This document shows positions 1 through 64,000 of a stretch of DNA of 64,000 nt, piece after piece. This DNA is from an uncultured Elusimicrobia bacterium (GTDB lineage: Bacteria; Elusimicrobiota; Elusimicrobia; UBA1565; UBA9628), in assembly GCA_903830945.1 (NCBI GenBank), contig CAIKVT010000055.1, positions 1 to 64,000 on the forward strand, read 5' to 3'. How positions within the stretch are numbered: position 1 is the stretch's first letter; every line of letters starts with the position of its first letter. The notes under the pieces were generated by a model, which saw only the letters and a program-made list of their open reading frames with translations, was not told the DNA's origin and did not search any database. The translations under genes and the position numbers were made by a program.

Positions 1-23
1 ATTACCAAAGATGTTAAAAATAG

Positions 24-96
24 CCCGCAGCCCGCAGCCCGCAGCCCGCAGCCCGCAGCCCGCAGCCCGCAGCCCGCAGCCCGCAGCCCGCAGCCC
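24..96. repeat. Tandem heptamer repeat, (CCCGCAG)x10
   Basis: Ten perfect tandem copies of CCCGCAG run from 24 to 93, followed by a partial CCC at 94-96. The unit length is not a multiple of three and no gene crosses it. It lies 85 bp upstream of the first gene. Such arrays can change copy number by polymerase slippage; an effect on the downstream kinase gene is possible but not shown. Confidence 0.95.
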
Positions 97-180
97 ACGA
101 CCACACGACCAACATTTCTGATGCAGCCTTTCCGGATTACTGCATCGCTCCGCTAGAAATCTCCCTCCCGATTTTGAGTC

Positions 181-2451
181 ATGAAAACAAAACAAATGCT
201 GAATGAGACACTGTGCGCCAGCAAAGTTTCGCATAGGACAACCCCGCATACGTCCACAAACGGCTTCTGTCGGGCGGATATAAAGGGGCGTATTCTAGAA
301 GTCAATGACGCCTATTGCCGAATGAGCGGCTATAGCACACAGGAACTGCTGGCCATGTGCGTTTTCGACCTAGAGGCCGCCGAATCGAGCAATGACACAG
401 CCGCCCATATAAAAAATATCATAGCGCAGGGCACGGATCATTTCGAGTCCCGGCACCGCCGCAAGGACGGGAGCACTTTTGACATTGAGATCAGCGTTCA
501 TTACAAGCCCGCCGAGGGCGGGCAGTTATTCGTTTTTCTGCAAGACATCACCGAACGCAACCGAATCAAAAAAGAGCTGTGGGAGAAAGCAGAGCGGTTC
601 AAGATCATTTTCGAGTACTCCAAAGAGGCGCTCATGACACTTGATCCGCCTGCCTTGGCCTTCACCTCAGGAAATCCGACGGCGCTCACCATGTTTGGGG
701 CCAAAAACGAGGCGGAATTCATTTCCTGCGAACCCGCCCAATTGTCGCCCACGCGCCAACCGGACGGGCGCGCGTCAGCCGACAAGGCCCGCGAGATGAT
801 CGAGACGGCCATGCGTCAGGGTGTCCACGTTTTCAACTGGACACACAAACGCCTTAACGGCACAACGTTCCCCGCCGAGGTACACCTGGCTCAGCTGAAG
901 TTGGGAGAGAAGATGTTCCTGCAAGCCACGGTACGTGACCTCACGGAGCGCATGACCTTAAAAGAGATGCGGGCGGCCTCTCTCTATAACAGAACCCTCA
1001 TCGAAACCTCTCTTGACCCGCTGGTCACCATCGACGGAAAAGGCAAGATCACCGACACCAACAAAGCCACCATGCAAGTTACGGGCCTATCCCGAGAGGA
1101 GCTCATTGGAACCGACTTCTCGGACCACTTCACCGAACCCGATAAAGCGCGGGACGGATACCGTCAGGTCTTAGCCAAGGGATTCATCTCGAACTATCCG
1201 TTGACCATCCGCCATAAAAATGGACGGCTCACCGACGTCATTTACAACGCCACTCCCTACAGAGACGAAAAACAGAATATACTCGGCGTCTTCGCCGCGG
1301 CAAGAGATATCACCGAGAGAAAGCAGATCGAGGAGATGCTCCTGCTTTCCGAGATGCGATACCGGACGCTCTTCGAATCGGCAAAAGACGGGATCCTGAT
1401 CTTAAACGCGGCATCGGGGAAGATAATCGATGTCAACCCGTTCATGATGGAGCTACTCGGTTATTCCATCGATGAGTTCCTGGGGAAAGAGCTCTGGGAA
1501 CTGGGCATATTCAAGGACATGATCGAATCGAGAGAGTCTTTCCAGACATTGAAGAATAACGGATATGTCCGCTATGAAAACATGCCCCTCCAATCCCGGA
1601 CCGGCCATGAGATCGCGGTGGAATTCATCTCCAATGTCTATGACATCGACCAACAGAAGATGATCCAATGCAACATCCGCGACATCACCCAAAGGAAACA
1701 GGCGGAGGACAAGGTCAAGGCCATCGCCTGGGACCTGAAGGAGAAGTCCACAGAGCTTGAGAACGCCAACAAGGAGCTTGAAGCCTTCAGCTATTCGGCG
1801 GCTCACGACCTGCGCGCCCCCTTGCGCAGCATATTGGGATTCAGCCAGATTCTCTCGGAAGATTACCATAGCGCCTTGGATGCCAAGGGCCAAGAGACTC
1901 TCGGCCGCATATGCAACGCCACGCGCCGCATGGCACAGCTTATCGACGACATGCTCAGCCTTTCACGCGTGACGATGACAAAAATGGATCCTACGGTGGT
2001 CGATTTAAGCAAACAGGCCGAAGAGATCGCGGATGAGCTCAAAAAAGGAGACCCTCATCGCAAGGCGGAATTCATCATCAAGCCCGGAATGAAAACAGCC
2101 GGAGACGAGACCCTGCTGCGCGCCCTGCTGATGAATCTGCTGGCCAATGCCTGGAAGTTCACGTCGAAACACCCCGCGGCCAAGATAGAATTTTCCATGA
2201 CGCGGCAAGCGGGCAAGAATGTGTACTTTGTGCGGGATGACGGCGCGGGTTTTGACGCGAGCCACGCGGATAGGCTTTTCGGCCCTTTCCAGCGGCTGCA
2301 CTCAGCCGACGAGTTCGAAGGCTCGGGCATCGGCCTGTCCATCGCCCGACGCATTGTCCGCCGGCACAAAGGAGATATCTGGACGGAGGCGGCAGTGGAA
2401 AAAGGGGCGACCTTTTATTTCACGATGCAGAATACCATGGGGGCATCATGA
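181..2451 (+). CDS. Multi-PAS sensor histidine kinase
   Basis: A 756-residue sensor kinase with no clear membrane segment, so probably cytoplasmic. Four PAS/PAC units can be followed at about residues 27-125, 135-255, 265-385 and 390-510, each PAC ending in a D-I/L-T-E/Q-R type signature. A HisKA segment follows with the phosphoacceptor His542 in AHDLRAPL, then a HATPase_c domain with N-box MNLLANAWKF and G-box DDGAGFD. The AHDLRAPL variant is common in phytochrome-like kinases that pair with Rcp1-type receivers, and exactly such a receiver follows with a 4-bp ATGA overlap, so the two should be partners. No strong ribosome-binding site is visible before the ATG; a second Met at residue 6 is possible. 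The ligand of the PAS domains is unknown. Confidence 0.9.
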   Translation: MKTKQMLNETLCASKVSHRTTPHTSTNGFCRADIKGRILEVNDAYCRMSGYSTQELLAMCVFDLEAAESSNDTAAHIKNIIAQGTDHFESRHRRKDGSTFDIEISVHYKPAEGGQLFVFLQDITERNRIKKELWEKAERFKIIFEYSKEALMTLDPPALAFTSGNPTALTMFGAKNEAEFISCEPAQLSPTRQPDGRASADKAREMIETAMRQGVHVFNWTHKRLNGTTFPAEVHLAQLKLGEKMFLQATVRDLTERMTLKEMRAASLYNRTLIETSLDPLVTIDGKGKITDTNKATMQVTGLSREELIGTDFSDHFTEPDKARDGYRQVLAKGFISNYPLTIRHKNGRLTDVIYNATPYRDEKQNILGVFAAARDITERKQIEEMLLLSEMRYRTLFESAKDGILILNAASGKIIDVNPFMMELLGYSIDEFLGKELWELGIFKDMIESRESFQTLKNNGYVRYENMPLQSRTGHEIAVEFISNVYDIDQQKMIQCNIRDITQRKQAEDKVKAIAWDLKEKSTELENANKELEAFSYSAAHDLRAPLRSILGFSQILSEDYHSALDAKGQETLGRICNATRRMAQLIDDMLSLSRVTMTKMDPTVVDLSKQAEEIADELKKGDPHRKAEFIIKPGMKTAGDETLLRALLMNLLANAWKFTSKHPAAKIEFSMTRQAGKNVYFVRDDGAGFDASHADRLFGPFQRLHSADEFEGSGIGLSIARRIVRRHKGDIWTEAAVEKGATFYFTMQNTMGAS

Positions 2452-2885
2452 ACGCAAATTACATTCTTTTGGTGGACGACAACCCGGATGATGTGGAGCT
2501 GACCCTGCGCTCATTGAAGAAGAATCATATCGCGAATCAAGTCGAGGTGGCGCACGACGGAGCCGAGGCCCTGGATTTCATATTCGCCCAAGGCAAGCAT
2601 GCAAAGAGAAACGCCAACGACCTGCCCGCGCTCGTCCTTCTGGACTTGAAACTTCCAAAAATAGACGGCCTGGAGGTCCTTCGGCGCCTGCGCGCGGACC
2701 CGAGGACGAAATGGCTGCCTATCGTGATCCTGACTTCGTCAAAAGAAGATCAGGATGTTGCCATGAGCTACAAGTCTGGGTGCAACAGCTACGTGCGCAA
2801 GCCCGTGGGCTTCAATGAATTCTCAGAAGCGACCAGGCTGCTGGGGCTGTATTGGCTGATCCTGAACGAGCCGCCGAATCAATAA
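2448..2885 (+). CDS. Rcp1-type single-domain response regulator
   Basis: A 145-residue receiver domain with no output domain. The acidic pocket is VDDNPDD (residues 9-15), the phosphoacceptor is Asp66 in LLDLKLP, and the switch residues are in ILTSSKEDQD and the RKPVGF lysine loop. The longer loop between strands 2 and 3 and the C-terminal extension are typical of Rcp1-like regulators. The start overlaps the stop of the kinase gene (ATGA), which points to translational coupling and to phosphorylation by that kinase. With no DNA-binding domain it probably acts by protein contact or by phosphorelay, perhaps to the hybrid protein encoded 18 bp downstream. Confidence 0.9.
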   Translation: MNANYILLVDDNPDDVELTLRSLKKNHIANQVEVAHDGAEALDFIFAQGKHAKRNANDLPALVLLDLKLPKIDGLEVLRRLRADPRTKWLPIVILTSSKEDQDVAMSYKSGCNSYVRKPVGFNEFSEATRLLGLYWLILNEPPNQ

Positions 2886-2903
2886 TATTTTCCAGGCAAG
2901 GAT

Positions 2904-4238
2904 ATGCAAGAACATAAATCCGAGATAAGAGTTTTGCTGATCGATGACAATCTCGATGATGTCGAGCTGACGAAAAGGATGTTGTCCAAGATCAAGGACA
3001 TTGCCTTTAATGTCGAGCATTGCGAGCGGATTAAAACGGCTTTAGAACGCCTGAAAGAATTCGAGTTCGATATTATCCTTTGCGATCTCAACTTGCCCGA
3101 TAGCCGGGGGATGGATACGTTCTTAAGGGTTCATGACCAGGCAAAGGATACGGCCATCGTGATTTTAACCGGCACGAACCTGGAAGCCACGCAGGCTTTG
3201 AACGCCATAAAGAATGGCGCGCAGGATTTTTTAAAAAAAGATGAATTAACCCCCCATCTCTTGACGCACTCAATCTGTTATTCTCTCGAAAGGCAGACCG
3301 TGGCGGAGCAGATCAAACAACTGGCCAAAAACAAGGAAAGATTCGTGGCCATGGTGAGCCACGAGCTAAGAAACCCGCTGTCAACAATCAATCTGAGCGT
3401 TAAACTTCTCCTTGACCGCCTGGGGGGAACAATCAGTGAAGTAGACAGAGAATTGTTTTCAGTGGCAGACCGCAGCATCGATCGGATGATCCGGCTTACC
3501 AATGATGTGCTGGATTTCGAAGCGCTGGAATCCGGAAAAATCACTTTCGCCACGCAGCGCAACGACATGGCCGAAGTTTTGTCGGAGGTCCACAAGGTCA
3601 TGCTGCCGGCGGCCAGAAAAAAAGGGGTGGGATTGTCGGTCAACGCAGAGCAAAACCTTCCACCCGTCAATTTCGACAGGGACAGGATTTTTCAAGTGTT
3701 GCTCAACCTTGTGGGCAATGCCATCAAGTGCACGGAGAAAGGCTCCGTAACCATGACCGCGAAGACGGAAGACGGCGGCATGCACATCGCAGTCCAGGAT
3801 ACCGGCTCCGGGATGAGTCCGGAGGAGATGCCGAAGCTGTTTCATAACTTCGGACAATTGAAAAATTGCCCGGCCGGAGGAACCGGGCTGGGCCTTGCCA
3901 TCAGCAAAGATATCATCGAATTGCATGGGGGACGAATCTGGGCGGAATCCGAAAAGGGAAAAGGCTCCATATTCCATTTTATTTTACCGTTACTCCACAT
4001 TGACTATCCGCTGGCAGACGAGACGGTGAAGCGTGGCCGCTACACCATCCGCATCTCCGGGGGCACTGAGGAATGCCACGTCGCTATTGATGACGGTGGC
4101 TGGCAGTCTTGCCGCTCCGCCGACGGCTACTCTTGGTACGATTGGTGCCCGACTGAAACCCGCGCGCACCGCATATCAGCTCGCACTCGCATTGGGAACA
4201 AGTTGGTCGAGACCGAAAAGACTTGTAGCGTAGTGTAG
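2904..4238 (+). CDS. Receiver-histidine kinase hybrid with a foreign-looking C-terminal tail
   Basis: A 444-residue protein. Residues 8-125 are a receiver domain (Asp61 in ILCDLNLP), 130-215 a HisKA domain (His153 in SHELRNPL) and 250-363 a HATPase_c domain (QDTGSG, GGTGLGLAIS). The kinase fold ends at about residue 363 (FHFILPL). Residues 364-444 are an extra 80-residue tail rich in Gly, Trp and Cys (IDDGGW, GYSWYDW, HRISAR), which looks like a small beta-sandwich module and is not a usual kinase part. The last 28 codons plus the stop lie in a 90-bp direct repeat whose second copy is at 5005-5094. The tail may have been acquired by recombination. The gene is third in a likely operon with the two preceding two-component genes. 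Confidence 0.85.
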   Translation: MQEHKSEIRVLLIDDNLDDVELTKRMLSKIKDIAFNVEHCERIKTALERLKEFEFDIILCDLNLPDSRGMDTFLRVHDQAKDTAIVILTGTNLEATQALNAIKNGAQDFLKKDELTPHLLTHSICYSLERQTVAEQIKQLAKNKERFVAMVSHELRNPLSTINLSVKLLLDRLGGTISEVDRELFSVADRSIDRMIRLTNDVLDFEALESGKITFATQRNDMAEVLSEVHKVMLPAARKKGVGLSVNAEQNLPPVNFDRDRIFQVLLNLVGNAIKCTEKGSVTMTAKTEDGGMHIAVQDTGSGMSPEEMPKLFHNFGQLKNCPAGGTGLGLAISKDIIELHGGRIWAESEKGKGSIFHFILPLLHIDYPLADETVKRGRYTIRISGGTEECHVAIDDGGWQSCRSADGYSWYDWCPTETRAHRISARTRIGNKLVETEKTCSVV

Positions 4239-4244
4239 GTCTAG
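4155..4244. repeat. 90-bp direct repeat, copy 1
   Basis: Matches 5005-5094 at a constant offset of 850 bp with two mismatches (at 4199 and 4240). The similarity continues a few bases further if one base is deleted. This copy covers the 3' end and stop of the hybrid kinase gene and also contains the stop codon (4241-4243, minus strand) of the small gene of the cassette. Confidence 0.95.
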
Positions 4245-4426
4245 GCGACCCATACCGGCCGCAGGGGACGGTGCCTGGCTTGACGTATTCCGTTTTCAAT
4301 CTCCTGCATCCTGACTACGATGGCGATTTTTTTCCGAAAGGACAGTCTAGCCAGCTGTTGGCGGCGACGGCGTTTGGCTTCAAAGAGACGCTGGGCCATC
4401 CTCAACGCCGCGACATATCGCTTCAT
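4241..4426 (-). CDS. Small basic partner protein of the nucleotidyltransferase
   Basis: A 61-residue, highly basic protein (residues such as RRRRQQ and RKK) that starts MKRYVAALRMAQRLFEAKRR. The ATG at 4426 overlaps the TGA of the upstream gene as ATGA, which decides this start over an in-frame Met eight codons earlier. Small proteins of this kind, with a short helix and a K-K-I-x-x-V-x-x-M/L-Q segment, are often encoded beside stand-alone nucleotidyltransferases; that pairing is from memory and suggests a toxin-antitoxin-like or regulatory pair. The stop codon lies inside direct repeat copy 1, so the gene fills the cassette to its border. Biochemical role unknown. Confidence 0.7.
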   Translation of the reverse strand: MKRYVAALRMAQRLFEAKRRRRQQLARLSFRKKIAIVVRMQEIENGIRQARHRPLRPVWVA

Positions 4427-4932
4427 ATCCGCCCTGCCAGAGACTCCCATTTTTTCAAAAGACCATACTGGCCGAGGATGGCACGCAGGCGCTTTGGGTT
4501 CGGCTTGGCAGTCTCAGTAACGTGGGCTATTCGTGCGCGATCTTTGAGCCGGCCAACGCTCGCCATGATAGCCAAAAGGTATTCCAGCCTTACCACCTTG
4601 GCCTCCACCAGCCCATATCTCGTCTTGGCCGACTCCGCAACGGCTTCCGCGATAAGTTCGTTATAAACCGGCAGGAATTGTACGGGGATCCCTTCGATGA
4701 TGACGTGTTCCGCATGCGCTCGATAGCCCTTCGTCTTCAGATAGCCATAGAGCTTATCCAGCGTAAGGACGGCTTTGCGCATCTCGGACTCCGGTAGAAC
4801 TACGAACACGTCTAGGTCGTAGGTCGTGACGGGCTCAGCCCAGAACGTCGCGGCGATGGCCCCTCCGATCGCGTAATCAGCGATGACGTGGTCTGCGACC
4901 ATTTGATTTATGATGCGAATCGTTTTTTCCAC
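4423..4932 (-). CDS. Stand-alone nucleotidyltransferase-like protein (AbiEii/MNT-type fold)
   Basis: A 169-residue protein. Residues 18-45 carry IGGAIAATFW followed by TTYDLDVFV, which matches the GG-x-A ... T-x-D-x-D-hydrophobic core of polymerase-beta-fold nucleotidyltransferases of the AbiEii/MNT group; the two Asp residues would bind metal. The C-terminal half is helical. It starts with GTG, preceded by AGGGG at suitable distance. Members of this superfamily act as toxins, antitoxins or tRNA/protein-modifying enzymes, so the substrate cannot be named. It is translationally coupled to a 61-residue basic protein, and the pair sits between long direct repeats, a typical place for an accessory toxin-antitoxin-like module. 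Confidence 0.7.
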   Translation of the reverse strand: MEKTIRIINQMVADHVIADYAIGGAIAATFWAEPVTTYDLDVFVVLPESEMRKAVLTLDKLYGYLKTKGYRAHAEHVIIEGIPVQFLPVYNELIAEAVAESAKTRYGLVEAKVVRLEYLLAIMASVGRLKDRARIAHVTETAKPNPKRLRAILGQYGLLKKWESLAGRI

Positions 4933-5004
4933 TAATACCCCTGTTCATTGTAGAAAATTGTCAAGGATAAATAGAAATATCCGGCATTTAAGACAAGTAG
5001 AACG

Positions 5005-5094
5005 GAAACCCGCGCGCACCGCATATCAGCTCGCACTCGCATTGGGAATAAGTTGGTCGAGACCGAAAAGACTTGTAGCGTAGTGTAGGGCTAG
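5005..5094. repeat. 90-bp direct repeat, copy 2
   Basis: Second copy of the repeat at 4155-4244. Read on the plus strand it still encodes the last 28 residues of the kinase tail (from about PRAHRISAR to CSVV) and the same TAG stop, but it has no start and is a non-coding remnant of a gene end. It lies just before the stop codon of the O-antigen ligase gene. Confidence 0.95.
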
Positions 5095-5102
5095 CGACCG
5101 CA

Positions 5103-6818
5103 TCAGTCTGAGTCGGCCTGCCGCGTCAATTGCTCGTAGACGGCCCGGTCAAAGCCCAGGATGAAGGCCTCGTAGCCGACCCCGCTGTTAAGGCGCGTTC
5201 CCAGGGCCTCGCTCCTGCGGCCGATCTCCAAAAGTTCGCCGCGGGCCGCCTCCCGGCGGCCCAACCGCAACAGGGCCTCGGCGCGCAGCAGGCGCGCCTG
5301 AAAACAATCGGGCTCAAGGACCGCGGCCCGGCCCGCCAACCCGAGGACCCGAGACCAATCTCCTCCGCTTTTGAGCAGTCGCGCCTGCGCGGCCGGATAG
5401 ACGGCATTGAACGGACTGAGCCTCTCGGCTTGGGAAAGTTGGTCCAAGGCTTCGTCGGTCCGCGGCGGTTTTTGAGCCAGCCAGGCGCTAGAGAGGCTCT
5501 CGCGCAGATAAGGGTCGGCCGGAGCCATCCGGGCCGCCCGCAAGAGCAATCCCAATCGCCGCCCAGGGTCGGCCGTCCGGGCTGCGGCGACCTGCCAGCC
5601 TTGCACCAGCCAGCCCGGGACCCAGGCGACGGCAGCCAACAGCAATCCGGCCCAAGTCAGCGCCCGCCAAGCGGAGCGCCCCACCGGCGCCCTGCCGGAT
5701 GCCGGCGCCTGCGGTATCGGGAGTTCCGCAGGTGCCCGCGCCACGGCCAAGGCCGAGACATAGAGCAGGCCCAGAGCGGGAAGCTGAAGCATGTTGTCGA
5801 TGAGGCACTGGACTGACATGCCGACAAAAGCAGCCAGGCCCGCTTCCCGGACCCAGGTCGATCTCTCCGGAGGCTGGATCTGCAGAGCGGCCCAGAGCGC
5901 GGCCAATAGAAGGATCAACCCGGGGATACCGAACTCGGCCGCGGCCTCCAGGACCTCGCTGTGAGCGTGCTCGGCGCGGAAACGGAAGTTTCCCATGCCG
6001 TAGCCGGCCGAGAAGTTATGCTTCAAGAAAGCATCGGCGAACTCTCCGGGACCGACCCCGCAAACAGGATGGTCGAACGAGCATTGGACCGCCGCCCGCC
6101 ATATCTGGGGCCGCTTGAAGGCCTTGGCCACATCGATCTTGGCCCAGGTCGTCCAGACGAGCGTGACGGCCAAGGCCGCGGCCAACGGCAGCAGGCGACG
6201 ACGAGATGTGTGCCGCCAGACGAACAGGCCGGTGCCCGCTGCTGAGGCCATCAAGGCTCCCCGCGAATGCGCCCAGCAGATATACGCGAGAGCCGCCGCC
6301 GCGATGGCGCCGAGCAGCCAACGCCGCGATCCCATAGGGCCGTCCTTACGCAAAAAAGCGACGAAGGCGGCACAGAAAAAGGCGGCTTCCACGAAGCAGG
6401 TGTAGTTGTAGTAAGGCGGGAGGATTCCGACATACGGATAGCCGGGAACCTTCACCAGGACGGCACAGGCGGCCAAGATCGCGGCGCAGGCGGCCAAGCC
6501 CCAGAACCAATGACGCCGCTCCGCCTCCCCCCAAATGGAGGCGGCCAAGGAAAAGAAGAGCGCCAGCGTTCCCCAACGGGAGAGGACGGCCAAGCCGGTG
6601 AGCGGCTGCGGGCTGGCACAAAGAGATAGGACCAGCCAGCCCAAGAAATAAAGCCACGGTCTGAAAATCTCCCCGGCCGGAACAGGGCCAAGAAGTGCAA
6701 TCAGCGTGATGCAGGCGAGGACCGGTGCGGCGAGCAGGGGATCACGCAAGCCGCCCGCCAGAAAGCCGCAGAACAGACAGCAGAACAGGAGGATGTTGGC
6801 GGCCTGGGCCGACAGCAC
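5103..6818 (-). CDS. O-antigen ligase/polymerase family protein with C-terminal TPRs
   Basis: A 571-residue inner-membrane protein. Residues 1-395 contain about ten to twelve hydrophobic segments, with a large periplasmic loop around residues 240-290 carrying GVGPGEF and the His-containing segment AEHAHSEVLE followed by EFGIPGLIL. That pattern is the Wzy_C signature of WaaL O-antigen ligases and Wzy polymerases. Residues 405-571 are soluble and repeat-like (AARMAPADPY, AERLSPFNAVYPAAQ, AAVLEPDC), consistent with tetratricopeptide repeats in the periplasm. The family transfers or polymerises glycans on lipid carriers, for example joining O-antigen to lipid A-core. No other glycan genes are next to it; it follows the Ldh_2 gene by 23 bp, probably in the same transcript. 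Ligase versus polymerase cannot be decided. Confidence 0.8.
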   Translation of the reverse strand: MLSAQAANILLFCCLFCGFLAGGLRDPLLAAPVLACITLIALLGPVPAGEIFRPWLYFLGWLVLSLCASPQPLTGLAVLSRWGTLALFFSLAASIWGEAERRHWFWGLAACAAILAACAVLVKVPGYPYVGILPPYYNYTCFVEAAFFCAAFVAFLRKDGPMGSRRWLLGAIAAAALAYICWAHSRGALMASAAGTGLFVWRHTSRRRLLPLAAALAVTLVWTTWAKIDVAKAFKRPQIWRAAVQCSFDHPVCGVGPGEFADAFLKHNFSAGYGMGNFRFRAEHAHSEVLEAAAEFGIPGLILLLAALWAALQIQPPERSTWVREAGLAAFVGMSVQCLIDNMLQLPALGLLYVSALAVARAPAELPIPQAPASGRAPVGRSAWRALTWAGLLLAAVAWVPGWLVQGWQVAAARTADPGRRLGLLLRAARMAPADPYLRESLSSAWLAQKPPRTDEALDQLSQAERLSPFNAVYPAAQARLLKSGGDWSRVLGLAGRAAVLEPDCFQARLLRAEALLRLGRREAARGELLEIGRRSEALGTRLNSGVGYEAFILGFDRAVYEQLTRQADSD

Positions 6819-6841
6819 CGGCGCGGCGTCGGACGTGTTCT

Positions 6842-7963
6842 TCAGAAAGGAAACTGGTACTGCTTGAGCCCCAACTCCGCCTGCACCACCTTGATCTCTT
6901 TCTGCAGCTCGGCGTTGACCGGCACGCCCTTGTCCTTGCGCTCGAGCCAGGCCAAGTGCTCCTTTTCGCCCGCGGTATAGATGCGCTCGGCGCCGGGCAT
7001 CTTCTTGGAAGCGCGCAGCTGCCGGCAGATGTCTCCCGCGGTCTTCTTGAACTCGGCCAGCGAGCAGAAGGCCTCGATGTCTACGGCCATGAAGAAATGC
7101 CCCAGATGGTAGGGCGCCTTCTTGCCGTTCTCGAAACCCAGAAGCGCCTTCATGAAGCTGCCGCCTTGCAGAGCCGCCGAAAGGATCTCCACCACCGCGC
7201 AGTAGCCGTAACCCTTGTAGCCCGCGGTCTCCTCGCCGATGCCGCCCAGCGGCACCAAGGCGGACGTGCCCTTGATGAGCTCCTGCAGGACCGCCTTGCT
7301 GTCGGTCTGGGTGCCGCCCTGCGCGTCGATGACCCAGCCCGCGGGCATGGCCTTGCCGGCGCGCGCGTAGACCTCGATCTTGCCCCGCTGGGTGATGGAG
7401 GTGGCGCAGTCCAGCACGAACGGGAACTCCTCATCCGTGGGCAGGCCGAAGGTCAGCGGGTTGGTGCCCAACATGTTCTCCACGCCGAAGGTCGGTGCCA
7501 CGGAGGGCCGCGCGTTGGTGCCCGTGATGCCGATCATTCCGGCTTCACAGGCCATCAAGGGGTAGTAGCCAGCGATGCCGTAGTGCGTGGAATTACGAAC
7601 GGCCACCATGCCCATGCCGAGCTTCTTGGCCTTGTCTATGCACATCTGCATGGCCCGCTTGCCGATGACGTGGCCCATGCCATCGTGACCGTCTACCACG
7701 GCGGTGGTCGGGCCCTCCCGCACGATCTCGAAATTGGTGGCCGGCTGCTGGATCTTGTCCTTGATGCGGTCGTAATAGATGGTCTTGAAACGCGCCACGC
7801 CGTGCGAGTCGATACCCCGCTTATCGGAGGTGATGAGGACCTTGGCGCAGACCTTGGCGTCCGCCTCGGGCACGCCGATGCCCCGCAAGGCGTCCATCAT
7901 GAAACGCTCCATGATGTCAAACGACACCCAAACCACGTTCTCGCCAATCACTTTGGTCGCCAT
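6842..7963 (-). CDS. Ldh_2 family NAD(P)-dependent 2-hydroxyacid dehydrogenase
   Basis: A 373-residue cytoplasmic oxidoreductase of the malate/L-lactate/sulfolactate/ureidoglycolate dehydrogenase family (Ldh_2), which has a fold different from classical LDH. Family signatures are DSHGVARF near residue 52 and NSTHYGIAGYY near residue 124 with the catalytic His, and the Gly-rich GTNPLTFGLP. The length is slightly above the usual 330-360 because of a charged helical C-terminus. It starts 14 bp after the ftcD stop, so a shared transcript is likely, but no step of histidine degradation needs this enzyme. The exact 2-hydroxy acid cannot be predicted. Confidence 0.85.
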   Translation of the reverse strand: MATKVIGENVVWVSFDIMERFMMDALRGIGVPEADAKVCAKVLITSDKRGIDSHGVARFKTIYYDRIKDKIQQPATNFEIVREGPTTAVVDGHDGMGHVIGKRAMQMCIDKAKKLGMGMVAVRNSTHYGIAGYYPLMACEAGMIGITGTNARPSVAPTFGVENMLGTNPLTFGLPTDEEFPFVLDCATSITQRGKIEVYARAGKAMPAGWVIDAQGGTQTDSKAVLQELIKGTSALVPLGGIGEETAGYKGYGYCAVVEILSAALQGGSFMKALLGFENGKKAPYHLGHFFMAVDIEAFCSLAEFKKTAGDICRQLRASKKMPGAERIYTAGEKEHLAWLERKDKGVPVNAELQKEIKVVQAELGLKQYQFPF

Positions 7964-7977
7964 GTCCCTTGCCTCCC

Positions 7978-9660
7978 TTAAGCCAACGGCTTGCGCAGCT
8001 TTTTACGCATGGATCTTTCGAGCCCGCTCGACTTCCGGCCCACCTGCGCCAGCGCGGTCTCCGCGCGTTTCAGGATCCGGGCGCGCCAGGCCTTCTCCTT
8101 AATGCCGGCCAGGTTGATGAGCACGTTGTAATAGGCGCCCAAAGCCGCGGCCCGCGCCATCAGGCCCGCCACGCCCGCGTCCGAAGCCGCGTTCGGGTTG
8201 CCTTTCTTTTCGGCGAGCGCCACGCAATCGAGCACAGCGACTTGCTTCTCCAAGACCCCCAAAGGCTCCAACGTGGCCGCCTTGGTCGCGGCGGTGATCG
8301 CGGCCTTGCGCGCCGCGGCCTGCGCCGCATCCTCCTTGGGCAGTCCCATCGCGGCCATGAGCTTGTTGAAGGCCTCGGTGTCGTCATCTACGGCCCGGAT
8401 CATGGACTTGAGCAGCTCCTGGGCCTTCACGGCCATAACCTCCATCTCCTCGCGGACGGCCTCGTATCCCTTCTTCTCGTGGGTCAAAACTGAGACCATG
8501 GCGCACAAAGCCGCGGCCAAGGCGCCGGAAAGAGCCGCCACGGAGCCGCCGCCCGGGGCCGGTGCGCGGGAGGCGAGCTCCCTTAAAAATTTCTTAAGGG
8601 GGGCATCGGCCAAAGGCGTGGGCCTGCGGAAGCGCTCCTCGATGACCTTAGCGGCCGGATCGAAGGGCGCCACGTCGGAAAGCCCTAAGGACTGAAGCGC
8701 GGTCTCCATGAGTTCATCTTCACAGACGCCCGTGCTCTGTCCCTGTTTCTTGCAGAAATAGCGGCCGGCCTCGAGCAAGACCCGGCGCGGCACCAGGCCG
8801 ACCACCTCGCTGCCCGTCACGCGCAGGCCCTTCTGCGCGGCCAGCTCGCAGCAAGCGTCATAGACCTCATGCACCGGCGCGGCGTCGATGTCGAGGATGT
8901 TGATGGTGACCTGAGCGCGATGGTACTCGGGAATGAACCAACCGGTCGCCTGAACGCCCTTGAACATCCCCGGCTCTCGCAGGTCCTTGCCGTCCGGGCC
9001 TTTCATCTTCTCGCCCTTGGCGTCGCGCTTGAGGCGGCCGGACTCGCGGATGGCGAAGGCGATGTCCTTGGCCAAGGCCACGCTGGCGGTGTTGAGATTG
9101 ACGTTGTAGGCGATGAGGAAGTTCCGCGCGCCCACCGCTGTGGCCCCGGCCTTGGCGTTGAACTTGGCCGGGCCGAAGTCCGGCTTCCATTCGGGATCTT
9201 TAAGCTTCTCTTCCAGGGCCTCATACTCGCCGGCTCGGATGTCGGGCAGGCGCCTGCGCTCCGGCCGGACCGCGGCCTCGGCATAAAGATAGACCGGCAC
9301 GTCGAGTTCCCGGCCCACGCGCTCGGCGAGTCTTCGGGAAAGCTCCACGCAGTCCTTCATGCTGGCGCCATCGATGGGAATAAAGGGGCAGACGTCGCAG
9401 GCGCCCTGACGCGCGTGTTCGCCCTTGTGCCGGCGCATATCGATAAGTTCTACGCCCTTTCGGATGGCCTGAAACGCAGCCTCCAGGACGTCCTGAGGGG
9501 CGCCGACAAAAGTATAGACGGTACGATTGGTAGCGGCGCCGGGATCCACATCGAGCAGGGCCACGCCTGGCACGGATCTGACCGCGTCGGCGATGGCGTC
9601 GATGACCTTACGATCGCGGCCTTCGCTGAAATTGGGCACGCACTCGACCAAAGCGCTCAT
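7978..9660 (-). CDS. ftcD: Bifunctional glutamate formimidoyltransferase / formimidoyl-THF cyclodeaminase
   Basis: A 560-residue fusion. The N-terminal 300 residues are the formiminotransferase (start MSALVECVPNFSEGRD, the typical N-terminus), which moves the formimino group of N-formimino-L-glutamate to tetrahydrofolate. The C-terminal part from about residue 350 is the cyclodeaminase (PAPGGGSVAAL), which releases ammonia and forms 5,10-methenyl-THF. Together they complete histidine breakdown to glutamate. The ATG at 9660 is chosen because AAAGGAGG precedes it and the family N-terminus begins there; the open frame continues upstream without homology. The fused form is typical of vertebrates and found in some bacteria. 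hutI and hutU are nearby but in separate units. Confidence 0.93.
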   Translation of the reverse strand: MSALVECVPNFSEGRDRKVIDAIADAVRSVPGVALLDVDPGAATNRTVYTFVGAPQDVLEAAFQAIRKGVELIDMRRHKGEHARQGACDVCPFIPIDGASMKDCVELSRRLAERVGRELDVPVYLYAEAAVRPERRRLPDIRAGEYEALEEKLKDPEWKPDFGPAKFNAKAGATAVGARNFLIAYNVNLNTASVALAKDIAFAIRESGRLKRDAKGEKMKGPDGKDLREPGMFKGVQATGWFIPEYHRAQVTINILDIDAAPVHEVYDACCELAAQKGLRVTGSEVVGLVPRRVLLEAGRYFCKKQGQSTGVCEDELMETALQSLGLSDVAPFDPAAKVIEERFRRPTPLADAPLKKFLRELASRAPAPGGGSVAALSGALAAALCAMVSVLTHEKKGYEAVREEMEVMAVKAQELLKSMIRAVDDDTEAFNKLMAAMGLPKEDAAQAAARKAAITAATKAATLEPLGVLEKQVAVLDCVALAEKKGNPNAASDAGVAGLMARAAALGAYYNVLINLAGIKEKAWRARILKRAETALAQVGRKSSGLERSMRKKLRKPLA

Positions 9661-9729
9661 GGCTGCCTCCTTTGCGACTCCCGTCCTCGGTATGATACAA
9701 AACCTCGAACCGGACCGTGCTGGGAGTAG

Positions 9730-9735
9730 TATAAT
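9730..9735 (+). promoter_or_regulatory. Candidate -10 box (TATAAT) for the small membrane protein gene
   Basis: A perfect TATAAT ends 12 bp before the ATG at 9748, in the 87-bp gap between divergent genes. No convincing -35 box is seen at 16-18 bp spacing. If used, transcription would start only a few bases before the ATG, giving an almost leaderless mRNA. Confidence 0.35.
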
Positions 9736-9747
9736 GGACTTGTAGTC

Positions 9748-10155
9748 ATGCTCATCATACTCTTGCCGCTGGCCTGCTTCCCCCTGCTGGGCTTGGAGTC
9801 CATGCGCTGGCATCATCACCACGGCCAGCATCGTCTCCTGCGCAAGGCCTTCTGGCTGGCCTGGACTTCCAGCGTTCTTTGGTCCCTACTGGGCGACTAT
9901 GTCTCGACGGCTTATCCCAGCTGGTCCTGGCTCTTCTATCTCCTGTTGGCCGCAGGCGCCTCCTACACCGGCTTCTGCGCCTGGAAACTCTACGAGAAGA
10001 GCCAGCGACAGAGATGTACGATCCGAACGATCCTCGCTTACGTCCTCGTCTTCAACCTGATCGCCTGGCTCATGCCGGATACGGGTTGGATCATGCTCCA
10101 GGAGAAGGTGGCGGCAACAGGGTCTTTGTCGCACTGGCGCGGACCTCTACACTAA
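9748..10155 (+). CDS. Small integral membrane protein, function unknown
   Basis: A 135-residue protein with hydrophobic segments at about residues 2-16, 33-50, 57-77 and 93-112, so probably four membrane spans. A His-rich stretch (MRWHHHHGQH) lies after the first span, and the C-terminus is hydrophilic. I do not recognise a family. It is the only plus-strand gene between ftcD and proS, is transcribed divergently from ftcD, and ends 10 bp before the converging proS stop codon. The consistent membrane pattern supports a real gene. Confidence 0.6.
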   Translation: MLIILLPLACFPLLGLESMRWHHHHGQHRLLRKAFWLAWTSSVLWSLLGDYVSTAYPSWSWLFYLLLAAGASYTGFCAWKLYEKSQRQRCTIRTILAYVLVFNLIAWLMPDTGWIMLQEKVAATGSLSHWRGPLH

Positions 10156-10165
10156 CAGCTGACTT

Positions 10166-11728
10166 TCAGTAGGCTTTCGCCATCACCACGCGCTGGGCCG
10201 AGGGCTTGCCCGTGAGGATGCACTGGCCCGCGCCCCGGGCCGCGGCCGGGATGTCCTCGGCCAACGGGATGCAGCGGATCGAGGTCTCGAAGCGCTTGGC
10301 CATCTCGTCTTCGTGCACGGCCTCTCCGGCCCAGTGCACCCAGGCGAATCCCCCGCCTTCTGACTGGAAGAACTTCTCAAACTCCGCAAGGGTGTCGATG
10401 ACGCGGGTACGGCTGTCCCGGAAGGCGCGGGCGCGCTCCAACAGTTCCTTCTGCATGGACTCCAAACACGGCTTGACCGAGGCGATAGCCTCGGCGCGAG
10501 GCAGGAAACTCTTGGCGCGCTTGCGCCGGACCCCGTCGGCCTCGCCGGGCACATCCTTGACGAAACGCCGCACCAGGCACAGGCTCCCTTTCTCAAGGTC
10601 CTTGGGCCCGATCTCGATACGCAGTGGCACGCCCTTGCGCTCCCACTCGTAGAACTTGTCTCCCGGAGAGAAACCCTCGCGCTCGTCGAGCTTGACCGAT
10701 AGGCCCTGGGCCTTGAGCTCGGCCATGGTCTGGCGCGCCTCGGACATAACCCTGACCTTCTCCTCGTCGCTCTTGTAGATGGGCACGATGGCAACGTGGA
10801 TGGGGGCAAGTTTGGGCGGCAGGACCAAGCCGATGTCATCGCTATGCGCCATGATCAGCGCCCCGATGAGGCGCGTGGAGACGCCCCAGGAGGATGCGTA
10901 GACGTAATCCAACTTGCCTTCGGCGTTGAGGAACTGCACGTCAGCGGACTTGGCGAAATTCTGGCCCAGATAGTGGCTGGTGCCCATCTGCAGGGCCCGG
11001 CCGTCCTGCATCATTCCTTCGATACAGAAAGTGTCCAGAGCCCCGGCGAAGCGCTCACCCGGGGTCTTATGGCCGCGGATGACCGGCACGGCCAAGACGT
11101 TCTCGGCCACGTCGGCATAGACGCCGAGCATGCGCTCGGTCTCCTCGACGGCCTCCGCCGCGGTGGCATGGGCGGTATGGCCTTCCTGCCAGAGGAACTC
11201 CGCGGTGCGCAAAAATAAGCGCGTACGCATCTCCCAGCGCACGATGTTGCACCACTGATTGATGAGCACGGGCAGGTCTCGATAGCTCTGTATCCAGCCC
11301 TTGAAGGTCTCCCAGATGATAGTCTCGCTGGTGGGTCGAACGATCAAAGGCTCGTCAAGCTGGGAATCGGGATCCGGTACGACCTTGCCGCCCACGGACT
11401 TAAGGCGGTAATGGGTGACTACCGCGCATTCCTTAGCGAAGCCCGCCGCGTGCGCCTCCTCCTTGGCCATCAAGGAGAGCGGGATGAACATGGGGAAATA
11501 GGCGTTCTGGTGGCCCGTAGCCTTGAAGCGGTCGTCAAGCTCGCGCTGGAGCTTCTCCCAGATGGCGTAGCCATGAGGGCGGATGACCATGCAGCCGCGC
11601 ACGACCGAGTGCTCGGCCAGCTGGGCGCGCTTGATGACGTCGAGGTACCACTGGCCGTAGTCTTGGGCGCGGGTGGTGATGCCTGCCTCGCCGACGCCGG
11701 GTTTGGACTGCTGGGTCTGCTGTGCCAT
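10166..11728 (-). CDS. proS: Prolyl-tRNA synthetase, archaeal/eukaryotic type
   Basis: A 520-residue class II aminoacyl-tRNA synthetase that charges tRNA-Pro. It lacks the large editing insertion of the classical bacterial enzyme and matches the shorter archaeal/eukaryotic type: the catalytic core has RPTSETIIWETF and RWEMRTRLFLRTAEFLWQEGH, followed by the anticodon-binding domain (about residues 300-400) and a C-terminal extension ending in AKAY. A C-terminal Tyr whose carboxylate points to the active site is a hallmark of this type. ATG at 11728, with GGAGGTCC upstream. It stands alone, convergent with the small membrane protein gene. The type is found in scattered bacterial phyla, so it is useful for phylogeny. 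Confidence 0.93.
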   Translation of the reverse strand: MAQQTQQSKPGVGEAGITTRAQDYGQWYLDVIKRAQLAEHSVVRGCMVIRPHGYAIWEKLQRELDDRFKATGHQNAYFPMFIPLSLMAKEEAHAAGFAKECAVVTHYRLKSVGGKVVPDPDSQLDEPLIVRPTSETIIWETFKGWIQSYRDLPVLINQWCNIVRWEMRTRLFLRTAEFLWQEGHTAHATAAEAVEETERMLGVYADVAENVLAVPVIRGHKTPGERFAGALDTFCIEGMMQDGRALQMGTSHYLGQNFAKSADVQFLNAEGKLDYVYASSWGVSTRLIGALIMAHSDDIGLVLPPKLAPIHVAIVPIYKSDEEKVRVMSEARQTMAELKAQGLSVKLDEREGFSPGDKFYEWERKGVPLRIEIGPKDLEKGSLCLVRRFVKDVPGEADGVRRKRAKSFLPRAEAIASVKPCLESMQKELLERARAFRDSRTRVIDTLAEFEKFFQSEGGGFAWVHWAGEAVHEDEMAKRFETSIRCIPLAEDIPAAARGAGQCILTGKPSAQRVVMAKAY

Positions 11729-11769
11729 GGGACCTCCGTCAGGGTTCGAGAGGAGATAGGATATCGAAT

Positions 11770-13110
11770 TTAGGTGCGCAGCACCAAGGTCCGCAGCTCC
11801 GAGAACTCCTCGATGGAGAAGCGCACGCCTTCCCGGCCGATGCCGGAGTCCTTGGTCCCTCCGTAAGGCATGGCGTCGGAACGGAAGGTGGGCACGTCGT
11901 TGACGATGATACCGCCCACGGGCAAACGCTCCCAGAAACGCATGATGACGCCCATATCCTTAGTAAAGAGCCCGGCCTGCAGGCCGTAGCGGCTCTGCGC
12001 CATGCGCCGCAAGGCTTCGTCGGCCGAGGGCACCGGAGCGAGGGTGGTCACGGGCCCGAAGATCTCGTCGCAACTCACCCGGCAATGCTCCGGCACGTCT
12101 TCCAGGACGGTCGGCTCGAAGAAATCGGCTTTGCGCTTGCCGCCGCACAGGACCTCAGCTCCGGCCGCGACCGCGTCCTGCACCCAGGACTCCACGCGCT
12201 TGGCCTCCGCCTCCGTGATGAGCGGCCCCACGTCCGTCTTCTCGTCCGCCGGGTCTCCCTGCTTGAGCTCCGAGACCTTCTTGAGCAAAAGCGACTTGAA
12301 CTCGGCATAGACCTTGTCCAAAACGAATATGCGCTGGACCTTGATGCAGACCTGGCCCGCGTAGACGTTTGCGCCCCAGGCACAACGCGCGGCGGCCAGT
12401 TCCAGGTCCGCGTCCTCGCCCACGAACACGCCCGCGTTGCCGCCCAGTTCCAGCAAAACAGACTTCTTGCCGGCCAAGGACTTCAGACGCCAGCCCACGA
12501 TCCCGCTGCCCGTGAAGGAAAGCACGGCGAAACGGTCGTCCTTGACCAAGGCCTCGGCAGCCTCTCCGCTGACCTTGACCACGGCCATGGCCTCGGCCGG
12601 CCAGCCGGATTCCACGACCAGGCGGCCCAGTTCCACGGCCACGCGCCGCGCGCAGGAAGCCGGCTTGTGCACGTAGGGCGCGCCCACCGCTATGGCCGGG
12701 GCCACCTTATGAGCCACCAGGTTCAGAGGAAAGTTAAAAGGCGAGATGAGCAGAGCCGGCCCGCGCGCGAAACGCCGAATCAAGGCCAGGCGGCCCTCCG
12801 TGCCGGGCTCCAGGTCCAGGGGCATGACCTCCCCGCCCAGGCGCAAAGCCTCCTGTCCGGCCCAGCGGAAGGTGAAAACAGCGCGCGCCACCTCGCGCCG
12901 CGCGTCCTTGATTGGCTTTTTCACCTCTTCGGTGATGAGCCGGGCGAACTCCTCGGAGCGCTTGGTCAAGCCCTCGGAGATGCGCGTGAGTATCGCCGCG
13001 CGCTCATGCGCGGGCATGGCCGCGGTCTTGACCGAGGCCGCGGCTATGCGGCCCGCGAGCTCCGCCGCTTGGCTTGTCGTAAGCTGATTATCCCGAACCA
13101 TTTCAGCCAT
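11770..13110 (-). CDS. NAD(P)-dependent aldehyde dehydrogenase (lactaldehyde/GAPN-like)
   Basis: A 446-residue soluble aldehyde dehydrogenase. The cofactor region has ISPFNFPLNLVAHKVAPA and the nucleotide-binding GSG in SFTGSGIVGW. The general base Glu is in LELGGN and the nucleophilic Cys in YAGQVCIKVQR. A GREG segment near the C-terminus (DSGIGREGVR) is as in phosphonoacetaldehyde, lactaldehyde and non-phosphorylating glyceraldehyde-3-phosphate dehydrogenases. It makes an acid, not an acyl-CoA, and is thus distinct from the microcompartment enzyme in this window. The ATG at 13110 lies 67 bp inside the 3' end of the preceding HAD gene; GGGGTGG six bases upstream supports it. Substrate not determinable. 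Confidence 0.88.
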   Translation of the reverse strand: MAEMVRDNQLTTSQAAELAGRIAAASVKTAAMPAHERAAILTRISEGLTKRSEEFARLITEEVKKPIKDARREVARAVFTFRWAGQEALRLGGEVMPLDLEPGTEGRLALIRRFARGPALLISPFNFPLNLVAHKVAPAIAVGAPYVHKPASCARRVAVELGRLVVESGWPAEAMAVVKVSGEAAEALVKDDRFAVLSFTGSGIVGWRLKSLAGKKSVLLELGGNAGVFVGEDADLELAAARCAWGANVYAGQVCIKVQRIFVLDKVYAEFKSLLLKKVSELKQGDPADEKTDVGPLITEAEAKRVESWVQDAVAAGAEVLCGGKRKADFFEPTVLEDVPEHCRVSCDEIFGPVTTLAPVPSADEALRRMAQSRYGLQAGLFTKDMGVIMRFWERLPVGGIIVNDVPTFRSDAMPYGGTKDSGIGREGVRFSIEEFSELRTLVLRT

Positions 13111-13793
13111 TTGTCCACCCCAAAAAAATCGCGCGCCAGATGGTCCGGCCGCGAACGCTTGAGTTCCGCCAACGACGAAAAGCCAGTGCCCACGGCCACG
13201 GTCTGATATCCGGCCTTGCGGCCGGCGGACACATCGAAAGGAGTATCGCCGATCACGAAAACGTCCTGAGGGCGGATGCGTCCCCCCGCGTAACGGGCCG
13301 CCCGGCGCACAGCCTGTTTCAGGATGAGGTCGCGATGAAAAGAGTCCGAGCCGAAGCCTCCAAAATGAAAATAGCCGTTGAAGCCGGAAGGACTGAGCTT
13401 GATGCGCGCCCCCGCCTCGAGATTGCCCGTGCCCAAACCCAAAAGCACTCCTGGTTCGCGCTTGAGGCGCTTTAAGAGAGTCTTGATGCCGGGAGGCAAT
13501 ATGTAGGTCTTCTCCCGCGTAGCTCGGCGCACGTAGCGGGGCAGGAGGCGCAAGTACTCACGATAGAGCCTGGCCACGGCGCGCTGAGTAGGCTTGCGGC
13601 CGGTGGCGAGACGATAGGCGGTGGCGAAATTCCAAAGGTCCGTGCGTCCGGCCAAAGAGAATTCGCTGCACACGCACTCCTTGCCGTAGAGCTTGCGGGT
13701 CGCCTCGTCCAAAGCCTTGCGGCCCGCGCCACCGGCCCTGACCAATGTGCCGTCTATGTCGAAGAGAAGGACCTTGCGAGCCATACGGCTCAC
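13044..13793 (-). CDS. HAD-family phosphatase (phosphoglycolate phosphatase-like)
   Basis: A 249-residue haloacid-dehalogenase hydrolase. Motif I is LLFDIDGTLV with the nucleophile and acid/base Asp near residues 10 and 12; the helical cap follows (residues 20-110), motif II is LGLGTGN and motif IV is VIGDTPFDVSAG. The arrangement is that of class I cap enzymes such as phosphoglycolate phosphatase. The 3' end overlaps the aldehyde dehydrogenase gene by 67 bp, unusually long for this window. Just upstream is the CheC-like gene, with a 4-bp overlap between that stop codon and this start. Substrate unknown. Confidence 0.8.
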   Translation of the reverse strand: MSRMARKVLLFDIDGTLVRAGGAGRKALDEATRKLYGKECVCSEFSLAGRTDLWNFATAYRLATGRKPTQRAVARLYREYLRLLPRYVRRATREKTYILPPGIKTLLKRLKREPGVLLGLGTGNLEAGARIKLSPSGFNGYFHFGGFGSDSFHRDLILKQAVRRAARYAGGRIRPQDVFVIGDTPFDVSAGRKAGYQTVAVGTGFSSLAELKRSRPDHLARDFFGVDKWLKWFGIISLRQAKRRSSRAA

Positions 13794-14377
13794 CTATCGA
13801 GGGCGTTGAGAATGAAATTGACGATGAGGTCATCGAGCATCATCATCAAGGTGCAATCGGCCGCGATGTCCTGGGAGGAGAGGGTGATGGTGGCGCTGAA
13901 GATCTTACCTACAGGCTGCAAGGCGCCGAAGGCGGCCGTGATGATGTCCGCGCGCCCTCCGCGTACGCTCTTGGGCGCGGATAGGATAAAAGCCATACCG
14001 CAGCGGTCGGCCAAGGCGGCGGCGATGGCGTTGATGACGATATTGGAGACCTCGGCGACCGCGACCTCCTGCATCTGGGGAGTCGCCTGCAGACTACGGC
14101 GGTTGCTGGCCAGGAAAGCCTGGGTCATCACAGCGGAGGAGTGCGACGTGAAATAGGACAAGAACACACGGCCGGGCGAGGAGCAGTAGGCGCCGAAGAA
14201 GTACTGGCTGGGCTGGCCCAATTCCGCGAAGTCATCAGCCGTGGCGTAGGCCTTGAGCGCGGCGGTCTTGACGCTCCACTGGGTCCTGGAAATAGCGACG
14301 AGCTTAGATGTGCTGGCCGCGATGCCGGCCTCCAAGAGGCCGAGTATGGCTTTCTGGTCGTCAGACGTGATTTTCAT
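13790..14377 (-). CDS. CheC/CheX-like chemotaxis phosphatase
   Basis: About 195 residues, starting at MKITSDDQ; an upstream in-frame Met would overlap the cheY-like gene by far more. The segment around residues 110-130 (EVAVAEVSNIVINAI) fits the conserved E-x-x-N helix of CheC/CheX/FliY phosphatases, which dephosphorylate CheY-P. A second such helix is weak (MMMLDDLIVNFILNALDR near the C-terminus). The gene overlaps the 3' end of a single-domain CheY-like receiver by 17 bp, so the two very likely form a receiver-phosphatase pair. No flagellar or MCP gene is in the window; the pair may serve pili or another output. Confidence 0.7.
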   Translation of the reverse strand: MKITSDDQKAILGLLEAGIAASTSKLVAISRTQWSVKTAALKAYATADDFAELGQPSQYFFGAYCSSPGRVFLSYFTSHSSAVMTQAFLASNRRSLQATPQMQEVAVAEVSNIVINAIAAALADRCGMAFILSAPKSVRGGRADIITAAFGALQPVGKIFSATITLSSQDIAADCTLMMMLDDLIVNFILNALDR

Positions 14378-14738
14378 TAGGAAAAACCTTACCCAGGACC
14401 TCGCGCAAGGAATCAAGCTCGATGGGCTTGGGCAGAAGTTCCATGGCGCCGGCCTGAAGCGCTTGCTCTCTGATGCGGGCCTGACTGTTGCCCGAGACGA
14501 TGATGGCGCGCACCTTAGGGTCGGCCTTGCATAAAGCCTTCAAGATGGTCAGGCCGTCCTCCTTGGGCAAGGAAAGGTCTATGGTGAGGCCGTCGGGCTT
14601 ATACTTCTGGTAGGCGGCCAGAGCGCCGGCCAAGTCCTCGGCCTCGGCCACGACCTGATGGCCGAGGATATCGAGCATGTCCTTGAACATCTCACGCGTG
14701 AGGAAATTGTCCTCGACGATCATCATACGCAGTCCCAT
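14361..14738 (-). CDS. CheY-like single-domain response regulator
   Basis: A 125-residue receiver. It starts MGLRMMIVEDNFLTREMF (acidic pair E-D), with phosphoacceptor Asp in TIDLSLPKEDG, the switch Ser in IIVSGNSQ and Lys in LPKPIEL. There is no output domain. It precedes and overlaps the CheC-like phosphatase gene, suggesting that its phosphorylation is terminated by that protein. hutI lies 12 bp downstream of its start on the opposite side of a probable promoter region, with no functional link evident. Confidence 0.85.
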   Translation of the reverse strand: MGLRMMIVEDNFLTREMFKDMLDILGHQVVAEAEDLAGALAAYQKYKPDGLTIDLSLPKEDGLTILKALCKADPKVRAIIVSGNSQARIREQALQAGAMELLPKPIELDSLREVLGKVFPNENHV

Positions 14739-14750
14739 AATCTACTTCTA

Positions 14751-16013
14751 TTATAGCCTATACTCGTGCCGAGAGTGTACCATGACTCCACGCTTTATTG
14801 TCCAAACGACCTGAGAAGCGCCGAAATAATAGGGCAGCTCCCGGTAGTCCTCGGCTTCGTAGCAAACGAGGTCCGCGACCTTGCCTGGCTCAAGGCTGCC
14901 GTGGCTCTTCTGCAGGCCCAGGGCGGCGGCGCCATTGATGGTGGCAGCGACCAGGGCCTCCTCCGGGGTCATCCTCATTTGTGTGCAGGCGATGGACATG
15001 ATCATGCGCATGTCCCAGCAGGGGCAGGAGCCGGGGTTAAAATCAGTGGCCAGGGCGACAGCGGCGCCCGCATCGATAAGACGACGAGCCGGGGGATAAG
15101 ACTTATTAAGAAAGTAATTGGAGCCTGGGACGAGAGTGGCCACCGTGCCGGCTATCGAGAGCAGGGCCAGGTCCGAGTCGTCGAGGCAGTCGAGATGGTC
15201 GGCTGAGACGGCTCCGGATCGAAGTGCCATGGGGATGCTGGCGCTGCGGGTGAGTTGCTCGGCATGGATCTTGGGCTTGAGGCCGGCCCGAGCCGCGACT
15301 TCGAATATGCGTTGGGATTCCTCGATGGTGAAGAAGCCTTTCTCGCAGAAGATGTCGACGAAGGTCGCCAGCTTCTCTTGAGAGACTGCTGGTATCATTT
15401 CCTCGCACACACGCCTTATGTAACCTTCGCGGTCGTGCTTCATCTCGCCGGGCAGGGCATGGGCGCCGAGAAATGTGGCCACGAATTCGAGGGGGCCGGT
15501 TTCGTCGGCGGCTTTGATGGCCCGGAGCATCTTGAGTTCGTTGATGAGGTCGAGGCCATAGCCGGATTTGGCCTCTATGGTCGTGGTTCCACACTCAAGG
15601 AATCGTCCAGCCCGAAAGCGGAGGCTGTCCGTGAGGGCGTTAAGGGTCGCGCCGCGGACTCCATCGACCGTGGAAAGGATACCGCCGCCGTCAGAGGCGA
15701 TGTCGGCGTAGGTTTTCCCTTGGAGGCGGGACTCGAAGTCCTTGAGACGAGGGCCGGCGAAGACGGGGTGGGTATGGCTGTCCACGAAGCCGGGGAAGAC
15801 GACTTTGCCACCGACGTCGATGATGCGTGCCTTGGCAGCGAGTTCGTGGGCTTGGACGAGGTCGCGCAGGCCGGCGGCGAGTATCTTGCCGTCGTCTATG
15901 AGGACGGCGCCTTCGCGCACCAGGCCGACGGAGCGCATCTCCTGGCCGTGGCGGGCCCGGTCAGGGCCGGCCATGGTGAGGAGTTGTGAGGCGTTGACTA
16001 TGAGGTCGCTCAT
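14751..16013 (-). CDS. hutI: Imidazolonepropionase
   Basis: A 420-residue amidohydrolase-superfamily enzyme that opens the ring of 4-imidazolone-5-propanoate to N-formimino-L-glutamate, third step of histidine breakdown. The metal-binding H-x-H is in GFVDSHTHPVFAG near residue 75; further marks are SGYGLDL, HAEQLTRSAS and ATDFNPGSCP, all typical of HutI. Length matches the family. It works between HutU (17.1-18.8 kb) and FtcD (8.0-9.7 kb), yet is separated from both by unrelated genes. It is divergently transcribed from a lipoprotein gene. No clear ribosome-binding site is visible. Confidence 0.95.
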   Translation of the reverse strand: MSDLIVNASQLLTMAGPDRARHGQEMRSVGLVREGAVLIDDGKILAAGLRDLVQAHELAAKARIIDVGGKVVFPGFVDSHTHPVFAGPRLKDFESRLQGKTYADIASDGGGILSTVDGVRGATLNALTDSLRFRAGRFLECGTTTIEAKSGYGLDLINELKMLRAIKAADETGPLEFVATFLGAHALPGEMKHDREGYIRRVCEEMIPAVSQEKLATFVDIFCEKGFFTIEESQRIFEVAARAGLKPKIHAEQLTRSASIPMALRSGAVSADHLDCLDDSDLALLSIAGTVATLVPGSNYFLNKSYPPARRLIDAGAAVALATDFNPGSCPCWDMRMIMSIACTQMRMTPEEALVAATINGAAALGLQKSHGSLEPGKVADLVCYEAEDYRELPYYFGASQVVWTIKRGVMVHSRHEYRL

Positions 16014-16067
16014 GGGGTGATGAAGGGAATTATAGTCTATTTGCCTGCGAAGGTCGTTCTGGGAATG

Positions 16068-16073
16068 TATAAT
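16068..16073 (+). promoter_or_regulatory. Candidate -10 box (TATAAT) for the lipoprotein gene
   Basis: TATAAT lies 30 bp before the ATG at 16104, and CAGGAG at 16091-16096 gives a ribosome-binding site seven bases before the start. No good -35 hexamer at standard spacing, so confidence is moderate. Confidence 0.4.
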
Positions 16074-16103
16074 TTAAACTACCGCCCTATCAGGAGCAAT
16101 CAC

Positions 16104-16556
16104 ATGAGGACATCGACCATCTCCAGCATCGCCCTCTTCCCATTCCTGCTGACCGGCTGCATGACCATGCGCAACAGCAAGGCCATCGCCATAACCCCCG
16201 AGCCCGGGACCACCACCGTCACCGTCGCCGCTGATGCCGTGGCCAGGTGCTATAACCTTCTCTTGGTGGAGTTGTGCTCTCTAGACCTCCGCCTGCGGCA
16301 GGTGGGAGGCATATCGACGCAAAGCCCCCAGGCCAAGAAGATCCGGGCTTTTATCTCAGCCAACTACGACAGGATCATCAGCGACCTGTCTTCCGGCAGC
16401 GGTCAGGGTCTTTCCGCGCTGTTGGACCTCCTGCGGATACCGGCGGATCAGAAGGTGGAGGCCATCCTCGACATGAAGGCCTTCAACATCCAGGCGCGGC
16501 AGAATGTTCAAGACTTCACAACGCTAGTGATCGACAAACTGCTCAAGAGCGCCTAG
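16104..16556 (+). CDS. Small lipoprotein, function unknown
   Basis: A 150-residue protein. The start at 16104 is chosen because it follows CAGGAG and gives a normal lipoprotein signal peptide: MRTSTISS, a hydrophobic core and the lipobox LLTGC with the lipidated Cys near residue 19. The mature part is mostly helical and has an IRAFISANYDRIISDLSSG segment. I do not recognise a family. It is a single gene, transcribed away from hutI and convergent with yajQ. Confidence 0.7.
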   Translation: MRTSTISSIALFPFLLTGCMTMRNSKAIAITPEPGTTTVTVAADAVARCYNLLLVELCSLDLRLRQVGGISTQSPQAKKIRAFISANYDRIISDLSSGSGQGLSALLDLLRIPADQKVEAILDMKAFNIQARQNVQDFTTLVIDKLLKSA

Positions 16557-16578
16557 GCGGCTTGCCGCGTCGTGCCTG

Positions 16579-17076
16579 CTACCGGAAATTCTTGAACTGC
16601 AACTCCACACCGAAGTCCCCCTGACGCAGCAGGGTCATCACCGCCTGCAGCTCGTCTTTCGACTTGCTGGTCACCCGGAGCTGTTCCGCCTGGATGCTCG
16701 CGTTGGCCTTGCGCTTGGCCGCTTTGATGGCCGCTACCATCTCCTTGGCCTTCTCCGTCGGGATGCCGGACTGTATGGCCACTTCCAGGCGCGCGGTCTG
16801 GCCCAAGGCCAATTCGACCTTGCCCTTGTTGAAGTTCTTCAGGGGGATGCCCCGCTTGGCCAGGCGCGCGTAGAGGATGTCCATGACGCTGTTGATCCTC
16901 ATCTCGTCCGAAGCACGCACGATGATCTTCTTGGCCTTGGCGTCGAGCTCGATGGATGCGTTGGCGTTCTTGAAGTCGAAACGGTTGACGATCTCCTTCA
17001 TCGCCACCTGGATGGACTCGGCCACCAGGTTTAAGTCCACGTCGCTGACCGCGTCGAATGAAAAGTCTTGTGCCAT
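16579..17076 (-). CDS. yajQ: YajQ-family nucleotide-binding protein
   Basis: A 165-residue protein with the full-length YajQ fold: two ferredoxin-like domains, N-terminal MAQDFSFDAVSDVDLN, central ANASIELDAKAKKIIV and C-terminal QVTSKSKDELQ-type segments (here LRVTSKSKDELQAVM) ending in FGVELQFKNFR. Family members bind nucleic acids or cyclic di-GMP and have been described as c-di-GMP effectors. It starts 8 bp after the hutU stop, so it may share the hutU transcript, though no metabolic link is known. Confidence 0.92.
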   Translation of the reverse strand: MAQDFSFDAVSDVDLNLVAESIQVAMKEIVNRFDFKNANASIELDAKAKKIIVRASDEMRINSVMDILYARLAKRGIPLKNFNKGKVELALGQTARLEVAIQSGIPTEKAKEMVAAIKAAKRKANASIQAEQLRVTSKSKDELQAVMTLLRQGDFGVELQFKNFR

Positions 17077-17084
17077 AAAGCCTC

Positions 17085-18758
17085 CTATTTCGGAATGTTG
17101 AGCTTATGCTTCGCCGCGGCCTTGGCCGCCTCCGGATAGCCCGCGTCCACGTGCCGGGCCACGCCGATGGCCGGATCGTTGGTCAAGACCCGCTCCAAGC
17201 GCTCCCCCATCATCTTGGTGCCGTCGGCCACCGTCACCTGCCCCGCATGCATGGAATAGCCGATCCCCACGCCGCCGCCGTTATGGAAGCTCACCCAAGA
17301 GGCCCCGGACGCCGTGTTGAGCAGGGCGTTAAGGATCGGCCAATCCGCGATCGCATCCGAGCCGTCCTTCATGGCCTCGGTCTCGCGATAGGGGCTTGCC
17401 ACCGAGCCGCAGTCCAAGTGGTCGCGGCCTATGACGATCGGAGCCTTGATCTTCCCCTTGGCCACCATGTGATTGATGCGCTGGCCCATCTCGGCGCGCT
17501 CGCCCAAGCCCAGCCAGCAGATGCGCGCGGGCAAGCCTTGGAAAGCCACCCTCTCCTGCGCCATCTTGATCCAGCGCGCCAGAGCTTTGTCCTTGGGGAA
17601 GAGCTCCAAGACCGCCTTGTCTGTGGCGGCGATATCCGCCGGATCCCCGGAGAGCGCGACCCAACGGAACGGCCCCTTGCCCTCGCAGAAGAGCGGCCGG
17701 ATGAAGGCCGGCACGAAGCCCGGGATGGAATAGGCGTCCTTCACGCCGGACTGGAACGCCATGGTGCGGATGTTGTTGCCGTAGTCGAAGGTCACAGCAC
17801 CCTGGGCCTTGAGCTCCAGCATGCCGCGCACATGCACGGCCATGGACTCCATGGCCCGGTGGACATACGCCTGCGGGTCGGCGGCCCTGAGTCTGGCCGC
17901 CTCCTCCAGCGAAAGCCCCTGAGGGATGTAGCCCGTGAGCGGATCATGCGCTGAGGTCTGGTCGGTCAGAACATCCACGGCGACGCGCCGGCGCGCCAGC
18001 TCCGGGATGATGTCAGCCGCGTTGCCCAACAACCCCACGGACAAAGCCTGGCCTTTCTCTTTAGCCTGCAGGACCTTCTCCAGGGCCGCGTCGAGGTCGG
18101 TCTCCATCACGTCTAGGTAGCGGGTCTTCAGACGCATGGCGATGCGCTTGGGGTCCACCTCCACGGCCAGGAAAGCCGCCTCGTTCATGGTCGCGGCCAA
18201 AGGCTGAGCCCCCCCCATCCCGCCCAAGCCCGCGGTCACCACGAGCCTGCCCTTGAGGCTGCCCTTGAAGTGCTGCCGGGCCGCCTCGGCGAAGGTCTCG
18301 TAGGTGCCCTGGAGTATGCCCTGCGTGCCGATGTAGATCCAGGAGCCGGCCGTCATCTGGCCGTACATCATGAGCCCCTTGCGCTCCAGCTCGTTGAAGA
18401 CCTCCCAGGTAGACCAGCGGCCGACGAGGTTTGAGTTGGCAATGAGCACGCGCGGCGCGTAGTCGTGGGTACGGAAGACCGCCACGGGCTTACCCGACTG
18501 CACCAAAAGCGTCTCGTCGTTCTCCAGGCCTCGCAAGGCCCGCACGATGGCATGGAAGCACGCCCAGTTGCGCGCCGCCTTCCCCCGGCCGCCGTAGACC
18601 ACCAAGTCGGCCGGACGCTCAGCCACCTCCGGGTCGAGGTTGTTCATGAGCATGCGCAAAGCCGCCTCTTGCTGCCAGCCCTTGCAAGAAAGCGCGGTGC
18701 CGCGTGCAGCGCGCACCACGGCGGAAGCCTCGGCTGAAACCTTGATCGTGGTCCTCAT
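17085..18758 (-). CDS. hutU: Urocanate hydratase
   Basis: A 557-residue enzyme that hydrates urocanate to 4-imidazolone-5-propanoate with tightly bound NAD+, second step of histidine degradation. Typical signatures are [11 protein letters not shown] near the N-terminus, [10 protein letters not shown] for the NAD site and [17 protein letters not shown] with the conserved Cys near residue 410. The start at 18758 is chosen because AGGGAGA precedes it and the length then equals the family norm; the frame is open further upstream. histidine ammonia-lyase (hutH), which makes urocanate, is not in the window. Confidence 0.96.
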
Positions 18759-18786
18759 CGCAATAGATCTCCCTAACGGCCGGGAC

Positions 18787-19494
18787 TCAAGAGCAGTAGA
18801 CGACACGGGCAAAGATCCCGCCGACAACGCTCACCACGGCCCCAAAACCGAAGCTGAACCAGGAGAGGTCCAAGAGCCGCCGCCAGCGCAGCGCGCCCAT
18901 GCCCGCCAGCCAGACCGGCGCCACCCATAGCCAACCGTTCTGCGGCAGGAGAAAACTCAATCCCAGCACCATCCGCTCGGCCATGCCCAGATATTTCTCT
19001 TCGAAGCCGGGGTATTCTCTGCCGTAGATGTCCTTCTCTAAAAAATAGGTCGCCACCGTGGTCATATGCGTCAGGAGCACGGCAAGACAGCCGAGCACGG
19101 GCCACTTCTCCGGAATCCCCGGCTCGCCATTGCCCAAGATCAAAGGTGAAACAGCAAAAATGAGTGACACGTGGATGGCCTGGTCCAAAATGAAGTAAAG
19201 GGTGTTGTCCGGGGTCTTATACCTGGCGATGGTCGTGACTCGCCACTCGTCCTCCAGGTAATGAGCCGCGTAGAGGATCAAAACACAGGCCCAGCCCTCG
19301 AGATGCAGCGGCCCCAGAACGACCCAGTCCTGCCCCAAGGAGCTGAAGGTCAGCGCGATGTAGCAGAGCGGATGGATCGAACAATGGGCCAGCATCCCCC
19401 AGGCACTACCGCGCTTCCATCGGTTAAGGAAGTTAGTCTGGAGCGTGAAGTCGGCCAGCAGATGGCCGAAGAGCAGCCTCCAAAAGATCTCCAT
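18787..19494 (-). CDS. DUF3307-type membrane protein
   Basis: A 235-residue membrane protein. The N-terminus ([20 protein letters not shown]) matches the DUF3307 pattern G-H-x-x-x-D-F-x-x-Q, and conserved polar residues continue in HCSIHPLCY and YILDQAIHV-like segments (FILDQAIHV). About six hydrophobic spans are visible. The family has no assigned function; some members neighbour modification or defence genes, which is not the case here. It sits between the hutU and cyclase genes on the same strand. Confidence 0.75.
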
Positions 19495-19506
19495 ATAGTG
19501 GTCGCG

Positions 19507-21612
19507 CTATTTGGCGGTCAGCTTGATGACCCCGTCCCAATCCGGACCCGGTGGGATGGCGCTATAATCCCGAGAGACATTGAGATAGAAGGCGGCGGGT
19601 CCGTCCTTAGGAAAGATCTTGATCACTCCCTCGAAACAGACCGCGGCCTGATCGAATTCCCGCTTACAAAAATGCTCGATCCCGGCCTCATAAAGAGGCA
19701 GTGCCTCGCGCCACTGGGCCGAGAGCTCGTCCGTCTTAACCAGAAGCTCATAGACCTTGATCGGGATGGCCTTGCCCACCACGCGCACGCGTCCCAATTC
19801 CCGGCCCGCCACCTTGGTCCTGGCCCTGTCGTAGGCGGCCTCGCTGGCCATGATGTGAGAGCCGAAAAACTTATTGGCTCCCTCCAGGCGCGAGCCCAGG
19901 TTGACCTCGTCGCCGATGACCGTGTAGGCCAGCTTCTTCTCGGAGCCGGTCAGACCTACGGTCATCACGCCCGCGTTGAGGCCGATACGGATGGCGGGGA
20001 CCTCGGGCAGGCTGGGGTCGAGATCCTTATTGAGCTCCGCCATCTTCTTCTGGCACTCCACCGCGGCCGCGCAGGCGTGAGCTCGATGGTCCGGATCGTC
20101 TAAAGGCGCATTCCAAAAGGCCATGATGCAGTCGCCGATATACTTATCCACCGTGCCCTTGTGGTCATGGATGACCTGACTAAGGGCGGAGAGGTATTTA
20201 TTGAGGAAAAGGATCAGGGCCTCGGGCGACATCTTCTCGGAAATGGTCGTAAAGTGCGCGATATCCAGAAAGAGCACGGTCATCTCGCGCTTCTCCCCCC
20301 CTAATTTGACCAAGCCGGGGTCCGCGACGAGCTTCTCGACCACTTCTGGGGAGACGAACTGCCCGAAGGTGTGCTGGATATACTTCTTCTGCGCGCTCTC
20401 GGTCAGGACCCGGCGTACGGTCAGCACTAAGAAGGAGAGTGCCAACGCCACGGCCGGCGCCACAAAATCGGTGCGCACGCCGTGGCAGAACCGCCAGTAG
20501 GTCACGCCGAGCCAGAGGGCCAGGACCCCGGCCGTCGCCGCGTTGCCGACCACGGGCGCGAAGCGCAGCAGGAACAAAGGCAGCCAGATCGCCGCCAACA
20601 GGACCAGCAGGATGAACAGACGCGGCGTGGCGCGCAGGAAATCATCGTGCATCATGTTGTCCAGATTGTTGGCGTGGTACTCCAAGCCGGGGGCGACCGG
20701 GTCAAAGGGGTTGGGATAATGATCGAAATAACCGAGGGACGTGGCCCCGACGATGACGATGGCGCCCCGCAACTCTATTTTCTGCTGGTCCGTGAGCTCC
20801 CCCTTCAGAAGATCCAAGGCCGAAATGTGCTGATAGGACGAATCGACGGTGTCAGGATTCTGGATCTTGCCCGGGCTCTGCGAATCGCGTTTCTGGTGCC
20901 GCAGCCTGGTCTCGTACCTGCGGAAGTTCACCAGCAGGTAGCGCGGCGTGGGATCGGAATACCGAGCGCGCATCAAGGACATGGGCTGGTCCAGAAAACT
21001 GGCCATGACGGCCGCTTCCAGAGACGGCGCAATCGCCCCGGGTTCACGCAGGTCTTGCGCGCTCGTGTCGAATAAGACGGCGCGCCGCACATGTCCGTCG
21101 GGATCAAGCACCCGTTCGATATTGGCATAACCCAGGTATTGGGACGCTTTCTTCAGGGCCGGAATAGGCTCGTCGATGGAGATGACCGTGCCGACGCCCG
21201 TCTCCTTTCTCTCCATGGCAAAGGCATGGATGACCTTCCCAAAACGCTTCATGGCCGCCTCGAGTTCCCGGTCGCCGGGCCGGGGCTCGAAGAAGAACAT
21301 GTCGAAGGCCACCGTCTTGACCCCATACGCTTTGAGTTGGTCCAGGAGTCGCGCCAGGACGTCGCGCGGCACCGGGAAACCACACTGTTTCCCAGTCTCC
21401 TCGTCGAGGGCAGCCACGATGATGCGCGGGTCGCCCGTGGGCAACTCGGCCCTGCGCCAGCGGAACAAAGAGTCGCTCCAGACGTCCTCGGCATGAGCGA
21501 AGATGCCCCGCACCGGCATTCCCAGGATGGCCGGCCAATAGAGGGCAAGGAAGATCAGCGTGAATGCGAGACAGAAGTATCGGGACCAGCGGCTCTTCTT
21601 GCTGATGGCCAT
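19507..21612 (-). CDS. CHASE2-domain class III adenylate/guanylate cyclase
   Basis: A 701-residue sensor cyclase. A membrane anchor at about residues 10-28 is followed by an extracytoplasmic CHASE2 domain (about 45-330, including VKTVAFDMFF and the motif IVIVGATSLGYFD). Three more membrane spans lie at about 335-400, and a class III cyclase domain at 440-615 has metal-binding Asp in VLFLDIAHFTT and IGDCIMAFW and the conserved TVIGDEVNLGSRLEG. The tail (640-701) looks TPR-like. It should make cAMP (Lys in DKYIGD fits ATP use) in response to an external signal. The ATG at 21612 lacks a good ribosome-binding site; a GTG at 21666 is an alternative. Confidence 0.88.
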   Translation of the reverse strand: MAISKKSRWSRYFCLAFTLIFLALYWPAILGMPVRGIFAHAEDVWSDSLFRWRRAELPTGDPRIIVAALDEETGKQCGFPVPRDVLARLLDQLKAYGVKTVAFDMFFFEPRPGDRELEAAMKRFGKVIHAFAMERKETGVGTVISIDEPIPALKKASQYLGYANIERVLDPDGHVRRAVLFDTSAQDLREPGAIAPSLEAAVMASFLDQPMSLMRARYSDPTPRYLLVNFRRYETRLRHQKRDSQSPGKIQNPDTVDSSYQHISALDLLKGELTDQQKIELRGAIVIVGATSLGYFDHYPNPFDPVAPGLEYHANNLDNMMHDDFLRATPRLFILLVLLAAIWLPLFLLRFAPVVGNAATAGVLALWLGVTYWRFCHGVRTDFVAPAVALALSFLVLTVRRVLTESAQKKYIQHTFGQFVSPEVVEKLVADPGLVKLGGEKREMTVLFLDIAHFTTISEKMSPEALILFLNKYLSALSQVIHDHKGTVDKYIGDCIMAFWNAPLDDPDHRAHACAAAVECQKKMAELNKDLDPSLPEVPAIRIGLNAGVMTVGLTGSEKKLAYTVIGDEVNLGSRLEGANKFFGSHIMASEAAYDRARTKVAGRELGRVRVVGKAIPIKVYELLVKTDELSAQWREALPLYEAGIEHFCKREFDQAAVCFEGVIKIFPKDGPAAFYLNVSRDYSAIPPGPDWDGVIKLTAK

Positions 21613-21916
21613 ACGGAGGATTTTAGCAGAAAGGAGCACCCCATCACTACACAATCTGCTTCCCACAGTTCACAGACACGATATCACGCCCAGGGCCTGC
21701 CACGAAAATCATCTTGCCAAAAAAAGACCCGGCCTTACCAACTATCTTACCCCTCTGTCCCGAAGATAGCTAGTTAAGGCCGGGCAGAATCATCGACGCA
21801 ACTGTCGCCTAGCCGCAGTATAACAGACCCTGCTGCTTTGTCAAGACCCAAAACCCTTATCCCCTGATCAACCATCCTCGCCGAGGAGTCGCCCAAGTCC
21901 CAGGCTGGATGAGGAC
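21613..21916. other. Intergenic region between purA and the cyclase gene
   Basis: 304 bp without a gene. It holds the purA terminator (21719-21784) and, between it and 21612, the space where the cyclase promoter must lie. I see no tRNA, repeat or small open frame that I would defend. No clear -10/-35 pair was recognised on the minus strand. Confidence 0.7.
21719..21784 (-). terminator. Rho-independent terminator downstream of purA
   Basis: On the minus strand a long imperfect stem (arms at 21764-21784 and 21728-21748, each ending in CCCGGCCTTA or its complement) closes a loop of about 15 bases. It is followed by TC and a run of seven T (21719-21725 on the plus strand as A7). It lies about 130 bp after the purA stop and should separate purA from the cyclase gene. 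Confidence 0.85.
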
Positions 21917-23209
<1,293 letters not shown>

Positions 23210-23213
23210 CTAT

Positions 23214-24206
23214 TTATTGCTTCCAAAAAAACCGCTGCCACCAAGAGATTTTTTCCGGCATGCCGGGCGCCCTTCGAATAGAGCGCAAGCAGGCCTGGGA
23301 AGCGACCTCCGCATCCCCGCAGACCCCGGCCGAAAATCGCACCCGCACCAACAACGCCTGCGGCTCGCCCGCAGCCGAAGCCGACGCGGATTCGATAGCC
23401 TCCACGGGCACGGGAATGGACACAGGCCCCTGGTCTGAATGCCCCCCGAAGAACTTAGCCAGGTACTTGGCGATGTCGCGGTTGTCCGTGATGGTGGCCG
23501 CCACCAGGTCCCCGGCGCGCAATTCGATGGCGGGCATCCCGGCCGGGTCGGACTCCAACGCAACCTTTAAAACCAGCAACTCGTCCGGCTGAGGGCCGCC
23601 GCCGGCACGCCAGGACGCGCCGACCTTGGCGGGCTGACGTTCTCCGCTCCCGGAAGGAGCCCTCAGCGAATGAAACTGCCCCAAGTCCAGAATATCCTTC
23701 TTGAGCCGAAGCTCCAGCCTTCCCGAACGCAGCACCTTCTCGAGCACGCCGGTGAGCTCGGATGGAACCTTGTCGGTGCCGGAGGGCTGGGCGTCGAAAA
23801 GCCCGGACTCCGCGCCGGAGCGCAGGCGCCCGGCCACGGCCTGCTCGATCTCCAGGCTCTCCGTAGGGAGGCTTCCCTCCCAGAGCCGGCAGCCATAGAG
23901 GTACTTCTCGAACTCGAACCAGTCCTTCTCCAGGCTCACCGCGCAGACCGCCGGGTTGTAGGACACCACCGCCCGGGTACGCAGGACCGCGCGGGACTTC
24001 ACGTTGAGGATGACCAGCAGAAGGCCGAAGAGGTTCTGCTCCGGCTGCACGATCTTGCCTTTGAAGACCACAATATTCTTGTGCATCCGCGGGATGGCCT
24101 TCACCGCCTCCTCGACCACATAGCCGCACATCTCCAGGGCCAGTTCCGCCTCGCCCTGATCGCAGCCCGTCTCCTCCATGAGCAGTGCGATCTTGTCGGG
24201 GATCAT
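23214..24206 (-). CDS. Unknown protein with an N-terminal UBA-like helix bundle
   Basis: A 330-residue protein. Residues 1-42 (IALLMEETGCDQGEAELALE, GYVVEEAVKAI) resemble the UBA-like domain at the N-terminus of elongation factor Ts and NAC-alpha. A beta-rich part follows (HKNIVVFKGKI, FGLLLVILNVKSRAVLRTRAVVSYNP) and a variable middle with low-complexity GSGERQ. A second folded part (about 215-310) is followed by a basic tail ending in WWQRFFWKQ. I recognise no family. It overlaps the xerC stop by four bases and ends 13 bp before purA, so it belongs to this operon. The UBA-like assignment rests on pattern only. Confidence 0.65.
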   Translation of the reverse strand: MIPDKIALLMEETGCDQGEAELALEMCGYVVEEAVKAIPRMHKNIVVFKGKIVQPEQNLFGLLLVILNVKSRAVLRTRAVVSYNPAVCAVSLEKDWFEFEKYLYGCRLWEGSLPTESLEIEQAVAGRLRSGAESGLFDAQPSGTDKVPSELTGVLEKVLRSGRLELRLKKDILDLGQFHSLRAPSGSGERQPAKVGASWRAGGGPQPDELLVLKVALESDPAGMPAIELRAGDLVAATITDNRDIAKYLAKFFGGHSDQGPVSIPVPVEAIESASASAAGEPQALLVRVRFSAGVCGDAEVASQACLRSIRRAPGMPEKISWWQRFFWKQ

Positions 24207-25108
24207 GACGGGGTTTCCCCGTCAACGGCTCGAGGATGAGACCGGCCATAAACCTCTTTGAGCCTCGCCAAAGAGACATGGGTGTATATCTGCGTGGTGG
24301 CCAGGCTCTTGTGTCCCAGCATTTCCTGCACTGAGCGCAGATCACAGCCGGAATTGAGCAGATGAGTAGCAAAGCTATGACGCAAAGCATGCGGGGTGAC
24401 TAATTTAAGCCAGCCCGCGCGACGCACCCAACCCTTAAGCAGGAACGCCACGCCCGCGTCGGTCAGGCGCCGACCGCGGGAGTTAAGAAAGAGGGGGCTC
24501 TCGCCCTTGCAGGAATCCGGGCCGCGCTGGCGCAAATACTCCCGCAAGCAAGAGAGGGCCGTGTTCCCCACCGGCACGAGCCTTTCCCGGGAGCCCTTAC
24601 CCATGACCCGCACGAACCCTGACATAAAATCCACGTCCCCCACGTTGAGGGCCGCCAGTTCCGAGCGGCGCAGGCCGCTGGAGTAAAGCAATTCCAAGAT
24701 GGCGCGATCCCTCTCCCGGCAGTACGGCTGCTGCGGCCCGGCCTGGGCCAGCAGTTCGGCCATCTCACTCTCCGTCAGGAACTTAGGCAGCCTCGCCGCC
24801 TTGCGGGGCAAGGGCAGGGCGCAGAAGGGGTCCTGGTCCATGACCCCTTCCCGACGCAAAAAACGGAAAAAAGCCCGCAGGGCCGAGACCTTGCGCAGCA
24901 CCGTGTTGCGGCCCAAATTCCCTCGGGCCTGTAGCTGGGCCAGATATGCCCGGACCTCGTTGCGATCGATAGTGGCGGGCTCCAGATCGCCAAGGCCTCG
25001 GCGGAACTGATCCAGATCAGCCCCGTAGGCGCGTAAGGTGTGGGGCGAATAGTTGCGGGCACCCCGCAGGTGCGTGAGGAACTTCTGCACCCAATTGCGC
25101 AGGGGCAT
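24203..25108 (-). CDS. xerC: Tyrosine recombinase XerC/XerD
   Basis: A 301-residue site-specific recombinase that resolves chromosome dimers at dif. An N-terminal SAM-like core-binding domain (residues 5-90) is followed by the catalytic domain with the complete set Arg147 (GLRRSE), Lys171, His240 and Arg243 (HALRHSF), His266 (LGHKSL) and Tyr275 (IYTHV). Its place after dprA and topA is the one of xerC in many bacteria, which favours XerC over XerD or a phage integrase. Confidence 0.92.
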   Translation of the reverse strand: MPLRNWVQKFLTHLRGARNYSPHTLRAYGADLDQFRRGLGDLEPATIDRNEVRAYLAQLQARGNLGRNTVLRKVSALRAFFRFLRREGVMDQDPFCALPLPRKAARLPKFLTESEMAELLAQAGPQQPYCRERDRAILELLYSSGLRRSELAALNVGDVDFMSGFVRVMGKGSRERLVPVGNTALSCLREYLRQRGPDSCKGESPLFLNSRGRRLTDAGVAFLLKGWVRRAGWLKLVTPHALRHSFATHLLNSGCDLRSVQEMLGHKSLATTQIYTHVSLARLKEVYGRSHPRAVDGETPS

Positions 25109-25172
25109 GACTAAGAAGCGTCAACTCCTTGGCACTGACCGCCCTTGAGAAATGCGCTGACGGTCATGTGAC

Positions 25173-27536
25173 TCAGGCCTGCGGGGTCCGCTGAACTCTC
25201 AGCGCCTCGGCTTCGACACGCAGCGCTGCCCCGTCATCCTTGGACACAGGCTTGATGTTGCGGCACTTCGGGAAGCCCGAGCAGGCCAGGAAATGGCCCC
25301 GCTTACCCAAGCGCAGCCACATGAATCTGCCGCACTTCTGGCACTTCCGACTGGTCGCCAGGGGCCGGGAACCCTCGATCTTCTTGCCTTCGGCGTCGAG
25401 TGAGAATGTATTCTTGCAGGCGGGGTAGCCCGAACAGGCCAAGAAGCGCCCTTTGCGTCCCATGCGGATGACCATGGGTTTGCCGCAGACGTCGCAGACC
25501 TCCTCGGTCTTTTCGGGCACGATCTTCTGCCCATCCGGGCCGAGCTGGATCTTGCCCTTGCACTTAGGGAAGGCGGGGCAAGAGAGATACTTGCCAAAAC
25601 GGCTCTCGCGGATGAGCATGGGTTGGCTGCAGACGGGACACTTCTCATCCGACTGCTGGGGCGCCACCTTGGATACCGTCATGTCGACCTTAGCGGCCTC
25701 TACGGCGCGGTTGAACGGATGGTAGAAATCGTCGACCACCCGAGTCCAGGCGTCGTGACCCTCGGCGATCTGGTCCAGGCGTTCCTCGACCTCGGCCGTA
25801 TAGCTAAGGCTGACCACATCAGGAAAATGAGCCTTGAGCTTCTCCGTCACGAGCAGGCCCAGCTCAGTGGGCAAGAGCCTGCGATCCTTCAAGCCGCGCC
25901 GGACGTAGCAGCGGTCGATGATGGTCTTGATGGTCGGGGCATAAGTAGAAGGCCGGCCGATGCCATGCTTCTCCATGGCCCGGATCAAGCTCGCCTCGTT
26001 GTAGCAGGGGGGTGGGCTGCTCTTGTGCTCTTCCGGCCTAAGCTCGCTCAGCTGCAGCAGATCGCCCTCCACGAGCTGCGGCAGGCGGGAGCCATCCTCC
26101 TCGCACTCGTCGACATCCTCCACGCTTTCCGCCTCAGCGGGAGCCGGGTCTTGGTAGATCTTAAGGAAGCCCTCGAACTTAAGGGTGCGGCCATTAGCCC
26201 GGAACAGGGCCGGGCCACTCTCGATGTCCGCGGCGACCGTGTCGTAGAGAGCCTCGGTCATCTGACTGGACAGAAAACGCTTCCAGATGAGCTCGTAAAG
26301 TCGGACCTGATCCAAATTGAGGCGCTCCTTGACATCCTCGGGCCGACGGGCCACGCTCGTCGGCCGGATAGCCTCGTGCGCCTCCTGGGCGCCGCGCGCC
26401 TTGGTCTGGTAGATGGGCGGCTGAACCGGGACGAACTCCGGCCCATAGTGCTCCCGTGCGAAAACGGCGGCCTCCGCCGCCGCCACCTTGGAGATGGAGA
26501 ATGAATCCGTACGCATATAGGTGATGAGGCCGATAGATTCCCCGCCGCCGAGATCGACGCCTTCGTAGAGGGTCTGGGCCACGCGCATGGTGCGCTCGGC
26601 CGCAAAGCCCAGCTTCTGAGAAGCGGCCTGCTGCAGGGTGCTCGTGGAGAAAGGCGCCGACGGCCGGCGCCGCAGCTCCCGGCGCTCGACCTTGACCACC
26701 TTGAAAGGGTTCCCCCGGAGGGCCACCTCAAGGTCCCGAACCTGCTCGGGAGTCTTAAGCGTCGTGGTCTTGACCCGGTATTGCTCGGCGAACAGCTCAG
26801 TGGTCCGCACCGCCTCCACCTTCTCGCCCTGCCAAGTGAAGAGCCGGGCCTCGAACTGGGGCGGGCTGCCGGCCTTCTCCAGAACGGCGCCGAGCGTCCA
26901 GAAGGTCTCGGAAGCGAAGGCCTTGATCTCGCGGTCGCGCTCCGCGAGGAGCCGGACCGCCACGGACTGCACCCGGCCGGCCGAGAGCCCGCTCTGGACC
27001 TTGGCCCACAACAACGGTGAGAGTAAATAGCCCACCAGACGGTCGATGACGCGCCGAGCCTGCTGGGCGTTGACCAGGTGATTGTCGATGGACCGCGGAG
27101 CGGCCAAAGCCTCGGTGATGGCGGAGGGAGTGATCTCATGAAAGGTGATACGCCGGATCTTGTCTGATTTCAGGCCCAGAAGCTCTACCAAGTGCCAAGC
27201 GATGGACTCGCCCTCGCGGTCATGGTCGGTCGCCAGATAAACGGCGGGGGATTTCTCGGCCAGCCCCCGGAGTTCGGGAAGCAACTTCTTAGCCCGGGGC
27301 AGGACGACATACTGCGGGGCGAACTCCTTCTCCGGGTCGACTCCCAATTTCTTAACCGGCAGATCCCGCACGTGACCGTAGGAGCTGCGCACGACATAGG
27401 CGCCCTTGAGCAGCCGCGCGATGGTCCGCTCCTTGGCCGGAGACTCCACGATAACCAGGCAGGGCTGACCTGTGGTCTCTTTTTTATTCTTAGGTGTCTT
27501 AAGTGTCTTGGGGGTCTTAGCTGCTTTTTTTGGCAT
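25173..27536 (-). CDS. topA: DNA topoisomerase I
   Basis: A 787-residue type IA topoisomerase that relaxes negative supercoils. An N-terminal Lys-rich stretch (MPKKAAKTPK) is followed by the TOPRIM domain (LVIVESPAKERTI; TDHDREGESIAWH) and the active-site Tyr in GLITYMRTDS. At the C-terminus are three zinc-ribbon repeats beginning CPVC, CDVC and CQKC. The start at 27536 gives the usual N-terminus; it lies 20 bp inside the dprA 3' end. A frame open eight codons upstream is not favoured. Confidence 0.96.
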   Translation of the reverse strand: MPKKAAKTPKTLKTPKNKKETTGQPCLVIVESPAKERTIARLLKGAYVVRSSYGHVRDLPVKKLGVDPEKEFAPQYVVLPRAKKLLPELRGLAEKSPAVYLATDHDREGESIAWHLVELLGLKSDKIRRITFHEITPSAITEALAAPRSIDNHLVNAQQARRVIDRLVGYLLSPLLWAKVQSGLSAGRVQSVAVRLLAERDREIKAFASETFWTLGAVLEKAGSPPQFEARLFTWQGEKVEAVRTTELFAEQYRVKTTTLKTPEQVRDLEVALRGNPFKVVKVERRELRRRPSAPFSTSTLQQAASQKLGFAAERTMRVAQTLYEGVDLGGGESIGLITYMRTDSFSISKVAAAEAAVFAREHYGPEFVPVQPPIYQTKARGAQEAHEAIRPTSVARRPEDVKERLNLDQVRLYELIWKRFLSSQMTEALYDTVAADIESGPALFRANGRTLKFEGFLKIYQDPAPAEAESVEDVDECEEDGSRLPQLVEGDLLQLSELRPEEHKSSPPPCYNEASLIRAMEKHGIGRPSTYAPTIKTIIDRCYVRRGLKDRRLLPTELGLLVTEKLKAHFPDVVSLSYTAEVEERLDQIAEGHDAWTRVVDDFYHPFNRAVEAAKVDMTVSKVAPQQSDEKCPVCSQPMLIRESRFGKYLSCPAFPKCKGKIQLGPDGQKIVPEKTEEVCDVCGKPMVIRMGRKGRFLACSGYPACKNTFSLDAEGKKIEGSRPLATSRKCQKCGRFMWLRLGKRGHFLACSGFPKCRNIKPVSKDDGAALRVEAEALRVQRTPQA

Positions 27537-28680
27537 AGCGCTGTCCTGGAACGGCTTCAACCAAGTCTTGGAGCTCCAGTTCGAAAAGCGTCTGGGTCAG
27601 GCTGGAGATGTCCAGTCCGGATTCCGCGCCCAACTCAGCGATGGAGCGCGTTTCGGAACCGAGCAATTGTAGGATTTTTTCATGCGCCGGGGCCAGAAGC
27701 GCCGCGGAATGAGGGATCCCTTTCCGCGGTGCCTGGCCCCCTTCCATATGGCCAGACACCGCTGAAACACTCGCTGGAGCATCCGACGGACTGACCTGGC
27801 ATCCCGGCGGAAGTTCCGGCCAGATATCCGCCATGGACCTGACCATCTTGGCGCCCTGACTGATGAGCCGCAGCGGCGCCTCACTGAGCGCCGAGTCGGC
27901 CGGCCCGGGCACGGCGAAGACCTCCCGACCCTGCTGCGCCGCCAGGCGCGCGGTGATCAGCGAGCCGGACTTATCGCGCCCCTCGACCACCACCGTCGCC
28001 CAGCACAGGCCGGCCACGATGCGGTTGCGGCGCGGAAAATGGCCAGGCAACGGCTCGGTGCCCAAGGGGAACTCGCTCATCAGGCAGCCGCCACCGGCGA
28101 CGATCTCCTGGGCCAAGGCCGCGTTCTCCGGAGGATAGATGCGCCCCAGTCCGCTGCCCAAGACCGCCCAGGTCGTCCCCTGGGAGTCCAGCGCGGCGCG
28201 ATGGGCCTCCGTGTCGATGCCGCGCGCCAAACCACTGGTGATGACAAAACGCGCGGATGCCTCCCGGACCAGCTGCCGTGTCATGCGGCGGCCGTAAGGG
28301 GTGGGCTGGCGCGAGCCAACGAAGGCCAGGGCGTCGCGCCCGGCGTCGAGCCGGCCCCAGACATACAACACCAGCGGGGCGTCCGTTATCGAACGCAGCA
28401 GTTCCGGGAACTCAGGCTCGTCCCAGGCCAGGATGCGCAGCCCCAAGTCCTGGGCGCTCTCCCATTCACGCCGGAGGTCAAATCCGTCCAAAGCATCGCG
28501 CAGCCGACGCGCCGCCTCCAGGGCCAAGCCACCGGCCGCAGCGAGCTCCTCAGGGCCAGCCTGGCTCAGCCGCTCCAAGCCGACGCGCCCGACCCACCCG
28601 CGCAGGCGGTCCGGCCCCATGGCGGAAGCGACATTGAGCCGAAGCCAAGCCGCCTGCGCTGCGGTGGGAGCCGGACTCAC
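27517..28680 (-). CDS. dprA: DNA processing protein DprA
   Basis: A 387-residue protein that loads RecA on incoming single strands in natural transformation. N-terminal helical SAM-like part (1-80), then the Rossmann-like core (about 100-290) with FVGSRQPTPYG, ITSGLARGIDTEAH, GSGLGRIYPPEN and FPRRNRIVAGL, and a C-terminal winged-helix part (about 325-387). The gene order dprA-topA-xerC is widespread. With comM (30.2 kb) it suggests competence, although no uptake apparatus except pilT is in the window. Confidence 0.95.
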   Translation of the reverse strand: MSPAPTAAQAAWLRLNVASAMGPDRLRGWVGRVGLERLSQAGPEELAAAGGLALEAARRLRDALDGFDLRREWESAQDLGLRILAWDEPEFPELLRSITDAPLVLYVWGRLDAGRDALAFVGSRQPTPYGRRMTRQLVREASARFVITSGLARGIDTEAHRAALDSQGTTWAVLGSGLGRIYPPENAALAQEIVAGGGCLMSEFPLGTEPLPGHFPRRNRIVAGLCWATVVVEGRDKSGSLITARLAAQQGREVFAVPGPADSALSEAPLRLISQGAKMVRSMADIWPELPPGCQVSPSDAPASVSAVSGHMEGGQAPRKGIPHSAALLAPAHEKILQLLGSETRSIAELGAESGLDISSLTQTLFELELQDLVEAVPGQRYAKKSS

Positions 28681-29144
28681 AACAGCTCCTCGGAAAAGCG
28701 CTCCCGCGGCGGGAGTTCCGCCAAGGTCTCTGGACGGGACTCAAACGGCCGGATGCCGCCGATAGGTCGGATCATCGAAAACGGCGCAGCCGCCCTCAGG
28801 CGATGGACCCCATCGGCGACAGGACCCGGCCGCCGTCCGACGGTCCCGGCTGCGGCCGCGGCTAAGGCATGAACCTCCCGGAAGAGTTCAGCATCCTCCC
28901 AGAGAGCGCTCCATTCCGCGGGGATGCGCCCGGCCGAAACGATGAGTTCCGCGGCGTCAAGCTTGAGCACCTCGGCGATACGCCGCAGCACGGCCTCATC
29001 GGAAGGCGGACTACGCTTGCCGGCGAGGACCTTAGAAAAAAAAGAGGGGTCCAATCCAGCCTCGCGGCACAGACCCCGCAGCGTCAAGCCCCGGCCACGC
29101 AAACCGGTCACCACGCGTGCGGCGAAAGGATCCCTAGAGCCCAT
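28677..29144 (-). CDS. XRE-type helix-turn-helix protein
   Basis: A 155-residue protein. Residues 10-70 form a lambda-repressor-like helix-turn-helix (LTLRGLCREAGLDPSFFSKV and RRIAEVLKLD). The rest has no recognised domain; the C-terminus is Arg/Pro-rich. The ATG at 29144 is chosen because the homologous part begins right after it; the frame is open upstream without similarity. The gene overlaps the dprA start by four bases and the preceding TPR gene by 11 bp, so it may regulate its own dprA operon. Confidence 0.75.
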   Translation of the reverse strand: MGSRDPFAARVVTGLRGRGLTLRGLCREAGLDPSFFSKVLAGKRSPPSDEAVLRRIAEVLKLDAAELIVSAGRIPAEWSALWEDAELFREVHALAAAAAGTVGRRPGPVADGVHRLRAAAPFSMIRPIGGIRPFESRPETLAELPPRERFSEELL

Positions 29145-29526
29145 GGTTATAGTGCAGCAAGTCCCGCCGCTGGCGCATAAGCCCGACATCATGGCCGTCA
29201 GGATACTCATCGATATAGCGGTCCAAGGCCGTCTTAGCCGCAGCCCAGTCATGAACGTACTCCGCCGAATCCTCAAGGTAAAAAAGGCCCCGGGCTACGA
29301 ACTGACCGGTCGGGTAATCCGTCAGCAGCTGCGTAAAAGCCGTCTCGGCCTTGTCGTACTCCTCGCGTTGGTGATAAATGAACCCGATGGTGTAGTTAGC
29401 GCGCGGGGCCCAAGAAGCGCCCTTATGCTGCTCGATGTATTGCAGGCCGGACTCCAGGCTGGCGTTCCGGCTAAGATAGTAATACCCGCCGGCCACGGCC
29501 AGGACGAAGAGGACGTACTTGATCAT
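29134..29526 (-). CDS. Membrane-anchored TPR protein
   Basis: A 130-residue protein. Residues 3-18 are hydrophobic (a signal anchor). The rest has tetratricopeptide-like repeats (YTIGFIYHQREEYDKAETAF; DWAAAKTALDRYIDEYPDG). It probably scaffolds protein contacts at the periplasmic side. It overlaps the next upstream exported-protein gene by four bases and the XRE gene by 11 bp. I cannot name a partner. Confidence 0.7.
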   Translation of the reverse strand: MIKYVLFVLAVAGGYYYLSRNASLESGLQYIEQHKGASWAPRANYTIGFIYHQREEYDKAETAFTQLLTDYPTGQFVARGLFYLEDSAEYVHDWAAAKTALDRYIDEYPDGHDVGLMRQRRDLLHYNHGL

Positions 29527-30158
29527 AGAGGCACCCGCGACAAGAGGTCGGCCGGCGCCACTTCACTGACCGACTTGAGCACGCGCAGGCGCACCCGCCC
29601 CTTTGGAAGAACGGACTCCACCTGCACCACTCCGATGCGCTCCAAATAAAGAGCGTCGGGATCCGCGTCGGCTTCGGTCGCGACACCCCGACGCAGCACA
29701 TAGAGCAAGTCTCCGACTCGAACCGGCGCCACCGATTTCATTCGGCCATAGGCCAGGTCGCCCGGGCCAGGCAGGGCATTCAAGACATGGGCTTTCGTGA
29801 TCTCCCCATCCTTTTTCCAACCCGGCAATGCCCGTCGCCGAGTCACGGACGGCTCGAACCCGCTGGTATCCCGCGGCAGACTGCGCGAAAGAGAATTCCG
29901 GCCGCTTTCCCGGAAGGCCTCGGTGGCAACGAACACCTCGGGCATCAAGTCGGAGAATGGGGCAGCCTCAGACACCAAAGTCGTCTGCGGCCACTCTGTG
30001 TCCCTGCTCTCGGGTGGCGCCGACTCCCCGGCCTGATCGAACGTCGGCGCAGACAGCGAGGGAGCCGCTATTGCCCCCTGGACGCCCAACGCACAGAACA
30101 TGGCCGCAGGCAAACATAGCCAGCCCGAGCGCCACATCCGCTCCAGGATCCGCTTCAT
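29523..30158 (-). CDS. Exported protein of unknown function
   Basis: A 211-residue protein with a signal peptide (basic MKRILERMWRSG, hydrophobic core, cleavage probably after GAIAA near residue 31). The middle is Ser/Pro-rich and disordered. The C-terminal 95 residues seem folded (VRVGDLLYVLRRG; YLERIGVVQVESVLPKGR), a small beta-rich domain reminiscent of cell-surface modules with LysM neighbours. No family is recognised. Four-base overlap with the TPR gene implies coupled expression. Confidence 0.6.
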   Translation of the reverse strand: MKRILERMWRSGWLCLPAAMFCALGVQGAIAAPSLSAPTFDQAGESAPPESRDTEWPQTTLVSEAAPFSDLMPEVFVATEAFRESGRNSLSRSLPRDTSGFEPSVTRRRALPGWKKDGEITKAHVLNALPGPGDLAYGRMKSVAPVRVGDLLYVLRRGVATEADADPDALYLERIGVVQVESVLPKGRVRLRVLKSVSEVAPADLLSRVPL

Positions 30159-30235
30159 GGAACCTCCTTATAAGACTGAAACATTATCACAAAAAATCCG
30201 TCTCTGGCGCGAATCTCGAGCCTGTCTCGAACGAT

Positions 30236-31768
30236 TCATAGCCGCACACGTTCCAGACTCCGATACTGCATGGCCTCGGCCAAATGCGGGGTGCTTACCT
30301 TGAGCTGACCGTCCAAATCCGCGATGGTTCGGGCGACTCTCAGCACCCGGTCCAGACTGCGGGCCGAAAGGCTGAACTTGGCTGCCGCCTCAGCCAAAAG
30401 CTTGAAGCCGGCGGCATCCAAAGCACAGGTGCGTCGCAAATCCCTCGGTGGAATATGGGCGTTGACTAGGAAACCTTCCAAGGCGAAGCGTTCCCGCTGC
30501 ACACGCCGCGCCTTCTCCACCCGGGCCAGGATCCGGCTGGAAGTCTCTTCCTGCGCCTGGGAACCGGAACCAGCCCACTGCTCAAAAGGAACAGGTGCAA
30601 CCTCAACCTGGATATCGATACGGTCCAGGAGGGGTCCGGAGAGCCGGGCCAAATACTTGGCCACGGAGAGCGGCGTGCAGGCGCATGCTCGGACGGGATG
30701 CCCGCGATAGCCGCAAGGACACAAGTTGCAGGCTGCCACAAGAGAGAACCTCGCCGGGTACTCCACCGTCTCCCGCGCTCGGGCGATCACCACTTTGCCA
30801 TCTTCCAGTGGCTGGCGCAAAGACTCCAAAGCCAGCCGGTTGAACTCGGCCAGCTCGTCCAGGAATAAGACTCCGCCATGAGCCAAGGACACTTCTCCGG
30901 GCCGAGCCAGATGTCCGCCGCCGATCAAGGCCACGTGCGAAGCGCCGTGATGAGGCGCGCGGAAAGGGCGCCGGCTGATGAGGCCGGCTCGGGGCCGGTC
31001 CTGGGAGATGGAATGAATACGCGTCACTTCCATGGCTTCCTCGGGAGCCAGTCCCGGAAGGATCGTGGGAACCCGTCGAGCCAGCATGGACTTGCCCGAG
31101 CCCGGCGGCCCGACCAAGAGGACGTGATGCCCGCCGGCGGCCGCGATCTCCAGGGCTCGCTTGGCCAGATGTTGTCCCCGAACATCATGGAAGTCCACGT
31201 CCATCTCCACATCAGCCTCAGCGACGGCGCCGGACGACGCGCTCAGAGAAGCCTGCGGCACACCGGCCAAAAAATCAGCCACTTCGCGCAAGGTGACGGC
31301 TCCGTAAGCGGTGAGGCCCGTAGCCGCGGCTTCGACAGCGTTGTCTAAAGGAACGATCATTCCGCTGAAGCCCTGGTCCTTGGCTTTAGCCGCCATGGCC
31401 AGGACTCCGCGCACGGGCCTAAGACCTCCATCCAAGGCCAGCTCCCCCGCGAAACAGTAACGCTGCGTCCATTCCCCTCCGGGGAGCTGGCCGGAGGCGC
31501 AGAGCACGGCCAAGGCCATGGGCAGGTCGAAATGGGAGCCTTGCTTGCGTGACTGGGCCGGAGCCAGGTTGACCGTGATGCGGCGTTGCGGGAATTGATA
31601 GCCTGAATTGCGCACGGCCGCGCACACCCGGTCACGCGACTCACGCACCGCGGTGTCGGGCAGGCCTACTATCGTGAAGCCAGGCAGGCCGTTGGCTAGG
31701 TCCAACTCCACCGTGACCGGGTAGCCCTCCACCCCGCGCAAACCAAAAGAACAGATTCTGGATAGCAT
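30236..31768 (-). CDS. comM: ComM/YifB-type magnesium-chelatase-like AAA+ ATPase
   Basis: A 510-residue protein. The N-terminal ChlI-like domain (start MLSRICSFGLRG, with GLPGFTIVGLPD) is followed by the AAA+ domain (Walker A GPPGSGKSM, Walker B VLFLDELAEF, Cys-rich CNLCPCGYRG) and a C-terminal helical domain. ComM is a hexameric helicase for branch migration in natural transformation. The ATG at 31768 matches the family N-terminus and follows AGAGAGG; the frame upstream is open without similarity. TATATA-like sequence lies 5' of it. Confidence 0.93.
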   Translation of the reverse strand: MLSRICSFGLRGVEGYPVTVELDLANGLPGFTIVGLPDTAVRESRDRVCAAVRNSGYQFPQRRITVNLAPAQSRKQGSHFDLPMALAVLCASGQLPGGEWTQRYCFAGELALDGGLRPVRGVLAMAAKAKDQGFSGMIVPLDNAVEAAATGLTAYGAVTLREVADFLAGVPQASLSASSGAVAEADVEMDVDFHDVRGQHLAKRALEIAAAGGHHVLLVGPPGSGKSMLARRVPTILPGLAPEEAMEVTRIHSISQDRPRAGLISRRPFRAPHHGASHVALIGGGHLARPGEVSLAHGGVLFLDELAEFNRLALESLRQPLEDGKVVIARARETVEYPARFSLVAACNLCPCGYRGHPVRACACTPLSVAKYLARLSGPLLDRIDIQVEVAPVPFEQWAGSGSQAQEETSSRILARVEKARRVQRERFALEGFLVNAHIPPRDLRRTCALDAAGFKLLAEAAAKFSLSARSLDRVLRVARTIADLDGQLKVSTPHLAEAMQYRSLERVRL

Positions 31769-31865
31769 GGCCCTCTCTATATATACGATTGAGGGCGCGA
31801 TTTGTTCCATCAGCATACTCGCGCGGCAAGACCGAAAGGTCGCAATGGAGCACGACGGGCCGGCG

Positions 31866-33056
31866 TTATTTCCCCCGCGTGGTCTCAATCTCGACGTAAC
31901 GATAGTCCGTTTCAACCGATCGGACATTAAAGGAATAGCCGGGCAGGCGCATCAACAAGGCGGCCAGCTCCTCCGGGGAAAGCTTCTCCACGAAGACCTC
32001 CAGCCGGATCATCTCCGGCGTCAAGGCCACCACGGCCGCCCCGGCCACTCCGGAAAGTCCACGCAGGTCCGCCATGAAACGCCGGATGCCGCCCAATTCG
32101 CTGAACCCCACAACCCCCAATGCAAGCACGGAGCGCTCGCGGAATCGGCCCGAGAACTCCGCTGCCAACTGATCAGCCGCCAGTTGGCCCGCGTCCTCCA
32201 GAGCCTTGCCCGCGGCGGCTTCCGTAGCCAAATCAACAGCCGTCGCCTCCACGTCCACATGGGCCACAAGGCCCCCGGTCCCTGCCCAGAAAACACGCGC
32301 CTCGACCCGAGCACGGAAGGGCCGCAATCCGAAGAACCGCTCATCCGCGAGAGCCTGCGCCTGAGCGGTCCCGCTGACCGCCACTAGCGCGGCCGCAGCC
32401 CGGGCCGCCACCAGGGCCTCCTCTAACGTGCCGGTCTTCTGATATCTCGCATTTTGACGGTCGCTGAAATCCTCGACCTCGTAGCCCCGCGAGGAAAGCC
32501 CTCGCCGCATCGCATCCGAAGCCCGGCCGACTTCGCGGCCGGCCCCGGACCCAGTCTCCTTAAGCGATATCAACAGACGCGGAGTGCCATAGACGCCCTC
32601 AGACCGCACCAGGCCCAAGCCGCAGAGGTCCTTGCGGAGCTTGTCGGCAGCGATCAGCGCCAGAAGCCGGACCTGGGTGACGCCTGCGTCGCTGTCTCTG
32701 GACAGACCAGAAGAAGGCAGCAACTGATATTTACGGACATAGACGCGCGGAGAAGACAGGACCTTTTCCTCAAGTACCGCCGAGGAGGCGGTCCGGGTCG
32801 CCGAAGAGATGAAGAGTTCGAGCACATCTTCCACGGCCCGCCGCTCCGCAGCCGTGACGGCGCCGGTCGTCCTGCCCTCGCCGGCGAGAGCAGGGGCAAC
32901 CGCCCCCGACTCGACGACAAGGCCATGGTCGCCCAGGCCGGATTGGAGCCCCACACAACCGCATAAGAGCAGCGCACCCGCGGCCACGACAGCCAAGGGA
33001 CCTCCGTCCCTAAAAAGCGGGCGTTCTCCTCTCCTGGAAAGGACGCCGACCCGCAT
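31866..33056 (-). CDS. Outer-membrane-type lipoprotein of unknown function
   Basis: A 396-residue protein with a lipobox LLCGC near residue 33 after a long, basic N-region, so a lipoprotein. The mature part has repeated alternating beta-helix segments (SPRVYVRKYQLLPSSG; LLALIAADKLRKDL; PRLLISLKET; HVDVEATAVDL) that resemble the FlgT/LPP20 type of assembly proteins; this is a weak impression. The start ATG at 33056 overlaps the kinase stop as TGATG, and GTG/TTG alternatives just upstream are less likely. It is the last gene of the pilT-DnaA-like-kinase run. Confidence 0.65.
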   Translation of the reverse strand: MRVGVLSRRGERPLFRDGGPLAVVAAGALLLCGCVGLQSGLGDHGLVVESGAVAPALAGEGRTTGAVTAAERRAVEDVLELFISSATRTASSAVLEEKVLSSPRVYVRKYQLLPSSGLSRDSDAGVTQVRLLALIAADKLRKDLCGLGLVRSEGVYGTPRLLISLKETGSGAGREVGRASDAMRRGLSSRGYEVEDFSDRQNARYQKTGTLEEALVAARAAAALVAVSGTAQAQALADERFFGLRPFRARVEARVFWAGTGGLVAHVDVEATAVDLATEAAAGKALEDAGQLAADQLAAEFSGRFRERSVLALGVVGFSELGGIRRFMADLRGLSGVAGAAVVALTPEMIRLEVFVEKLSPEELAALLMRLPGYSFNVRSVETDYRYVEIETTRGK

Positions 33057-35005
33057 CAATCCCCCGTGGCCTCCGGCTGAAGCGGCAAAGCGAAGCAGAA
33101 GCGCGTCCCCTGGCCCAGCTCAGACTGGAACCAGATGCGCCCGCCGTGCCGTGAGACCACCTCCTTGACGATAGTCAGCCCCAGCCCCGTGCCGGGAGCT
33201 GAAACCTCAGAACGATTGCGGGCCCGAAAAAACTTCTCGAAGATGCGGCCCTGGTCATCCGGGTGGATGCCGATGCCGTTGTCCGCCACGCAAACCTCCA
33301 CGGTCTCACCCTGGCGCACGAGGCTCACGACCACACGCCCCCCGGGCCGAGTGAATTTAACCGCGTTGGAAATCAGATTATCCACGGCCAGGCCCAGCCA
33401 TTTAAAATCGCCCAGGATATCGGGGACCGGAGCCGCCAGCTCCACCGAGATGGTCTTGCCCGTTGCCCCAGCCTGGAGGCTCAGGTTGGCGACGCTGGCG
33501 CGCACCACCTGTTCCAAAGCCACGGCGGCCTTCTCCATCTCCATATTGGCCTCCAGACGCGAACAGTCCAATAGGTCCGAGACGAGACTGATCAGCCGCG
33601 CCACCTGCGTCTGGGCGATCTTCAAGAACTCCATCTGTTGCGCGCTCATAGGCCCGGTCTCTCCGCCTATCAGCAAGCTCAAGAAACCCGACAACGACGT
33701 CAGCGGCGTCTTGAACTCATGGCTGACCGTGGAAACGAACTCGCTCTTCATCCGATTGAGGGCGGCCAATTGTTCCGCCACCTTGGAAAGTTTGCGGTTC
33801 AAAATGGCAGTTTCCACGATGACCGCGGCCTCTTCCGCGATGATGGTCATCATCTCGACCTGCTCGCCGCTGAAATAGTCCTTCTGAAAGCTGCCCACGC
33901 GCATGACGCCGATGCAGCGCTCCTCCACCAGGAGCGGGATGACTATCAAGGAATGCACCTTCCAAAGCTTAACGTAATGCGCGATCACATTAGGATCGTT
34001 CTGCGCGTCGCCGGTCAGGAAAGGTCGGCAGGTCCGGTAGACCCGCACCGAGGAAGCGTCGTCGCGAGACAGCGGCATGCGATAGAACTGCTCCTCCCCA
34101 TCTAGGCCATAGGCCCCCGGCTGAGTGACCAACTCTTGGGACTCCTCGTCGAAGAGCAAGAAGGCGACCAGGTCCGCCTGCAGATACTTGGCCACGATGG
34201 AGACGATGGCAGCCAGCGAATGCGTCTTGGCCCCCCTTGAGATCAAGGCCTCGGCCACGTCGTGGAGTGTGCGGACTTCTCGAGCTTTCTCGATAAGCCG
34301 GGTGTGGGTATGGGTGAGCTCCTCGATAGTCGAAGTCAGTCCGCCCTGGAGGCGTTCGCTGGCCTGGGAGAGCCGCCCCAGATCGTCGATGATCTCGGCC
34401 CAGGATGTCGCCATGCGACGAACGATGTCCAGAAACGGCTCGGCGGCCTGCAGCCCCGCGCCCTGGGGGTCGCGGTCGACCGCGGCCAGAACGCCTGCGG
34501 AGCTGCCGGGCCGTCCCCAAGGGATCAGACGCAGGACGCAAAAGCCATGATCCGCCAGCCGGCGCAACAGGGGATCAGCCTCGGAATCCCGCGCGCCGGC
34601 GATGGTCCTGGTGACGCCCCCCTCTTCCAGCGCCTGACGCAAAAGGGCGGAACTGAAGTTCCAGGCGCCCTGGCCCAGTTCGGACCAGACCAGGCCCCGG
34701 GCCGCGACCATGACTCCTTCGTCGGTGCCGCTGCCGCGGCCGACCCAGCACAAGGCAAGTTCCGGCAGGCGCTGATGCAGGCAGACCACGCAGCGCTGTC
34801 CCATCTCGTTAAGGGCATGCGGCGCGGTGCTGGTGGAAATCTGCAGTTCCAGCACCTCCAGGGAGAAGCGTCGCAAGTCGCCGGCCCGCTCCCGGACCAA
34901 GCGCAGTTCCCGATCCAGAGGCAGCAGCCGGCGGAACACGAAAAACCAGTATGCCGCGAAGCCCGCGACCAGCGCGGCAAGAGCCGGCATCAGGCAGGAA
35001 CTCAT
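33056..35005 (-). CDS. GAF-domain sensor histidine kinase
   Basis: A 649-residue kinase. It starts MSSCLMPALAAL with one membrane anchor (residues 5-25), then a GAF-like part (about 60-200), a coiled coil with a HAMP-like break, and a second GAF domain (about 270-400, with SLIVIPLLVEERCIGVMRVG). HisKA with His429 (VSHEFKTPL) and HATPase_c (DNGIGI; GTGLGLTIV) follow. The ATG at 35005 overlaps the stop of the DnaA-like gene (ATGA), which decides this start. No response regulator is adjacent; the partner may be elsewhere or the DnaA-like protein may be the target (inference). Confidence 0.88.
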   Translation of the reverse strand: MSSCLMPALAALVAGFAAYWFFVFRRLLPLDRELRLVRERAGDLRRFSLEVLELQISTSTAPHALNEMGQRCVVCLHQRLPELALCWVGRGSGTDEGVMVAARGLVWSELGQGAWNFSSALLRQALEEGGVTRTIAGARDSEADPLLRRLADHGFCVLRLIPWGRPGSSAGVLAAVDRDPQGAGLQAAEPFLDIVRRMATSWAEIIDDLGRLSQASERLQGGLTSTIEELTHTHTRLIEKAREVRTLHDVAEALISRGAKTHSLAAIVSIVAKYLQADLVAFLLFDEESQELVTQPGAYGLDGEEQFYRMPLSRDDASSVRVYRTCRPFLTGDAQNDPNVIAHYVKLWKVHSLIVIPLLVEERCIGVMRVGSFQKDYFSGEQVEMMTIIAEEAAVIVETAILNRKLSKVAEQLAALNRMKSEFVSTVSHEFKTPLTSLSGFLSLLIGGETGPMSAQQMEFLKIAQTQVARLISLVSDLLDCSRLEANMEMEKAAVALEQVVRASVANLSLQAGATGKTISVELAAPVPDILGDFKWLGLAVDNLISNAVKFTRPGGRVVVSLVRQGETVEVCVADNGIGIHPDDQGRIFEKFFRARNRSEVSAPGTGLGLTIVKEVVSRHGGRIWFQSELGQGTRFCFALPLQPEATGD

Positions 35006-36765
35006 TTCCTGAAGAACACCTGGAAGTCCAGATGCGCGGCCAAGAACGGCCGCGTGGTGGTGGTCTCGGTGAACGGGATCCAGCCCGCGGCCAGGCCGAA
35101 ACTGTCGAGGATATGCCGGACGGCATGGACGAACTCGCCCTCCCGCGCGGCCAGCCGGGCGTCGCGCGGCGGGCCGAGGACCAAGGCCGCCTGGGCGTTG
35201 GACCTCTGGCACGACTCGCCGATCTGGGAAGGCACTCCGAGAGGTTGTTCCGTATCGTAGGATTCGCAGAGCACATGCCGATAGGTCTGCGTTGCGCCGA
35301 ATTCGGCACCGACCTGGTAGAATCGGGCCACCAGCCAGGTCAACATGGCGTCCTGGCCCCGGGGACAGAACAGGGCCAGGTTGATGGCATCAGGCTTAGG
35401 AGCCGGCGGCGCGAACCGCCGACTCGCCTCGAGCTCACTCTGGTTGGGCAGATCGATCTGACTGACCTTAGCTCCCGCGCTGAGCAGATCCCCGATCATC
35501 TCGTCGGTCCCGGGCGACGCGCCTTTGGCGCGATAAAGCTCGCTCAACACCCCCCAACGCAACACCAGCCGCGAAAACTCGCCCGGATTGGCGCCCAGCC
35601 GCTCATGGAGCTTCTTGATCTCTGCGCCCGAGATCTGGGATCCGACGCGCTCCGCGAAGACGCCGAACATCTCCTCTTGGACAGTCGGATTTGCCACTTT
35701 CATATCCACGGCCCAACCCTTGGCCAAGGATATCTTAAGCGCCTCTTCCAGCGCACCCAAAGTCCGGGGCGGATAGACCGAGGTGAGGACCACCTGGAGA
35801 TTGCGCGAGAAGAACCCCCCGAACAGCTTGGCCAGTGTCGCCTGGTTCTTCTCCGTGATAGCCAGAAGATGCACATCGTCGACCAGCAGGGCCTTGGCCC
35901 CCGCGACGAGCTTGTCGATCTCGGCGAGGCGGCCCTCGGCCAGGGCGCAGCTGACCGCGTAGGCCAAAGCCGCGCCCGTGGTGACGATGACCGACCCCGC
36001 CTCCCAGTTCTTTTTGAAGGCCGCGCTGATGGAATGCAAGAGATGCGTCTTACCCACCCCGGGGGCGCCGTAGACGAACAAGGGATTGTACATGGTCCCG
36101 GGCGCGCCGATCACGGACGTGGCCGCTGCGTGCGCAAAACGATTATAAGCGCCCACCAGCAAGCTGTCGAAAGTGAGCTTGGGCTCCGAGCAAGACTGCA
36201 ATCCCCACAGCGGCTTGGGTGCGGAAGCGACCGCCCGGCCGGGAGGCGTCGCTGGCGGCGGCACGGATGCGACGCCATCCTGACGCCCCGGCGCACCAGG
36301 AAGAGCGCCAGGCGTCATGGACAACGTCTCCGGGAAGACCGGCGCAGTCAGCGTGGGCGGGGTAAGCACGGGCCCAGAGACCATGGGTTCCGCAATAGGC
36401 GACGCGGCAGGCGCCGCCTGCGTCCCACTGAAAAGCCTCGCGGCCGGAACACTGGGGACCTCCCGCACCATGAATGGAATAACGGGCAGCGTTGGAGCCG
36501 GGGCAGCCAAGGCCAGGTCGCCCTGAGCGCCCGGGGCAATCTCCCCAAGATATCGGGCGACCTTGTCCACCCCGGTCTTGGTGATCCCGTGCAGGTAGAT
36601 GCTGATATTGAACCCCTCGGGATGGTCTGTCTTGAGCGGTCGCCCGCACATCGCCCCGAACTTCTTGACGATCTGGCTGACGTGCTTCATCTCACCCTTA
36701 ATCAACAGGACATGACGGGCCGGGTCATGGGGACCGGGGTCGGGACGCAGGGACCACTTCGTCAT
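35002..36765 (-). CDS. DnaA-like AAA+ ATPase without a recognisable DnaA DNA-binding domain
   Basis: A 587-residue protein. Residues 1-80 form a small unrecognised domain; 85-185 are Pro/Ala-rich linker. Residues 198-410 are a DnaA-type AAA+ domain: it opens LTFDSLLVGAYNRFAHAAA and YNPLFVYG, Walker A GAPGVGKTH (233-241), Walker B LLVDDVH (293-299), and a lid with GANPGEFSRLV. DnaA domain IV (the helix-turn-helix with D-H-T/S) is not visible; instead residues 455-587 form a different domain (ALFCPRGQDAMLTWLVARFY, VLGPPRDARL). It overlaps both neighbours by ATGA. It is thus not the replication initiator; role in motility control or polar positioning is only a guess. Confidence 0.75.
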   Translation of the reverse strand: MTKWSLRPDPGPHDPARHVLLIKGEMKHVSQIVKKFGAMCGRPLKTDHPEGFNISIYLHGITKTGVDKVARYLGEIAPGAQGDLALAAPAPTLPVIPFMVREVPSVPAARLFSGTQAAPAASPIAEPMVSGPVLTPPTLTAPVFPETLSMTPGALPGAPGRQDGVASVPPPATPPGRAVASAPKPLWGLQSCSEPKLTFDSLLVGAYNRFAHAAATSVIGAPGTMYNPLFVYGAPGVGKTHLLHSISAAFKKNWEAGSVIVTTGAALAYAVSCALAEGRLAEIDKLVAGAKALLVDDVHLLAITEKNQATLAKLFGGFFSRNLQVVLTSVYPPRTLGALEEALKISLAKGWAVDMKVANPTVQEEMFGVFAERVGSQISGAEIKKLHERLGANPGEFSRLVLRWGVLSELYRAKGASPGTDEMIGDLLSAGAKVSQIDLPNQSELEASRRFAPPAPKPDAINLALFCPRGQDAMLTWLVARFYQVGAEFGATQTYRHVLCESYDTEQPLGVPSQIGESCQRSNAQAALVLGPPRDARLAAREGEFVHAVRHILDSFGLAAGWIPFTETTTTRPFLAAHLDFQVFFRK

Positions 36766-37535
36766 AAAGCCTCGGGGGACAGCAGCATGACGTCGACTAC
36801 GATGTCGATGGCCACCGACTTCTTCCCCACGTCGAGCGGCGCCACCGCCCGGAACATGACGCCACCACCCGCGAGAGCCTCGCCCAATTCGCGCAGCCTC
36901 GTCTCGGAGAGCCCTTCTACTATACCCAGAACGGCCACGGCTTTGGCCTGGAGGACCGGGGCCAGGACATCCTTACCCTCGCATTCTTCCGTGATCGCCT
37001 GATAGAGGACCCGCCGCAAGAACAGCGGCTTCTTGGGCACGGTCTGGGCGGTCTGATCGAGCAGTTTGGCCAGGGCCTCCCTCTCGGCTTCGAACTTGCC
37101 AAGGTAAATGAACGCCACGCGCCGCACCTGGTCCTTGCCGAGCTTCTCAGGCATCGGGACATCAGGCAGCGCATCCGCGGGCGGCAAGCCACGCTGGGGT
37201 GGACGAACCGGGGGCACCGTCGGCGCAGGGATGGACGCGGGGATGAAGTCCGCAGGCCGGGCAGCGCCCGTCTTCGCACCACCTTCAAGATCGAGCTCCA
37301 TGGGCGGCTTACCGGAAAAAACGGCCGGGACTGCGAGCTTGGGCGGCAGCTTGAACGCCGGCGGAACAAAAGGCGCCGAAGCCGGAGATTTAGTGGGCAG
37401 CGCCTCAACCTTAGGCGGCGATACGGGAGCGGAGGACGGCTGCCCTCCGCCCAAGTCGGACAGGATGGCGTCGAGATCGCTGAGTATCTCCTGGACATCC
37501 TTGTCGGGCGGGCCCTCGCGTTTCTCTTCAGCCAT
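36762..37535 (-). CDS. Pro-rich linker protein of the pilT cluster
   Basis: A 257-residue protein. Residues 8-30 form a short acidic helix (VQEILSDLDAILSDLGGG); 30-145 are a Pro/Ala-rich linker; 150-257 are a folded domain (RRVAFIYLGKFEAEREALAK; AKAVAVLGIVEGLSETRL; SVAIDIVVDVMLL). The start at 37535 lies 16 bp after the pilT stop and the end overlaps the DnaA-like start by ATGA. The helix-linker-domain plan and place suggest an adaptor between pilT and the DnaA-like ATPase. No family recognised. Confidence 0.65.
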   Translation of the reverse strand: MAEEKREGPPDKDVQEILSDLDAILSDLGGGQPSSAPVSPPKVEALPTKSPASAPFVPPAFKLPPKLAVPAVFSGKPPMELDLEGGAKTGAARPADFIPASIPAPTVPPVRPPQRGLPPADALPDVPMPEKLGKDQVRRVAFIYLGKFEAEREALAKLLDQTAQTVPKKPLFLRRVLYQAITEECEGKDVLAPVLQAKAVAVLGIVEGLSETRLRELGEALAGGGVMFRAVAPLDVGKKSVAIDIVVDVMLLSPEAL

Positions 37536-37551
37536 GATCAGAGCCCCGTGC

Positions 37552-38640
37552 TCATCCCTCCACGCCAGCGGAGAGGCCTTGCAGCCTGAGCGCCACGTCC
37601 TGAGGGGTCGTCGAGTTCTCCAAGACCGACTTCTCATCGATCATGCCTTCGCGGAAGAGACGGATGAGATCCTGATCGAACGAGTGCATGCCGTAGTAGG
37701 ACCCGCCCGCCATGACCTTATAGATGTCGGCGGACTTACCCTCCAGGATCTGCCCTCGGACCATATGGCTGCAGATGAGGATCTCCGTAGCGGGGTAACG
37801 GGTCTTACCATCCTTGGCCAGGACCAAGCGCTGGGCCACGATCCCCTTGAGCGTGTTGGCCAGTTGCTGGCGGACCTGCTCGTGCTGATGCGAGGGGTAG
37901 GTGTCGACGATGCGGCTCATGGTCTGGACTGCGTCCAGGGTATGCACCGTCGAAAGGACCAGGTGTCCGGTCTCGGCGGCATTAAGCGCAGCCTGCATGG
38001 TTTCGAGGTCGCGCATCTCTCCGATGACGACCACGTCCGGGTCCTGGCGCAGGACGTGCTTCAAGGCGCTGGAGAAGGACTTTGTGTCCCGGCCCACCTC
38101 GCGCTGAACGATCGAGCACTTATTGTCCGAATGGTAGTACTCGATGGGGTCCTCGATGGTAATGACCCGGTAAGGGCAGGTCTCGTTGAGATAATTGAGG
38201 AAGCTATTCATTGTCGTGGTCTTCCCCGCGCCGGTAATGCCGGCGAAGAGGACAAGCCCGCGGCTTTCCTGAGCCAACTTCTTCAGGGCTTCCGCCGGGA
38301 GGCCGAGTTCTTCGAAGGAGCGCAGCTTCATTGGGATGACGCGCAGGGTCAACGAAAGTGAACCTCGCTGCATGCAGACGTTGACCCGAAAGCGGGACAC
38401 CCCGTCAAGACTATAAGCCAGGTCGAGCTCCTGTTCGGCCGCGAAGGACCGCTTCTGCTCTTCGCTCATAAGCTGGTCCGCCATGGACTGAATATCCAGA
38501 GGAGCGGTCTTCTGGAGATTGGCGGCCATGACCATGGCGCCATGCAGCCGGAAGGCCGGGAAGGAATCCGCCTTGAAATGGATATCGGAGATGTCTTTCT
38601 GGACCATCAGTTTTAAAAGATTCTTGATATCGACAGCCAT
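37552..38640 (-). CDS. pilT: PilT-type twitching-motility ATPase
   Basis: A 362-residue hexameric ATPase that retracts type IV pili. The N-terminal PAS-like domain (1-105) is followed by the RecA-like domain with Walker A GITGAGKT (134-141), the Asp box VITIEDPIEY, Walker B IGEMRD (206-211) and His box TGHLVLSTVHT (224-234). Length and order fit PilT, though close paralogues (PilU) cannot be excluded. Its ATG lies only 4 bp after the stop of the preceding microcompartment-region gene. No pilin or PilB/PilC gene is in the window. Confidence 0.92.
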   Translation of the reverse strand: MAVDIKNLLKLMVQKDISDIHFKADSFPAFRLHGAMVMAANLQKTAPLDIQSMADQLMSEEQKRSFAAEQELDLAYSLDGVSRFRVNVCMQRGSLSLTLRVIPMKLRSFEELGLPAEALKKLAQESRGLVLFAGITGAGKTTTMNSFLNYLNETCPYRVITIEDPIEYYHSDNKCSIVQREVGRDTKSFSSALKHVLRQDPDVVVIGEMRDLETMQAALNAAETGHLVLSTVHTLDAVQTMSRIVDTYPSHQHEQVRQQLANTLKGIVAQRLVLAKDGKTRYPATEILICSHMVRGQILEGKSADIYKVMAGGSYYGMHSFDQDLIRLFREGMIDEKSVLENSTTPQDVALRLQGLSAGVEG

Positions 38641-38644
38641 CGGG

Positions 38645-38920
38645 TCACTCCCGGATGATCTTGATGCGGCGCAGCGTCAACCAGTCCTCCGCCAGAGGGC
38701 TGATGATCGAATCCACAGGTATTCTAAGCTCTTGCGAGTTGACAGTCAATTGTTTCTTTATATCATACTCAGAGAGGAATTTTCGACCCCGGATATCCTC
38801 ATCCAGCCGCCTGCGCGGCGGCGCGCAAGCGCCGCCGCCGGGCATGGACATGGGCATGGACGCGGCTGAAACATCAAGCCGCTCCAAGATGATATCGATG
38901 ATGTCGTCTCTAGTCAGCAT
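38645..38920 (-). CDS. Small microcompartment-associated protein with EutT-N-like motif
   Basis: A 91-residue protein. The N-terminal MLTRDDIIDIILERL is an amphipathic helix like a microcompartment encapsulation peptide, followed by a Met/Pro/Gly linker (MPMSMPGGG). The C-terminal half reads FLSEYDIKKQL, then IPVDSIISPLAEDWL and IKIIRE. This resembles the short N-terminal segment of EutT-type proteins, where a F-[IL]-[TS]-E start is followed by a [LIV]-P-x-D-S-x-[LI]-[TS]-P-x-A pattern (recalled, not searched). It has no catalytic domain. It is 84 bp after the BMC-H gene and 4 bp before pilT. It may be a shell adaptor. Confidence 0.65.
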   Translation of the reverse strand: MLTRDDIIDIILERLDVSAASMPMSMPGGGACAPPRRRLDEDIRGRKFLSEYDIKKQLTVNSQELRIPVDSIISPLAEDWLTLRRIKIIRE

Positions 38921-39004
38921 GGACTCACGGCGACTGCGCAGAACCGCCCCCCGCGCCGGCCCTCATGTGCCGCAACGGAGCGCGCACGCTGGGCGGCCGC
39001 GAAG

Positions 39005-39304
39005 CTATTTGTGGATCTTGATCGAGATCTGCTCGAGATACTTCTCGATATCGTCATGCGGCCGCGGGATGACATGGATGGCGACCATCTCACCCACTTT
39101 TTGAGCCGCCGCCGCACCGGCGTCCACGGCCGCGCGCACCGCGCCGACCTCGCCGCGACACAGGGTCGTCACCAGGCCCGAGCCGATTTTCTCGTAACCG
39201 ATCATATGCACCTTGGCCGCCTTGGCCATAGCGTCAGACGCCTCGATCATGCCCACAAAACCCTTCGTCTCCACCATCCCCAGAGCTTCCTTTATCTCCG
39301 CCAT
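39005..39304 (-). CDS. BMC-H microcompartment shell protein
   Basis: A 99-residue single-BMC-domain protein that forms hexamers tiling the flat facets of the shell. Signatures are [19 protein letters not shown], a pore loop EKIGSGLVT and [23 protein letters not shown] before the ATG is a strong ribosome-binding site. The C-terminus extends beyond the core to ISIKIHK. It is one of two hexamer genes in the operon. Confidence 0.96.
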
Positions 39305-39386
39305 GCTTCCTCCCTGGCCGCGTCAACGGCCAGGCCCTGACGCCCTATGGACATGCGTCGGCGTCATAGGCCTCGCGAAATCCGAT

Positions 39387-39674
39387 CTACTGCTCGTCGC
39401 CCGGCATCTCCGGCGGCTGCTCCAACATCGCGTTGCACCGACTGCAGCGCTTGGCCGGCCCATAGGTGCGCACGCACTCGTCTTTCTCAGGCCACCACTC
39501 CTCGAAATACATCTCCGCCCGCTTCTGACAGCGCAGGCAGTAGCGCTCCATGCCCGCTCCGCAGCAGGGACAGAACTTCGGGAACTCCTCGCCGCGCAGA
39601 TGCGTCAAGGTCCCGCAGGCCCCGCACTGGATGTCGAGCTTGAGCTGATATTTGACCGGCTTGTTCTTGGCCAT
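39387..39674 (-). CDS. Small zinc-ribbon protein inside the BMC operon
   Basis: A 95-residue protein with four Cys pairs: CGAC, CPCC, CLRC and CSRC. Two zinc ribbons or one treble-clef plus ribbon are likely. It also has aromatic FEEWWPEKDEC. There is no hydrophobic segment or signal. It lies 2 bp after deoC and 82 bp before the BMC-H gene, so it belongs to the operon, but I know no zinc-ribbon component of a microcompartment. Roles as regulator, assembly factor or metal store are all open. Confidence 0.65.
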   Translation of the reverse strand: MAKNKPVKYQLKLDIQCGACGTLTHLRGEEFPKFCPCCGAGMERYCLRCQKRAEMYFEEWWPEKDECVRTYGPAKRCSRCNAMLEQPPEMPGDEQ

Positions 39675-39676
39675 GC

Positions 39677-40702
39677 TCAGTAGCCCTTGCCTGCCGAGGC
39701 CTGCCCGGACACGATGGCGACCGAAGCCGAAGTCCCCAAACGGGTGGCCCCCGCCTGGATCATGGCGTCCGCCGTCTTGGTGTCCCGGATGCCGCCTGAG
39801 GCCTTGACGCCCATCAGCGGCCCCACGGTCTGGCGCATGAGCCGCACATCCTCGACGGTAGCCCCGCCGCCGCCGAAACCCGTGGAGGTCTTGACGAAAT
39901 CCGCGCCGGCTTTTTTGGACATGATGCAGGCGCGCACCTTCTCCTCGTCGGAAAGCAGCGAGGTCTCCAGGATGACCTTGAGCACCTTGCCGCGGGTGGC
40001 CTCGCGCACGGCCTTAATATCATCATAGACCACGACGTCGTTACCCGACTTAAGGGCCCCGACGTTAATAACCATGTCGATCTCCTCGGCGCCGTTGGCG
40101 ATGGCGTCGCGCGCCTCCACGGCCTTGACCGTGGACGTCGTGGAGCCCAGCGGAAAACCGATCACGGTGCAGACCTTCACCCCCGATCCCTGCAGAAGTT
40201 GGGCGCTGTAGTCGACGTATGACGGGTTGATGCAGACCGAAGCAAAACAGTACTTGCGCGCCTCCTCGCAGAGCTTGGCCACTTCGGCCTGGGTGGCGTT
40301 GGGCTTGAGCAAGGTATGGTCCACCATACGCGCCACGGACGAGACGTGTGCCGTAGGTTGGCAGACCGCGATGCGGTCGGCGCCCAGGGCCTTCAAAGTG
40401 CTGGCGGTCGCACCGGCAAAGGACGCGCAGCGGCCGCAAGCGTTGCCCTCGCATTCAACAGGTCCCGGCCCGTCGCCCCCGCAAGGCAGACGTTTTCCTG
40501 CCCCGGAGGAAGCCGGCTTGCCGGGCGTCCATCCCGGGGACGAGAAGACCTTTCCGGCCGAGCCGACCGTGGTGAGAGTGGGGCTCTCGGGCCTCTTGGG
40601 AGCAGGCTCGCAGCATGCCGGGCTGCCGGACTTTAAATAGCCCTTCCCAGCCAAAGTCCTGACCACTTCCTCGACGATCTTGCGAAGGTCCTGTTCGTTC
40701 AT
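39677..40702 (-). CDS. deoC: Deoxyribose-phosphate aldolase with N-terminal encapsulation extension
   Basis: A 341-residue enzyme that splits 2-deoxyribose 5-phosphate to glyceraldehyde 3-phosphate and acetaldehyde. The aldolase core is residues 125-341 with the catalytic set Asp209 ([10 protein letters not shown]), Schiff-base Lys271 (FVKTSTG) and Lys300 (GVKASGGIR). About 120 extra residues precede it: an amphipathic helix [20 protein letters not shown] like an encapsulation peptide, a Gly/Pro/Ser linker, then a Cys-containing segment (Cys84, Cys89, Cys92 in C-x4-C-x2-C). Normal DeoC is about 220-260 residues. Placement between shell genes supports lumen targeting and defines the operon as sugar-phosphate type. 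Confidence 0.94.
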
Positions 40703-40711
40703 GATATTTCC

Positions 40712-41008
40712 TCAGGTGTACTTCTTGACCTTGCCGCCGGATGAAACGGTATCCACGACCGCGCACACCACCGTGCGCACGGGCGCGGCCTCATCTTGGA
40801 TGATGCTGCGCGCCGATCCGCCCTCGTCTACCACCAACACGATGCTGCCGGGGCCTGACTGCACGCCCCCGTCCATGGCCATAACCACATCACCGACGCT
40901 CTCGCCGGTCACAGGATGGATGGGCCGAACCAGAAGCAATCGACGGCCCTTGAGGGACGGGTGCTTGCGGGTCCCCCAGACATTGCCCACAACCTCGCCG
41001 ATGAACAT
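40712..41008 (-). CDS. BMC-P (EutN/CcmL) vertex shell protein 1
   Basis: A 98-residue pentamer-forming protein capping shell vertices. It starts MFIGEVVGNVWGTRKHPSLKG, continues LLLVRPIH, VVMAMDGGVQSGPGSIVLV and ends CAVVDTVSSGG, all typical of the EutN/CcmL fold. One of three paralogues here; it is 2 bp from the next BMC-P gene. Confidence 0.96.
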   Translation of the reverse strand: MFIGEVVGNVWGTRKHPSLKGRRLLLVRPIHPVTGESVGDVVMAMDGGVQSGPGSIVLVVDEGGSARSIIQDEAAPVRTVVCAVVDTVSSGGKVKKYT

Positions 41009-41010
41009 GT

Positions 41011-41289
41011 CTAGTTCCTGAAATCCCTGATCTGGTGGCCTTCCACGATAGCCACAACAGCCGCGTCCACGGGCGGCAAGTCCTGGAAAGCGACCGCGGC
41101 CTCGCGGGATGCGACCCAGAAGACCTTCTCCGAGGCGCCGGCGCCCACCGCATCGGCCGCCACGACCGGATCGCCCAGCGGCGACTCGTCATCCCATCGC
41201 AGGGGTTGGATGAGGAGCAAAGTCTTGCCGTCTATGGCCGGATCCTGCCGCGCGCAGAAAACCCGGCCCACCACTCTTGCCAGCTTCAC
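41011..41289 (-). CDS. BMC-P (EutN/CcmL) vertex shell protein 2
   Basis: A 92-residue EutN/CcmL family protein (MKLARVVGRVFCARQDPAID, LLLIQPLRW, AADAVGAGASEKVFWV). The C-terminus (AIVEGHQIRDFRN) lacks the usual VDxV end, so it is the most divergent of the three. Its start overlaps the stop of the RpiB-like gene by four bases. Confidence 0.93.
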   Translation of the reverse strand: MKLARVVGRVFCARQDPAIDGKTLLLIQPLRWDDESPLGDPVVAADAVGAGASEKVFWVASREAAVAFQDLPPVDAAVVAIVEGHQIRDFRN

Positions 41290-41735
41290 TTGGAGTATTT
41301 CTTCTCTATGCCCGCGATCTTGGCCAGGCGCCCTTCGTGCCGGCCGCCCTCGAACTTAGTCCCGAAGAAGACATTAAGGATCTCCGCCAGGATCAACTCA
41401 CCGTGGGTCTTGCCTCCCAGGCAGAGCACATTGGCGTCATCATGCGCCGCGGCGAAGCGCGCCGAGACCGTATCGTAAGCCGCGACCGCGCGCACGCCCG
41501 GCACCTTGTTGGCGGCCAGGGCCACGGCACCGCCGAAGCCGTCGATAAGAACGCCTTTCTGGCAATCTCCGCGGGTCACGGCCTCGGCCACAAGCTGGGC
41601 CACGTCCGGGTAGTCCACGCTCTCGGGTGAGTGGCAGCCGAAATCCGAGACTTCGTGCCCGAGCTTCTGGATGGTCTTCTTGACGAATTCCTTGGCGGCG
41701 AAGCCGCCGTGGTCCGAGCCGATGATTATCTTCAT
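41286..41735 (-). CDS. RpiB/LacAB-family sugar-phosphate isomerase with altered catalytic Cys
   Basis: A 149-residue RpiB-fold protein. Conserved phosphate/sugar-binding residues are Asp8 and His9 (IIIGSDHGG), His98 (AAAHDDANVL) and Arg132-His133 (FEGGRHEGR). The catalytic Cys of E. coli-type RpiB (Cys66, in ICGTG) is replaced by Asp65 in LIDGFGG, and the alternative Glu of the mycobacterial type (four to seven residues on) is Val here. It is therefore either an isomerase with different chemistry (ribose 5-phosphate or another pentose/hexose phosphate) or a binding protein. ATGA overlap with the BMC-T gene upstream. Confidence 0.85.
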   Translation of the reverse strand: MKIIIGSDHGGFAAKEFVKKTIQKLGHEVSDFGCHSPESVDYPDVAQLVAEAVTRGDCQKGVLIDGFGGAVALAANKVPGVRAVAAYDTVSARFAAAHDDANVLCLGGKTHGELILAEILNVFFGTKFEGGRHEGRLAKIAGIEKKYSK

Positions 41736-42283
41736 TTGCCCACCGTTTCCAAAAGTTGTTCATCCGCCCGCGCTATCACCACATAGGAAACCAGCCCTGC
41801 CTCGGGCACTGCGCTGATGCCGGCTGCGACAGCGGAACGGACGGCCCCGACCTCTCCCGTCATGGTCACATAGCCCTTGCCACCGCCCACCGTGGTCCGG
41901 GTCTCGATAAGGGAGACGGCTGCCGCCTTAGCCGCGGCGTCGGCCGCGCGCACCGCGGCAATGGCGTCCTTGGTCTCAATGATGCCCAAAGCATCCAGTT
42001 CTTTGACCGGGACGCGCTGGTCCAAGGTCTCTAGGACTTGGTTGTGCACGTTGCGGATGAGGACCTCGTCGATGAGGTCCTGACCCAGGAGTTGACGTCC
42101 GGCGCGCAAGGAGCTTTCCACCTCGCCTACCGGCCCGGTGATGATGATGATGTACTTGCCTCGAGCGATGACCCCGGCGCGCGCAAGCTTGACCGAGGCC
42201 ATCTTGCACATGGCGTCGGAAGCCTCGATACCCTTGGCGATGGATGCCGTCTCCAGAAGTCCTATGGCGATGTTGGCCAGCAT
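41732..42283 (-). CDS. BMC-T tandem-domain shell protein
   Basis: A 183-residue protein with two BMC domains (about residues 1-92 and 96-183) that forms pseudohexameric trimers. Domain 1 has AIGLLETASIAKGIEASDAM and domain 2 ALGIIETKDAIAAVRAADAA with GEVGAVRSAVAAG. No Cys ligand for an Fe-S cluster in the pore is evident, unlike PduT. The ATG at 42283 follows GAGGTG at five bases; a GTG six bases upstream is possible. Confidence 0.93.
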   Translation of the reverse strand: MLANIAIGLLETASIAKGIEASDAMCKMASVKLARAGVIARGKYIIIITGPVGEVESSLRAGRQLLGQDLIDEVLIRNVHNQVLETLDQRVPVKELDALGIIETKDAIAAVRAADAAAKAAAVSLIETRTTVGGGKGYVTMTGEVGAVRSAVAAGISAVPEAGLVSYVVIARADEQLLETVGK

Positions 42284-42290
42284 GTTCACC

Positions 42291-43730
42291 TCACGCGATC
42301 CTAAAATAGCCCACGACGCAGCAATGCAGCGGCCTGACGAAATGCGAGGGCTTGGTGATCCCGTCCCCGGTGGGCGTGCCGATGGACATGGAAGCGTAAC
42401 CCTCGCCCAGACCCAAGCCGTAAAGAGTCGGAGCGTTCTTAACGTAGATGGAGCACTGCAGGCGCCGAGCCATGCGGGTCAGGTTCCCAATATGAGTCGA
42501 GTACATGGCGGCAGAGTGGTGGTTGCCCCCCTCGGCCTGATAGGCCAGCTCGATGGCCGCGTCCACGTCCCTCGCGGAAGTGACGGGCAGGACCGGCATC
42601 AACTGTTCGGTCCAAATAAGGGGGTGGTCGTTGGGCACTTCGCCCCACAACAGGCGCGTCCCCGGCGGCACGTCCAGGCCGATGCCCTTGGCGATGACCG
42701 CCGCATCGCGACCCACATAGTCGCGGTTCATGACCGGGTCCCCGCGACCATTCCCCCCTTCTATGACCACGAGCTTAGTGACGGCGTCCATCTGCGCGGC
42801 GTTGAGCTCGAAGGCCCGCGGATCATTACGCATACTCTCCAAGAACCGAGCCTTGGCCGCCTCGACCACGATGACTTCCTTTTCCGCGATACACAACACG
42901 TTGTTGTCGAAGCTCGCTCCGAATATGATGTCCTCGGCGCACTTGGGGAACAGCGCGGTTTCATCCACCACCACCGGCGGGTTGCCCGGCCCGGCCGCGA
43001 TGGTCTTGCAGGTCTTGCCCGTGGTCATGGCCACCTTCACGATGGCCGGGCCCCCGGTCACCATATTGAGGTTGACCCCAGGGTGGGCCAAAAGGGCCTT
43101 GGTCGTCTCCTGGGAAGCCGGAGAGACCGTGGTGATGAGGCCGCAGGGGACCCCGGCCGTCTTGGCCGCTTGGACCAAGACGCGCATCGCGTCGACACAG
43201 ACCTTGGCCGAAGCCGGGTGCGGGGCGAAGACCACGGAATTTCCCGCCGCGATTATGCCGATGGCGTTGGAGATGATGGTGGCGACCGGATTGGTCGAGG
43301 GCGTGATGGCGGCCACGACGCCGAAGGGCGCGTACTCCACCAAGGTCATGCCTGTGTCGCCGGTGTAGGCCCGGGACTGCAAGTCCTCCACCCCGGGAGT
43401 CCGGGTCGCGCATAGGAGGTTCTTCTGCGTCTTATCCTCGGCACGGCCCATCCGCGTCTCTTCCTGGGCCATCCGGCCCCAGCGCTCAGCGTTGGCGATC
43501 GCCGCCCTGCGCATGGCCTTAATGGCGGCCTTACGGACTTCGAGGCCCTGATCCTGAAAATCCTTCTGCGCCCGCGCGGCCGCGGAAACGGCGGCATCCA
43601 CGGTGGCATAAACGACATCGTCGCCGGGCGCCGGCAACGAAGCTTTTGGACTCACCAAGTCGAGCCCGCCCTGGGTCTCCAGGCGCTTCAAGACCTCGCC
43701 GACGATCCGCGCTATCTCTTCAGCCTGCAT
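42291..43730 (-). CDS. CoA-acylating aldehyde dehydrogenase of the microcompartment
   Basis: A 479-residue PduP/EutE-type enzyme that converts acetaldehyde to acetyl-CoA with NAD+. The N-terminal helix MQAEEIARIVGEVLKRLETQ plus a Pro/Ser linker is a classic encapsulation peptide. The catalytic domain has ITPSTNPVATII, the CoA/NAD region GPGNPPVVVDETA and the nucleophile Cys280 (NNVLCIAEKEVIV). The ATG at 43730 gives exactly the peptide start; upstream in-frame residues are Arg/Ser-rich and probably untranslated. Overlaps the BMC-P gene 3' end by 11 bp. Confidence 0.95.
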   Translation of the reverse strand: MQAEEIARIVGEVLKRLETQGGLDLVSPKASLPAPGDDVVYATVDAAVSAAARAQKDFQDQGLEVRKAAIKAMRRAAIANAERWGRMAQEETRMGRAEDKTQKNLLCATRTPGVEDLQSRAYTGDTGMTLVEYAPFGVVAAITPSTNPVATIISNAIGIIAAGNSVVFAPHPASAKVCVDAMRVLVQAAKTAGVPCGLITTVSPASQETTKALLAHPGVNLNMVTGGPAIVKVAMTTGKTCKTIAAGPGNPPVVVDETALFPKCAEDIIFGASFDNNVLCIAEKEVIVVEAAKARFLESMRNDPRAFELNAAQMDAVTKLVVIEGGNGRGDPVMNRDYVGRDAAVIAKGIGLDVPPGTRLLWGEVPNDHPLIWTEQLMPVLPVTSARDVDAAIELAYQAEGGNHHSAAMYSTHIGNLTRMARRLQCSIYVKNAPTLYGLGLGEGYASMSIGTPTGDGITKPSHFVRPLHCCVVGYFRIA

Positions 43731-44028
43731 CCCTGTCCTCGGACTTCTTGAAGACGACCTTGCCGCCCTGCTCCACCGTGTCGACGATCGCAAAGATGAC
43801 CGCGTCCACGGGATTACCCTGGGTGCGCGAGGTCTGGCGGGCGCTGGAACCCTGCACGATCAGGACCAGTTCCTTCTCGCCGGCCCCCACCGAGTCCACG
43901 GCCACGATGGGGCTGCCTTTGGCGGCACCGACGAGGTCCACGGGCTGCACCAAAAGGAGTTTGCACCCGACGAGCTTCTCATCTTTCTGAGTGCAGACGA
44001 CGTTTCCCGTCACGCGTGCGAAGATCAA
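43720..44028 (-). CDS. BMC-P (EutN/CcmL) vertex shell protein 3
   Basis: A 102-residue EutN/CcmL protein (MIFARVTGNVVCTQKDEKLV, LLLVQPVDL, AVDSVGAGEKELVLIV, FAIVDTVEQGG). It resembles the first pentamer protein more than the second. A third BMC-P gene in one operon suggests mixed or interchangeable vertices. Confidence 0.96.
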   Translation of the reverse strand: MIFARVTGNVVCTQKDEKLVGCKLLLVQPVDLVGAAKGSPIVAVDSVGAGEKELVLIVQGSSARQTSRTQGNPVDAVIFAIVDTVEQGGKVVFKKSEDRDAG

Positions 44029-44042
44029 TCTGGGATCCTCGA

Positions 44043-44339
44043 TTACTTACGACGGACGAGGTTCTCAGGCAAGGAAATGGGCATCTTGCCCTCCAGGTCC
44101 GGATGCGGCTGCGGGATGACGTGGCAGGCGAGAAGCTCGCCGACCTTCTGGGCCGCCGCGGCGCCCGAATCGCAGGCCGCCTTGCAGGCAGCGACCTCGC
44201 CCCGGAACAGGACGGTGACCAGGCCGGTCCCGACCTTCTCATAGCCCACGAGCTTGACGTCAGCGGCCTTGACTGCGGCATCCGCGGCCTCGATACAGGC
44301 TACCAATCCACGAGTCTCGATCATTCCCAGTGCGTTCAT
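44043..44339 (-). CDS. BMC-H microcompartment shell protein 2
   Basis: A 98-residue single-BMC-domain protein: [20 protein letters not shown], pore loop [24 protein letters not shown]. The pore sequence differs from the other BMC-H (GTG instead of GSG), and it has more Cys residues. The first 80 residues match the other hexamer closely; the C-terminal tail ([11 protein letters not shown]) does not. Confidence 0.96.
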
Positions 44340-44351
44340 TGTGCATTCCTC

Positions 44352-44987
44352 CTATACGATATAGGCCAGATCCCCATTCTTGACGCCGGCGGCGTTGGCC
44401 TCGTCGGTGTCCAGATGCAGCGCCAAACTAAATTTATCCGACACCCGCACGATCGCACCTTCAAAAACCGTCTCGCGCTGCCCGCCCCGCCCCACGCGCA
44501 CCCGTACGGTCTCGCCGTTGGCAAGGCCAATGGCGCCCGCATCGCCGGGAGCGCAATGCAGGTGCCTCCGGGCCAGGATGAGCCCCTCCCGCAACTCGAC
44601 GGACCCCGCGGGCCCCACGAGCGTCAAGGCCGCCGACCCTACCAGGTCCCCGGACTCGCGCACCGGCGGCTGGGCGCCCAGCGTGATGGCCTCGGTCCAG
44701 GACACCTCGATCTGGGTCTTGGATCGGAAAGGCCCGAGGAGCCGAACGCCCTTGATGCTCCCCTTGGCACCCATGACGTCCATCTTCTCGTGGGACGCGA
44801 ACTGGCCAGGCTGGGAAAGGTCGCGAAATCTGGAAAGAACAGCTCCTTTTCCAAAAAGGGTCTCAAAATGCTCCTTCGTGACATGCGCGTGCCGGTTGGA
44901 CACGCCGATAGGGACAGGGGTCTTCGAACGCCGCAGACGCTTCTCGATCTCCACGGCCAGCCCCTGAACCAACTCGGCATTTTCCAT
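44352..44987 (-). CDS. pduL: PduL-type phosphate propanoyl/acetyltransferase
   Basis: A 211-residue zinc-dependent phosphotransacylase that converts acetyl-CoA and phosphate to acetyl phosphate, recycling CoA inside the shell. It begins MENAELVQGLAVEIEKRLRR (encapsulation helix), then VPIGVSNRHAHVTKEH with metal ligands His33, His35 and His40, and RRHLHCAPGDA with His142 and His144. The ATG at 44987 gives the typical 210-residue length and lies 7 bp after the tpiA stop; the frame upstream overlaps tpiA and is rejected. Confidence 0.95.
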   Translation of the reverse strand: MENAELVQGLAVEIEKRLRRSKTPVPIGVSNRHAHVTKEHFETLFGKGAVLSRFRDLSQPGQFASHEKMDVMGAKGSIKGVRLLGPFRSKTQIEVSWTEAITLGAQPPVRESGDLVGSAALTLVGPAGSVELREGLILARRHLHCAPGDAGAIGLANGETVRVRVGRGGQRETVFEGAIVRVSDKFSLALHLDTDEANAAGVKNGDLAYIV

Positions 44988-44994
44988 CAGGGAT

Positions 44995-45771
44995 CTAAGC
45001 CTTGGCCTCGACCTGGAACCGGGCGATACGCGCGAAGGCGGGCGCCTTGAGGCTGGCACCGCCCACTAAAGCGCCGTCCAAGTCCGGCTGGGCCATGAGG
45101 TTGTCCACGTTCTCGGCCGTGACCGAGCCTCCGTAAAGGAGGCGCAGTCCGGCAGCGAATCCCTCGCCGTAGAGCTTGGCGGCCTGCTTGCGCAGAAAAA
45201 GATGAGCCTCCTGGGCCTGGGCAGGAGTCGCGGTGACGCCGGTGCCGATGGCCCATACAGGCTCGTAAGCAACGACGACCGAGGACACATCCGCGGGCGC
45301 GAAGCCCTTCAAGCCGCCGGCCATCTGGGTCTCCAGAACCCGAAAGGTCTGATTGGACTGACGCTCGTCGAGGGTCTCGCCCACGCAGACGATGGGGATG
45401 AGCTTGGCGGCCAGAGCGGCCTTGAGCTTTCTGTTGACCGCCTCATCCGTATCGCCGAAGAGGCGCCGGCGCTCGGAATGTCCAATGATGACGTGCGTGG
45501 CGCCTGCGTCGACGAGTTGCCCAGCGGAGACCTCTCCGGTGAAAGCGCCCTGCGGCTCCCAATAAAGGTTCTGCCCCCCCAACCGCACATGGGTGCCTTT
45601 GACGACCGCGGAGACGACCGTCAAGGCGGTGAACGGCACGCAGACCGCCACCTCGGCCGGAGAATCCTTTGTGGCGTCGCACACCGCCTTAGCCAGATCC
45701 ACGGATTGGGCCAAGGTCAAGTGCATCTTCCAATTGCCTGCGATCAACGGCCGCCTGATGGGAGAGGTCAT
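44995..45771 (-). CDS. tpiA: Triose-phosphate isomerase
   Basis: A 258-residue TIM-barrel enzyme with Lys15 (AGNWKMH), the catalytic His in IIGHSERR and Glu in [11 protein letters not shown] all intact. As first gene of the operon it would pull glyceraldehyde 3-phosphate from the aldolase into dihydroxyacetone phosphate. No encapsulation peptide is seen, so it probably works in the cytoplasm. It may be the only triose-phosphate isomerase of the cell. AAAGGGG precedes the ATG; a 19-bp palindrome lies just upstream. Confidence 0.96.
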
Positions 45772-45788
45772 AAGTAGAATCCCCTTTG

Positions 45789-45807
45789 TGTGGCCATTTT
45801 GGCCACA
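45789..45807. promoter_or_regulatory. 19-bp palindrome, candidate operator of the BMC operon
   Basis: TGTGGCCA-TTT-TGGCCACA, two perfect 8-bp arms with a 3-bp spacer, 18-36 bp before the tpiA ATG. There is no U-tract on either side, so it is not a terminator. It sits where a repressor would block transcription or where an early leader would fold. TTGATT and AT-rich candidate promoter elements lie just upstream on the minus strand. The regulator is unknown. Confidence 0.65.
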
Positions 45808-45848
45808 TATTGCGAATCAATTTATCTTAGAAGAATCAGCGACGGAAG

Positions 45849-46445
45849 TCAATACTGGGAAAAAGGCATGACAAATTCGCCCAAGGTACCCGGATGATAG
45901 TTCTCCTTCTGATGGGACCTGGGGCTCCTCTTGATGCGAACCGCATAGACACCCGCCTGGCGCGCGTCCATGATAAAAGAATCGCCGTCAGCAAAGACCA
46001 GGACGAAATTGCTCTTCTCCAGGAAGTTCTTCTTATCCCCACGGTCCGCGGCGAAGAAAAATAATGTCTTGGGCGTCAGCCGCCGCCACTCCTTGCGCAA
46101 AGCCTCCCCATCCGTAGATGGCCGGTCGGCGATGATGGCGACCTTGAAGCCGAACAATCGGAACGCCCAGGCCGCCCCTTGGGCCAGGAACTTGGGCTGC
46201 TCGATGTCATAGCTGCGGTTGACCACGGACCAGAATTGGGGCGTAAAGGGTTGCTGGACGCTCGCGAAAGCCTTGACATAGGCCGGCGTGGAGAAGACCA
46301 GGCCGTCGTCGTATTCAAAAGCCACGGCTAGCCTGGTGATGGTCGCCAGGCTGAAGATCAGCCCCCAGCAGCTCATCAAAGCCAGAATCTTCTTGGTGGT
46401 GGTCCAGGCGGCTTCGGTTTTGGCGCGGACGGATTTCAAGACCAT
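45849..46445 (-). CDS. AphA-like class B acid phosphatase homologue with altered nucleophile
   Basis: A 198-residue protein with one N-terminal membrane anchor (about 19-41) and a HAD IIIB fold like AphA. Alignment from memory: AphA motif FDIDDT corresponds to FEYDDG (43-48), so the nucleophilic Asp is Glu44 while Asp46 remains; motif II VTGR is IADR (105-108); motif IV YGDSDND is FADGDS (151-156); the C-terminus G-E-F/E-V and final Tyr match. Activity is therefore doubtful. It ends the phosphatase operon, 78 bp before tpiA. Confidence 0.7.
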   Translation of the reverse strand: MVLKSVRAKTEAAWTTTKKILALMSCWGLIFSLATITRLAVAFEYDDGLVFSTPAYVKAFASVQQPFTPQFWSVVNRSYDIEQPKFLAQGAAWAFRLFGFKVAIIADRPSTDGEALRKEWRRLTPKTLFFFAADRGDKKNFLEKSNFVLVFADGDSFIMDARQAGVYAVRIKRSPRSHQKENYHPGTLGEFVMPFSQY

Positions 46446-46446
46446 A

Positions 46447-48012
46447 TCAATCTCCCAGAAGAACCAAACGGTCGGCGGGCGGAGGCAAGATCCGGGGCTT
46501 CTTCAACGCGCACCCCTGCATCACGTCCCGCATCGTCGTGTTGGTGAAATCTTTGCTCACGGCCGCGGCGAAAGCCGTGTACCCGTCGCCGCCCTTGACC
46601 AGGAAATCGACGGTAGCCACCGTATACGTAGACTCATCGACCAACTCTTTGCCGGATATGCGGACCGACTCCAGGCGATGACCCGGCGGCGCGTGACGAT
46701 GGAAAGTCACGCGCGCTCCAGAGATCTGACCCATACGGGCCATGCCAACGGCTTGATCCAGCAAGGACTTGACATTTTTGCCCTTCATGACCAGCTTGAC
46801 CATTTTGTTGCCGTATGGCGCCGCGTAGAAAAGACTCCGCAAAGTCACAGGCCCAGCCGGGATGTCGTTGCGAAAAACCCCGCCGTTCTGGAGCGCCAGG
46901 TCCGTGCCGGCCCAATCCCGCTCGCAATCAGTCACCCAGTCGCCCAAGGCAGACTCGCCGTCTCGATTGCGCGTCAAGGCGACCACAGCCGTCGCCACCA
47001 CCACGTCGTAGAGGCGCTGGACGTCCCGGGAGATCTTGGCCACGGCCTCGACCACGACCGGAGCAGATCCGGTCACGTCCAGCCAGAGCTCCACAATCCG
47101 GGCCGAGGACTGAACCACTTTCTTGGTCCCTGGATCGATCTCCAATGTGACCTCGCCTACGCAGGTCAAGTCCGCTCCCGCCTGCACGATCAGGGTGCCG
47201 TGAGTCTCATCGCGCACACCCCTCTCCAAAACCGTATGGGTATGGCCGCCCACGATGAGGTCGATACCCTCGACCTGCGCGGCCAGAGTCCGATCTCCTT
47301 CGAAAGCCGGGCCGCTCGGCGATTCAAACCCTTGATGCGTCAAAGCGATGATGACCGTAGCACCCTGGTCGCGCAGGGCCGCGACCGCGCCGCGGGCCTC
47401 GTCTATGCCTCGGCGAAAGGTCAAGCCGGCGATGCTCTCCGGCATGGTGCCCGTCTCCATGCGGGTGCTCAGCAGGCCGAAAATGCCGATCTTGACACCG
47501 GCCACGTCCTTGACGACCCAGGGCTTGCACTCAGACGCGTGCTGGGCCACGGAATGATAGACGTTCGCGCACAAGACCGGAGCCTTGAGCTCCTGGATCA
47601 TCTCCTGGAGATTCTTCTCCCCGTTGTCGAATTCGTGATTGCCCACTTCCAAAGCATCGTAGCCCACCGCGTTGAACACGCCGGCCAGGGCTTGGCCCCC
47701 GCGCAGGGCGCCTTCGGGGGTTCCCTGGAACCAGTCGCCGGCATCCAAAAGAATCTTTGGGCCTTTGACCTTCTTAACGTAAGCGGCCAAGGCCGCGGCG
47801 CCGCCGATGAGACGCTGGGGATCTTTCTCGTAAAAGACCGCGGGCCGGGGCATGATCCCGCCGTGGATGTCATTGGTGTGCAGAACGGTGATACGGATGT
47901 TCACGGCGCTGACCGGCACGGCCGCGATCTGGATTCCCAGCGCCGCCACAACCCCCCACGCGAGCCGTTTCAGGCCCGACTCGCGCAGGCAGTCCGATGT
48001 CACGGCTTCCAT
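46447..48012 (-). CDS. Exported 5'-nucleotidase/UshA-type metallophosphatase
   Basis: A 521-residue secreted enzyme. Signal peptide at residues 14-36 (cleavage near PVSA). The metallophosphatase domain (38-320) has LHTNDIHGG (44-52), GDWFQGTP, GNHEFDNG and GGHTHTVLE; the C-terminal 5_nucleotid_C domain (about 345-510) binds the substrate (ALQNGGVFRNDIPAG, VDFLVKGGDGY). Substrates are probably 5'-nucleotides, giving nucleoside plus phosphate in the periplasm. Its ATG overlaps the stop of the P4-like gene. Confidence 0.93.
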   Translation of the reverse strand: MEAVTSDCLRESGLKRLAWGVVAALGIQIAAVPVSAVNIRITVLHTNDIHGGIMPRPAVFYEKDPQRLIGGAAALAAYVKKVKGPKILLDAGDWFQGTPEGALRGGQALAGVFNAVGYDALEVGNHEFDNGEKNLQEMIQELKAPVLCANVYHSVAQHASECKPWVVKDVAGVKIGIFGLLSTRMETGTMPESIAGLTFRRGIDEARGAVAALRDQGATVIIALTHQGFESPSGPAFEGDRTLAAQVEGIDLIVGGHTHTVLERGVRDETHGTLIVQAGADLTCVGEVTLEIDPGTKKVVQSSARIVELWLDVTGSAPVVVEAVAKISRDVQRLYDVVVATAVVALTRNRDGESALGDWVTDCERDWAGTDLALQNGGVFRNDIPAGPVTLRSLFYAAPYGNKMVKLVMKGKNVKSLLDQAVGMARMGQISGARVTFHRHAPPGHRLESVRISGKELVDESTYTVATVDFLVKGGDGYTAFAAAVSKDFTNTTMRDVMQGCALKKPRILPPPADRLVLLGD

Positions 48013-48834
48013 TGGCGCAGCAGCGCCTTGCGGAGCTTGTTCTGCTCCTCCGCAGGAACACCCTTCTTGTTATCCTTGATCGCCTTCTCCCAGGCGCCGT
48101 ACATCGGGTTGGGCAGCACGATGAACCGCTTGCCCCACTCGTCCTTGTGCGCGTCGGAGATCCGATATCGCTCCTCGATCGGCTTCTGGTAGATGCTGAT
48201 CGGATAATCCTCGAGGTTGTCGCCTACGTACGCCACGAGATGGTACTTCTCCTCCAGGGCCATCTGGCGGGGCTGCTTGTCGTCGCTGGCCCCTTTCTGC
48301 CTGTAAACCACATGCTCGGCGTCGACGGATGGGTAGCCCAGCTTCTTCAGGTTGTCCAAGGTCCCCTGATACTCGAGGTCGACCTTGCGATTGGTGACAT
48401 AGTAGGTCTCCACGCCCTTGGAGGCCGCGTAAGTAAGGAATTCCACCGCTCCGGGAATGGCTTTGCCGCTGGCGCTGGCCACCCAGTCATACCACTGGCT
48501 CGGATACTCGAGGTCCTTGCCGATCATGTAGGCCTCATACTCATTAGCCTGGATCGTGGTTTCGTCGCCGTCTACGATGACGATCCTTTTCTTGTCCGTC
48601 TTGACCTCGGCCAAGTCCTTGTCCAGCATCATCCGGGCCATGTTGTAGGCTTGCTGGCAAAGAGCGCGATACTCCGCGGACGTCTGGACCCATAAGGTCG
48701 CCATGACGAGTTGCTCGTTGAGGTCTTTCAACGAGTAGGGTTTCTCGACCGGGATGGTCTGCGCCCGGACCGGAAAGCCGACCGTCAGACAGGCCGCGAA
48801 GAAAACGGCCGAGTAAAGAACTTTGCATTTTTTC
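48000..48834 (-). CDS. HAD-type acid phosphatase, lipoprotein e(P4) 5'-nucleotidase family
   Basis: A 278-residue exported phosphatase. A signal peptide (residues 1-25) has FAAC, a weak lipobox, or may be cut after VRA. The HAD motifs are intact: VIVDGDETT with Asp89 and Asp91, YYVTNR (145-150) and YVGDNLEDY. Class C enzymes of this family dephosphorylate nucleoside monophosphates including NMN. The GTG start (first base 48836) is chosen because AAGGAGG lies seven bases upstream. First gene of the operon that continues with the UshA-type enzyme. Confidence 0.88.
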
Positions 48835-48869
48835 ACAATATCGCCTCCTTCTCAAATCCCTGAAGCGCC

Positions 48870-48893
48870 AGGCCTGCAGCCTAGCGCAGGCCT
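48870..48893. repeat. 8-bp inverted repeat in the leader of the phosphatase operon
   Basis: AGGCCTGC at 48870-48877 and GCAGGCCT at 48886-48893 with an 8-bp spacer. It directly follows the -10 box on the minus strand, so it overlaps the expected transcription start and could be an operator or a leader hairpin. Confidence 0.7.
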
Positions 48894-48922
48894 ATAATAT
48901 CACACTGCTGCGCCTTGAACAA
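48894..48922 (-). promoter_or_regulatory. Candidate sigma-70 promoter of the phosphatase operon
   Basis: Read on the minus strand: -35 TTGTTC (48917-48922), 17-bp spacer, -10 TATTAT (48894-48899). It lies about 60 bp before the GTG start of the first phosphatase gene. The same sequence holds TATAAT on the plus strand (48893-48898), but no -35 box fits that direction. The rest of the 295-bp gap to tldD shows nothing I can support. Confidence 0.6.
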
Positions 48923-49131
48923 CTTTACCCAACGCCCCCAAAGGCCTCCGTGACAGCGTCAGCCGCGCCGAACCGGAAAGCCTCAAGCAATAAAGTGCTC
49001 CATCTCCTCGACATCGAGTGGGATTGTACCTTAAATCGACGGAATGTGAAAAACAAACCCAGAAACCTCTCAGGACGGGCCCCTGGGCGGACCCCTTTCT
49101 CCCGGTAAGCAGAAATGATACCTTTGACCTG

Positions 49132-50538
49132 ATGCTGGTTGACAGCCTGGACGCGGTCTCGTTGGACGAGCTGGCGCGCTGTGTGCGCGGCGCCGATTAC
49201 GGCGAAGTCTTCCTGGAACAATCCGAGAGCGCGTCCGTGAGATTCGAGGACTCCCGCGTCGAAGATCTCGCCGCCGGCACGGAGCGCGGCACCGGCCTAC
49301 GCTTCCTGCGCCGACAGGACCGGTCTGTCTCGAAGTCCCCGGTGGAGACCCTGCAAGGCAGCGCCAACTCACTGTCCTGCGGACAGGCCTTGCGCTTGCG
49401 CGAGGCCCTACTGGGCCCCGGCCCCGCTCCCGCGCCGGTCCCTCTGGAGCCGGCGCGGATCTGGCGCGTCCCCATGCGCACCGACCCACGCACGGTCCCT
49501 CTCGACGACAAGATCGCCCTCCTTAAAAGCGTCGACCAGGCCGTGCGCTCGAATTTTCCCCACATCCGCCAGGTGACGCTCGCCTACGGAGAAGGCCGCA
49601 AAGAGGTACTCCTGATCAACAGCGAAGGCGCCTATTGCCGCGCCTCGCGCGCGGCGGTGCTGCTGTCCATTAACATCGTAGCCGAAAAAGACGGCAATCT
49701 GCAGACCGGACAAGCCGTGGTGGGCGGACTCAAGGGCTATGAGCTGCTCGCGGATATTCGACCGCTGGCCGCGGCCAAGGCCGCGGCGGCGCGGGCTCTG
49801 GCCAAGCTCGACGCCCCCAAGACCCATGCCGGCGAGATGCCGGTCGTAATCTCCGCCCGGGCCGGCGGCACCCTTATCCATGAAGCCATCGGCCATTCCC
49901 TCGAGGCGGACCTGGTCCAGGAAGGGACCTCTCCCGCCTACCAGGGCAAGATCGGGTCGCGCGTGGCGCCGGAGAACATCACGATCATCGATGACCCGAC
50001 CATCCCCTGCTGTCGAGGCAGCTTCGGGTTCGATGACGAAGGCGTGCCGGCCCAGGCCACGGTCTTGGTCCGCGACGGCATCCTCGTCGATTACCTCTAC
50101 GACCGCGTCAGCGCTTTAAAGGAGGGCCGCCCTTCCAACGGCCACGGCCGGCGCGAATCCTTCCAATGCCGTCCCATCCCCCGGATGTCCAACCTCTACA
50201 TCGCACCAGGCCGAGACGACCCGCAGGAGATACTGCGCAGCCTCAAGGCCGGAATATTCGTCACCCGCATGGGCGGCGGCCAGGTCAACACGGCCACGGG
50301 TGAGTTCGTCTTCGAGGTGGACGAAGGTTACTGGGTGGAGGACGGGGTCATCCGCCATCTCGTGCGCGACGCCAACCTCATGGGCGTAGGCTCCGAGACC
50401 CTAGCCGCCATCGACCGGGTCGGCTGGGACATCGGCTGGGGCATCGGCACCTGCGGCAAGGACGGACAGGGAGTACCGGTCTCGGACGGTATGCCCACCA
50501 TCCGCATCCCCAACATGCTCATCGGCGGCCAGAACTAG
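49132..50538 (+). CDS. tldD: TldD-family metalloprotease
   Basis: A 468-residue TldD/PmbA-superfamily protease with the metal motif HEAIGH (250-255) in GGTLIHEAIGHSLEAD. Other TldD marks are the C-terminal GTCGKDGQ and MSNLYIAPG. TldD normally works as a heterodimer with TldE (PmbA) to cut unfolded peptides or process modified peptides; TldE carries no metal motif, and no such gene follows here. The start at 49132 is the first Met before similarity begins; it has no good ribosome-binding site, so an earlier start at 49018 cannot be ruled out. Confidence 0.92.
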   Translation: MLVDSLDAVSLDELARCVRGADYGEVFLEQSESASVRFEDSRVEDLAAGTERGTGLRFLRRQDRSVSKSPVETLQGSANSLSCGQALRLREALLGPGPAPAPVPLEPARIWRVPMRTDPRTVPLDDKIALLKSVDQAVRSNFPHIRQVTLAYGEGRKEVLLINSEGAYCRASRAAVLLSINIVAEKDGNLQTGQAVVGGLKGYELLADIRPLAAAKAAAARALAKLDAPKTHAGEMPVVISARAGGTLIHEAIGHSLEADLVQEGTSPAYQGKIGSRVAPENITIIDDPTIPCCRGSFGFDDEGVPAQATVLVRDGILVDYLYDRVSALKEGRPSNGHGRRESFQCRPIPRMSNLYIAPGRDDPQEILRSLKAGIFVTRMGGGQVNTATGEFVFEVDEGYWVEDGVIRHLVRDANLMGVGSETLAAIDRVGWDIGWGIGTCGKDGQGVPVSDGMPTIRIPNMLIGGQN

Positions 50539-50549
50539 AGAGAAAAAGA

Positions 50550-50984
50550 ATGCCCATGGGCAGATCAAAAGCAGCAGTCGCGGTCCTGGCGCTGGGATTG
50601 GGCGCCTGCCGCAGCACAGCGCCGGTCAAGGAGAAGGCTATGCTGGAATGGAAGGGACAGTTCGCCAGCGTGCTCCAAGGCGCGCAGCGGGTCATCGAGT
50701 CCACGGCGCAATGGAAAACGCTATGGTCCGAGATCGGCCAGGCCGCGCCGGCCGCGCCGGACTTCAAATCATCTTTCGCGGTCGCCGTCTTCCTTGGGCA
50801 GCGCAATACGGGCGGCTACCGCGTCGAGTGGCTGCAACCCGACGCCTCCGGCGCGGCCACCGTGGTAAGATATAAAGAGATGACGCCACAGGGCATCACG
50901 ATGCAGGTTATGACCCAACCGTACGCCGTCAAGGTCTTCCCGCGGGGCCAGCGCCAGATCAAGGTGGAGGCGGCGCAGGATTGA
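50550..50984 (+). CDS. Lipoprotein with PrcB-C-like domain
   Basis: A 144-residue lipoprotein: signal peptide with lipobox LGAC near residue 20. Residues 65-140 (FAVAVFLGQRNTGGYRVEWL; QGITMQVMTQPYAVKVFPRG) match the PrcB_C domain pattern found in the protease-complex subunit of Treponema and many secreted proteins (from memory). 11 bp after tldD, so probably in the same operon. May bind or support an exported protease. Confidence 0.75.
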   Translation: MPMGRSKAAVAVLALGLGACRSTAPVKEKAMLEWKGQFASVLQGAQRVIESTAQWKTLWSEIGQAAPAAPDFKSSFAVAVFLGQRNTGGYRVEWLQPDASGAATVVRYKEMTPQGITMQVMTQPYAVKVFPRGQRQIKVEAAQD

Positions 50985-51814
50985 AAACGATCCCCTGGCG
51001 CGGTGTCACATTCCTAGCGGCAGCGGCATGCGCTTTCAGCGTCGCCGCAGCTGAGATCGGGAAAGATCCGAAAGGACTCGCCGGCAGCGAAGGCACTCCC
51101 GGGCCGAAACCCGGCTGGCTGCGCATGTCGAAATCCCTTCTCTATTACGACGCCGACGGGAACCTCGCCAATGAAATAGGCCTCGGCCGCTGGGAAGAAG
51201 CCTCCGCGACACGGATCAAGGTCAAAGTCATAGACGCCGGAACCTCGCCGGACCATAAGTTCGCGTGGACCCTCGACAGACGCACGACCTGGAACACCCC
51301 CAAGACCAAGATGCTGGAATCCCAACGGAGCCTGCGCTTCTTCGATCCCGACGGTAAGCAACTCTGGGACGAAGATGGGGCGGACTCCGTGCCGGGCAGC
51401 ACGCCGCTGGTCTTCTCGGACGACGGTAAGACCTGCCTGCTCGCGCTGCGGCGTCCCGCGGGCTGGTACGCGCTGGTGAAAACCTATCTAGGGAACACCC
51501 CGTGGGAAGTCGGCCCCTTCCCGAAGCTGGAGGCCCTGCAGATCTCGCCCAATGGCCGCTATGGACTGGCGCGCTGGAACGAGCCGGATAAAAGCGCCGC
51601 GCACAGTTTCCTCGACTTGCGGAGCCTGACCCGCCAGGACGTACCCTCGGACCGTTTCTCCCTAGGCAAGGCCGCGATCGACGACGAGGGCCGCGCCTTC
51701 TCCGGCCCTACGCTCGTATTCTCCTTCACCGGCCCGGCCGCATCCACCGCCGCGACGGCGCCCATGATTTCAACCGCGGCGGCCTCGCCGCCGGAACCCA
51801 AAACCAAGCCATGA
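50981..51814 (+). CDS. Exported protein of unknown function
   Basis: A 277-residue protein with a signal peptide (residues 5-24, cleavage near VAAA). Repeated WD/beta-propeller-like segments (SLLYYDADGNLANEIGLG; SLRFFDPDGKQLWDEDGAD; TPLVFSDDGKTCLLAL; LQISPNGRYGLAR) suggest a small propeller-like beta fold. The C-terminus is Thr/Ala/Pro-rich. The TTG start overlaps the stop of the PrcB-like gene (TTGA). No family recognised. Confidence 0.65.
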   Translation: MKTIPWRGVTFLAAAACAFSVAAAEIGKDPKGLAGSEGTPGPKPGWLRMSKSLLYYDADGNLANEIGLGRWEEASATRIKVKVIDAGTSPDHKFAWTLDRRTTWNTPKTKMLESQRSLRFFDPDGKQLWDEDGADSVPGSTPLVFSDDGKTCLLALRRPAGWYALVKTYLGNTPWEVGPFPKLEALQISPNGRYGLARWNEPDKSAAHSFLDLRSLTRQDVPSDRFSLGKAAIDDEGRAFSGPTLVFSFTGPAASTAATAPMISTAAASPPEPKTKP

Positions 51815-53385
51815 CCCTGCTGGTCTTGGTCCTAAGCGCCACCCTGGGCCTAGCTGGAGCCCAGGATGATATCGCGGGGACCGCCGCAAAGCCCGGTTCC
51901 CAATCCGACGTCTCCCGCGCCATGCAGGAGACCCTGCGCCGAGATCCGGCCGTGGCGGACTCCCTGGCCGCGCGCATCCTGCAGTCCGACATCGCCGAAC
52001 GCATCTCTAGAGCCGCCGACACACCACAGCGACTCGCGGACATCCACGAATGGATCAACGCCAACCCCGACGCGGCGGCCCACCTGGCAATCGGTTTGGC
52101 CCAGGATGACCAAGAGAGCAGCCACCGCTTCGAGGAGACGGTCCTGCGCAACACGGACCGCAATTTCAAGATCGACGCCGCCCACGTGCGCGACAGCATC
52201 TACGGCCGGCTTAAAAAGAACAGCCTCGATTCCAAACTTACGCGCGCCGATGGCGAGATGACCGAGGAAGAACATCGCGAGATCCTCAAGACCATGTTCG
52301 AAGGACAGGGCAGCATGTCGAACCAGATCATCATCGAAGCCAAAGATGACCAGCGTCCCGGCGGCGCGGGCCTGTCGGCCGGCTACTACGACCGCTTAAG
52401 CCGCCTCAACCTGCGGGGCTACTCGCCCCAGCTCATGGCCATCCAGAACTCCTTGAACCAGCGGCGCGTCCCCGGCGCGCCCAAGCTCCTGGAAACCGGC
52501 AAGCTCGATTACGAGACCCTAAGCTACCCCGCCTACGGCATGCGCTACGACCTGCGCAACCTTGAGACCCGCCTGCGCTTCCAAACAAACTATGAGCTGG
52601 CCCGGCTGGCCGGGCTGGAGGGCAAGTACAGGCCGGAACAGCTCCTCGACCCCCAGGTGAAGGCACTACTCAAGCAGAAAACCGCGGCCGCCAAGATATC
52701 CCCTCATTTCGCCGCGCGCCGCCTGGCCCTGGAACGCGCGGCGGCGGCGCTGCGCGAGTTCCAAGCCACGGTCCTGCGCGCCCAGGACCCAAACGGCATC
52801 ACCCGCGAACTGCTCGCGAGCCTCGGCGCGCAGCAGAAGGAAGCGGCGCGCTGGATCACGGTGGCGTCCTTGGAAGAGGAGCTCCAGCGCGTCGGCAGCG
52901 AGGCCGGCTTCCTCTCGCCCGAACTCAAGGAGCTCATCGCCGGCTGCCCGGTCTTGCCGGAAATCCGCGCCGCCTATCTGCGCCGGGGCGAGGGTTTCGA
53001 AAAAGCCCTGCTTAAGATGCAGGCGAATTCCGAGACCTCCATACGCCGACTCAAAGCCGATGACTGGCAAGCGGCGGTCGCCGCGGTCGAAGCCGCCCTG
53101 GCGGACAACGCGACACTGCGCAAAGACCTCGCTCGCAACATCCGGGACTTCGTCAACACCCCTTACCACCTGCGCTCCCTCTATTCGCCGCAACCCCGCT
53201 GGCGCGAACTCCTCGAAAGCGCCGTAGAGCGCTACCTGCCCGGCACCCGCTGGGGCCGGCGGCTAAGCGCGCAGGCCCGCCAGCGCGAGATACTCAAGGA
53301 CGTCTTCGCAAAGATCGCGACCGGGGACCTGGACGCCGCCCACGCCATACTTGCCTCAGCCGAACCCAAGTCGGCCGAGCAATAA
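51811..53385 (+). CDS. Exported helical protein of unknown function
   Basis: A 524-residue protein with a short signal peptide (MTLLVLVLSATLGLAGA). The rest is Ala/Arg/Leu/Glu-rich and mostly helical; no membrane span or catalytic motif is visible. Starts with ATGA overlap to the previous gene. Last of four plus-strand genes from tldD. The tail ends 7 bp before the converging dapA stop codon. I recognise no family. Confidence 0.65.
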   Translation: MTLLVLVLSATLGLAGAQDDIAGTAAKPGSQSDVSRAMQETLRRDPAVADSLAARILQSDIAERISRAADTPQRLADIHEWINANPDAAAHLAIGLAQDDQESSHRFEETVLRNTDRNFKIDAAHVRDSIYGRLKKNSLDSKLTRADGEMTEEEHREILKTMFEGQGSMSNQIIIEAKDDQRPGGAGLSAGYYDRLSRLNLRGYSPQLMAIQNSLNQRRVPGAPKLLETGKLDYETLSYPAYGMRYDLRNLETRLRFQTNYELARLAGLEGKYRPEQLLDPQVKALLKQKTAAAKISPHFAARRLALERAAAALREFQATVLRAQDPNGITRELLASLGAQQKEAARWITVASLEEELQRVGSEAGFLSPELKELIAGCPVLPEIRAAYLRRGEGFEKALLKMQANSETSIRRLKADDWQAAVAAVEAALADNATLRKDLARNIRDFVNTPYHLRSLYSPQPRWRELLESAVERYLPGTRWGRRLSAQARQREILKDVFAKIATGDLDAAHAILASAEPKSAEQ

Positions 53386-53392
53386 TAACCGG

Positions 53393-54274
53393 TTAGAGCA
53401 GGCCGCGGGCAGCCAGTTCCCGCCGCAGGAAAGGCCGGCTCGCCGCGGTCAAAGCGGTCAAAGGCAGACGGGGCGTCCCGCCGCAAAGCCCCATCATCTC
53501 CAGTGCCGCCTTGACCGGAATAGGGTTGGTCTCGACAAAAAGCGCCTTGACCAAGGGAAAAAGCTTGAGATGCAAGCCCCGCGCCTTCTTGAAGTCCCCG
53601 GCTAGCGCGGCCGCGCACATGGCCGCAGTCTCGCGGGGCATGACATTCGCCACCACAGAGATGACTCCGACCGCGCCCACGGCCATCATAGGAACGGTCA
53701 GGCTATCGTCCCCGGAAAGGACCGCGAATCCCTTGGCCGCTCCGGCCACGATCTCGCTGACTTGGTCCACATTCCCGGAGGCCTCCTTGACCGCGACCAC
53801 GTTCGAGCAATCCTTCGCGATGCGCAGGATCGTCTTGGGTAAGATGTTGACCGCGGCTCTCCCCGGTATATTATAAACGACGACAGGAAGCCGCGTGTTG
53901 CGGGCCACGGCGCGAAAGTGCTGATAGAGCCCCTCTTGGGTAGGTTTATTGTAGTATGGCGCCAAGACCAAAAGCGCGTCGGCTCCCAGACTCTCGGCTT
54001 CACGCGCCAGCTCCACCGCTTTAGCCGTGGCGTTGGTACCGACCCCGGCAATGACCGGCAGCAGCCCCCGAGATTCCTCCAACACGATTTCAATAACGCG
54101 GCGGTACTCTTCATGCGTCAAAGTCGCGGCCTCGCCGGTCGAACCGCAGGGCACTAGGCCCGCGGTCCCGGCGCGCAGATGGCTGCGCACCAGGCGCCGC
54201 AGAGTGACTTCATCGATCCCCCCGCGCTTCGTAAAAGGCGTCACCAGCGCCACATAGGAACCCGAAAACCTCAT
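53393..54274 (-). CDS. dapA: 4-hydroxy-tetrahydrodipicolinate synthase
   Basis: A 293-residue TIM-barrel enzyme condensing pyruvate and aspartate semialdehyde, first step of diaminopimelate/lysine synthesis. Marks: PCGSTGEAATL, VVVYNIPGRAAVN with the catalytic Tyr, and Lys in VVAVKEASGN. ATGA overlap with dapF upstream. Last gene of the tolC-patatin-TPR-dapF-dapA run. Confidence 0.95.
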   Translation of the reverse strand: MRFSGSYVALVTPFTKRGGIDEVTLRRLVRSHLRAGTAGLVPCGSTGEAATLTHEEYRRVIEIVLEESRGLLPVIAGVGTNATAKAVELAREAESLGADALLVLAPYYNKPTQEGLYQHFRAVARNTRLPVVVYNIPGRAAVNILPKTILRIAKDCSNVVAVKEASGNVDQVSEIVAGAAKGFAVLSGDDSLTVPMMAVGAVGVISVVANVMPRETAAMCAAALAGDFKKARGLHLKLFPLVKALFVETNPIPVKAALEMMGLCGGTPRLPLTALTAASRPFLRRELAARGLL

Positions 54275-55056
54275 AACCCCACCTCCCCTGAAAAAACGAT
54301 CTTAGCCGGCCCCGAAAGTCGCACCTTGCGAACCGAGCCCCCTTCGGTCTGGAAGGACACGGTTAAAGTCTGCCCGCCGCGCACGCGCACCTTGATCGGC
54401 GGATGCGTCCAGCCCAGCTTCCAGCCTACCACGGCCGCGGCCACGGCCCCGGTGCCGCAGGCCCAGGTCTCATCCTCCACACCCCGCTCATAGGTGCGCA
54501 AGCGCATGACCGGACCAGTCCGGCACACGAAATCCACATTGGCCCCGGCGCGGCCGAAAGCACGACGCCGGCGGATGGCCCGGCCGAACTCCAAGACAGG
54601 AAAATCCGTCAACTCAGGCACCGGAACCACCACATGCGGCACTCCCGTGTCCACGACATGTGCCGTGAACAGGCGGCCCCTGACGCGCACCGTCAGCCCC
54701 ATGCGCAGACCTTTCGGCTCGGGCATGGACAAGGTGACCTGGCCGCCGCCGCTCACCTGGGCCTCGACCGCCCCCGCGCTGGTCAGCAAACGCATGCGCC
54801 GGCCGGCCCAGCCCTGAGAGAAGGCCCACCAAGCCGCGCAGCGCGTCCCGTTGCCGCAGAAAGCGGCGGTGCCGTCCGCGTTAAAGTAGCGCACATGGAT
54901 GGCGCCCGGAGCACGGCGCACCACAAGAAGACCATCTGCGCCCACGCCCGCATGGCGGTCGCAGAGCCGGCGCGCCAAAGCCTGTGGGCTGGGAACCACC
55001 GAATCAACGAGCACGAAATCATTGCCGGCCGCGGTCAACTTCCAGAACCGCAGCAC
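54271..55056 (-). CDS. dapF: Diaminopimelate epimerase
   Basis: A 261-residue enzyme converting LL- to meso-diaminopimelate for peptidoglycan and lysine. The two catalytic Cys are in AAFCGNGTRC and TWACGTGAVA. The GTG at 55056 is chosen because the family N-terminus (LRFWKLTAAGNDFVLVD) starts right after it and it lies 5 bp after the TPR gene stop; the longer frame runs inside that gene. dapD/dapE are not in the window. Confidence 0.93.
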   Translation of the reverse strand: MLRFWKLTAAGNDFVLVDSVVPSPQALARRLCDRHAGVGADGLLVVRRAPGAIHVRYFNADGTAAFCGNGTRCAAWWAFSQGWAGRRMRLLTSAGAVEAQVSGGGQVTLSMPEPKGLRMGLTVRVRGRLFTAHVVDTGVPHVVVPVPELTDFPVLEFGRAIRRRRAFGRAGANVDFVCRTGPVMRLRTYERGVEDETWACGTGAVAAAVVGWKLGWTHPPIKVRVRGGQTLTVSFQTEGGSVRKVRLSGPAKIVFSGEVGL

Positions 55057-55061
55057 AACTC

Positions 55062-56051
55062 TCAACGCGCCCCTCCGATCAAGGTGGCCAAGGCCGCGCA
55101 GACCTTCGCGGTGAATGGAGCCATGTCGCCCCGCGTCGCGGCTTGCCGCAAGAAGGCCTGCGCTTGGACCCGACGACCGGCCTTGAGCTCGAGCCGTGCG
55201 CGAACATAGAGTCCCAATGGGTCGTTGGGCGCCGCTTGCAGCAATATCTTGACTGAAGCTTCGGCCTGGCTGCCGCGGCCCGCCTCCATGAGCCACAAAG
55301 CACGCGCCCGCATGACCTCCAGCCGCCCGGCGCAAGACGACGCCTCCAACTCGGCTAAAGCCTCGTCGATACGACCCAGAGCGCGCAGGATGAGGGCTAG
55401 GCCCATACTGGACGCGGCGTCGCCGGGGTTAAGGTCCAAGGCCCGGCGCAGCGCCAGCTCCGCAGTCCGGTAATCCCGCGCCTCGGCGAGTTCCTCGCCG
55501 TATTCCTGCCAGATGTCGCCCCTCTCGGGGAATCCCTGCAAGGCCTTCTCGTAGTGGTCCGCGCTGCGGTCAAGGAAGCCCAAGGCATGGTCGATCTGGG
55601 CCAGACCTAGGTGGCCGAGTGGATTCTTGGGGTCGAGGCGGACGAGATTCTCGTAGAGAGGCTGGGCCCGCTCGTCCAGGCCGGAGTGGTGCAAAAGCTT
55701 GGCCAGCTGCTCCAGGAAGTCCCGGTCGCTGGGGAAGAGCTGCACGGCCAACTGATAGTTGCTCAGGCTCTTGTCCAGGCGCCCGGTCGATTCGTAGCTG
55801 GCGGCCAGCAGACCGTATCCACGGCGCAGGTCGTCGCCGCGCAGCTTCAGGAGGCCGTTCGGGTCGAGAGCGGCGATGACCGAATCAAAACGGCCCTCGC
55901 CGAACTGTTTCTGCAAAGTCTTGATGGTCTCGCTGCGAGGGCCCCACAAGCGGCCCCAGGTTGGAGTGGCCGCGGCCAGGAGCGCAAGCAGGACCGTCGC
56001 CCCGGCCCGCAAGGAGAAGGCCCGGGACCGCGCGTCGCGCGCAGAGCTCAT
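55062..56051 (-). CDS. Exported TPR protein
   Basis: A 329-residue protein with an N-terminal signal peptide (hydrophobic 15-30) and at least five tetratricopeptide repeats (DKSLSNYQLAVQLFPSDRDF; ERAQPLYENLVRLDPKNPLG; RTAELALRRALDLNPGDAAS and others). Probably a periplasmic scaffold. The start overlaps the patatin stop by four bases. Confidence 0.8.
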   Translation of the reverse strand: MSSARDARSRAFSLRAGATVLLALLAAATPTWGRLWGPRSETIKTLQKQFGEGRFDSVIAALDPNGLLKLRGDDLRRGYGLLAASYESTGRLDKSLSNYQLAVQLFPSDRDFLEQLAKLLHHSGLDERAQPLYENLVRLDPKNPLGHLGLAQIDHALGFLDRSADHYEKALQGFPERGDIWQEYGEELAEARDYRTAELALRRALDLNPGDAASSMGLALILRALGRIDEALAELEASSCAGRLEVMRARALWLMEAGRGSQAEASVKILLQAAPNDPLGLYVRARLELKAGRRVQAQAFLRQAATRGDMAPFTAKVCAALATLIGGAR

Positions 56052-57028
56052 GGCCGGCGCTCCTGCGCCGAAGCATCCGGACCCCAGTCGCGCGCCATGG
56101 GCTCCAGCGAAAAAAGCAGCAGGCTCTCCATGGCCGGCCGGAGCGCCTGGTAGGCCGCGATGACGCCCTTGGCCATAGCCTCGGAAGCCCGTTCGGTCTC
56201 ATAGACGCCGATGTCACCCACCTGCGGCGTGATAATGAACTGCGCCTGTTTGCGCTGCTCCCGAGAAAGGAACGCCCCACGGATGTCGATGACCTGCTCG
56301 AACGTCTCCAAGACGCTCTTAGGCCGCGCATTGCGATAGTCGCTCTCCGTGATGCTCGCCAAGACCCACTGCGCGCCCAGAAGGCGCGCCGCGTCTATGG
56401 GTATGTAGTCGACCACCCCGCCGTCGACGAGATAGCGCTGGCGGTAGGCCACGGGGGTGAACACGCCGGGCAGGTTCATGCTGGCGCGCACGGCCAAAGC
56501 CACGTCCCCGTCGCGAAAGAGCACGCTCTCGCCGGTATAGATATCCATGGCCACGCACGCGAAAGGAATGGGGAGTTGGTCGAAACGCAGCCCGCCGATC
56601 TCACCGCGGATGAGCTTCTCCGTGTTTTCAGAGGAGAGCAGCTTGTCCGCGATCATCAGCTGCACAAGCCGGAAACTATTAATGTTGCTGCCCATGCTCA
56701 GATTGAGCCCGGACATGATCTCCAAGATCCTCTTCACCGGCCGGCCTGCCGCGTACATGGACCCGATGATCGCGCCCATGGAGGTTCCGGACACCGCGTC
56801 GATAGGAAAACCCGCTTGGTCCAAGACCTGCAGCACGCCCACATGCGCGGTCCCGCGCGTGGACCCGGCTGAGAGCACCAATCCCACCCGCGGCCGCCGC
56901 GACCGAGGCCGAGAGGTCAGATCCCGCCATAGATGGGCACGCAGAAGGGCGTCAGGAGAATAGTCCGGGGCAGCCCAGCCCGCCTGGGCTGCCAACAGCA
57001 GTGCCAGGACCAGCCCGACGAACTTCAC
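56048..57028 (-). CDS. Patatin-like phospholipase, exported
   Basis: A 326-residue lipid acyl hydrolase with a signal peptide (residues 1-20). Oxyanion hole SAGSTRGTAHVG, nucleophile elbow GTSMG (Ser in GxSxG) and catalytic Asp in DGGVVDYIP. The oxyanion motif has STRG instead of GGxRG but still a Gly-Arg. Similar to RssA/PlpD-type proteins, without a fused barrel. Coupled to the TolC-like gene and the TPR gene by four-base overlaps. Confidence 0.88.
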   Translation of the reverse strand: MKFVGLVLALLLAAQAGWAAPDYSPDALLRAHLWRDLTSRPRSRRPRVGLVLSAGSTRGTAHVGVLQVLDQAGFPIDAVSGTSMGAIIGSMYAAGRPVKRILEIMSGLNLSMGSNINSFRLVQLMIADKLLSSENTEKLIRGEIGGLRFDQLPIPFACVAMDIYTGESVLFRDGDVALAVRASMNLPGVFTPVAYRQRYLVDGGVVDYIPIDAARLLGAQWVLASITESDYRNARPKSVLETFEQVIDIRGAFLSREQRKQAQFIITPQVGDIGVYETERASEAMAKGVIAAYQALRPAMESLLLFSLEPMARDWGPDASAQERRP

Positions 57029-58371
57029 GGCGCCAGATCCCGGCCCACGGCGCGCTCCAGGCGCACGCGGACCAGGGCTTGCTCGGTCACGGCCTCCAGA
57101 TACGAAAGCCGCATCTCGATGACAGTCATCAGCGCGCGCAGCTTGCCCAAGGACGCCACAGACGCCGGGGCCGCCTTCTCATAGATTCCGGAGACCGCGC
57201 CGTACTCCTGCCCGCGCAGGCCCGCCTCCTGCCTCCAATAAGCCAGCTGCTCGCAGGCTTGCCTGACCTCGAGACGGACCTGGTCCTGAAGAGCGGCGCG
57301 CTTGAGCTGACCCTGCCGCTGCTCGGCCCGTCTCTGACGCAGCTTAGTGAGGAAATCGTAGGTGAACGGGAGCTTGATGCCGACGCCGACATCCCAATTA
57401 TTATTGAGCAGTGGGAAATGCTGGTCCGTGACTCCATAGTCGCCGGCCAAAAAAAGCGTCGGGTAGCGCCGGCTGATGGCGAGGTTCACGGCGATGGCAT
57501 CCATCTCCGCCTTGTAGGTCTCGGACTGCAGCTCCGGCCGCAGTTCCATCGCCCACAGCATCGCTTTCTGCGGGTCCACCTCGACCGACTGCGGCTCGAG
57601 CCGGCCCGTCACGCGGAAAGGGGTATCGAGCTCCTTGTTGAGCGCCTTGAGGAACTCCAGGCGCCGCACGGTGAGCTCCCGCACGGCCTCCGCCGCCCAA
57701 TGCCGCGACTTCTCGCCAAGACCCTCGACCTCGATACGCTCCCAAGGGTTCAGGCTCAAGGCCGCGACCATGCGTTGGGCCTCGGATACCATCTCGGTCA
57801 TGGCGGCGGACTTTTCCTGAGCCATGAGCAGGCGGCTGAAGGCCTCCTTGACCGTCTGGACCACATCCTTCTTCACGGTATCGTAGTTGCTTTGGGCCTG
57901 CTTAAGAGCGGCTTGGGCCAGGCGCAGGGTGTTGATGCTGCGGCCGCCCTCATAGATCGGGAAGTTCATGTAGCCCCGACCCGAGTAGATGTTCTCGGAG
58001 CCGGCGGGGTTGAAGGAAGACCCGCGTGGAAACCCAAGGGTATTCCCCAGCTCGGGAGAAAAAGCCACGGGATAGCGAGCGTCGAACTTGGCGGCCGAGG
58101 CCTGCAGGCCGAACTCGGGCAGGAACTCGAACCGGGCTTCGCTCAGCCGCTGCTGGGCGATGACATGGTCCTGCTCGGCGGAGAGCAATCGGGAATCGTT
58201 CTTAAGCCCGATGGCGACGGCGGCGTCCAGGTCGAAGGATCCCTCGAGCGGCCCGGGGTCGGAAGTAACCGCGGCGGGCTCGATCATCGGGACCGCGGGC
58301 ACGGCAGCTCGTGCAGACGACGCCCAGAGGCTCAAACCCGCCAGCGACGCCGTCAGCAGAGGCAGGATCAC
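57025..58371 (-). CDS. TolC-family outer-membrane channel protein
   Basis: A 448-residue protein with a signal peptide (residues 1-22) and two repeated coiled-coil halves of the OEP type (RLSEARFEFLPEFGLQASAA; AVNLAISRRYPTLFLAGDYG; LKQAQSNYDTVKKDVVQTVK). It forms trimeric exit ducts for type I secretion or efflux. No ABC or RND pump lies beside it, instead a patatin gene and a TPR gene. Confidence 0.88.
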   Translation of the reverse strand: MILPLLTASLAGLSLWASSARAAVPAVPMIEPAAVTSDPGPLEGSFDLDAAVAIGLKNDSRLLSAEQDHVIAQQRLSEARFEFLPEFGLQASAAKFDARYPVAFSPELGNTLGFPRGSSFNPAGSENIYSGRGYMNFPIYEGGRSINTLRLAQAALKQAQSNYDTVKKDVVQTVKEAFSRLLMAQEKSAAMTEMVSEAQRMVAALSLNPWERIEVEGLGEKSRHWAAEAVRELTVRRLEFLKALNKELDTPFRVTGRLEPQSVEVDPQKAMLWAMELRPELQSETYKAEMDAIAVNLAISRRYPTLFLAGDYGVTDQHFPLLNNNWDVGVGIKLPFTYDFLTKLRQRRAEQRQGQLKRAALQDQVRLEVRQACEQLAYWRQEAGLRGQEYGAVSGIYEKAAPASVASLGKLRALMTVIEMRLSYLEAVTEQALVRVRLERAVGRDLAP

Positions 58372-58377
58372 GATGTC

Positions 58378-58938
58378 CTAGACCTTGAAGGATTGCGTCA
58401 GATGCTGCAGCTCGAGCTTAAGCGATGCCAGCTCCTCACGCGCGACCGCAGCCCCTTCGGGGAGCTTCTTGGCGATCTCGTCAGCCCGCGCGACCAGATG
58501 GGCGGCCAGATTGCGGTCCTTCTGGACCAATGCCTGCAGCCCGGCGATCATCGCGTTGAACTCATCCTGCAGCTCCATGAGCTCATCGCCGGTACGCAGG
58601 GCCACGCGATGCGTCAAGTCGCCCTTCGCCACGCTCTGGGCCGATTTCTCGAACCGGAAGATGGGCCCGGCGAAGCGATGGGAGACGAAAACCGAGATGA
58701 GCAGCATCAGGGCCAAGTAAAGGACGAGCTTGACCAGGATGATGGCATTGAACTGCGACGCGGCCACCGCCAGAGACGGCGCCTCGGTGACGATGAGACG
58801 GTACATGTTGTAATAGATATCGCCGCCGATGATGAGCGAGGCGCACAGCACGCTCAAGAACACCATCCCCACGTACTTGAACTGGAGCTGGCGCTTGACC
58901 AAGACGATGCGGCGCTGGAACTTCTGGGGCTCGTCCAT
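58378..58938 (-). CDS. Stand-alone HAMP-domain membrane protein
   Basis: A 186-residue protein with two membrane spans (about 22-42 and 66-88) followed by a HAMP domain (88-140; FAGPIFRFEKSAQSVAKGDL) and a coiled coil. There is no kinase, cyclase or MCP signalling domain. The short loop between spans leaves little room for a sensor. It may act as an adaptor to a separate signalling protein. 3 bp before it is the phosphofructokinase stop. Confidence 0.8.
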   Translation of the reverse strand: MDEPQKFQRRIVLVKRQLQFKYVGMVFLSVLCASLIIGGDIYYNMYRLIVTEAPSLAVAASQFNAIILVKLVLYLALMLLISVFVSHRFAGPIFRFEKSAQSVAKGDLTHRVALRTGDELMELQDEFNAMIAGLQALVQKDRNLAAHLVARADEIAKKLPEGAAVAREELASLKLELQHLTQSFKV

Positions 58939-58941
58939 GGC

Positions 58942-60012
58942 CTATCGGGACGCGAGGGCCTGGGACTTGGCCGCGCAACCGGTGCAGACGAGATCGGCCA
59001 ACGCAAGCCACTCGGGCGTGACGGTCTTAAGCGTCCCGGTGGCCTTATCGAGCGGCACACCCATGACCTCATTGCCGCGCAGGGCCACCATCTGACCGAA
59101 CTTCCCCTCAGCCACCAGCTGGGCGGCCTTGACCCCGACGCGCGTGCCCAGGATGCGGTCGAAGAGGGTAGGCGCGCCGCCGCGCTGCATGTGGCCGATG
59201 ACCGCGCCGCGCGTCTCGATGCCGGTCTTCTTCTCGATAAGCTCAGCGAGCCGCTCGGCCACGCCGCGCTTCTTGAGGATCATGTGCCCGAATTCGTCGA
59301 GCTCCTCCTGGCCGGTGTCGCCGAGGTCCACGGCCTCGGAGGCCACGACCAAAGCCACCTTCTTGCGCGCGTGCGCTGCCTTGATCCGCCGGATCATATC
59401 CTCCACGTCCACCTTGCGCTCGGGCAGGCAGACATAGTCGGCTCCCGCGCCCATCGCGGTATAAAGAGCGACCCAGCCGGCGTGCCTGCCCATGACCTCC
59501 AGGACCATGATGCGGCGGTGGCTGCGGCCGGTGTCCACGAGGCGCTCGCCGGCCTCCATGGCCAAGGTGGAAGCGGTATCGAAACCGAAGGTGAAGTCCG
59601 TGGCGGAGAGGTCGTTGTCCATGGTCTTGGGAACGCCGACCACGGGGAACTTATGTTCCTTGTAGAGCTTGGAGGCGACTCCCAAGGTGTCCTCGCCGCC
59701 CATGACGATGAGGGCGTCCAAACCCAGTCCTTTGAAGGTCGCCAGGACCGCGGACACGCCGTTCTCCTTCTTGTACGGGTTGGTGCGGGAAGTGCCAAGG
59801 ATGGTACCGCCCTTGCCCACGATCTCCGCGACATCCGCCGGGGTCAGAACCTGATGCTCGCCCGAGAGCATCCCTTTCCAGCCCTCCTGGAGGCCCAGGC
59901 ACTCGTAGCCCAATGCCGCGGCCTGGATGACCACGCCGCGGATGGCAGGGTTAAGGCCCGGGCAGTCGCCGCCGCCGGTAAGTATGCCGACGCGCTTGCC
60001 TTTCTTGGTCAT
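58942..60012 (-). CDS. pfp: 6-phosphofructokinase, probably pyrophosphate-dependent
   Basis: A 356-residue phosphofructokinase. It has GGGDCPGLNPAIRG near the N-terminus, GGEDTLGVA (105-113) and VPKTMDND (127-134), and MGRHAGWVALY. Position 104 of E. coli PfkA (Gly) corresponds to Asp108 here and position 124 (Gly) to Lys129; that Asp+Lys combination is the established mark of pyrophosphate-dependent enzymes. Such enzymes work reversibly and save ATP in glycolysis. A purely ATP-dependent enzyme is not excluded without assay. Confidence 0.85.
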   Translation of the reverse strand: MTKKGKRVGILTGGGDCPGLNPAIRGVVIQAAALGYECLGLQEGWKGMLSGEHQVLTPADVAEIVGKGGTILGTSRTNPYKKENGVSAVLATFKGLGLDALIVMGGEDTLGVASKLYKEHKFPVVGVPKTMDNDLSATDFTFGFDTASTLAMEAGERLVDTGRSHRRIMVLEVMGRHAGWVALYTAMGAGADYVCLPERKVDVEDMIRRIKAAHARKKVALVVASEAVDLGDTGQEELDEFGHMILKKRGVAERLAELIEKKTGIETRGAVIGHMQRGGAPTLFDRILGTRVGVKAAQLVAEGKFGQMVALRGNEVMGVPLDKATGTLKTVTPEWLALADLVCTGCAAKSQALASR

Positions 60013-60030
60013 GAGCGAGGTTCTCCTGTG

Positions 60031-60855
60031 CTAGAAGCTGCCGCTGTATTTGAGCTGCACGATGCGTTCCGGGCCGCGCGAACTGTTATCCGCGAAAAAG
60101 CCCCCCTGTCCGATGCGCCGCACCGCAAAATCCACCCGCAGCTTGGGCGTCAGATAGACACGCAAACCGGCGTCAACCCTGCTGTTTCCAAAGTTGTTGA
60201 TGTTGTCCCACTCGAAGAGCACCATGGCCTTATCATGGATGGTATAACTCAAAGGAATAGAACCGAAGATGGAGTTCGAATCGAAGTCTGAGATATTGAA
60301 GGAAGGATGGGCCTGCAGGCCGGGCACGCCCAGCTCCTCGGTGGCCACCGCGTAGAAACCGCGCTGGCGGTCATGGAATTTCTTCTCCGTGGGGCTGTAG
60401 TCAAAGCCCTGCCCGTCGAAGCCGACCCCCAGGGCCGGAAGGTAGCGGTCTCCGTCGTAGAAGCGACACTTGACCTGAACCTCGGGCGGCCGCGCGCGCA
60501 CCATGGTATCGTTGCCGATGAGGCCGTTGATGGCGAACGACGCCCCGAGGTTGAGCCGGGGGTAGACCCCGAAGGAGGCATACTCCATGAGCCCCCCATG
60601 GGAGTAAACCCGGGTCTGGGAAGAATAGCCGCCATAGTCGAGGACCGCGGCGGTCGGGGCATCGATGATGCTGGTCTCAGGAGCGTTGAGCCCGGCGCCC
60701 TCGTGCCCCTCGGAGCTCTGCTTCTGGAATGCCGGCATCTTAGGCTTGATCTTGACCGGTTTGACATCCGCCGGCGCCTCCGGGACCTCGGACGCCCGGC
60801 CTGGCGTGCAGGTCAAGACCAGCAGGACCGCCGCCAGCGCGCTCGCTCGCATCAC
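60031..60855 (-). CDS. Probable outer-membrane beta-barrel protein (YjbH-like)
   Basis: A 274-residue exported protein. Signal peptide 1-21 (cleavage after GRA/S). Alternating amphipathic strands run from about residue 70 (GVYPRLNLGASFAINGLIG; VQVKCRFYDG; GLRVYLTPKLRVDFAVRRIG) and the C-terminus ends in aromatic Phe (QLKYSGSF), as required for barrel insertion. Strand content resembles YjbH-type proteins. Overlaps the response regulator stop by four bases. Confidence 0.65.
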   Translation of the reverse strand: MMRASALAAVLLVLTCTPGRASEVPEAPADVKPVKIKPKMPAFQKQSSEGHEGAGLNAPETSIIDAPTAAVLDYGGYSSQTRVYSHGGLMEYASFGVYPRLNLGASFAINGLIGNDTMVRARPPEVQVKCRFYDGDRYLPALGVGFDGQGFDYSPTEKKFHDRQRGFYAVATEELGVPGLQAHPSFNISDFDSNSIFGSIPLSYTIHDKAMVLFEWDNINNFGNSRVDAGLRVYLTPKLRVDFAVRRIGQGGFFADNSSRGPERIVQLKYSGSF

Positions 60856-61247
60856 GAAAGGGGCTCCTTCGACCGGGATTCCAGGGCCGCGGCCACGCGC
60901 TCGTGGAGCTTGGCCATCTCGAAGGGCTTCTGAATGACCTCATGGGCTCCGCTCATCAGCGCGATGCCTTTCTCCCGCGTGGTGTCGCGGCTGGTCATGA
61001 TGATGATGTAAGGCGCCTGGGCGCCCAGCTTATTGGTGATCTCGTAGGCGACGTGGTATCCGTCGATATAAGGCATCATCACGTCGAGCAGGATGAGGTC
61101 GATCTTCTCGGACATGGCCACCTGGAGAGCATCCTTTCCGTTGGCGGCCGTCAAGGTGTCGTAACCATGATGCTCGAGGTCCATCTGCAGGAGATCGAGC
61201 AAGTCCGGGTCGTCGTCCGCGACTAAGATGCGTTTTCTATCCGCCAT
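60852..61247 (-). CDS. Single-domain response regulator
   Basis: A 131-residue CheY-like receiver: VADDDPDLLDLLQM (acidic pocket), phosphoacceptor Asp in LILLDVMMPYIDG, Thr in IIMTSRDTT and Lys in IQKPFEM. No output domain. Overlaps the 3' end of dnaE by 25 bp, and is coupled to the beta-barrel gene. Its kinase is not adjacent. Confidence 0.87.
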   Translation of the reverse strand: MADRKRILVADDDPDLLDLLQMDLEHHGYDTLTAANGKDALQVAMSEKIDLILLDVMMPYIDGYHVAYEITNKLGAQAPYIIIMTSRDTTREKGIALMSGAHEVIQKPFEMAKLHERVAAALESRSKEPLS

Positions 61248-64000
61248 GACTTATCCCCTAGGATTTTCTGGATAGATTCTAACAGATTTTTATCCACCGT
61301 GACGCGCGCATCCAGATCCAGCACCGCCGTGCCTTCCGGGGTCTCATGCTCCAGGATGACCGGGCAGGGGCCCGGGCTGCGCTCCAATGCCTCGCGCAGC
61401 TCCTCGAAAACGGCATCGCTGAGCGCCTCAGGATCGCAGCTCAGACGCAGGCTTCTGGCGTTGCGGCTGGCCGCGGTCTCCAGGGGCAGGATGTCCTGGA
61501 CCACGAGCTCCGGCGCGGACGCTGCCGCCTCGTCGCCGATCGCGTTGTGGCTTGAGACCTTGCCCTCCACGGCCACGATGGCGCCGACCTTGAGCTGGCT
61601 GCCCAGGCCTTCGGCGTAGCGCTGCGGAAAGACCAGCAAAGTGATCTCGCCGGAGAGGTCCTCAAAGACGCACTTGGCATACTGCTTGCCGTCTTTCTTG
61701 GTGACCATGCGCTTGACCTGGCTGATCATGCCGGCCAGGCGCACCGGCTTGGTGATCTCCGCCGTGAGCTGGGCGATCTCATGCGAGGCGGCGGCGCGCA
61801 GGAGTTCCTTGACACTGAGCAGGGGATGGCCGGAGAAATAGAAGCCCAGAACTTCCTTCTCAAAGGCCAGGACGTCGTGCTCGTGCAGGGCCGGAACCGC
61901 TGTCGCGGTCTGGGCGGGCGAGGCCGGCAGTTCCCCGAGCCCGAAGAGCAGCCCCTGGCCGCGGGAGAGGTCGGCCTGCACCTGCTGCTGGCGCTCCACG
62001 GCATCCGACGACGCGGCGAGAAGCTTGCCCCGGACCGCGCCCACCGTCCCGACGGGCTCCAAGGCGTCCATGGCCCCGGCCTTGATGAGCGACTCGATGA
62101 CCTTCTTATTGACCCCGCGCAGATCCACGCGAGCGCAGAAGTCATCGAGGCCCTTGAACGGGCCGGCCTGCCGGGCCTGCAGGATGACCTCTACTGCGCC
62201 TTCGCCAATGTTCTTGACCGCGGTCAGGCCGAAGCGGATGGAGTCGGGGTCCTCGATGGTGAAGGCCGCGCCCGAAGTCTGGATGGAGGGCGGCTGAATC
62301 GTGATGCCCATGTTGCGCGCGTCTTCAAGGTAGGTGACGAGCTTGTTCTCCTTGCCCTCGGCGCCCACGGCAGAGTGGCCGATCTCGGAGGTGGCCACGG
62401 CGGACATGAACTCGAGACGGTAGTTGGCCTTGAGATACGCGGTCTGATAGGCCACCAGGCCGTAGGCCGCGGAATGAGACTTATTGAAGCCGTAACCGGC
62501 GAACTTCTCCATCTGGTCGTAGATCTTGTTGGCGGTCTTAGCGTTGATGTCGTTGCCCGCGCAGCCCTTGACGAACTTATCGCGCGCCTTGGCCAGGTCC
62601 TCGGGCACCTTCTTGCTCATGGCCTTGCGCAGCCCGTCGGCCTCGCCCGGCGTGAATCCCGCCAGCTTCTTGGATATCTCCATGATCTGCTCTTGGTAGA
62701 GCATGCACCCGTAGGTATCCTTGAGCACGGGCTCCATAAGCTTGCTGTCGTACTTGACCTTCTCGCGGCCGTGCTTGCGGTTGACGAACATGTCGAGCAT
62801 GCCGGCCCCCATGGGCCCGGGTCGGTAGAGGGCGATCAGCGCCACGATGTCGGAGAACTCGCTGGGCTTGACGCGCACCATAAGGTCGCGGATGCCCTGG
62901 CTGTCGAGCTGGAACACGGCCAAAGCCTTGCCCGAGCGCAGGAGCTCGAAGGTCTTGGCGTCGTCCATGGGGATGAGGTCGATGTCGAAGTCGGGCTTGC
63001 CGCGGGCCCGGATGGCTTTGATGGCGTTATCGATGATGGTGAGCGTGCGCAGGCCCAGGAAATCGACCTTGAGCAGGCCGAGGTCGGGCAGGATGTTGCC
63101 TTCGTATTGGGTGGTGACGGTCTCTTTGGCGCGCGCCAGGGGGCTGTAGCGGACCACGGGCTCCTTGGTGATGACGGTGCCGGCCGCGTGCACGCCGGTG
63201 TGGCGCTTGAGGCCTTCGAGCTTAAGCGAGAGGTCGAGGAGCTTCTTATACTGGGGGTTCTTGTAGGCTTCGGCGAGCTCGGGGGTCTCCTGGATGGCCT
63301 TGTAGAGCGTGACATTGGGGCCGCCGGGGATGAGCTTGGCGAGCTTGTCCACCTCGGGAAGAGGCACGCCGAGGACGCGGCCCACGTCGCGCACCACGAG
63401 CTTGGGGCCCAAGGAACCGAAGGTGATGATCTGGGCCACGTTGTCGGCCCCGTACTTGTTGCGCACGTATTCGATGACGCGCTCGCGTCCGATGTCGGCG
63501 AAGTCGATGTCCAGGTCGGGCATGGACTTGCGGTCGGGGTTGAGGAAGCGCTCGAAGAGGAGCTTGTGCTCGATGGGGTCGAGGTTGGTGATGCGCAGGG
63601 CGTAGGCGACCAGGGCCCCGGCGCCGGAGCCGCGGCCGGGGCCGACAGGCACGCCGATGGAGCGGGCGTGCTTGATGAAGTCCCACACGATCAAAAAGTA
63701 GCCGGAGAAGCCCATGCGCATGATGACGCCGAGCTCGTATTTGAGGCGCTCCATGTGGGAGCCGGGGATCTCGCCTTTGAAGCGTTCCTTGAGGCCCTGG
63801 ATGCAGAGGTCTTCGAGGTAGCTGTCCTGGGTGGTGCCTTCGGGGACCTTGAACTCGGGCAGGAGCATCTGGCCCATGGGGATCTCGAGGCTGCACATCT
63901 GGGCGATCTTGAGGGTGTTGGCGCAGGCTTCGGGAGCGTAGGAGAAGAGAGCGGTCATCTCCTCGGGGGATTTGTAGTAGTATTCGCGGCTCTCGTGCCG
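61223..64000 (-). CDS. dnaE: DNA polymerase III alpha subunit (partial, 5' end beyond window)
   Basis: The C-terminal 925 residues of the replicative polymerase; the frame is open to base 64000 (RHESREYYYKSPEEM), so the PHP domain and start are outside. Visible are the palm region with catalytic Asp (PDLDIDFADIGRERVIEY), GPGRGSGAGALVAYAL, the helix-hairpin-helix region (GAMDALEPVGTVGAVRGKL) and the C-terminal OB fold (VRLAGMISQVKRMVTKKDG). Bacterial DnaE type, not PolC. First known gene of a long minus-strand run. Confidence 0.97.
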   Translation of the reverse strand, partial: RHESREYYYKSPEEMTALFSYAPEACANTLKIAQMCSLEIPMGQMLLPEFKVPEGTTQDSYLEDLCIQGLKERFKGEIPGSHMERLKYELGVIMRMGFSGYFLIVWDFIKHARSIGVPVGPGRGSGAGALVAYALRITNLDPIEHKLLFERFLNPDRKSMPDLDIDFADIGRERVIEYVRNKYGADNVAQIITFGSLGPKLVVRDVGRVLGVPLPEVDKLAKLIPGGPNVTLYKAIQETPELAEAYKNPQYKKLLDLSLKLEGLKRHTGVHAAGTVITKEPVVRYSPLARAKETVTTQYEGNILPDLGLLKVDFLGLRTLTIIDNAIKAIRARGKPDFDIDLIPMDDAKTFELLRSGKALAVFQLDSQGIRDLMVRVKPSEFSDIVALIALYRPGPMGAGMLDMFVNRKHGREKVKYDSKLMEPVLKDTYGCMLYQEQIMEISKKLAGFTPGEADGLRKAMSKKVPEDLAKARDKFVKGCAGNDINAKTANKIYDQMEKFAGYGFNKSHSAAYGLVAYQTAYLKANYRLEFMSAVATSEIGHSAVGAEGKENKLVTYLEDARNMGITIQPPSIQTSGAAFTIEDPDSIRFGLTAVKNIGEGAVEVILQARQAGPFKGLDDFCARVDLRGVNKKVIESLIKAGAMDALEPVGTVGAVRGKLLAASSDAVERQQQVQADLSRGQGLLFGLGELPASPAQTATAVPALHEHDVLAFEKEVLGFYFSGHPLLSVKELLRAAASHEIAQLTAEITKPVRLAGMISQVKRMVTKKDGKQYAKCVFEDLSGEITLLVFPQRYAEGLGSQLKVGAIVAVEGKVSSHNAIGDEAAASAPELVVQDILPLETAASRNARSLRLSCDPEALSDAVFEELREALERSPGPCPVILEHETPEGTAVLDLDARVTVDKNLLESIQKILGDKSWRIENAS

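What the first reader, a model, noticed from the sequence alone, without database searches (positions are those of the whole stretch)
35002..36765. DnaA-like ATPase with a novel C-terminal domain, coupled to pilT and a kinase
The AAA+ core is clearly of DnaA type, with intact Walker motifs, but the DNA-binding domain IV is absent and replaced by an unrecognised 130-residue domain. The N-terminus is a different small domain plus Pro/Ala linker. It is translationally coupled to a GAF histidine kinase downstream and to the Pro-rich protein upstream. This looks like a DnaA fold recruited for signalling or motility.
Basis: partly seen in the sequence, partly recalled or inferred. Interest (0 to 1): 0.72.

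Follow-up and report, generated by a model that had tools for sequence, protein, structure and literature searches.

The report
DnaA-derived ATPase beside microcompartment genes
Most bacteria sampled in one little-studied phylum carry a second, altered copy of the protein that starts DNA replication, with its DNA-gripping end replaced by a new domain and encoded beside sensor-kinase, pilus-motor and microcompartment genes, which suggests an ancient reuse of the replication ATPase for signalling or cell organisation.

Summary
On the minus strand (36765->35002) lies a 587-aa protein: small N-terminal domain, disordered Pro/Ala linker, DnaA ATPase domain (Pfam E 1.9e-30), and a C-terminal domain without helix-turn-helix. 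It is not the initiator: the same genome holds a complete DnaA. The start/stop overlaps with both neighbours are real.

New findings. (1) The "unrecognised" C-domain is shared with the upstream Pro-rich protein (hhalign E 8e-6; 7e-9 with wider sampling) and is predicted as (beta-alpha)4. (2) It occurs in 202 of 295 Elusimicrobiota genomes searched; the ATPase domains form one clade apart from DnaA (support 0.997). (3) Early-branching members keep the DnaA arginine finger and sensor-II arginine; the window's group has mostly lost them but keeps Walker A/B. (4) Neighbours: a GAF histidine kinase (62/79 loci) and deoxyribose-catabolism genes, often with a whole SPU microcompartment (50/62). PilT is a dedicated paralogue, missing from about half the loci.

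Best reading: a DnaA paralogue turned ATP-binding adaptor in a signalling module tied to a DNA-sugar microcompartment locus. The biochemical role is inferred, not shown. Presence outside the phylum could not be tested properly.

The parts
35002..36765 (-). DnaA-like ATPase ('DnaL', working label), 587 aa
   Evidence: ORF; Bac_DnaA E 1.9e-30; relatives
36526..36765 (-). N-terminal domain (aa 1-80), predicted beta-beta-alpha-beta-alpha; invariant W4, L20, R42, P43; no Pfam, NCBIfam or PDB hit
   Evidence: alignment A2
36196..36510 (-). Pro/Ala-rich disordered linker (aa 86-190), very variable in length between relatives
   Evidence: pLDDT about 30
35707..36183 (-). DnaA domain III ATPase core (aa 195-353)
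   Evidence: one search gives the same coordinates
36043..36069 (-). Walker A GAPGVGKTH; lysine 62/62 in this group
35866..35889 (-). Walker B LLVDDVHL; first D 61/62, second D 60/62 in this group
35698..35739 (-). Box VII (LKISLAKGWAVDMK): the DnaA arginine-finger position is S here; R in 9/62 of this group, 25/26 early-branching members, 21/21 canonical DnaA
35554..35589 (-). Sensor II region (NPGEFSRLVLRW): the sensor-II arginine position is G here; R in 3/62 of this group, 24/24 early-branching members, 20/21 canonical DnaA
35005..35430 (-). C-terminal domain (aa 446-587), predicted (beta-alpha)4, in place of domain IV; homologous to the C-domain of the upstream Pro-rich protein
36762..37535 (-). 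Pro-rich protein ('ProR', working label), 257 aa
37452..37505 (-). ProR N-terminal helix motif (DKDVQEILSDLDAILSDL), conserved across families, including f13 where no shell gene lies near the locus
36765..37160 (-). ProR C-domain (aa 126-257), same family as the DnaL C-domain
33056..35005 (-). Histidine kinase, 649 aa: apparent N-terminal transmembrane helix (read from the sequence), GAF, HisKA, HATPase_c; its ATG overlaps the DnaL stop
37552..38640 (-). PilT-family ATPase, dedicated locus paralogue (TIGR01420, 423 bits against a cut-off of 319)
38645..38920 (-). 91-aa protein, weak C-terminal similarity to TIGR02536 (ethanolamine-utilisation family, E 5e-5, below cut-off); present at all 34 well-sampled loci that have the adjacent shell gene
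39005..44351 (-). SPU-type microcompartment locus: shell genes (39005-39304, 41732-42289, c. 44043-44351), deoC 39677-40702, rpiB 41286-41735, aldehyde dehydrogenase c. 42291-43793 (the last by reading the sequence)
   Evidence: definition of SPU
27517..33059 (-). Downstream genes: 397-aa lipoprotein-like protein (31866-33059), Mg-chelatase-like ComM (30236-31927), dprA-like gene (27517-28680)
   Evidence: dprA and ComM names rest partly on sequence reading

Best explanation
The gene is an ancient non-initiator paralogue of dnaA in Elusimicrobiota. A DnaA domain III sits between a small N-terminal domain and a C-terminal (beta-alpha)4 domain. The C-domain (and, in two relatives of another class, the N-domain with it) also occurs without the ATPase in neighbouring proteins, so the ATPase was probably inserted into an existing two-domain scaffold, and origin binding was lost. 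Most likely mechanism, inferred: it is an ATP-binding adaptor. ATP binding changes which partners it holds; it pairs with ProR through the shared C-domain; the co-translated, apparently membrane-anchored GAF kinase supplies or receives the signal; where present, the dedicated PilT-type ATPase is the motor or effector. Early-branching forms, which keep the arginine finger and sensor II, could still assemble ATP-dependent multimers as DnaA does; the window's form, which has lost both, more likely acts as a switch or scaffold. The physiological output is probably linked to use of DNA-derived sugar by the SPU microcompartment encoded just upstream. Shown by sequence: architecture, homology, conservation, gene order. 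Inferred: every biochemical step.
For: Own genome has a separate complete DnaA. All 18 other gene-bearing genomes tested with the DnaA profile have two or more DnaA-type genes, and in a single-contig 1,643,562-bp genome dnaA is near base 889 while this gene is at 163 kb. One clade of ATPase domains apart from canonical DnaA (support 0.997). C-domain in 202/295 phylum genomes. Shared C-domain with ProR (E 8e-6; E 7e-9); N+C proteins without ATPase in two genomes. Conserved Walker A/B with loss of arginine finger and sensor II. Kinase directly downstream at 62/79 loci; deoC, rpiB or shell gene upstream at 50/62; 91-aa protein at 34/34 shell-bearing loci. In 16 genomes tested the N-domain and ProR were found only at this locus.
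Against: No partner is constant: PilT is absent at 30/62 loci and the kinase at 17/79, and family f12 (including the 1.64-Mb genome) keeps the protein without kinase, ProR or PilT. Family f13 and genus g6 keep it with no deoC, rpiB or shell gene nearby. One genome keeps microcompartment genes, the 91-aa protein and a kinase but lacks it (G048). Gene order alone does not prove interaction. No response regulator is adjacent in the window.
Confidence: 0.5

Rival explanations
1. It regulates replication, as Hda or other DnaA-interacting AAA+ proteins do: its DnaA-type ATPase domain joins or caps DnaA multimers and blocks initiation when the kinase or the metabolic state demands.
For: The domain is derived from DnaA, and early-branching members keep the residues needed to stack on DnaA. 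Hda is likewise a DnaA ATPase domain without domain IV and is among the structural matches.
Against: The Hda equivalog model scores 43 bits against a cut-off of 194.8. The window's group has lost the arginine finger and sensor II. Neighbours are catabolic, kinase and PilT genes. Some near-complete genomes do without it (f15).
Confidence: 0.2
2. It works in DNA uptake or processing: an ATPase handling single-stranded DNA at a locus with PilT, ComM and DprA, feeding imported DNA to recombination or to the deoxyribose pathway.
For: comM and dprA lie downstream at 32 and 31 of 55 well-sampled loci. DnaA is solved bound to single-stranded DNA (3r8f). SPU microcompartments are proposed to use DNA degradation products (PMC8217296).
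Against: The comM/dprA linkage is absent from the other classes examined. The PilT here is a diverged paralogue. DnaA's C-terminal DNA-binding domain is gone.
Confidence: 0.15
3. The neighbourhood is a conserved block of genes, and this gene is functionally unrelated to its neighbours.
For: The neighbours come and go while the gene stays.
Against: Start/stop overlaps with ProR and the kinase, domain sharing with ProR, and repeated adjacency to the same kinase type and to deoC/rpiB across many families and more than one class.
Confidence: 0.1

Closest known systems
DnaA, bacterial replication initiator (Pfam PF00308/PF08299/PF11638; TIGR00362)
   Same: AAA+ domain III is homologous, with intact Walker A and B; early-branching relatives also keep arginine finger, sensor I and sensor II.
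   Different: No domain I, no domain IV; new N- and C-domains; a second, complete DnaA exists in the genome; in the window's group the arginine finger and sensor II are lost.
Hda, DnaA regulatory inactivator (TIGR03420)
   Same: A DnaA-type ATPase domain without domain IV.
   Different: 43 bits against a cut-off of 194.8; carries extra domains and a linker that Hda lacks; different gene neighbours.
SPU-type bacterial microcompartment loci (Sutter 2021, PMC8217296; Axen 2014, PMC4207490)
   Same: The adjacent locus has deoC, rpiB and BMC shell genes as described for SPU.
   Different: A term search of the main texts of both papers found no mention of PilT; no kinase or DnaA-type ATPase was reported for SPU in the passages read.
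McdAB-type microcompartment positioning (review PMC13052382)
   Same: A dedicated ATPase plus partner beside microcompartment genes is a possible analogy.
   Different: [quoted passage not shown] no homology is claimed or was tested.

Membership tests
DnaA replication initiator | DnaA domain III AAA+ ATPase with Walker A and B | tested here: met
   PF00308 E 1.9e-30; Walker residues conserved
DnaA replication initiator | Domain IV helix-turn-helix (PF08299) | tested here: not met
   No hit at E<=0.1 in DnaL or in three relatives; control DnaA of the same genome E 6.5e-26; C-domain model is (beta-alpha)4
DnaA replication initiator | Domain I (PF11638) | tested here: not met
   No hit; control E 6.7e-12
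DnaA replication initiator | Box VII arginine finger and sensor-II arginine | tested here: not met
   S and G in the window protein; retained in early-branching relatives
DnaA replication initiator | Full-length equivalog score (TIGR00362) | tested here: not met
   118.5 bits against cut-off 343.9
DnaA replication initiator | Is the initiator of its genome | tested here: not met
   Separate canonical DnaA with all domains on contig C69; origin function itself is not testable here
Hda | Equivalog score TIGR03420 | tested here: not met
   43 bits against cut-off 194.8
Hda | Sliding-clamp-binding motif at the N-terminus | not tested
   Known to me from the Hda literature; not searched for here
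PilT/PilU family (neighbouring gene) | TIGR01420 above cut-off | tested here: met
   423.3 bits against 319.1
Type IV pilus motility system | The locus drives pilus retraction | not testable with these tools
   Needs genetics; the PilT here is only 42-44% identical to the other PilT-like genes listed in this genome
SPU microcompartment (neighbouring locus) | deoC and rpiB with BMC shell genes | tested here: met
   TIGR00126 298 bits and NF004051 153 bits, both above cut-off; PF00936 matches

The most novel reading that the evidence does not exclude
The DnaA-derived ATPase, ProR and the dedicated PilT-type ATPase form an ATP-driven machine, under control of the GAF kinase, that assembles or positions the SPU microcompartment: a replication-initiator fold and a pilus-motor fold reused together as organelle machinery, dating back to early Elusimicrobiota.
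Probability: 0.13. Interest if true: 0.88.

Novelty: new variant of a known kind. Interest (0 to 1): 0.62.

Why it matters
The DnaA relatives known to me (DnaA, Hda, DnaC/IstB types) work in DNA replication or transposition. Here a DnaA paralogue has kept its ATP-binding core, lost origin recognition and, in one large group, its assembly residues, and is found in most genomes sampled from the phylum, including 1.2-1.8-Mb genomes. That offers an evolutionary series (canonical DnaA; early-branching paralogue with all ATPase residues; derived paralogue with Walker motifs only) for asking what an initiator ATPase can do away from an origin. The repeated pairing with a kinase, a private PilT and a DNA-sugar microcompartment also gives a testable lead on how microcompartments are controlled in mostly uncultured bacteria.

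Tried and rejected
Domain IV hidden in the C-terminus: rejected by Pfam with a positive control and by two AlphaFold runs. C-domain as a phosphoreceiver: considered because of the kinase, but the alignment shows no acidic pair after strand 1; the only invariant residue is an aspartate near the C-terminus. A known fold family for the C-domain: profile search of PDB sequences found nothing convincing; Foldseek gave only generic alpha/beta matches (B12-binding domain, lumazine synthase, TM about 0.4-0.6) on a model of pLDDT 66, so none is claimed. A known family for the N-domain: none. ProR helix as a microcompartment encapsulation peptide: rejected as its main role because it is kept in f13, where no shell gene lies near the locus. 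Loss of basic residues for ssDNA binding in the window's group: measured and not supported. Consistent co-loss of PilT and ProR: not seen. My first residue counts counted some genomes twice and were redone on distinct genomes. Literature searches in the open library found no description of the protein or of PilT/DnaA at such loci. No plasmid match for the C-domain.
Full report
WHAT IS THERE. The ORF lies on the minus strand, 36765 down to 35002, 587 aa. Pfam places a DnaA ATPase domain at aa 195-353 (E 1.9e-30) and nothing else above its cut-off. By sequence the five PDB matches are all DnaA; by predicted structure the best match is B. subtilis DnaA domain III. Domains I and IV are not detected, whereas the canonical DnaA of the same genome scores E 6.7e-12 and 6.5e-26 for these. 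The gene overlaps both neighbours by ATGA: the upstream Pro-rich protein at 36762-36765 and the downstream histidine kinase at 35002-35005.

ORGANISM AND INITIATOR. The close relatives found in the public genome collection are all Elusimicrobia MAGs. The window's genome has three matches to the DnaA family: a full DnaA on another contig (E 1e-66), this protein, and a 267-aa frame that I take to be DnaC/IstB-like. Of 20 further genomes searched with the DnaA profile, the 18 that carry this gene all have a second DnaA-type gene of 450-482 aa elsewhere; the two of family f15, which lack it, have one. Eighteen canonical DnaA sequences taken from that search show no C-domain match. In a one-contig genome of 1,643,562 bases, which by its size I take to be Elusimicrobium minutum (from memory, not verified), dnaA lies near base 889 and this gene at 163 kb. 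It is therefore not the replication initiator.

THE C-TERMINAL DOMAIN. Profiles of 46 DnaL C-domains (A1) and 30 ProR C-domains (A3) align end to end by hhalign: probability 84%, E 8e-6 over 118 columns. With 108 DnaL rows from across the phylum (88 distinct, since some genomes were fetched twice) this rose to 95.8% and E 7e-9. The 'unrecognised' domain is thus shared by DnaL and the Pro-rich protein upstream. In two genomes of another class (L142, L149) a further protein between the two has the N-domain and C-domain but no ATPase, and ProR there also carries a weaker N-domain match. The simplest reading is that a DnaA ATPase domain was inserted into an N-C scaffold protein. Foldseek finds generic alpha/beta matches only. 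No helix-turn-helix is predicted.

DISTRIBUTION AND DESCENT. The C-domain profile matched 202 of 295 genomes of the phylum, normally once per genome, including 1.2-1.8-Mb genomes of family f12. In 16 genomes tested, the N-domain and ProR were found only at this locus. A FastTree tree of ATPase domains separates DnaL from canonical DnaA of the same phylum, each side monophyletic (0.997 and 0.992). Other phyla could not be tested: the one broad genome scan used a single protein and so reaches close relatives only.

ATPASE RESIDUES. Counts over 62 sequences of the window's group, 26 early-branching and 21 canonical DnaA sequences, each from a distinct genome except one second copy in G207. Walker A lysine: 62/62, 24/24, 21/21. 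First Walker B aspartate: 61/62, 25/26, 21/21. Aspartate of the sensor I motif: 1/62, 25/26, 21/21. Box VII arginine: 9/62, 25/26, 21/21. Sensor-II arginine: 3/62, 24/24, 20/21. So early-branching forms look like full DnaA ATPases, while the window's group retains nucleotide binding but has largely lost the residues through which DnaA subunits act on each other's ATP. The two DnaL groups were defined by which loci they came from, guided by the tree, before counting.

NEIGHBOURS. Over 87 loci, one per genome (counts): of 79 with at least 1.5 kb downstream, 62 have the kinase immediately after. Of 62 with at least 7 kb upstream, 50 have deoC, rpiB or the shell gene upstream, 34 the shell gene, 32 the locus PilT and 35 ProR; all 34 with the shell gene have the 91-aa protein between. 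Some loci of other classes read rpiB-deoC-pilT-DnaL-kinase with no shell gene, and in one a single-domain response regulator follows the kinase. comM and dprA follow in about three fifths of loci with at least 8 kb downstream, but not in the other classes examined. Family f13 and genus g6 have no deoC, rpiB or shell gene nearby; f12 lacks kinase, PilT and ProR. The loci are related by descent, so these are counts, not probabilities.

PILT. The locus PilT passes the PilT-family cut-off. Its apparent orthologues are 52-85% identical, whereas the other PilT-like genes listed for the window's genome are 42-44%. Genomes lacking the locus PilT still hold other PilTs. It is a specialised paralogue, so adjacency does not by itself imply pilus motility.

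MICROCOMPARTMENT. deoC, rpiB and BMC shell genes upstream match the SPU type, which Sutter et al. propose metabolises DNA degradation products (PMC8217296). Term searches of that paper and of Axen et al. (PMC4207490) found no mention of PilT, and the passages read report no such kinase or DnaA-type ATPase at SPU loci. Supplements were not available to me.

MECHANISM. Shown: architecture, homology, conservation and gene order. Inferred: an ATP-binding adaptor that pairs with ProR by the shared domain and links the GAF kinase to an effector, the PilT-type ATPase where present. Replication control (Hda-like) and DNA uptake are live rivals, set out above. I put the adaptor reading at 0.5; the identity statement (non-initiator DnaA paralogue with both ends swapped) is close to certain.

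Noticed in passing
window 39005-44351: SPU-type microcompartment locus on the minus strand; deoC and the aldehyde dehydrogenase both begin with short amphipathic helices that look like encapsulation peptides.
   Followed up: partly
window 37452-37505: ProR begins with a conserved helix motif (xILSDLxxIL) kept across families, even where no microcompartment gene is nearby; it looks like a docking helix for an unknown partner.
   Followed up: partly
L142:6275-7351 and L149:5513-6346: Proteins with the DnaL N-domain and C-domain but no ATPase, encoded between ProR and DnaL.
   Followed up: yes
L120, L118, L128, L040: Family f12 members are mostly 900-1625 aa with very long low-complexity linkers, and the kinase, ProR and PilT are missing beside them.
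   Followed up: partly
window 31866-33059: A 397-aa protein with a lipoprotein-like N-terminus and no Pfam match follows the kinase in many genomes; the label 'csgG' in my scripts is only a nickname.
   Followed up: no
L092 (genome G048): Microcompartment genes, the 91-aa protein and a kinase are present, but the DnaA-like gene is missing between them.
   Followed up: partly

Follow-up and report, generated by a model that had tools for sequence, protein, structure and literature searches.

Microcompartments of the SPU (sugar phosphate utilizing) type have already been proposed to catabolize DNA products (Axen et al. 2014, PMC4207490; Sutter et al. 2021, PMC8217296), the DNA-scavenging role of these organelles being a proposal from gene content alone. 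On the side of periplasmic enzymology, in Haemophilus influenzae AphA, NadN and e(P4) turn nucleotides into nucleosides (PMC10694654), and in E. coli UshA and AphA, the latter with an intact catalytic DDDD motif, take part in growth on nucleotides (PMC8475336). The word "nucleotidase" does not occur in PMC4207490, nor do "phosphatase" and "elusimicrob" in the main text of PMC8217296.

We present here an analysis of a locus in which genes of both kinds stand side by side. It lies in a stretch of 64,000 nucleotides (the window) that forms positions 1 to 64,000 of contig CAIKVT010000055.1 from an uncultured Elusimicrobia bacterium, and it was compared with the 56 genomes of the same order and with further loci outside it. 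The relatives so compared are Elusimicrobia MAGs.

Architecture of the locus

Three genes on the minus strand precede the microcompartment operon: one for a P4-type class C acid phosphatase (5'-nucleotidase, lipoprotein e(P4) family; 48000..48836, with a GTG start), one for a UshA-type 5'-nucleotidase (46447..48012), and one for a protein with a predicted AphA-type (class B) fold and a probable N-terminal membrane-anchor helix, which we term AphL (45849..46445). The P4 and UshA reading frames share 13 bp, only 1 bp separates UshA from AphL, and 77 bp lie between AphL and tpiA on the same strand. A preliminary description of this DNA had placed the three genes in just this way, with the last gap given as 78 bp.

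The microcompartment operon, likewise on the minus strand, opens with tpiA for triosephosphate isomerase (44995..45771) and continues with the phosphotransacylase gene pduL (listed as 44352..45059, its start judged by eye to be probably internal, at ~44987). Family matches identify the products of the next five genes as a BMC-H shell protein (44043..44339), a EutN/CcmL (BMC-P) shell protein (43720..44028), an acylating aldehyde dehydrogenase (42291..43733), a BMC-T shell protein with two BMC domains (41732..42289) and the ribose-5-phosphate isomerase B RpiB (41286..41735). These are followed by two EutN-like (BMC-P) shell proteins (41011..41289 and 40712..41008), conserved in relatives and recognized by eye from their translations, by the deoxyribose-phosphate aldolase gene deoC (39677..40702), whose product has a long N-terminal extension resembling, by eye, an encapsulation peptide, by a small zinc-ribbon-like protein that the operons of relatives encode as well (39387..39674), and by a second BMC-H copy (39005..39304). 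Family searches of the window thus recover the SPU gene set, with the DeoC aldolase, RpiB, the aldehyde dehydrogenase and shell proteins.

The first of the three upstream proteins clears the curated e(P4) model TIGR01533 (238.5 bits against a cut-off of 216; NCBIfam), its relatives in the PDB are solved class C phosphatases, and its N-terminus is signal-like, with FAAC as an imperfect lipobox by eye. Its distribution is narrow: P4 matches are present in 8 of the 56 genomes of the order and in none of the 6 other genomes of the window's genus, and P4 stands beside the microcompartment operon in the window alone, in the slot where many relatives have a gene of ~190 residues coding for a DUF47/PhoU-like protein. 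P4 is a private, late acquisition by the window's genome, adding a second phosphatase. The earlier identification of a P4-type acid phosphatase was correct, but the idea of a phosphatase trio acting as a unit has to be given up, as the absence of P4 from the six congeners rules out P4-UshA-AphL as a single conserved unit.

The second protein contains the Metallophos and 5_nucleotid_C domains (Pfam) but falls under every NCBIfam equivalog cut-off (180.9 against 600 bits for NF007109), and is accordingly UshA-like rather than UshA in the strict sense; its earlier designation as a UshA-type 5'-nucleotidase holds at the domain level. The closest solved sequence is 3ivd. The metal-binding and catalytic residues as well as the base-stacking aromatics are conserved, and all nine of the metal and catalytic positions checked are retained in 29 of the 31 aligned rows. 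The two degenerate rows, with all ligands lost, are paralogues outside the order (loci L145 and L146); they have lipoprotein-like N-termini and are encoded directly upstream of AphL proteins that are without the nucleophile. The dN/dS of UshA within the window's genus is 0.27-0.55. The description of the three proteins as exported fits P4 and UshA with their signal-like N-termini but not AphL, which looks signal-anchored in the membrane.

Conservation of the UshA-AphL pair and its neighbours

AphL was detected in 53 of the 56 genomes of the order, covering 18 of the 19 genera, and PduL in 52 of the 56. Both are present in 50 genomes; by hand counts from the match tables, the two genes lie within 4 kb of each other on one strand in 40 of these, on the same contig 8-10 kb apart in 2, and on separate contigs in 8. 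Thus, the adjacency that was to be looked for in relatives is conserved. Some of the eight cases on separate contigs are contig ends. Three genomes with AphL gave no PduL match, and AphL occurs with no microcompartment match in G032, G020 (75% complete) and G028 (70% complete). UshA is found in 49 of the 56 genomes and, counted by hand in the same manner, immediately precedes AphL in 41 of the 53 genomes with AphL; in 3 further ones AphL sits at a contig end. The four genomes of genus g10 that have AphL encode UshA elsewhere, and the genera g7 and g9 gave no UshA match in any of their five genomes (one of them 62% complete), with AphL still beside the microcompartment genes. To see whether a UshA next to AphL had been missed in g7, g9 and g10, nine loci were searched with a profile; the only match was in L080, where UshA was already known.

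Among the loci compared, the order UshA, AphL, tpiA, microcompartment operon prevails in most genera. Extra genes within the operons of relatives were considered as candidates for the missing nucleoside enzymes and rejected, since to the eye they code for proteins that are PDZ-type, lipoprotein-like or unrelated. The pair also occurs at loci L145-L147 with no microcompartment genes. We take UshA-AphL to be an old, probably periplasmic nucleotide pair of Elusimicrobiota, which in this order stands ahead of the SPU operon.

Two conserved elements stand between aphL and tpiA. One is a promoter-like site, TTGACT-17-TAAGAT (45824..45852, minus strand), 5' of the microcompartment operon and shared with relatives; the other, just 3' of this site, is a palindrome, TGTGGCCAnnnTGGCCACA (45789..45807), a candidate operator or leader hairpin. 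With up to 3 mismatches the palindrome is present in 40 of 45 regions upstream of tpiA, these being the fetched loci with a TIM hit rather than all 56 genomes, as against 27 of 2250 random windows, which came from the same loci and may overlap the true site. The five regions without it belong to three g10 genomes that lack a shell, to L125, in which no shell gene was seen, and to L147, which has no microcompartment genes. In g3 loci there is a second near-palindrome, and some matches fall within UshA of g5. Sharing of the palindrome with nucleoside genes was ruled out at the nucleoside loci L178-L180, where no match with up to 2 mismatches was found. Its own promoter-like site and palindrome suggest that the microcompartment operon is probably a separately regulated unit, and they offer a handle on the regulator of the microcompartment.

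The genes on the other side of the pair bear on what it was originally for. Directly 5' of UshA, in family f3 and at L147, there is a gene for a DUF47/PhoU-like protein (PF01865 at 57-74 bits, above the cut-off, in the three proteins tested), and the gene in the same slot in f1, the window's family, codes for a DUF47 protein so diverged that it was recognized by hhalign (probability 99.8%, E 7.5e-29). A Pit (PHO4) phosphate transporter is encoded just upstream of DUF47 in G006, G007, G009, G010 and L147. L147 is an Elusimicrobia locus, in which no microcompartment gene was seen. These neighbours in some relatives indicate that the older role of the pair may have been phosphate acquisition, and we propose that the UshA-AphL module was probably at first an operon for phosphate and nucleotides. 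One could go further and see in Pit, DUF47/PhoU-like, UshA and AphL a phosphate-acquisition operon that came by chance to lie upstream of the microcompartment operon, its nucleoside part being incidental. The separate promoter-like site of the latter operon would agree with this, as would the occurrence of DUF47 and Pit just described. However, in f1 DUF47 is strongly diverged and Pit lies elsewhere in the genome rather than next to UshA-AphL, and in the window P4 has taken the DUF47 slot, yet UshA and AphL stay. Moreover, such an operon leaves unexplained the fixed place of the pair beside the SPU operon across three families, and we regard this explanation as rather unlikely.

Alternatively, the pair and the microcompartment operon may merely have been inherited side by side from the ancestor of the order, with no functional coupling between them. 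Consistent with such inertia, the arrangement is confined to one clade, the operon is preceded by a promoter-like site and palindrome of its own, and AphL and PduL are on separate contigs in the 8 genomes noted above, some of them cases of contig ends. Against it, UshA-AphL-tpiA stays constant while the other flanking genes vary among genera, and the adjacency of AphL to the operon persists over a span in which AphL identity falls to as low as 37%. On this evidence we consider simple co-inheritance quite improbable.

AphL: fold, anchor and loss of catalytic residues

AphL gives no match in a Pfam search, and it reaches 41.4 bits against the curated AphA model TIGR01672, below the cut-off of 195.8. 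A profile of the family searched against the PDB matched AphA chains only, 5 of 177635 distinct sequences. The AlphaFold model of AphL (pLDDT 91.8) retrieved AphA structures at ranks 1-13 in a Foldseek search (best E 1.2e-10, TM 0.73). By this modelled structure AphL has an AphA-type HAD fold, and its earlier characterization as AphA-like is upheld by both the profile search and the Foldseek ranking.

All 47 aligned AphL rows have a 17-residue hydrophobic segment after a positive N-terminus (mean hydropathy 2.23, minimum 1.89). In the model, a single helix of residues 2-36 enters the first strand of the core almost without a linker. From the segment and the model we consider the helix most likely to be a signal anchor and AphL a membrane protein. 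That AphL might instead be cytosolic and attached to the microcompartment by this helix is very improbable: the continuous helix with its near lack of a linker, the invariance of W27, F31, S32 and T35 (35 rows), which is atypical of a plain membrane anchor, and the proximity of aphL to tpiA at most loci could be read in that sense, but the hydrophobicity of the segment behind its positive N-terminus, the retention of AphL with this segment in the shell-less g10 and the resemblance of outgroup copies to plain signal anchors speak against it.

The preliminary description had counted AphL as a phosphatase. Its motifs do not bear this out: the catalytic DDDD motif is not intact, motif I reading FEYDDG for FDYDDT, with the nucleophile Asp replaced by Glu and the Thr by Gly, and the Thr of motif II is replaced by Ala and the last Asp of motif IV by Phe, so that motif I presents E-D and motif IV D and then F. 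All 7 AphL proteins of the window's genus share Glu at the nucleophile position, the Gly in motif I and the Ala in motif II, and all lack the final Asp of motif IV. Across the alignment, the nucleophile Asp is kept in 29 of 47 rows and lost in 18; the replacements outside the genus are Glu in g7, Gly in g9 and g10, Cys in G030, Thr in G032 and Glu in L145/L146. On a tree built without the active-site columns that were scored for loss, the nucleophile losses map as 5 changes (4-5 over the bootstrap replicates), of which the well-supported branches force only 2; the join of g7 and g9 is flagged as a meeting of long branches, and L147 is itself a long branch. The dN/dS of AphL in the window's genus is 0.11-0.15, near that of tpiA (0.08-0.16) and below that of UshA, so that AphL is under purifying selection and is not a decaying gene. 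The AphL of G051 has a stop within the match.

From these residues, we propose that the ancestor of AphL was an AphA-like phosphatase and that AphL of the window's genus is probably a membrane-anchored pseudophosphatase, which most likely now serves the periplasmic machinery as a partner or as a subunit that binds a ligand. A bolder suggestion, which we put forward as a speculation and think unlikely as it stands, is that a pseudophosphatase formed repeatedly (4-5 nucleophile losses with differing replacements) and was selected as a membrane-anchored sensor or scaffold tying the supply of periplasmic nucleotide and phosphate to the SPU microcompartment, with UshA-AphL possibly a non-catalytic binding pair. 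The sister lineage L145/L146, in which AphL and the adjoining UshA-like lipoprotein are both dead, hints that the pair may bind without catalysis. If true, such repeated and selected loss of catalysis would make AphL a clean case of bacterial pseudophosphatase formation.

A candidate nucleotide supply route and its known counterparts

The preliminary description had pointed out that genes for nucleoside uptake and phosphorolysis are missing from the window. They lie outside it: the genome has a cluster of purine nucleoside phosphorylase, pyrimidine nucleoside phosphorylase and uracil phosphoribosyltransferase (upp) genes, all above cut-off, as well as two genes that score below theirs, one for a NupC-type transporter (416, cut-off 442) and one for a phosphopentomutase-like protein (219, cut-off 256). 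Order-wide, PNP_UDP_1, a broad family, is matched in 56 of 56 genomes, PYNP_C in 49 and Nucleos_tra2_C in 51, and the deoB model in 11, none above cut-off. Endonuclease_NS, the only extracellular nuclease family searched, is absent from the window's genome and has a match in 5 of the 56. Judged by these family matches, a nucleoside route exists in the window's genome; of the genes that were to be sought elsewhere in it, those for phosphorolysis were recovered above threshold, the transporter and mutase below it, and the one nuclease family searched not at all. With the adjacency conserved and nucleoside genes present, neither of the two outcomes named beforehand as refuting the scavenging idea came about.

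The placement of an exported nucleotidase and its membrane-anchored partner beside the microcompartment suggests that they feed it. The enzyme activities, their locations, the flow of metabolites and the part played by AphL we infer as follows. UshA would strip phosphate off nucleotides in the periplasm, the resulting nucleosides would be imported via NupC, purine and pyrimidine nucleoside phosphorylases would cleave them with phosphate, and the phosphopentomutase-like enzyme would yield (deoxy)ribose-5-phosphate. DeoC, RpiB, the aldehyde dehydrogenase and PduL would then act on the sugar within the shell, and tpiA would handle the triose phosphate. The phosphate set free would probably also be used, given the Pit and DUF47 neighbours in relatives.

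Worded in full, our proposal is that an old periplasmic nucleotide module, UshA-AphL, was placed before the SPU operon and feeds it via the nucleoside route, with AphL a pseudophosphatase in the genus and P4 a late arrival; we would give this about an even chance of being right. The operon's own promoter-like site and palindrome, the occurrence of the pair without a microcompartment in other lineages, the g7 and g9 genomes with AphL at the microcompartment genes but no UshA match, the Pit and DUF47 neighbours, the absence of Endonuclease_NS and the deoB matches that all stay below cut-off count against it. The earlier notion of a nucleotide/DNA scavenging unit therefore survives in outline in its nucleotide part, through the adjacency, the intact UshA, the nucleoside route and precedent, but its three-phosphatase picture does not, P4 being private and AphL probably dead. 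A conserved exported nucleotidase beside the organelle, together with the nucleoside route, opens the SPU proposal to testing and points to candidates for the entry enzymes. We did not find the UshA-AphL neighbourhood, the repeated catalytic loss in AphL, the Pit/DUF47 ancestry or the conserved palindrome in print in the open-access literature.

Pit-DUF47 phosphate uptake operons are common, and some relatives resemble them in having Pit and DUF47 upstream of UshA-AphL, whereas the window's family has a divergent DUF47 and Pit elsewhere. In E. coli, ushA and aphA are unlinked and AphA is soluble; in contrast, the genes of the window are adjacent and its AphL is without an intact DDDD motif. 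The H. influenzae system comprises the same three enzyme kinds as the window (PMC10694654), but AphA is active there, whereas the window has a UshA-type enzyme in the place of NadN, a degenerate AphL and a private P4, with a microcompartment operon following them. Finally, the SPU microcompartments share with the window DeoC, RpiB, aldehyde dehydrogenase, PduL, shell proteins and, in some, tpiA (PMC4207490, PMC8217296); the predicted organelle described here differs from them in the UshA-AphL pair upstream and in the conserved promoter-like site with its palindrome.

Genomic surroundings of the UshA-AphL module

In several genera, and in one lineage lacking the microcompartment (BMC), the genes for the UshA-type 5'-nucleotidase or the AphA-fold protein AphL share a neighborhood in which rplM-rpsI, named by eye, lie a few genes upstream (loci L064, L072, L079, L075, L099 and L145); the module may have sat there originally. 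Related proteins are also encoded near the module at 50550-50984 of the window (PrcB_C domain) and at L147:11642-12175, a BMC-less Elusimicrobia locus. In genomes of genus g3 the module is preceded by a second near-palindrome, TGTGGACAATATGGCCACA (L068:3164, L089:4082, L090:2961 and other g3 loci).

Degenerate and dispersed phosphatases

Two BMC-less loci code for UshA-like proteins with lipoprotein-like N-termini that have lost every metal ligand (L145:8385-9959 and L146:8519-9994), each directly followed by a presumably inactive AphL with Glu replacing the nucleophilic Asp; L145 additionally possesses an intact UshA. At a further locus, with neither UshA nor BMC, an intact AphL-type phosphatase precedes a P4-like phosphatase of 28% identity (L141:9977-11664), and the AphL of this bacterium groups with that of a UBP18 MAG in the AphL tree. 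In the genome of the window, a nucleoside phosphorylase cluster lies about 2 kb from a Pit phosphate transporter (L178:4416-5399).

Sugar-phosphate (SPU) and shell genes outside the complete operon

We observed a lone BMC-T gene adjoining one for an RnfC/PduS-like electron-transfer protein (L088:6177-8029, contig C31 of genome G000), which scores 213 bits against an rnfC model cut-off of 246 bits; this is possibly a satellite locus for cofactor recycling. Domain searches recovered the BMC shell domain in none of the five genus g10 genomes, which retain a tpiA-pduL-deoC-aldehyde dehydrogenase-zinc ribbon cluster (L077:5012-10066; also L092 and L100). This cluster is a shell-less SPU core, and its dehydrogenase, of 796 residues, is a different one.
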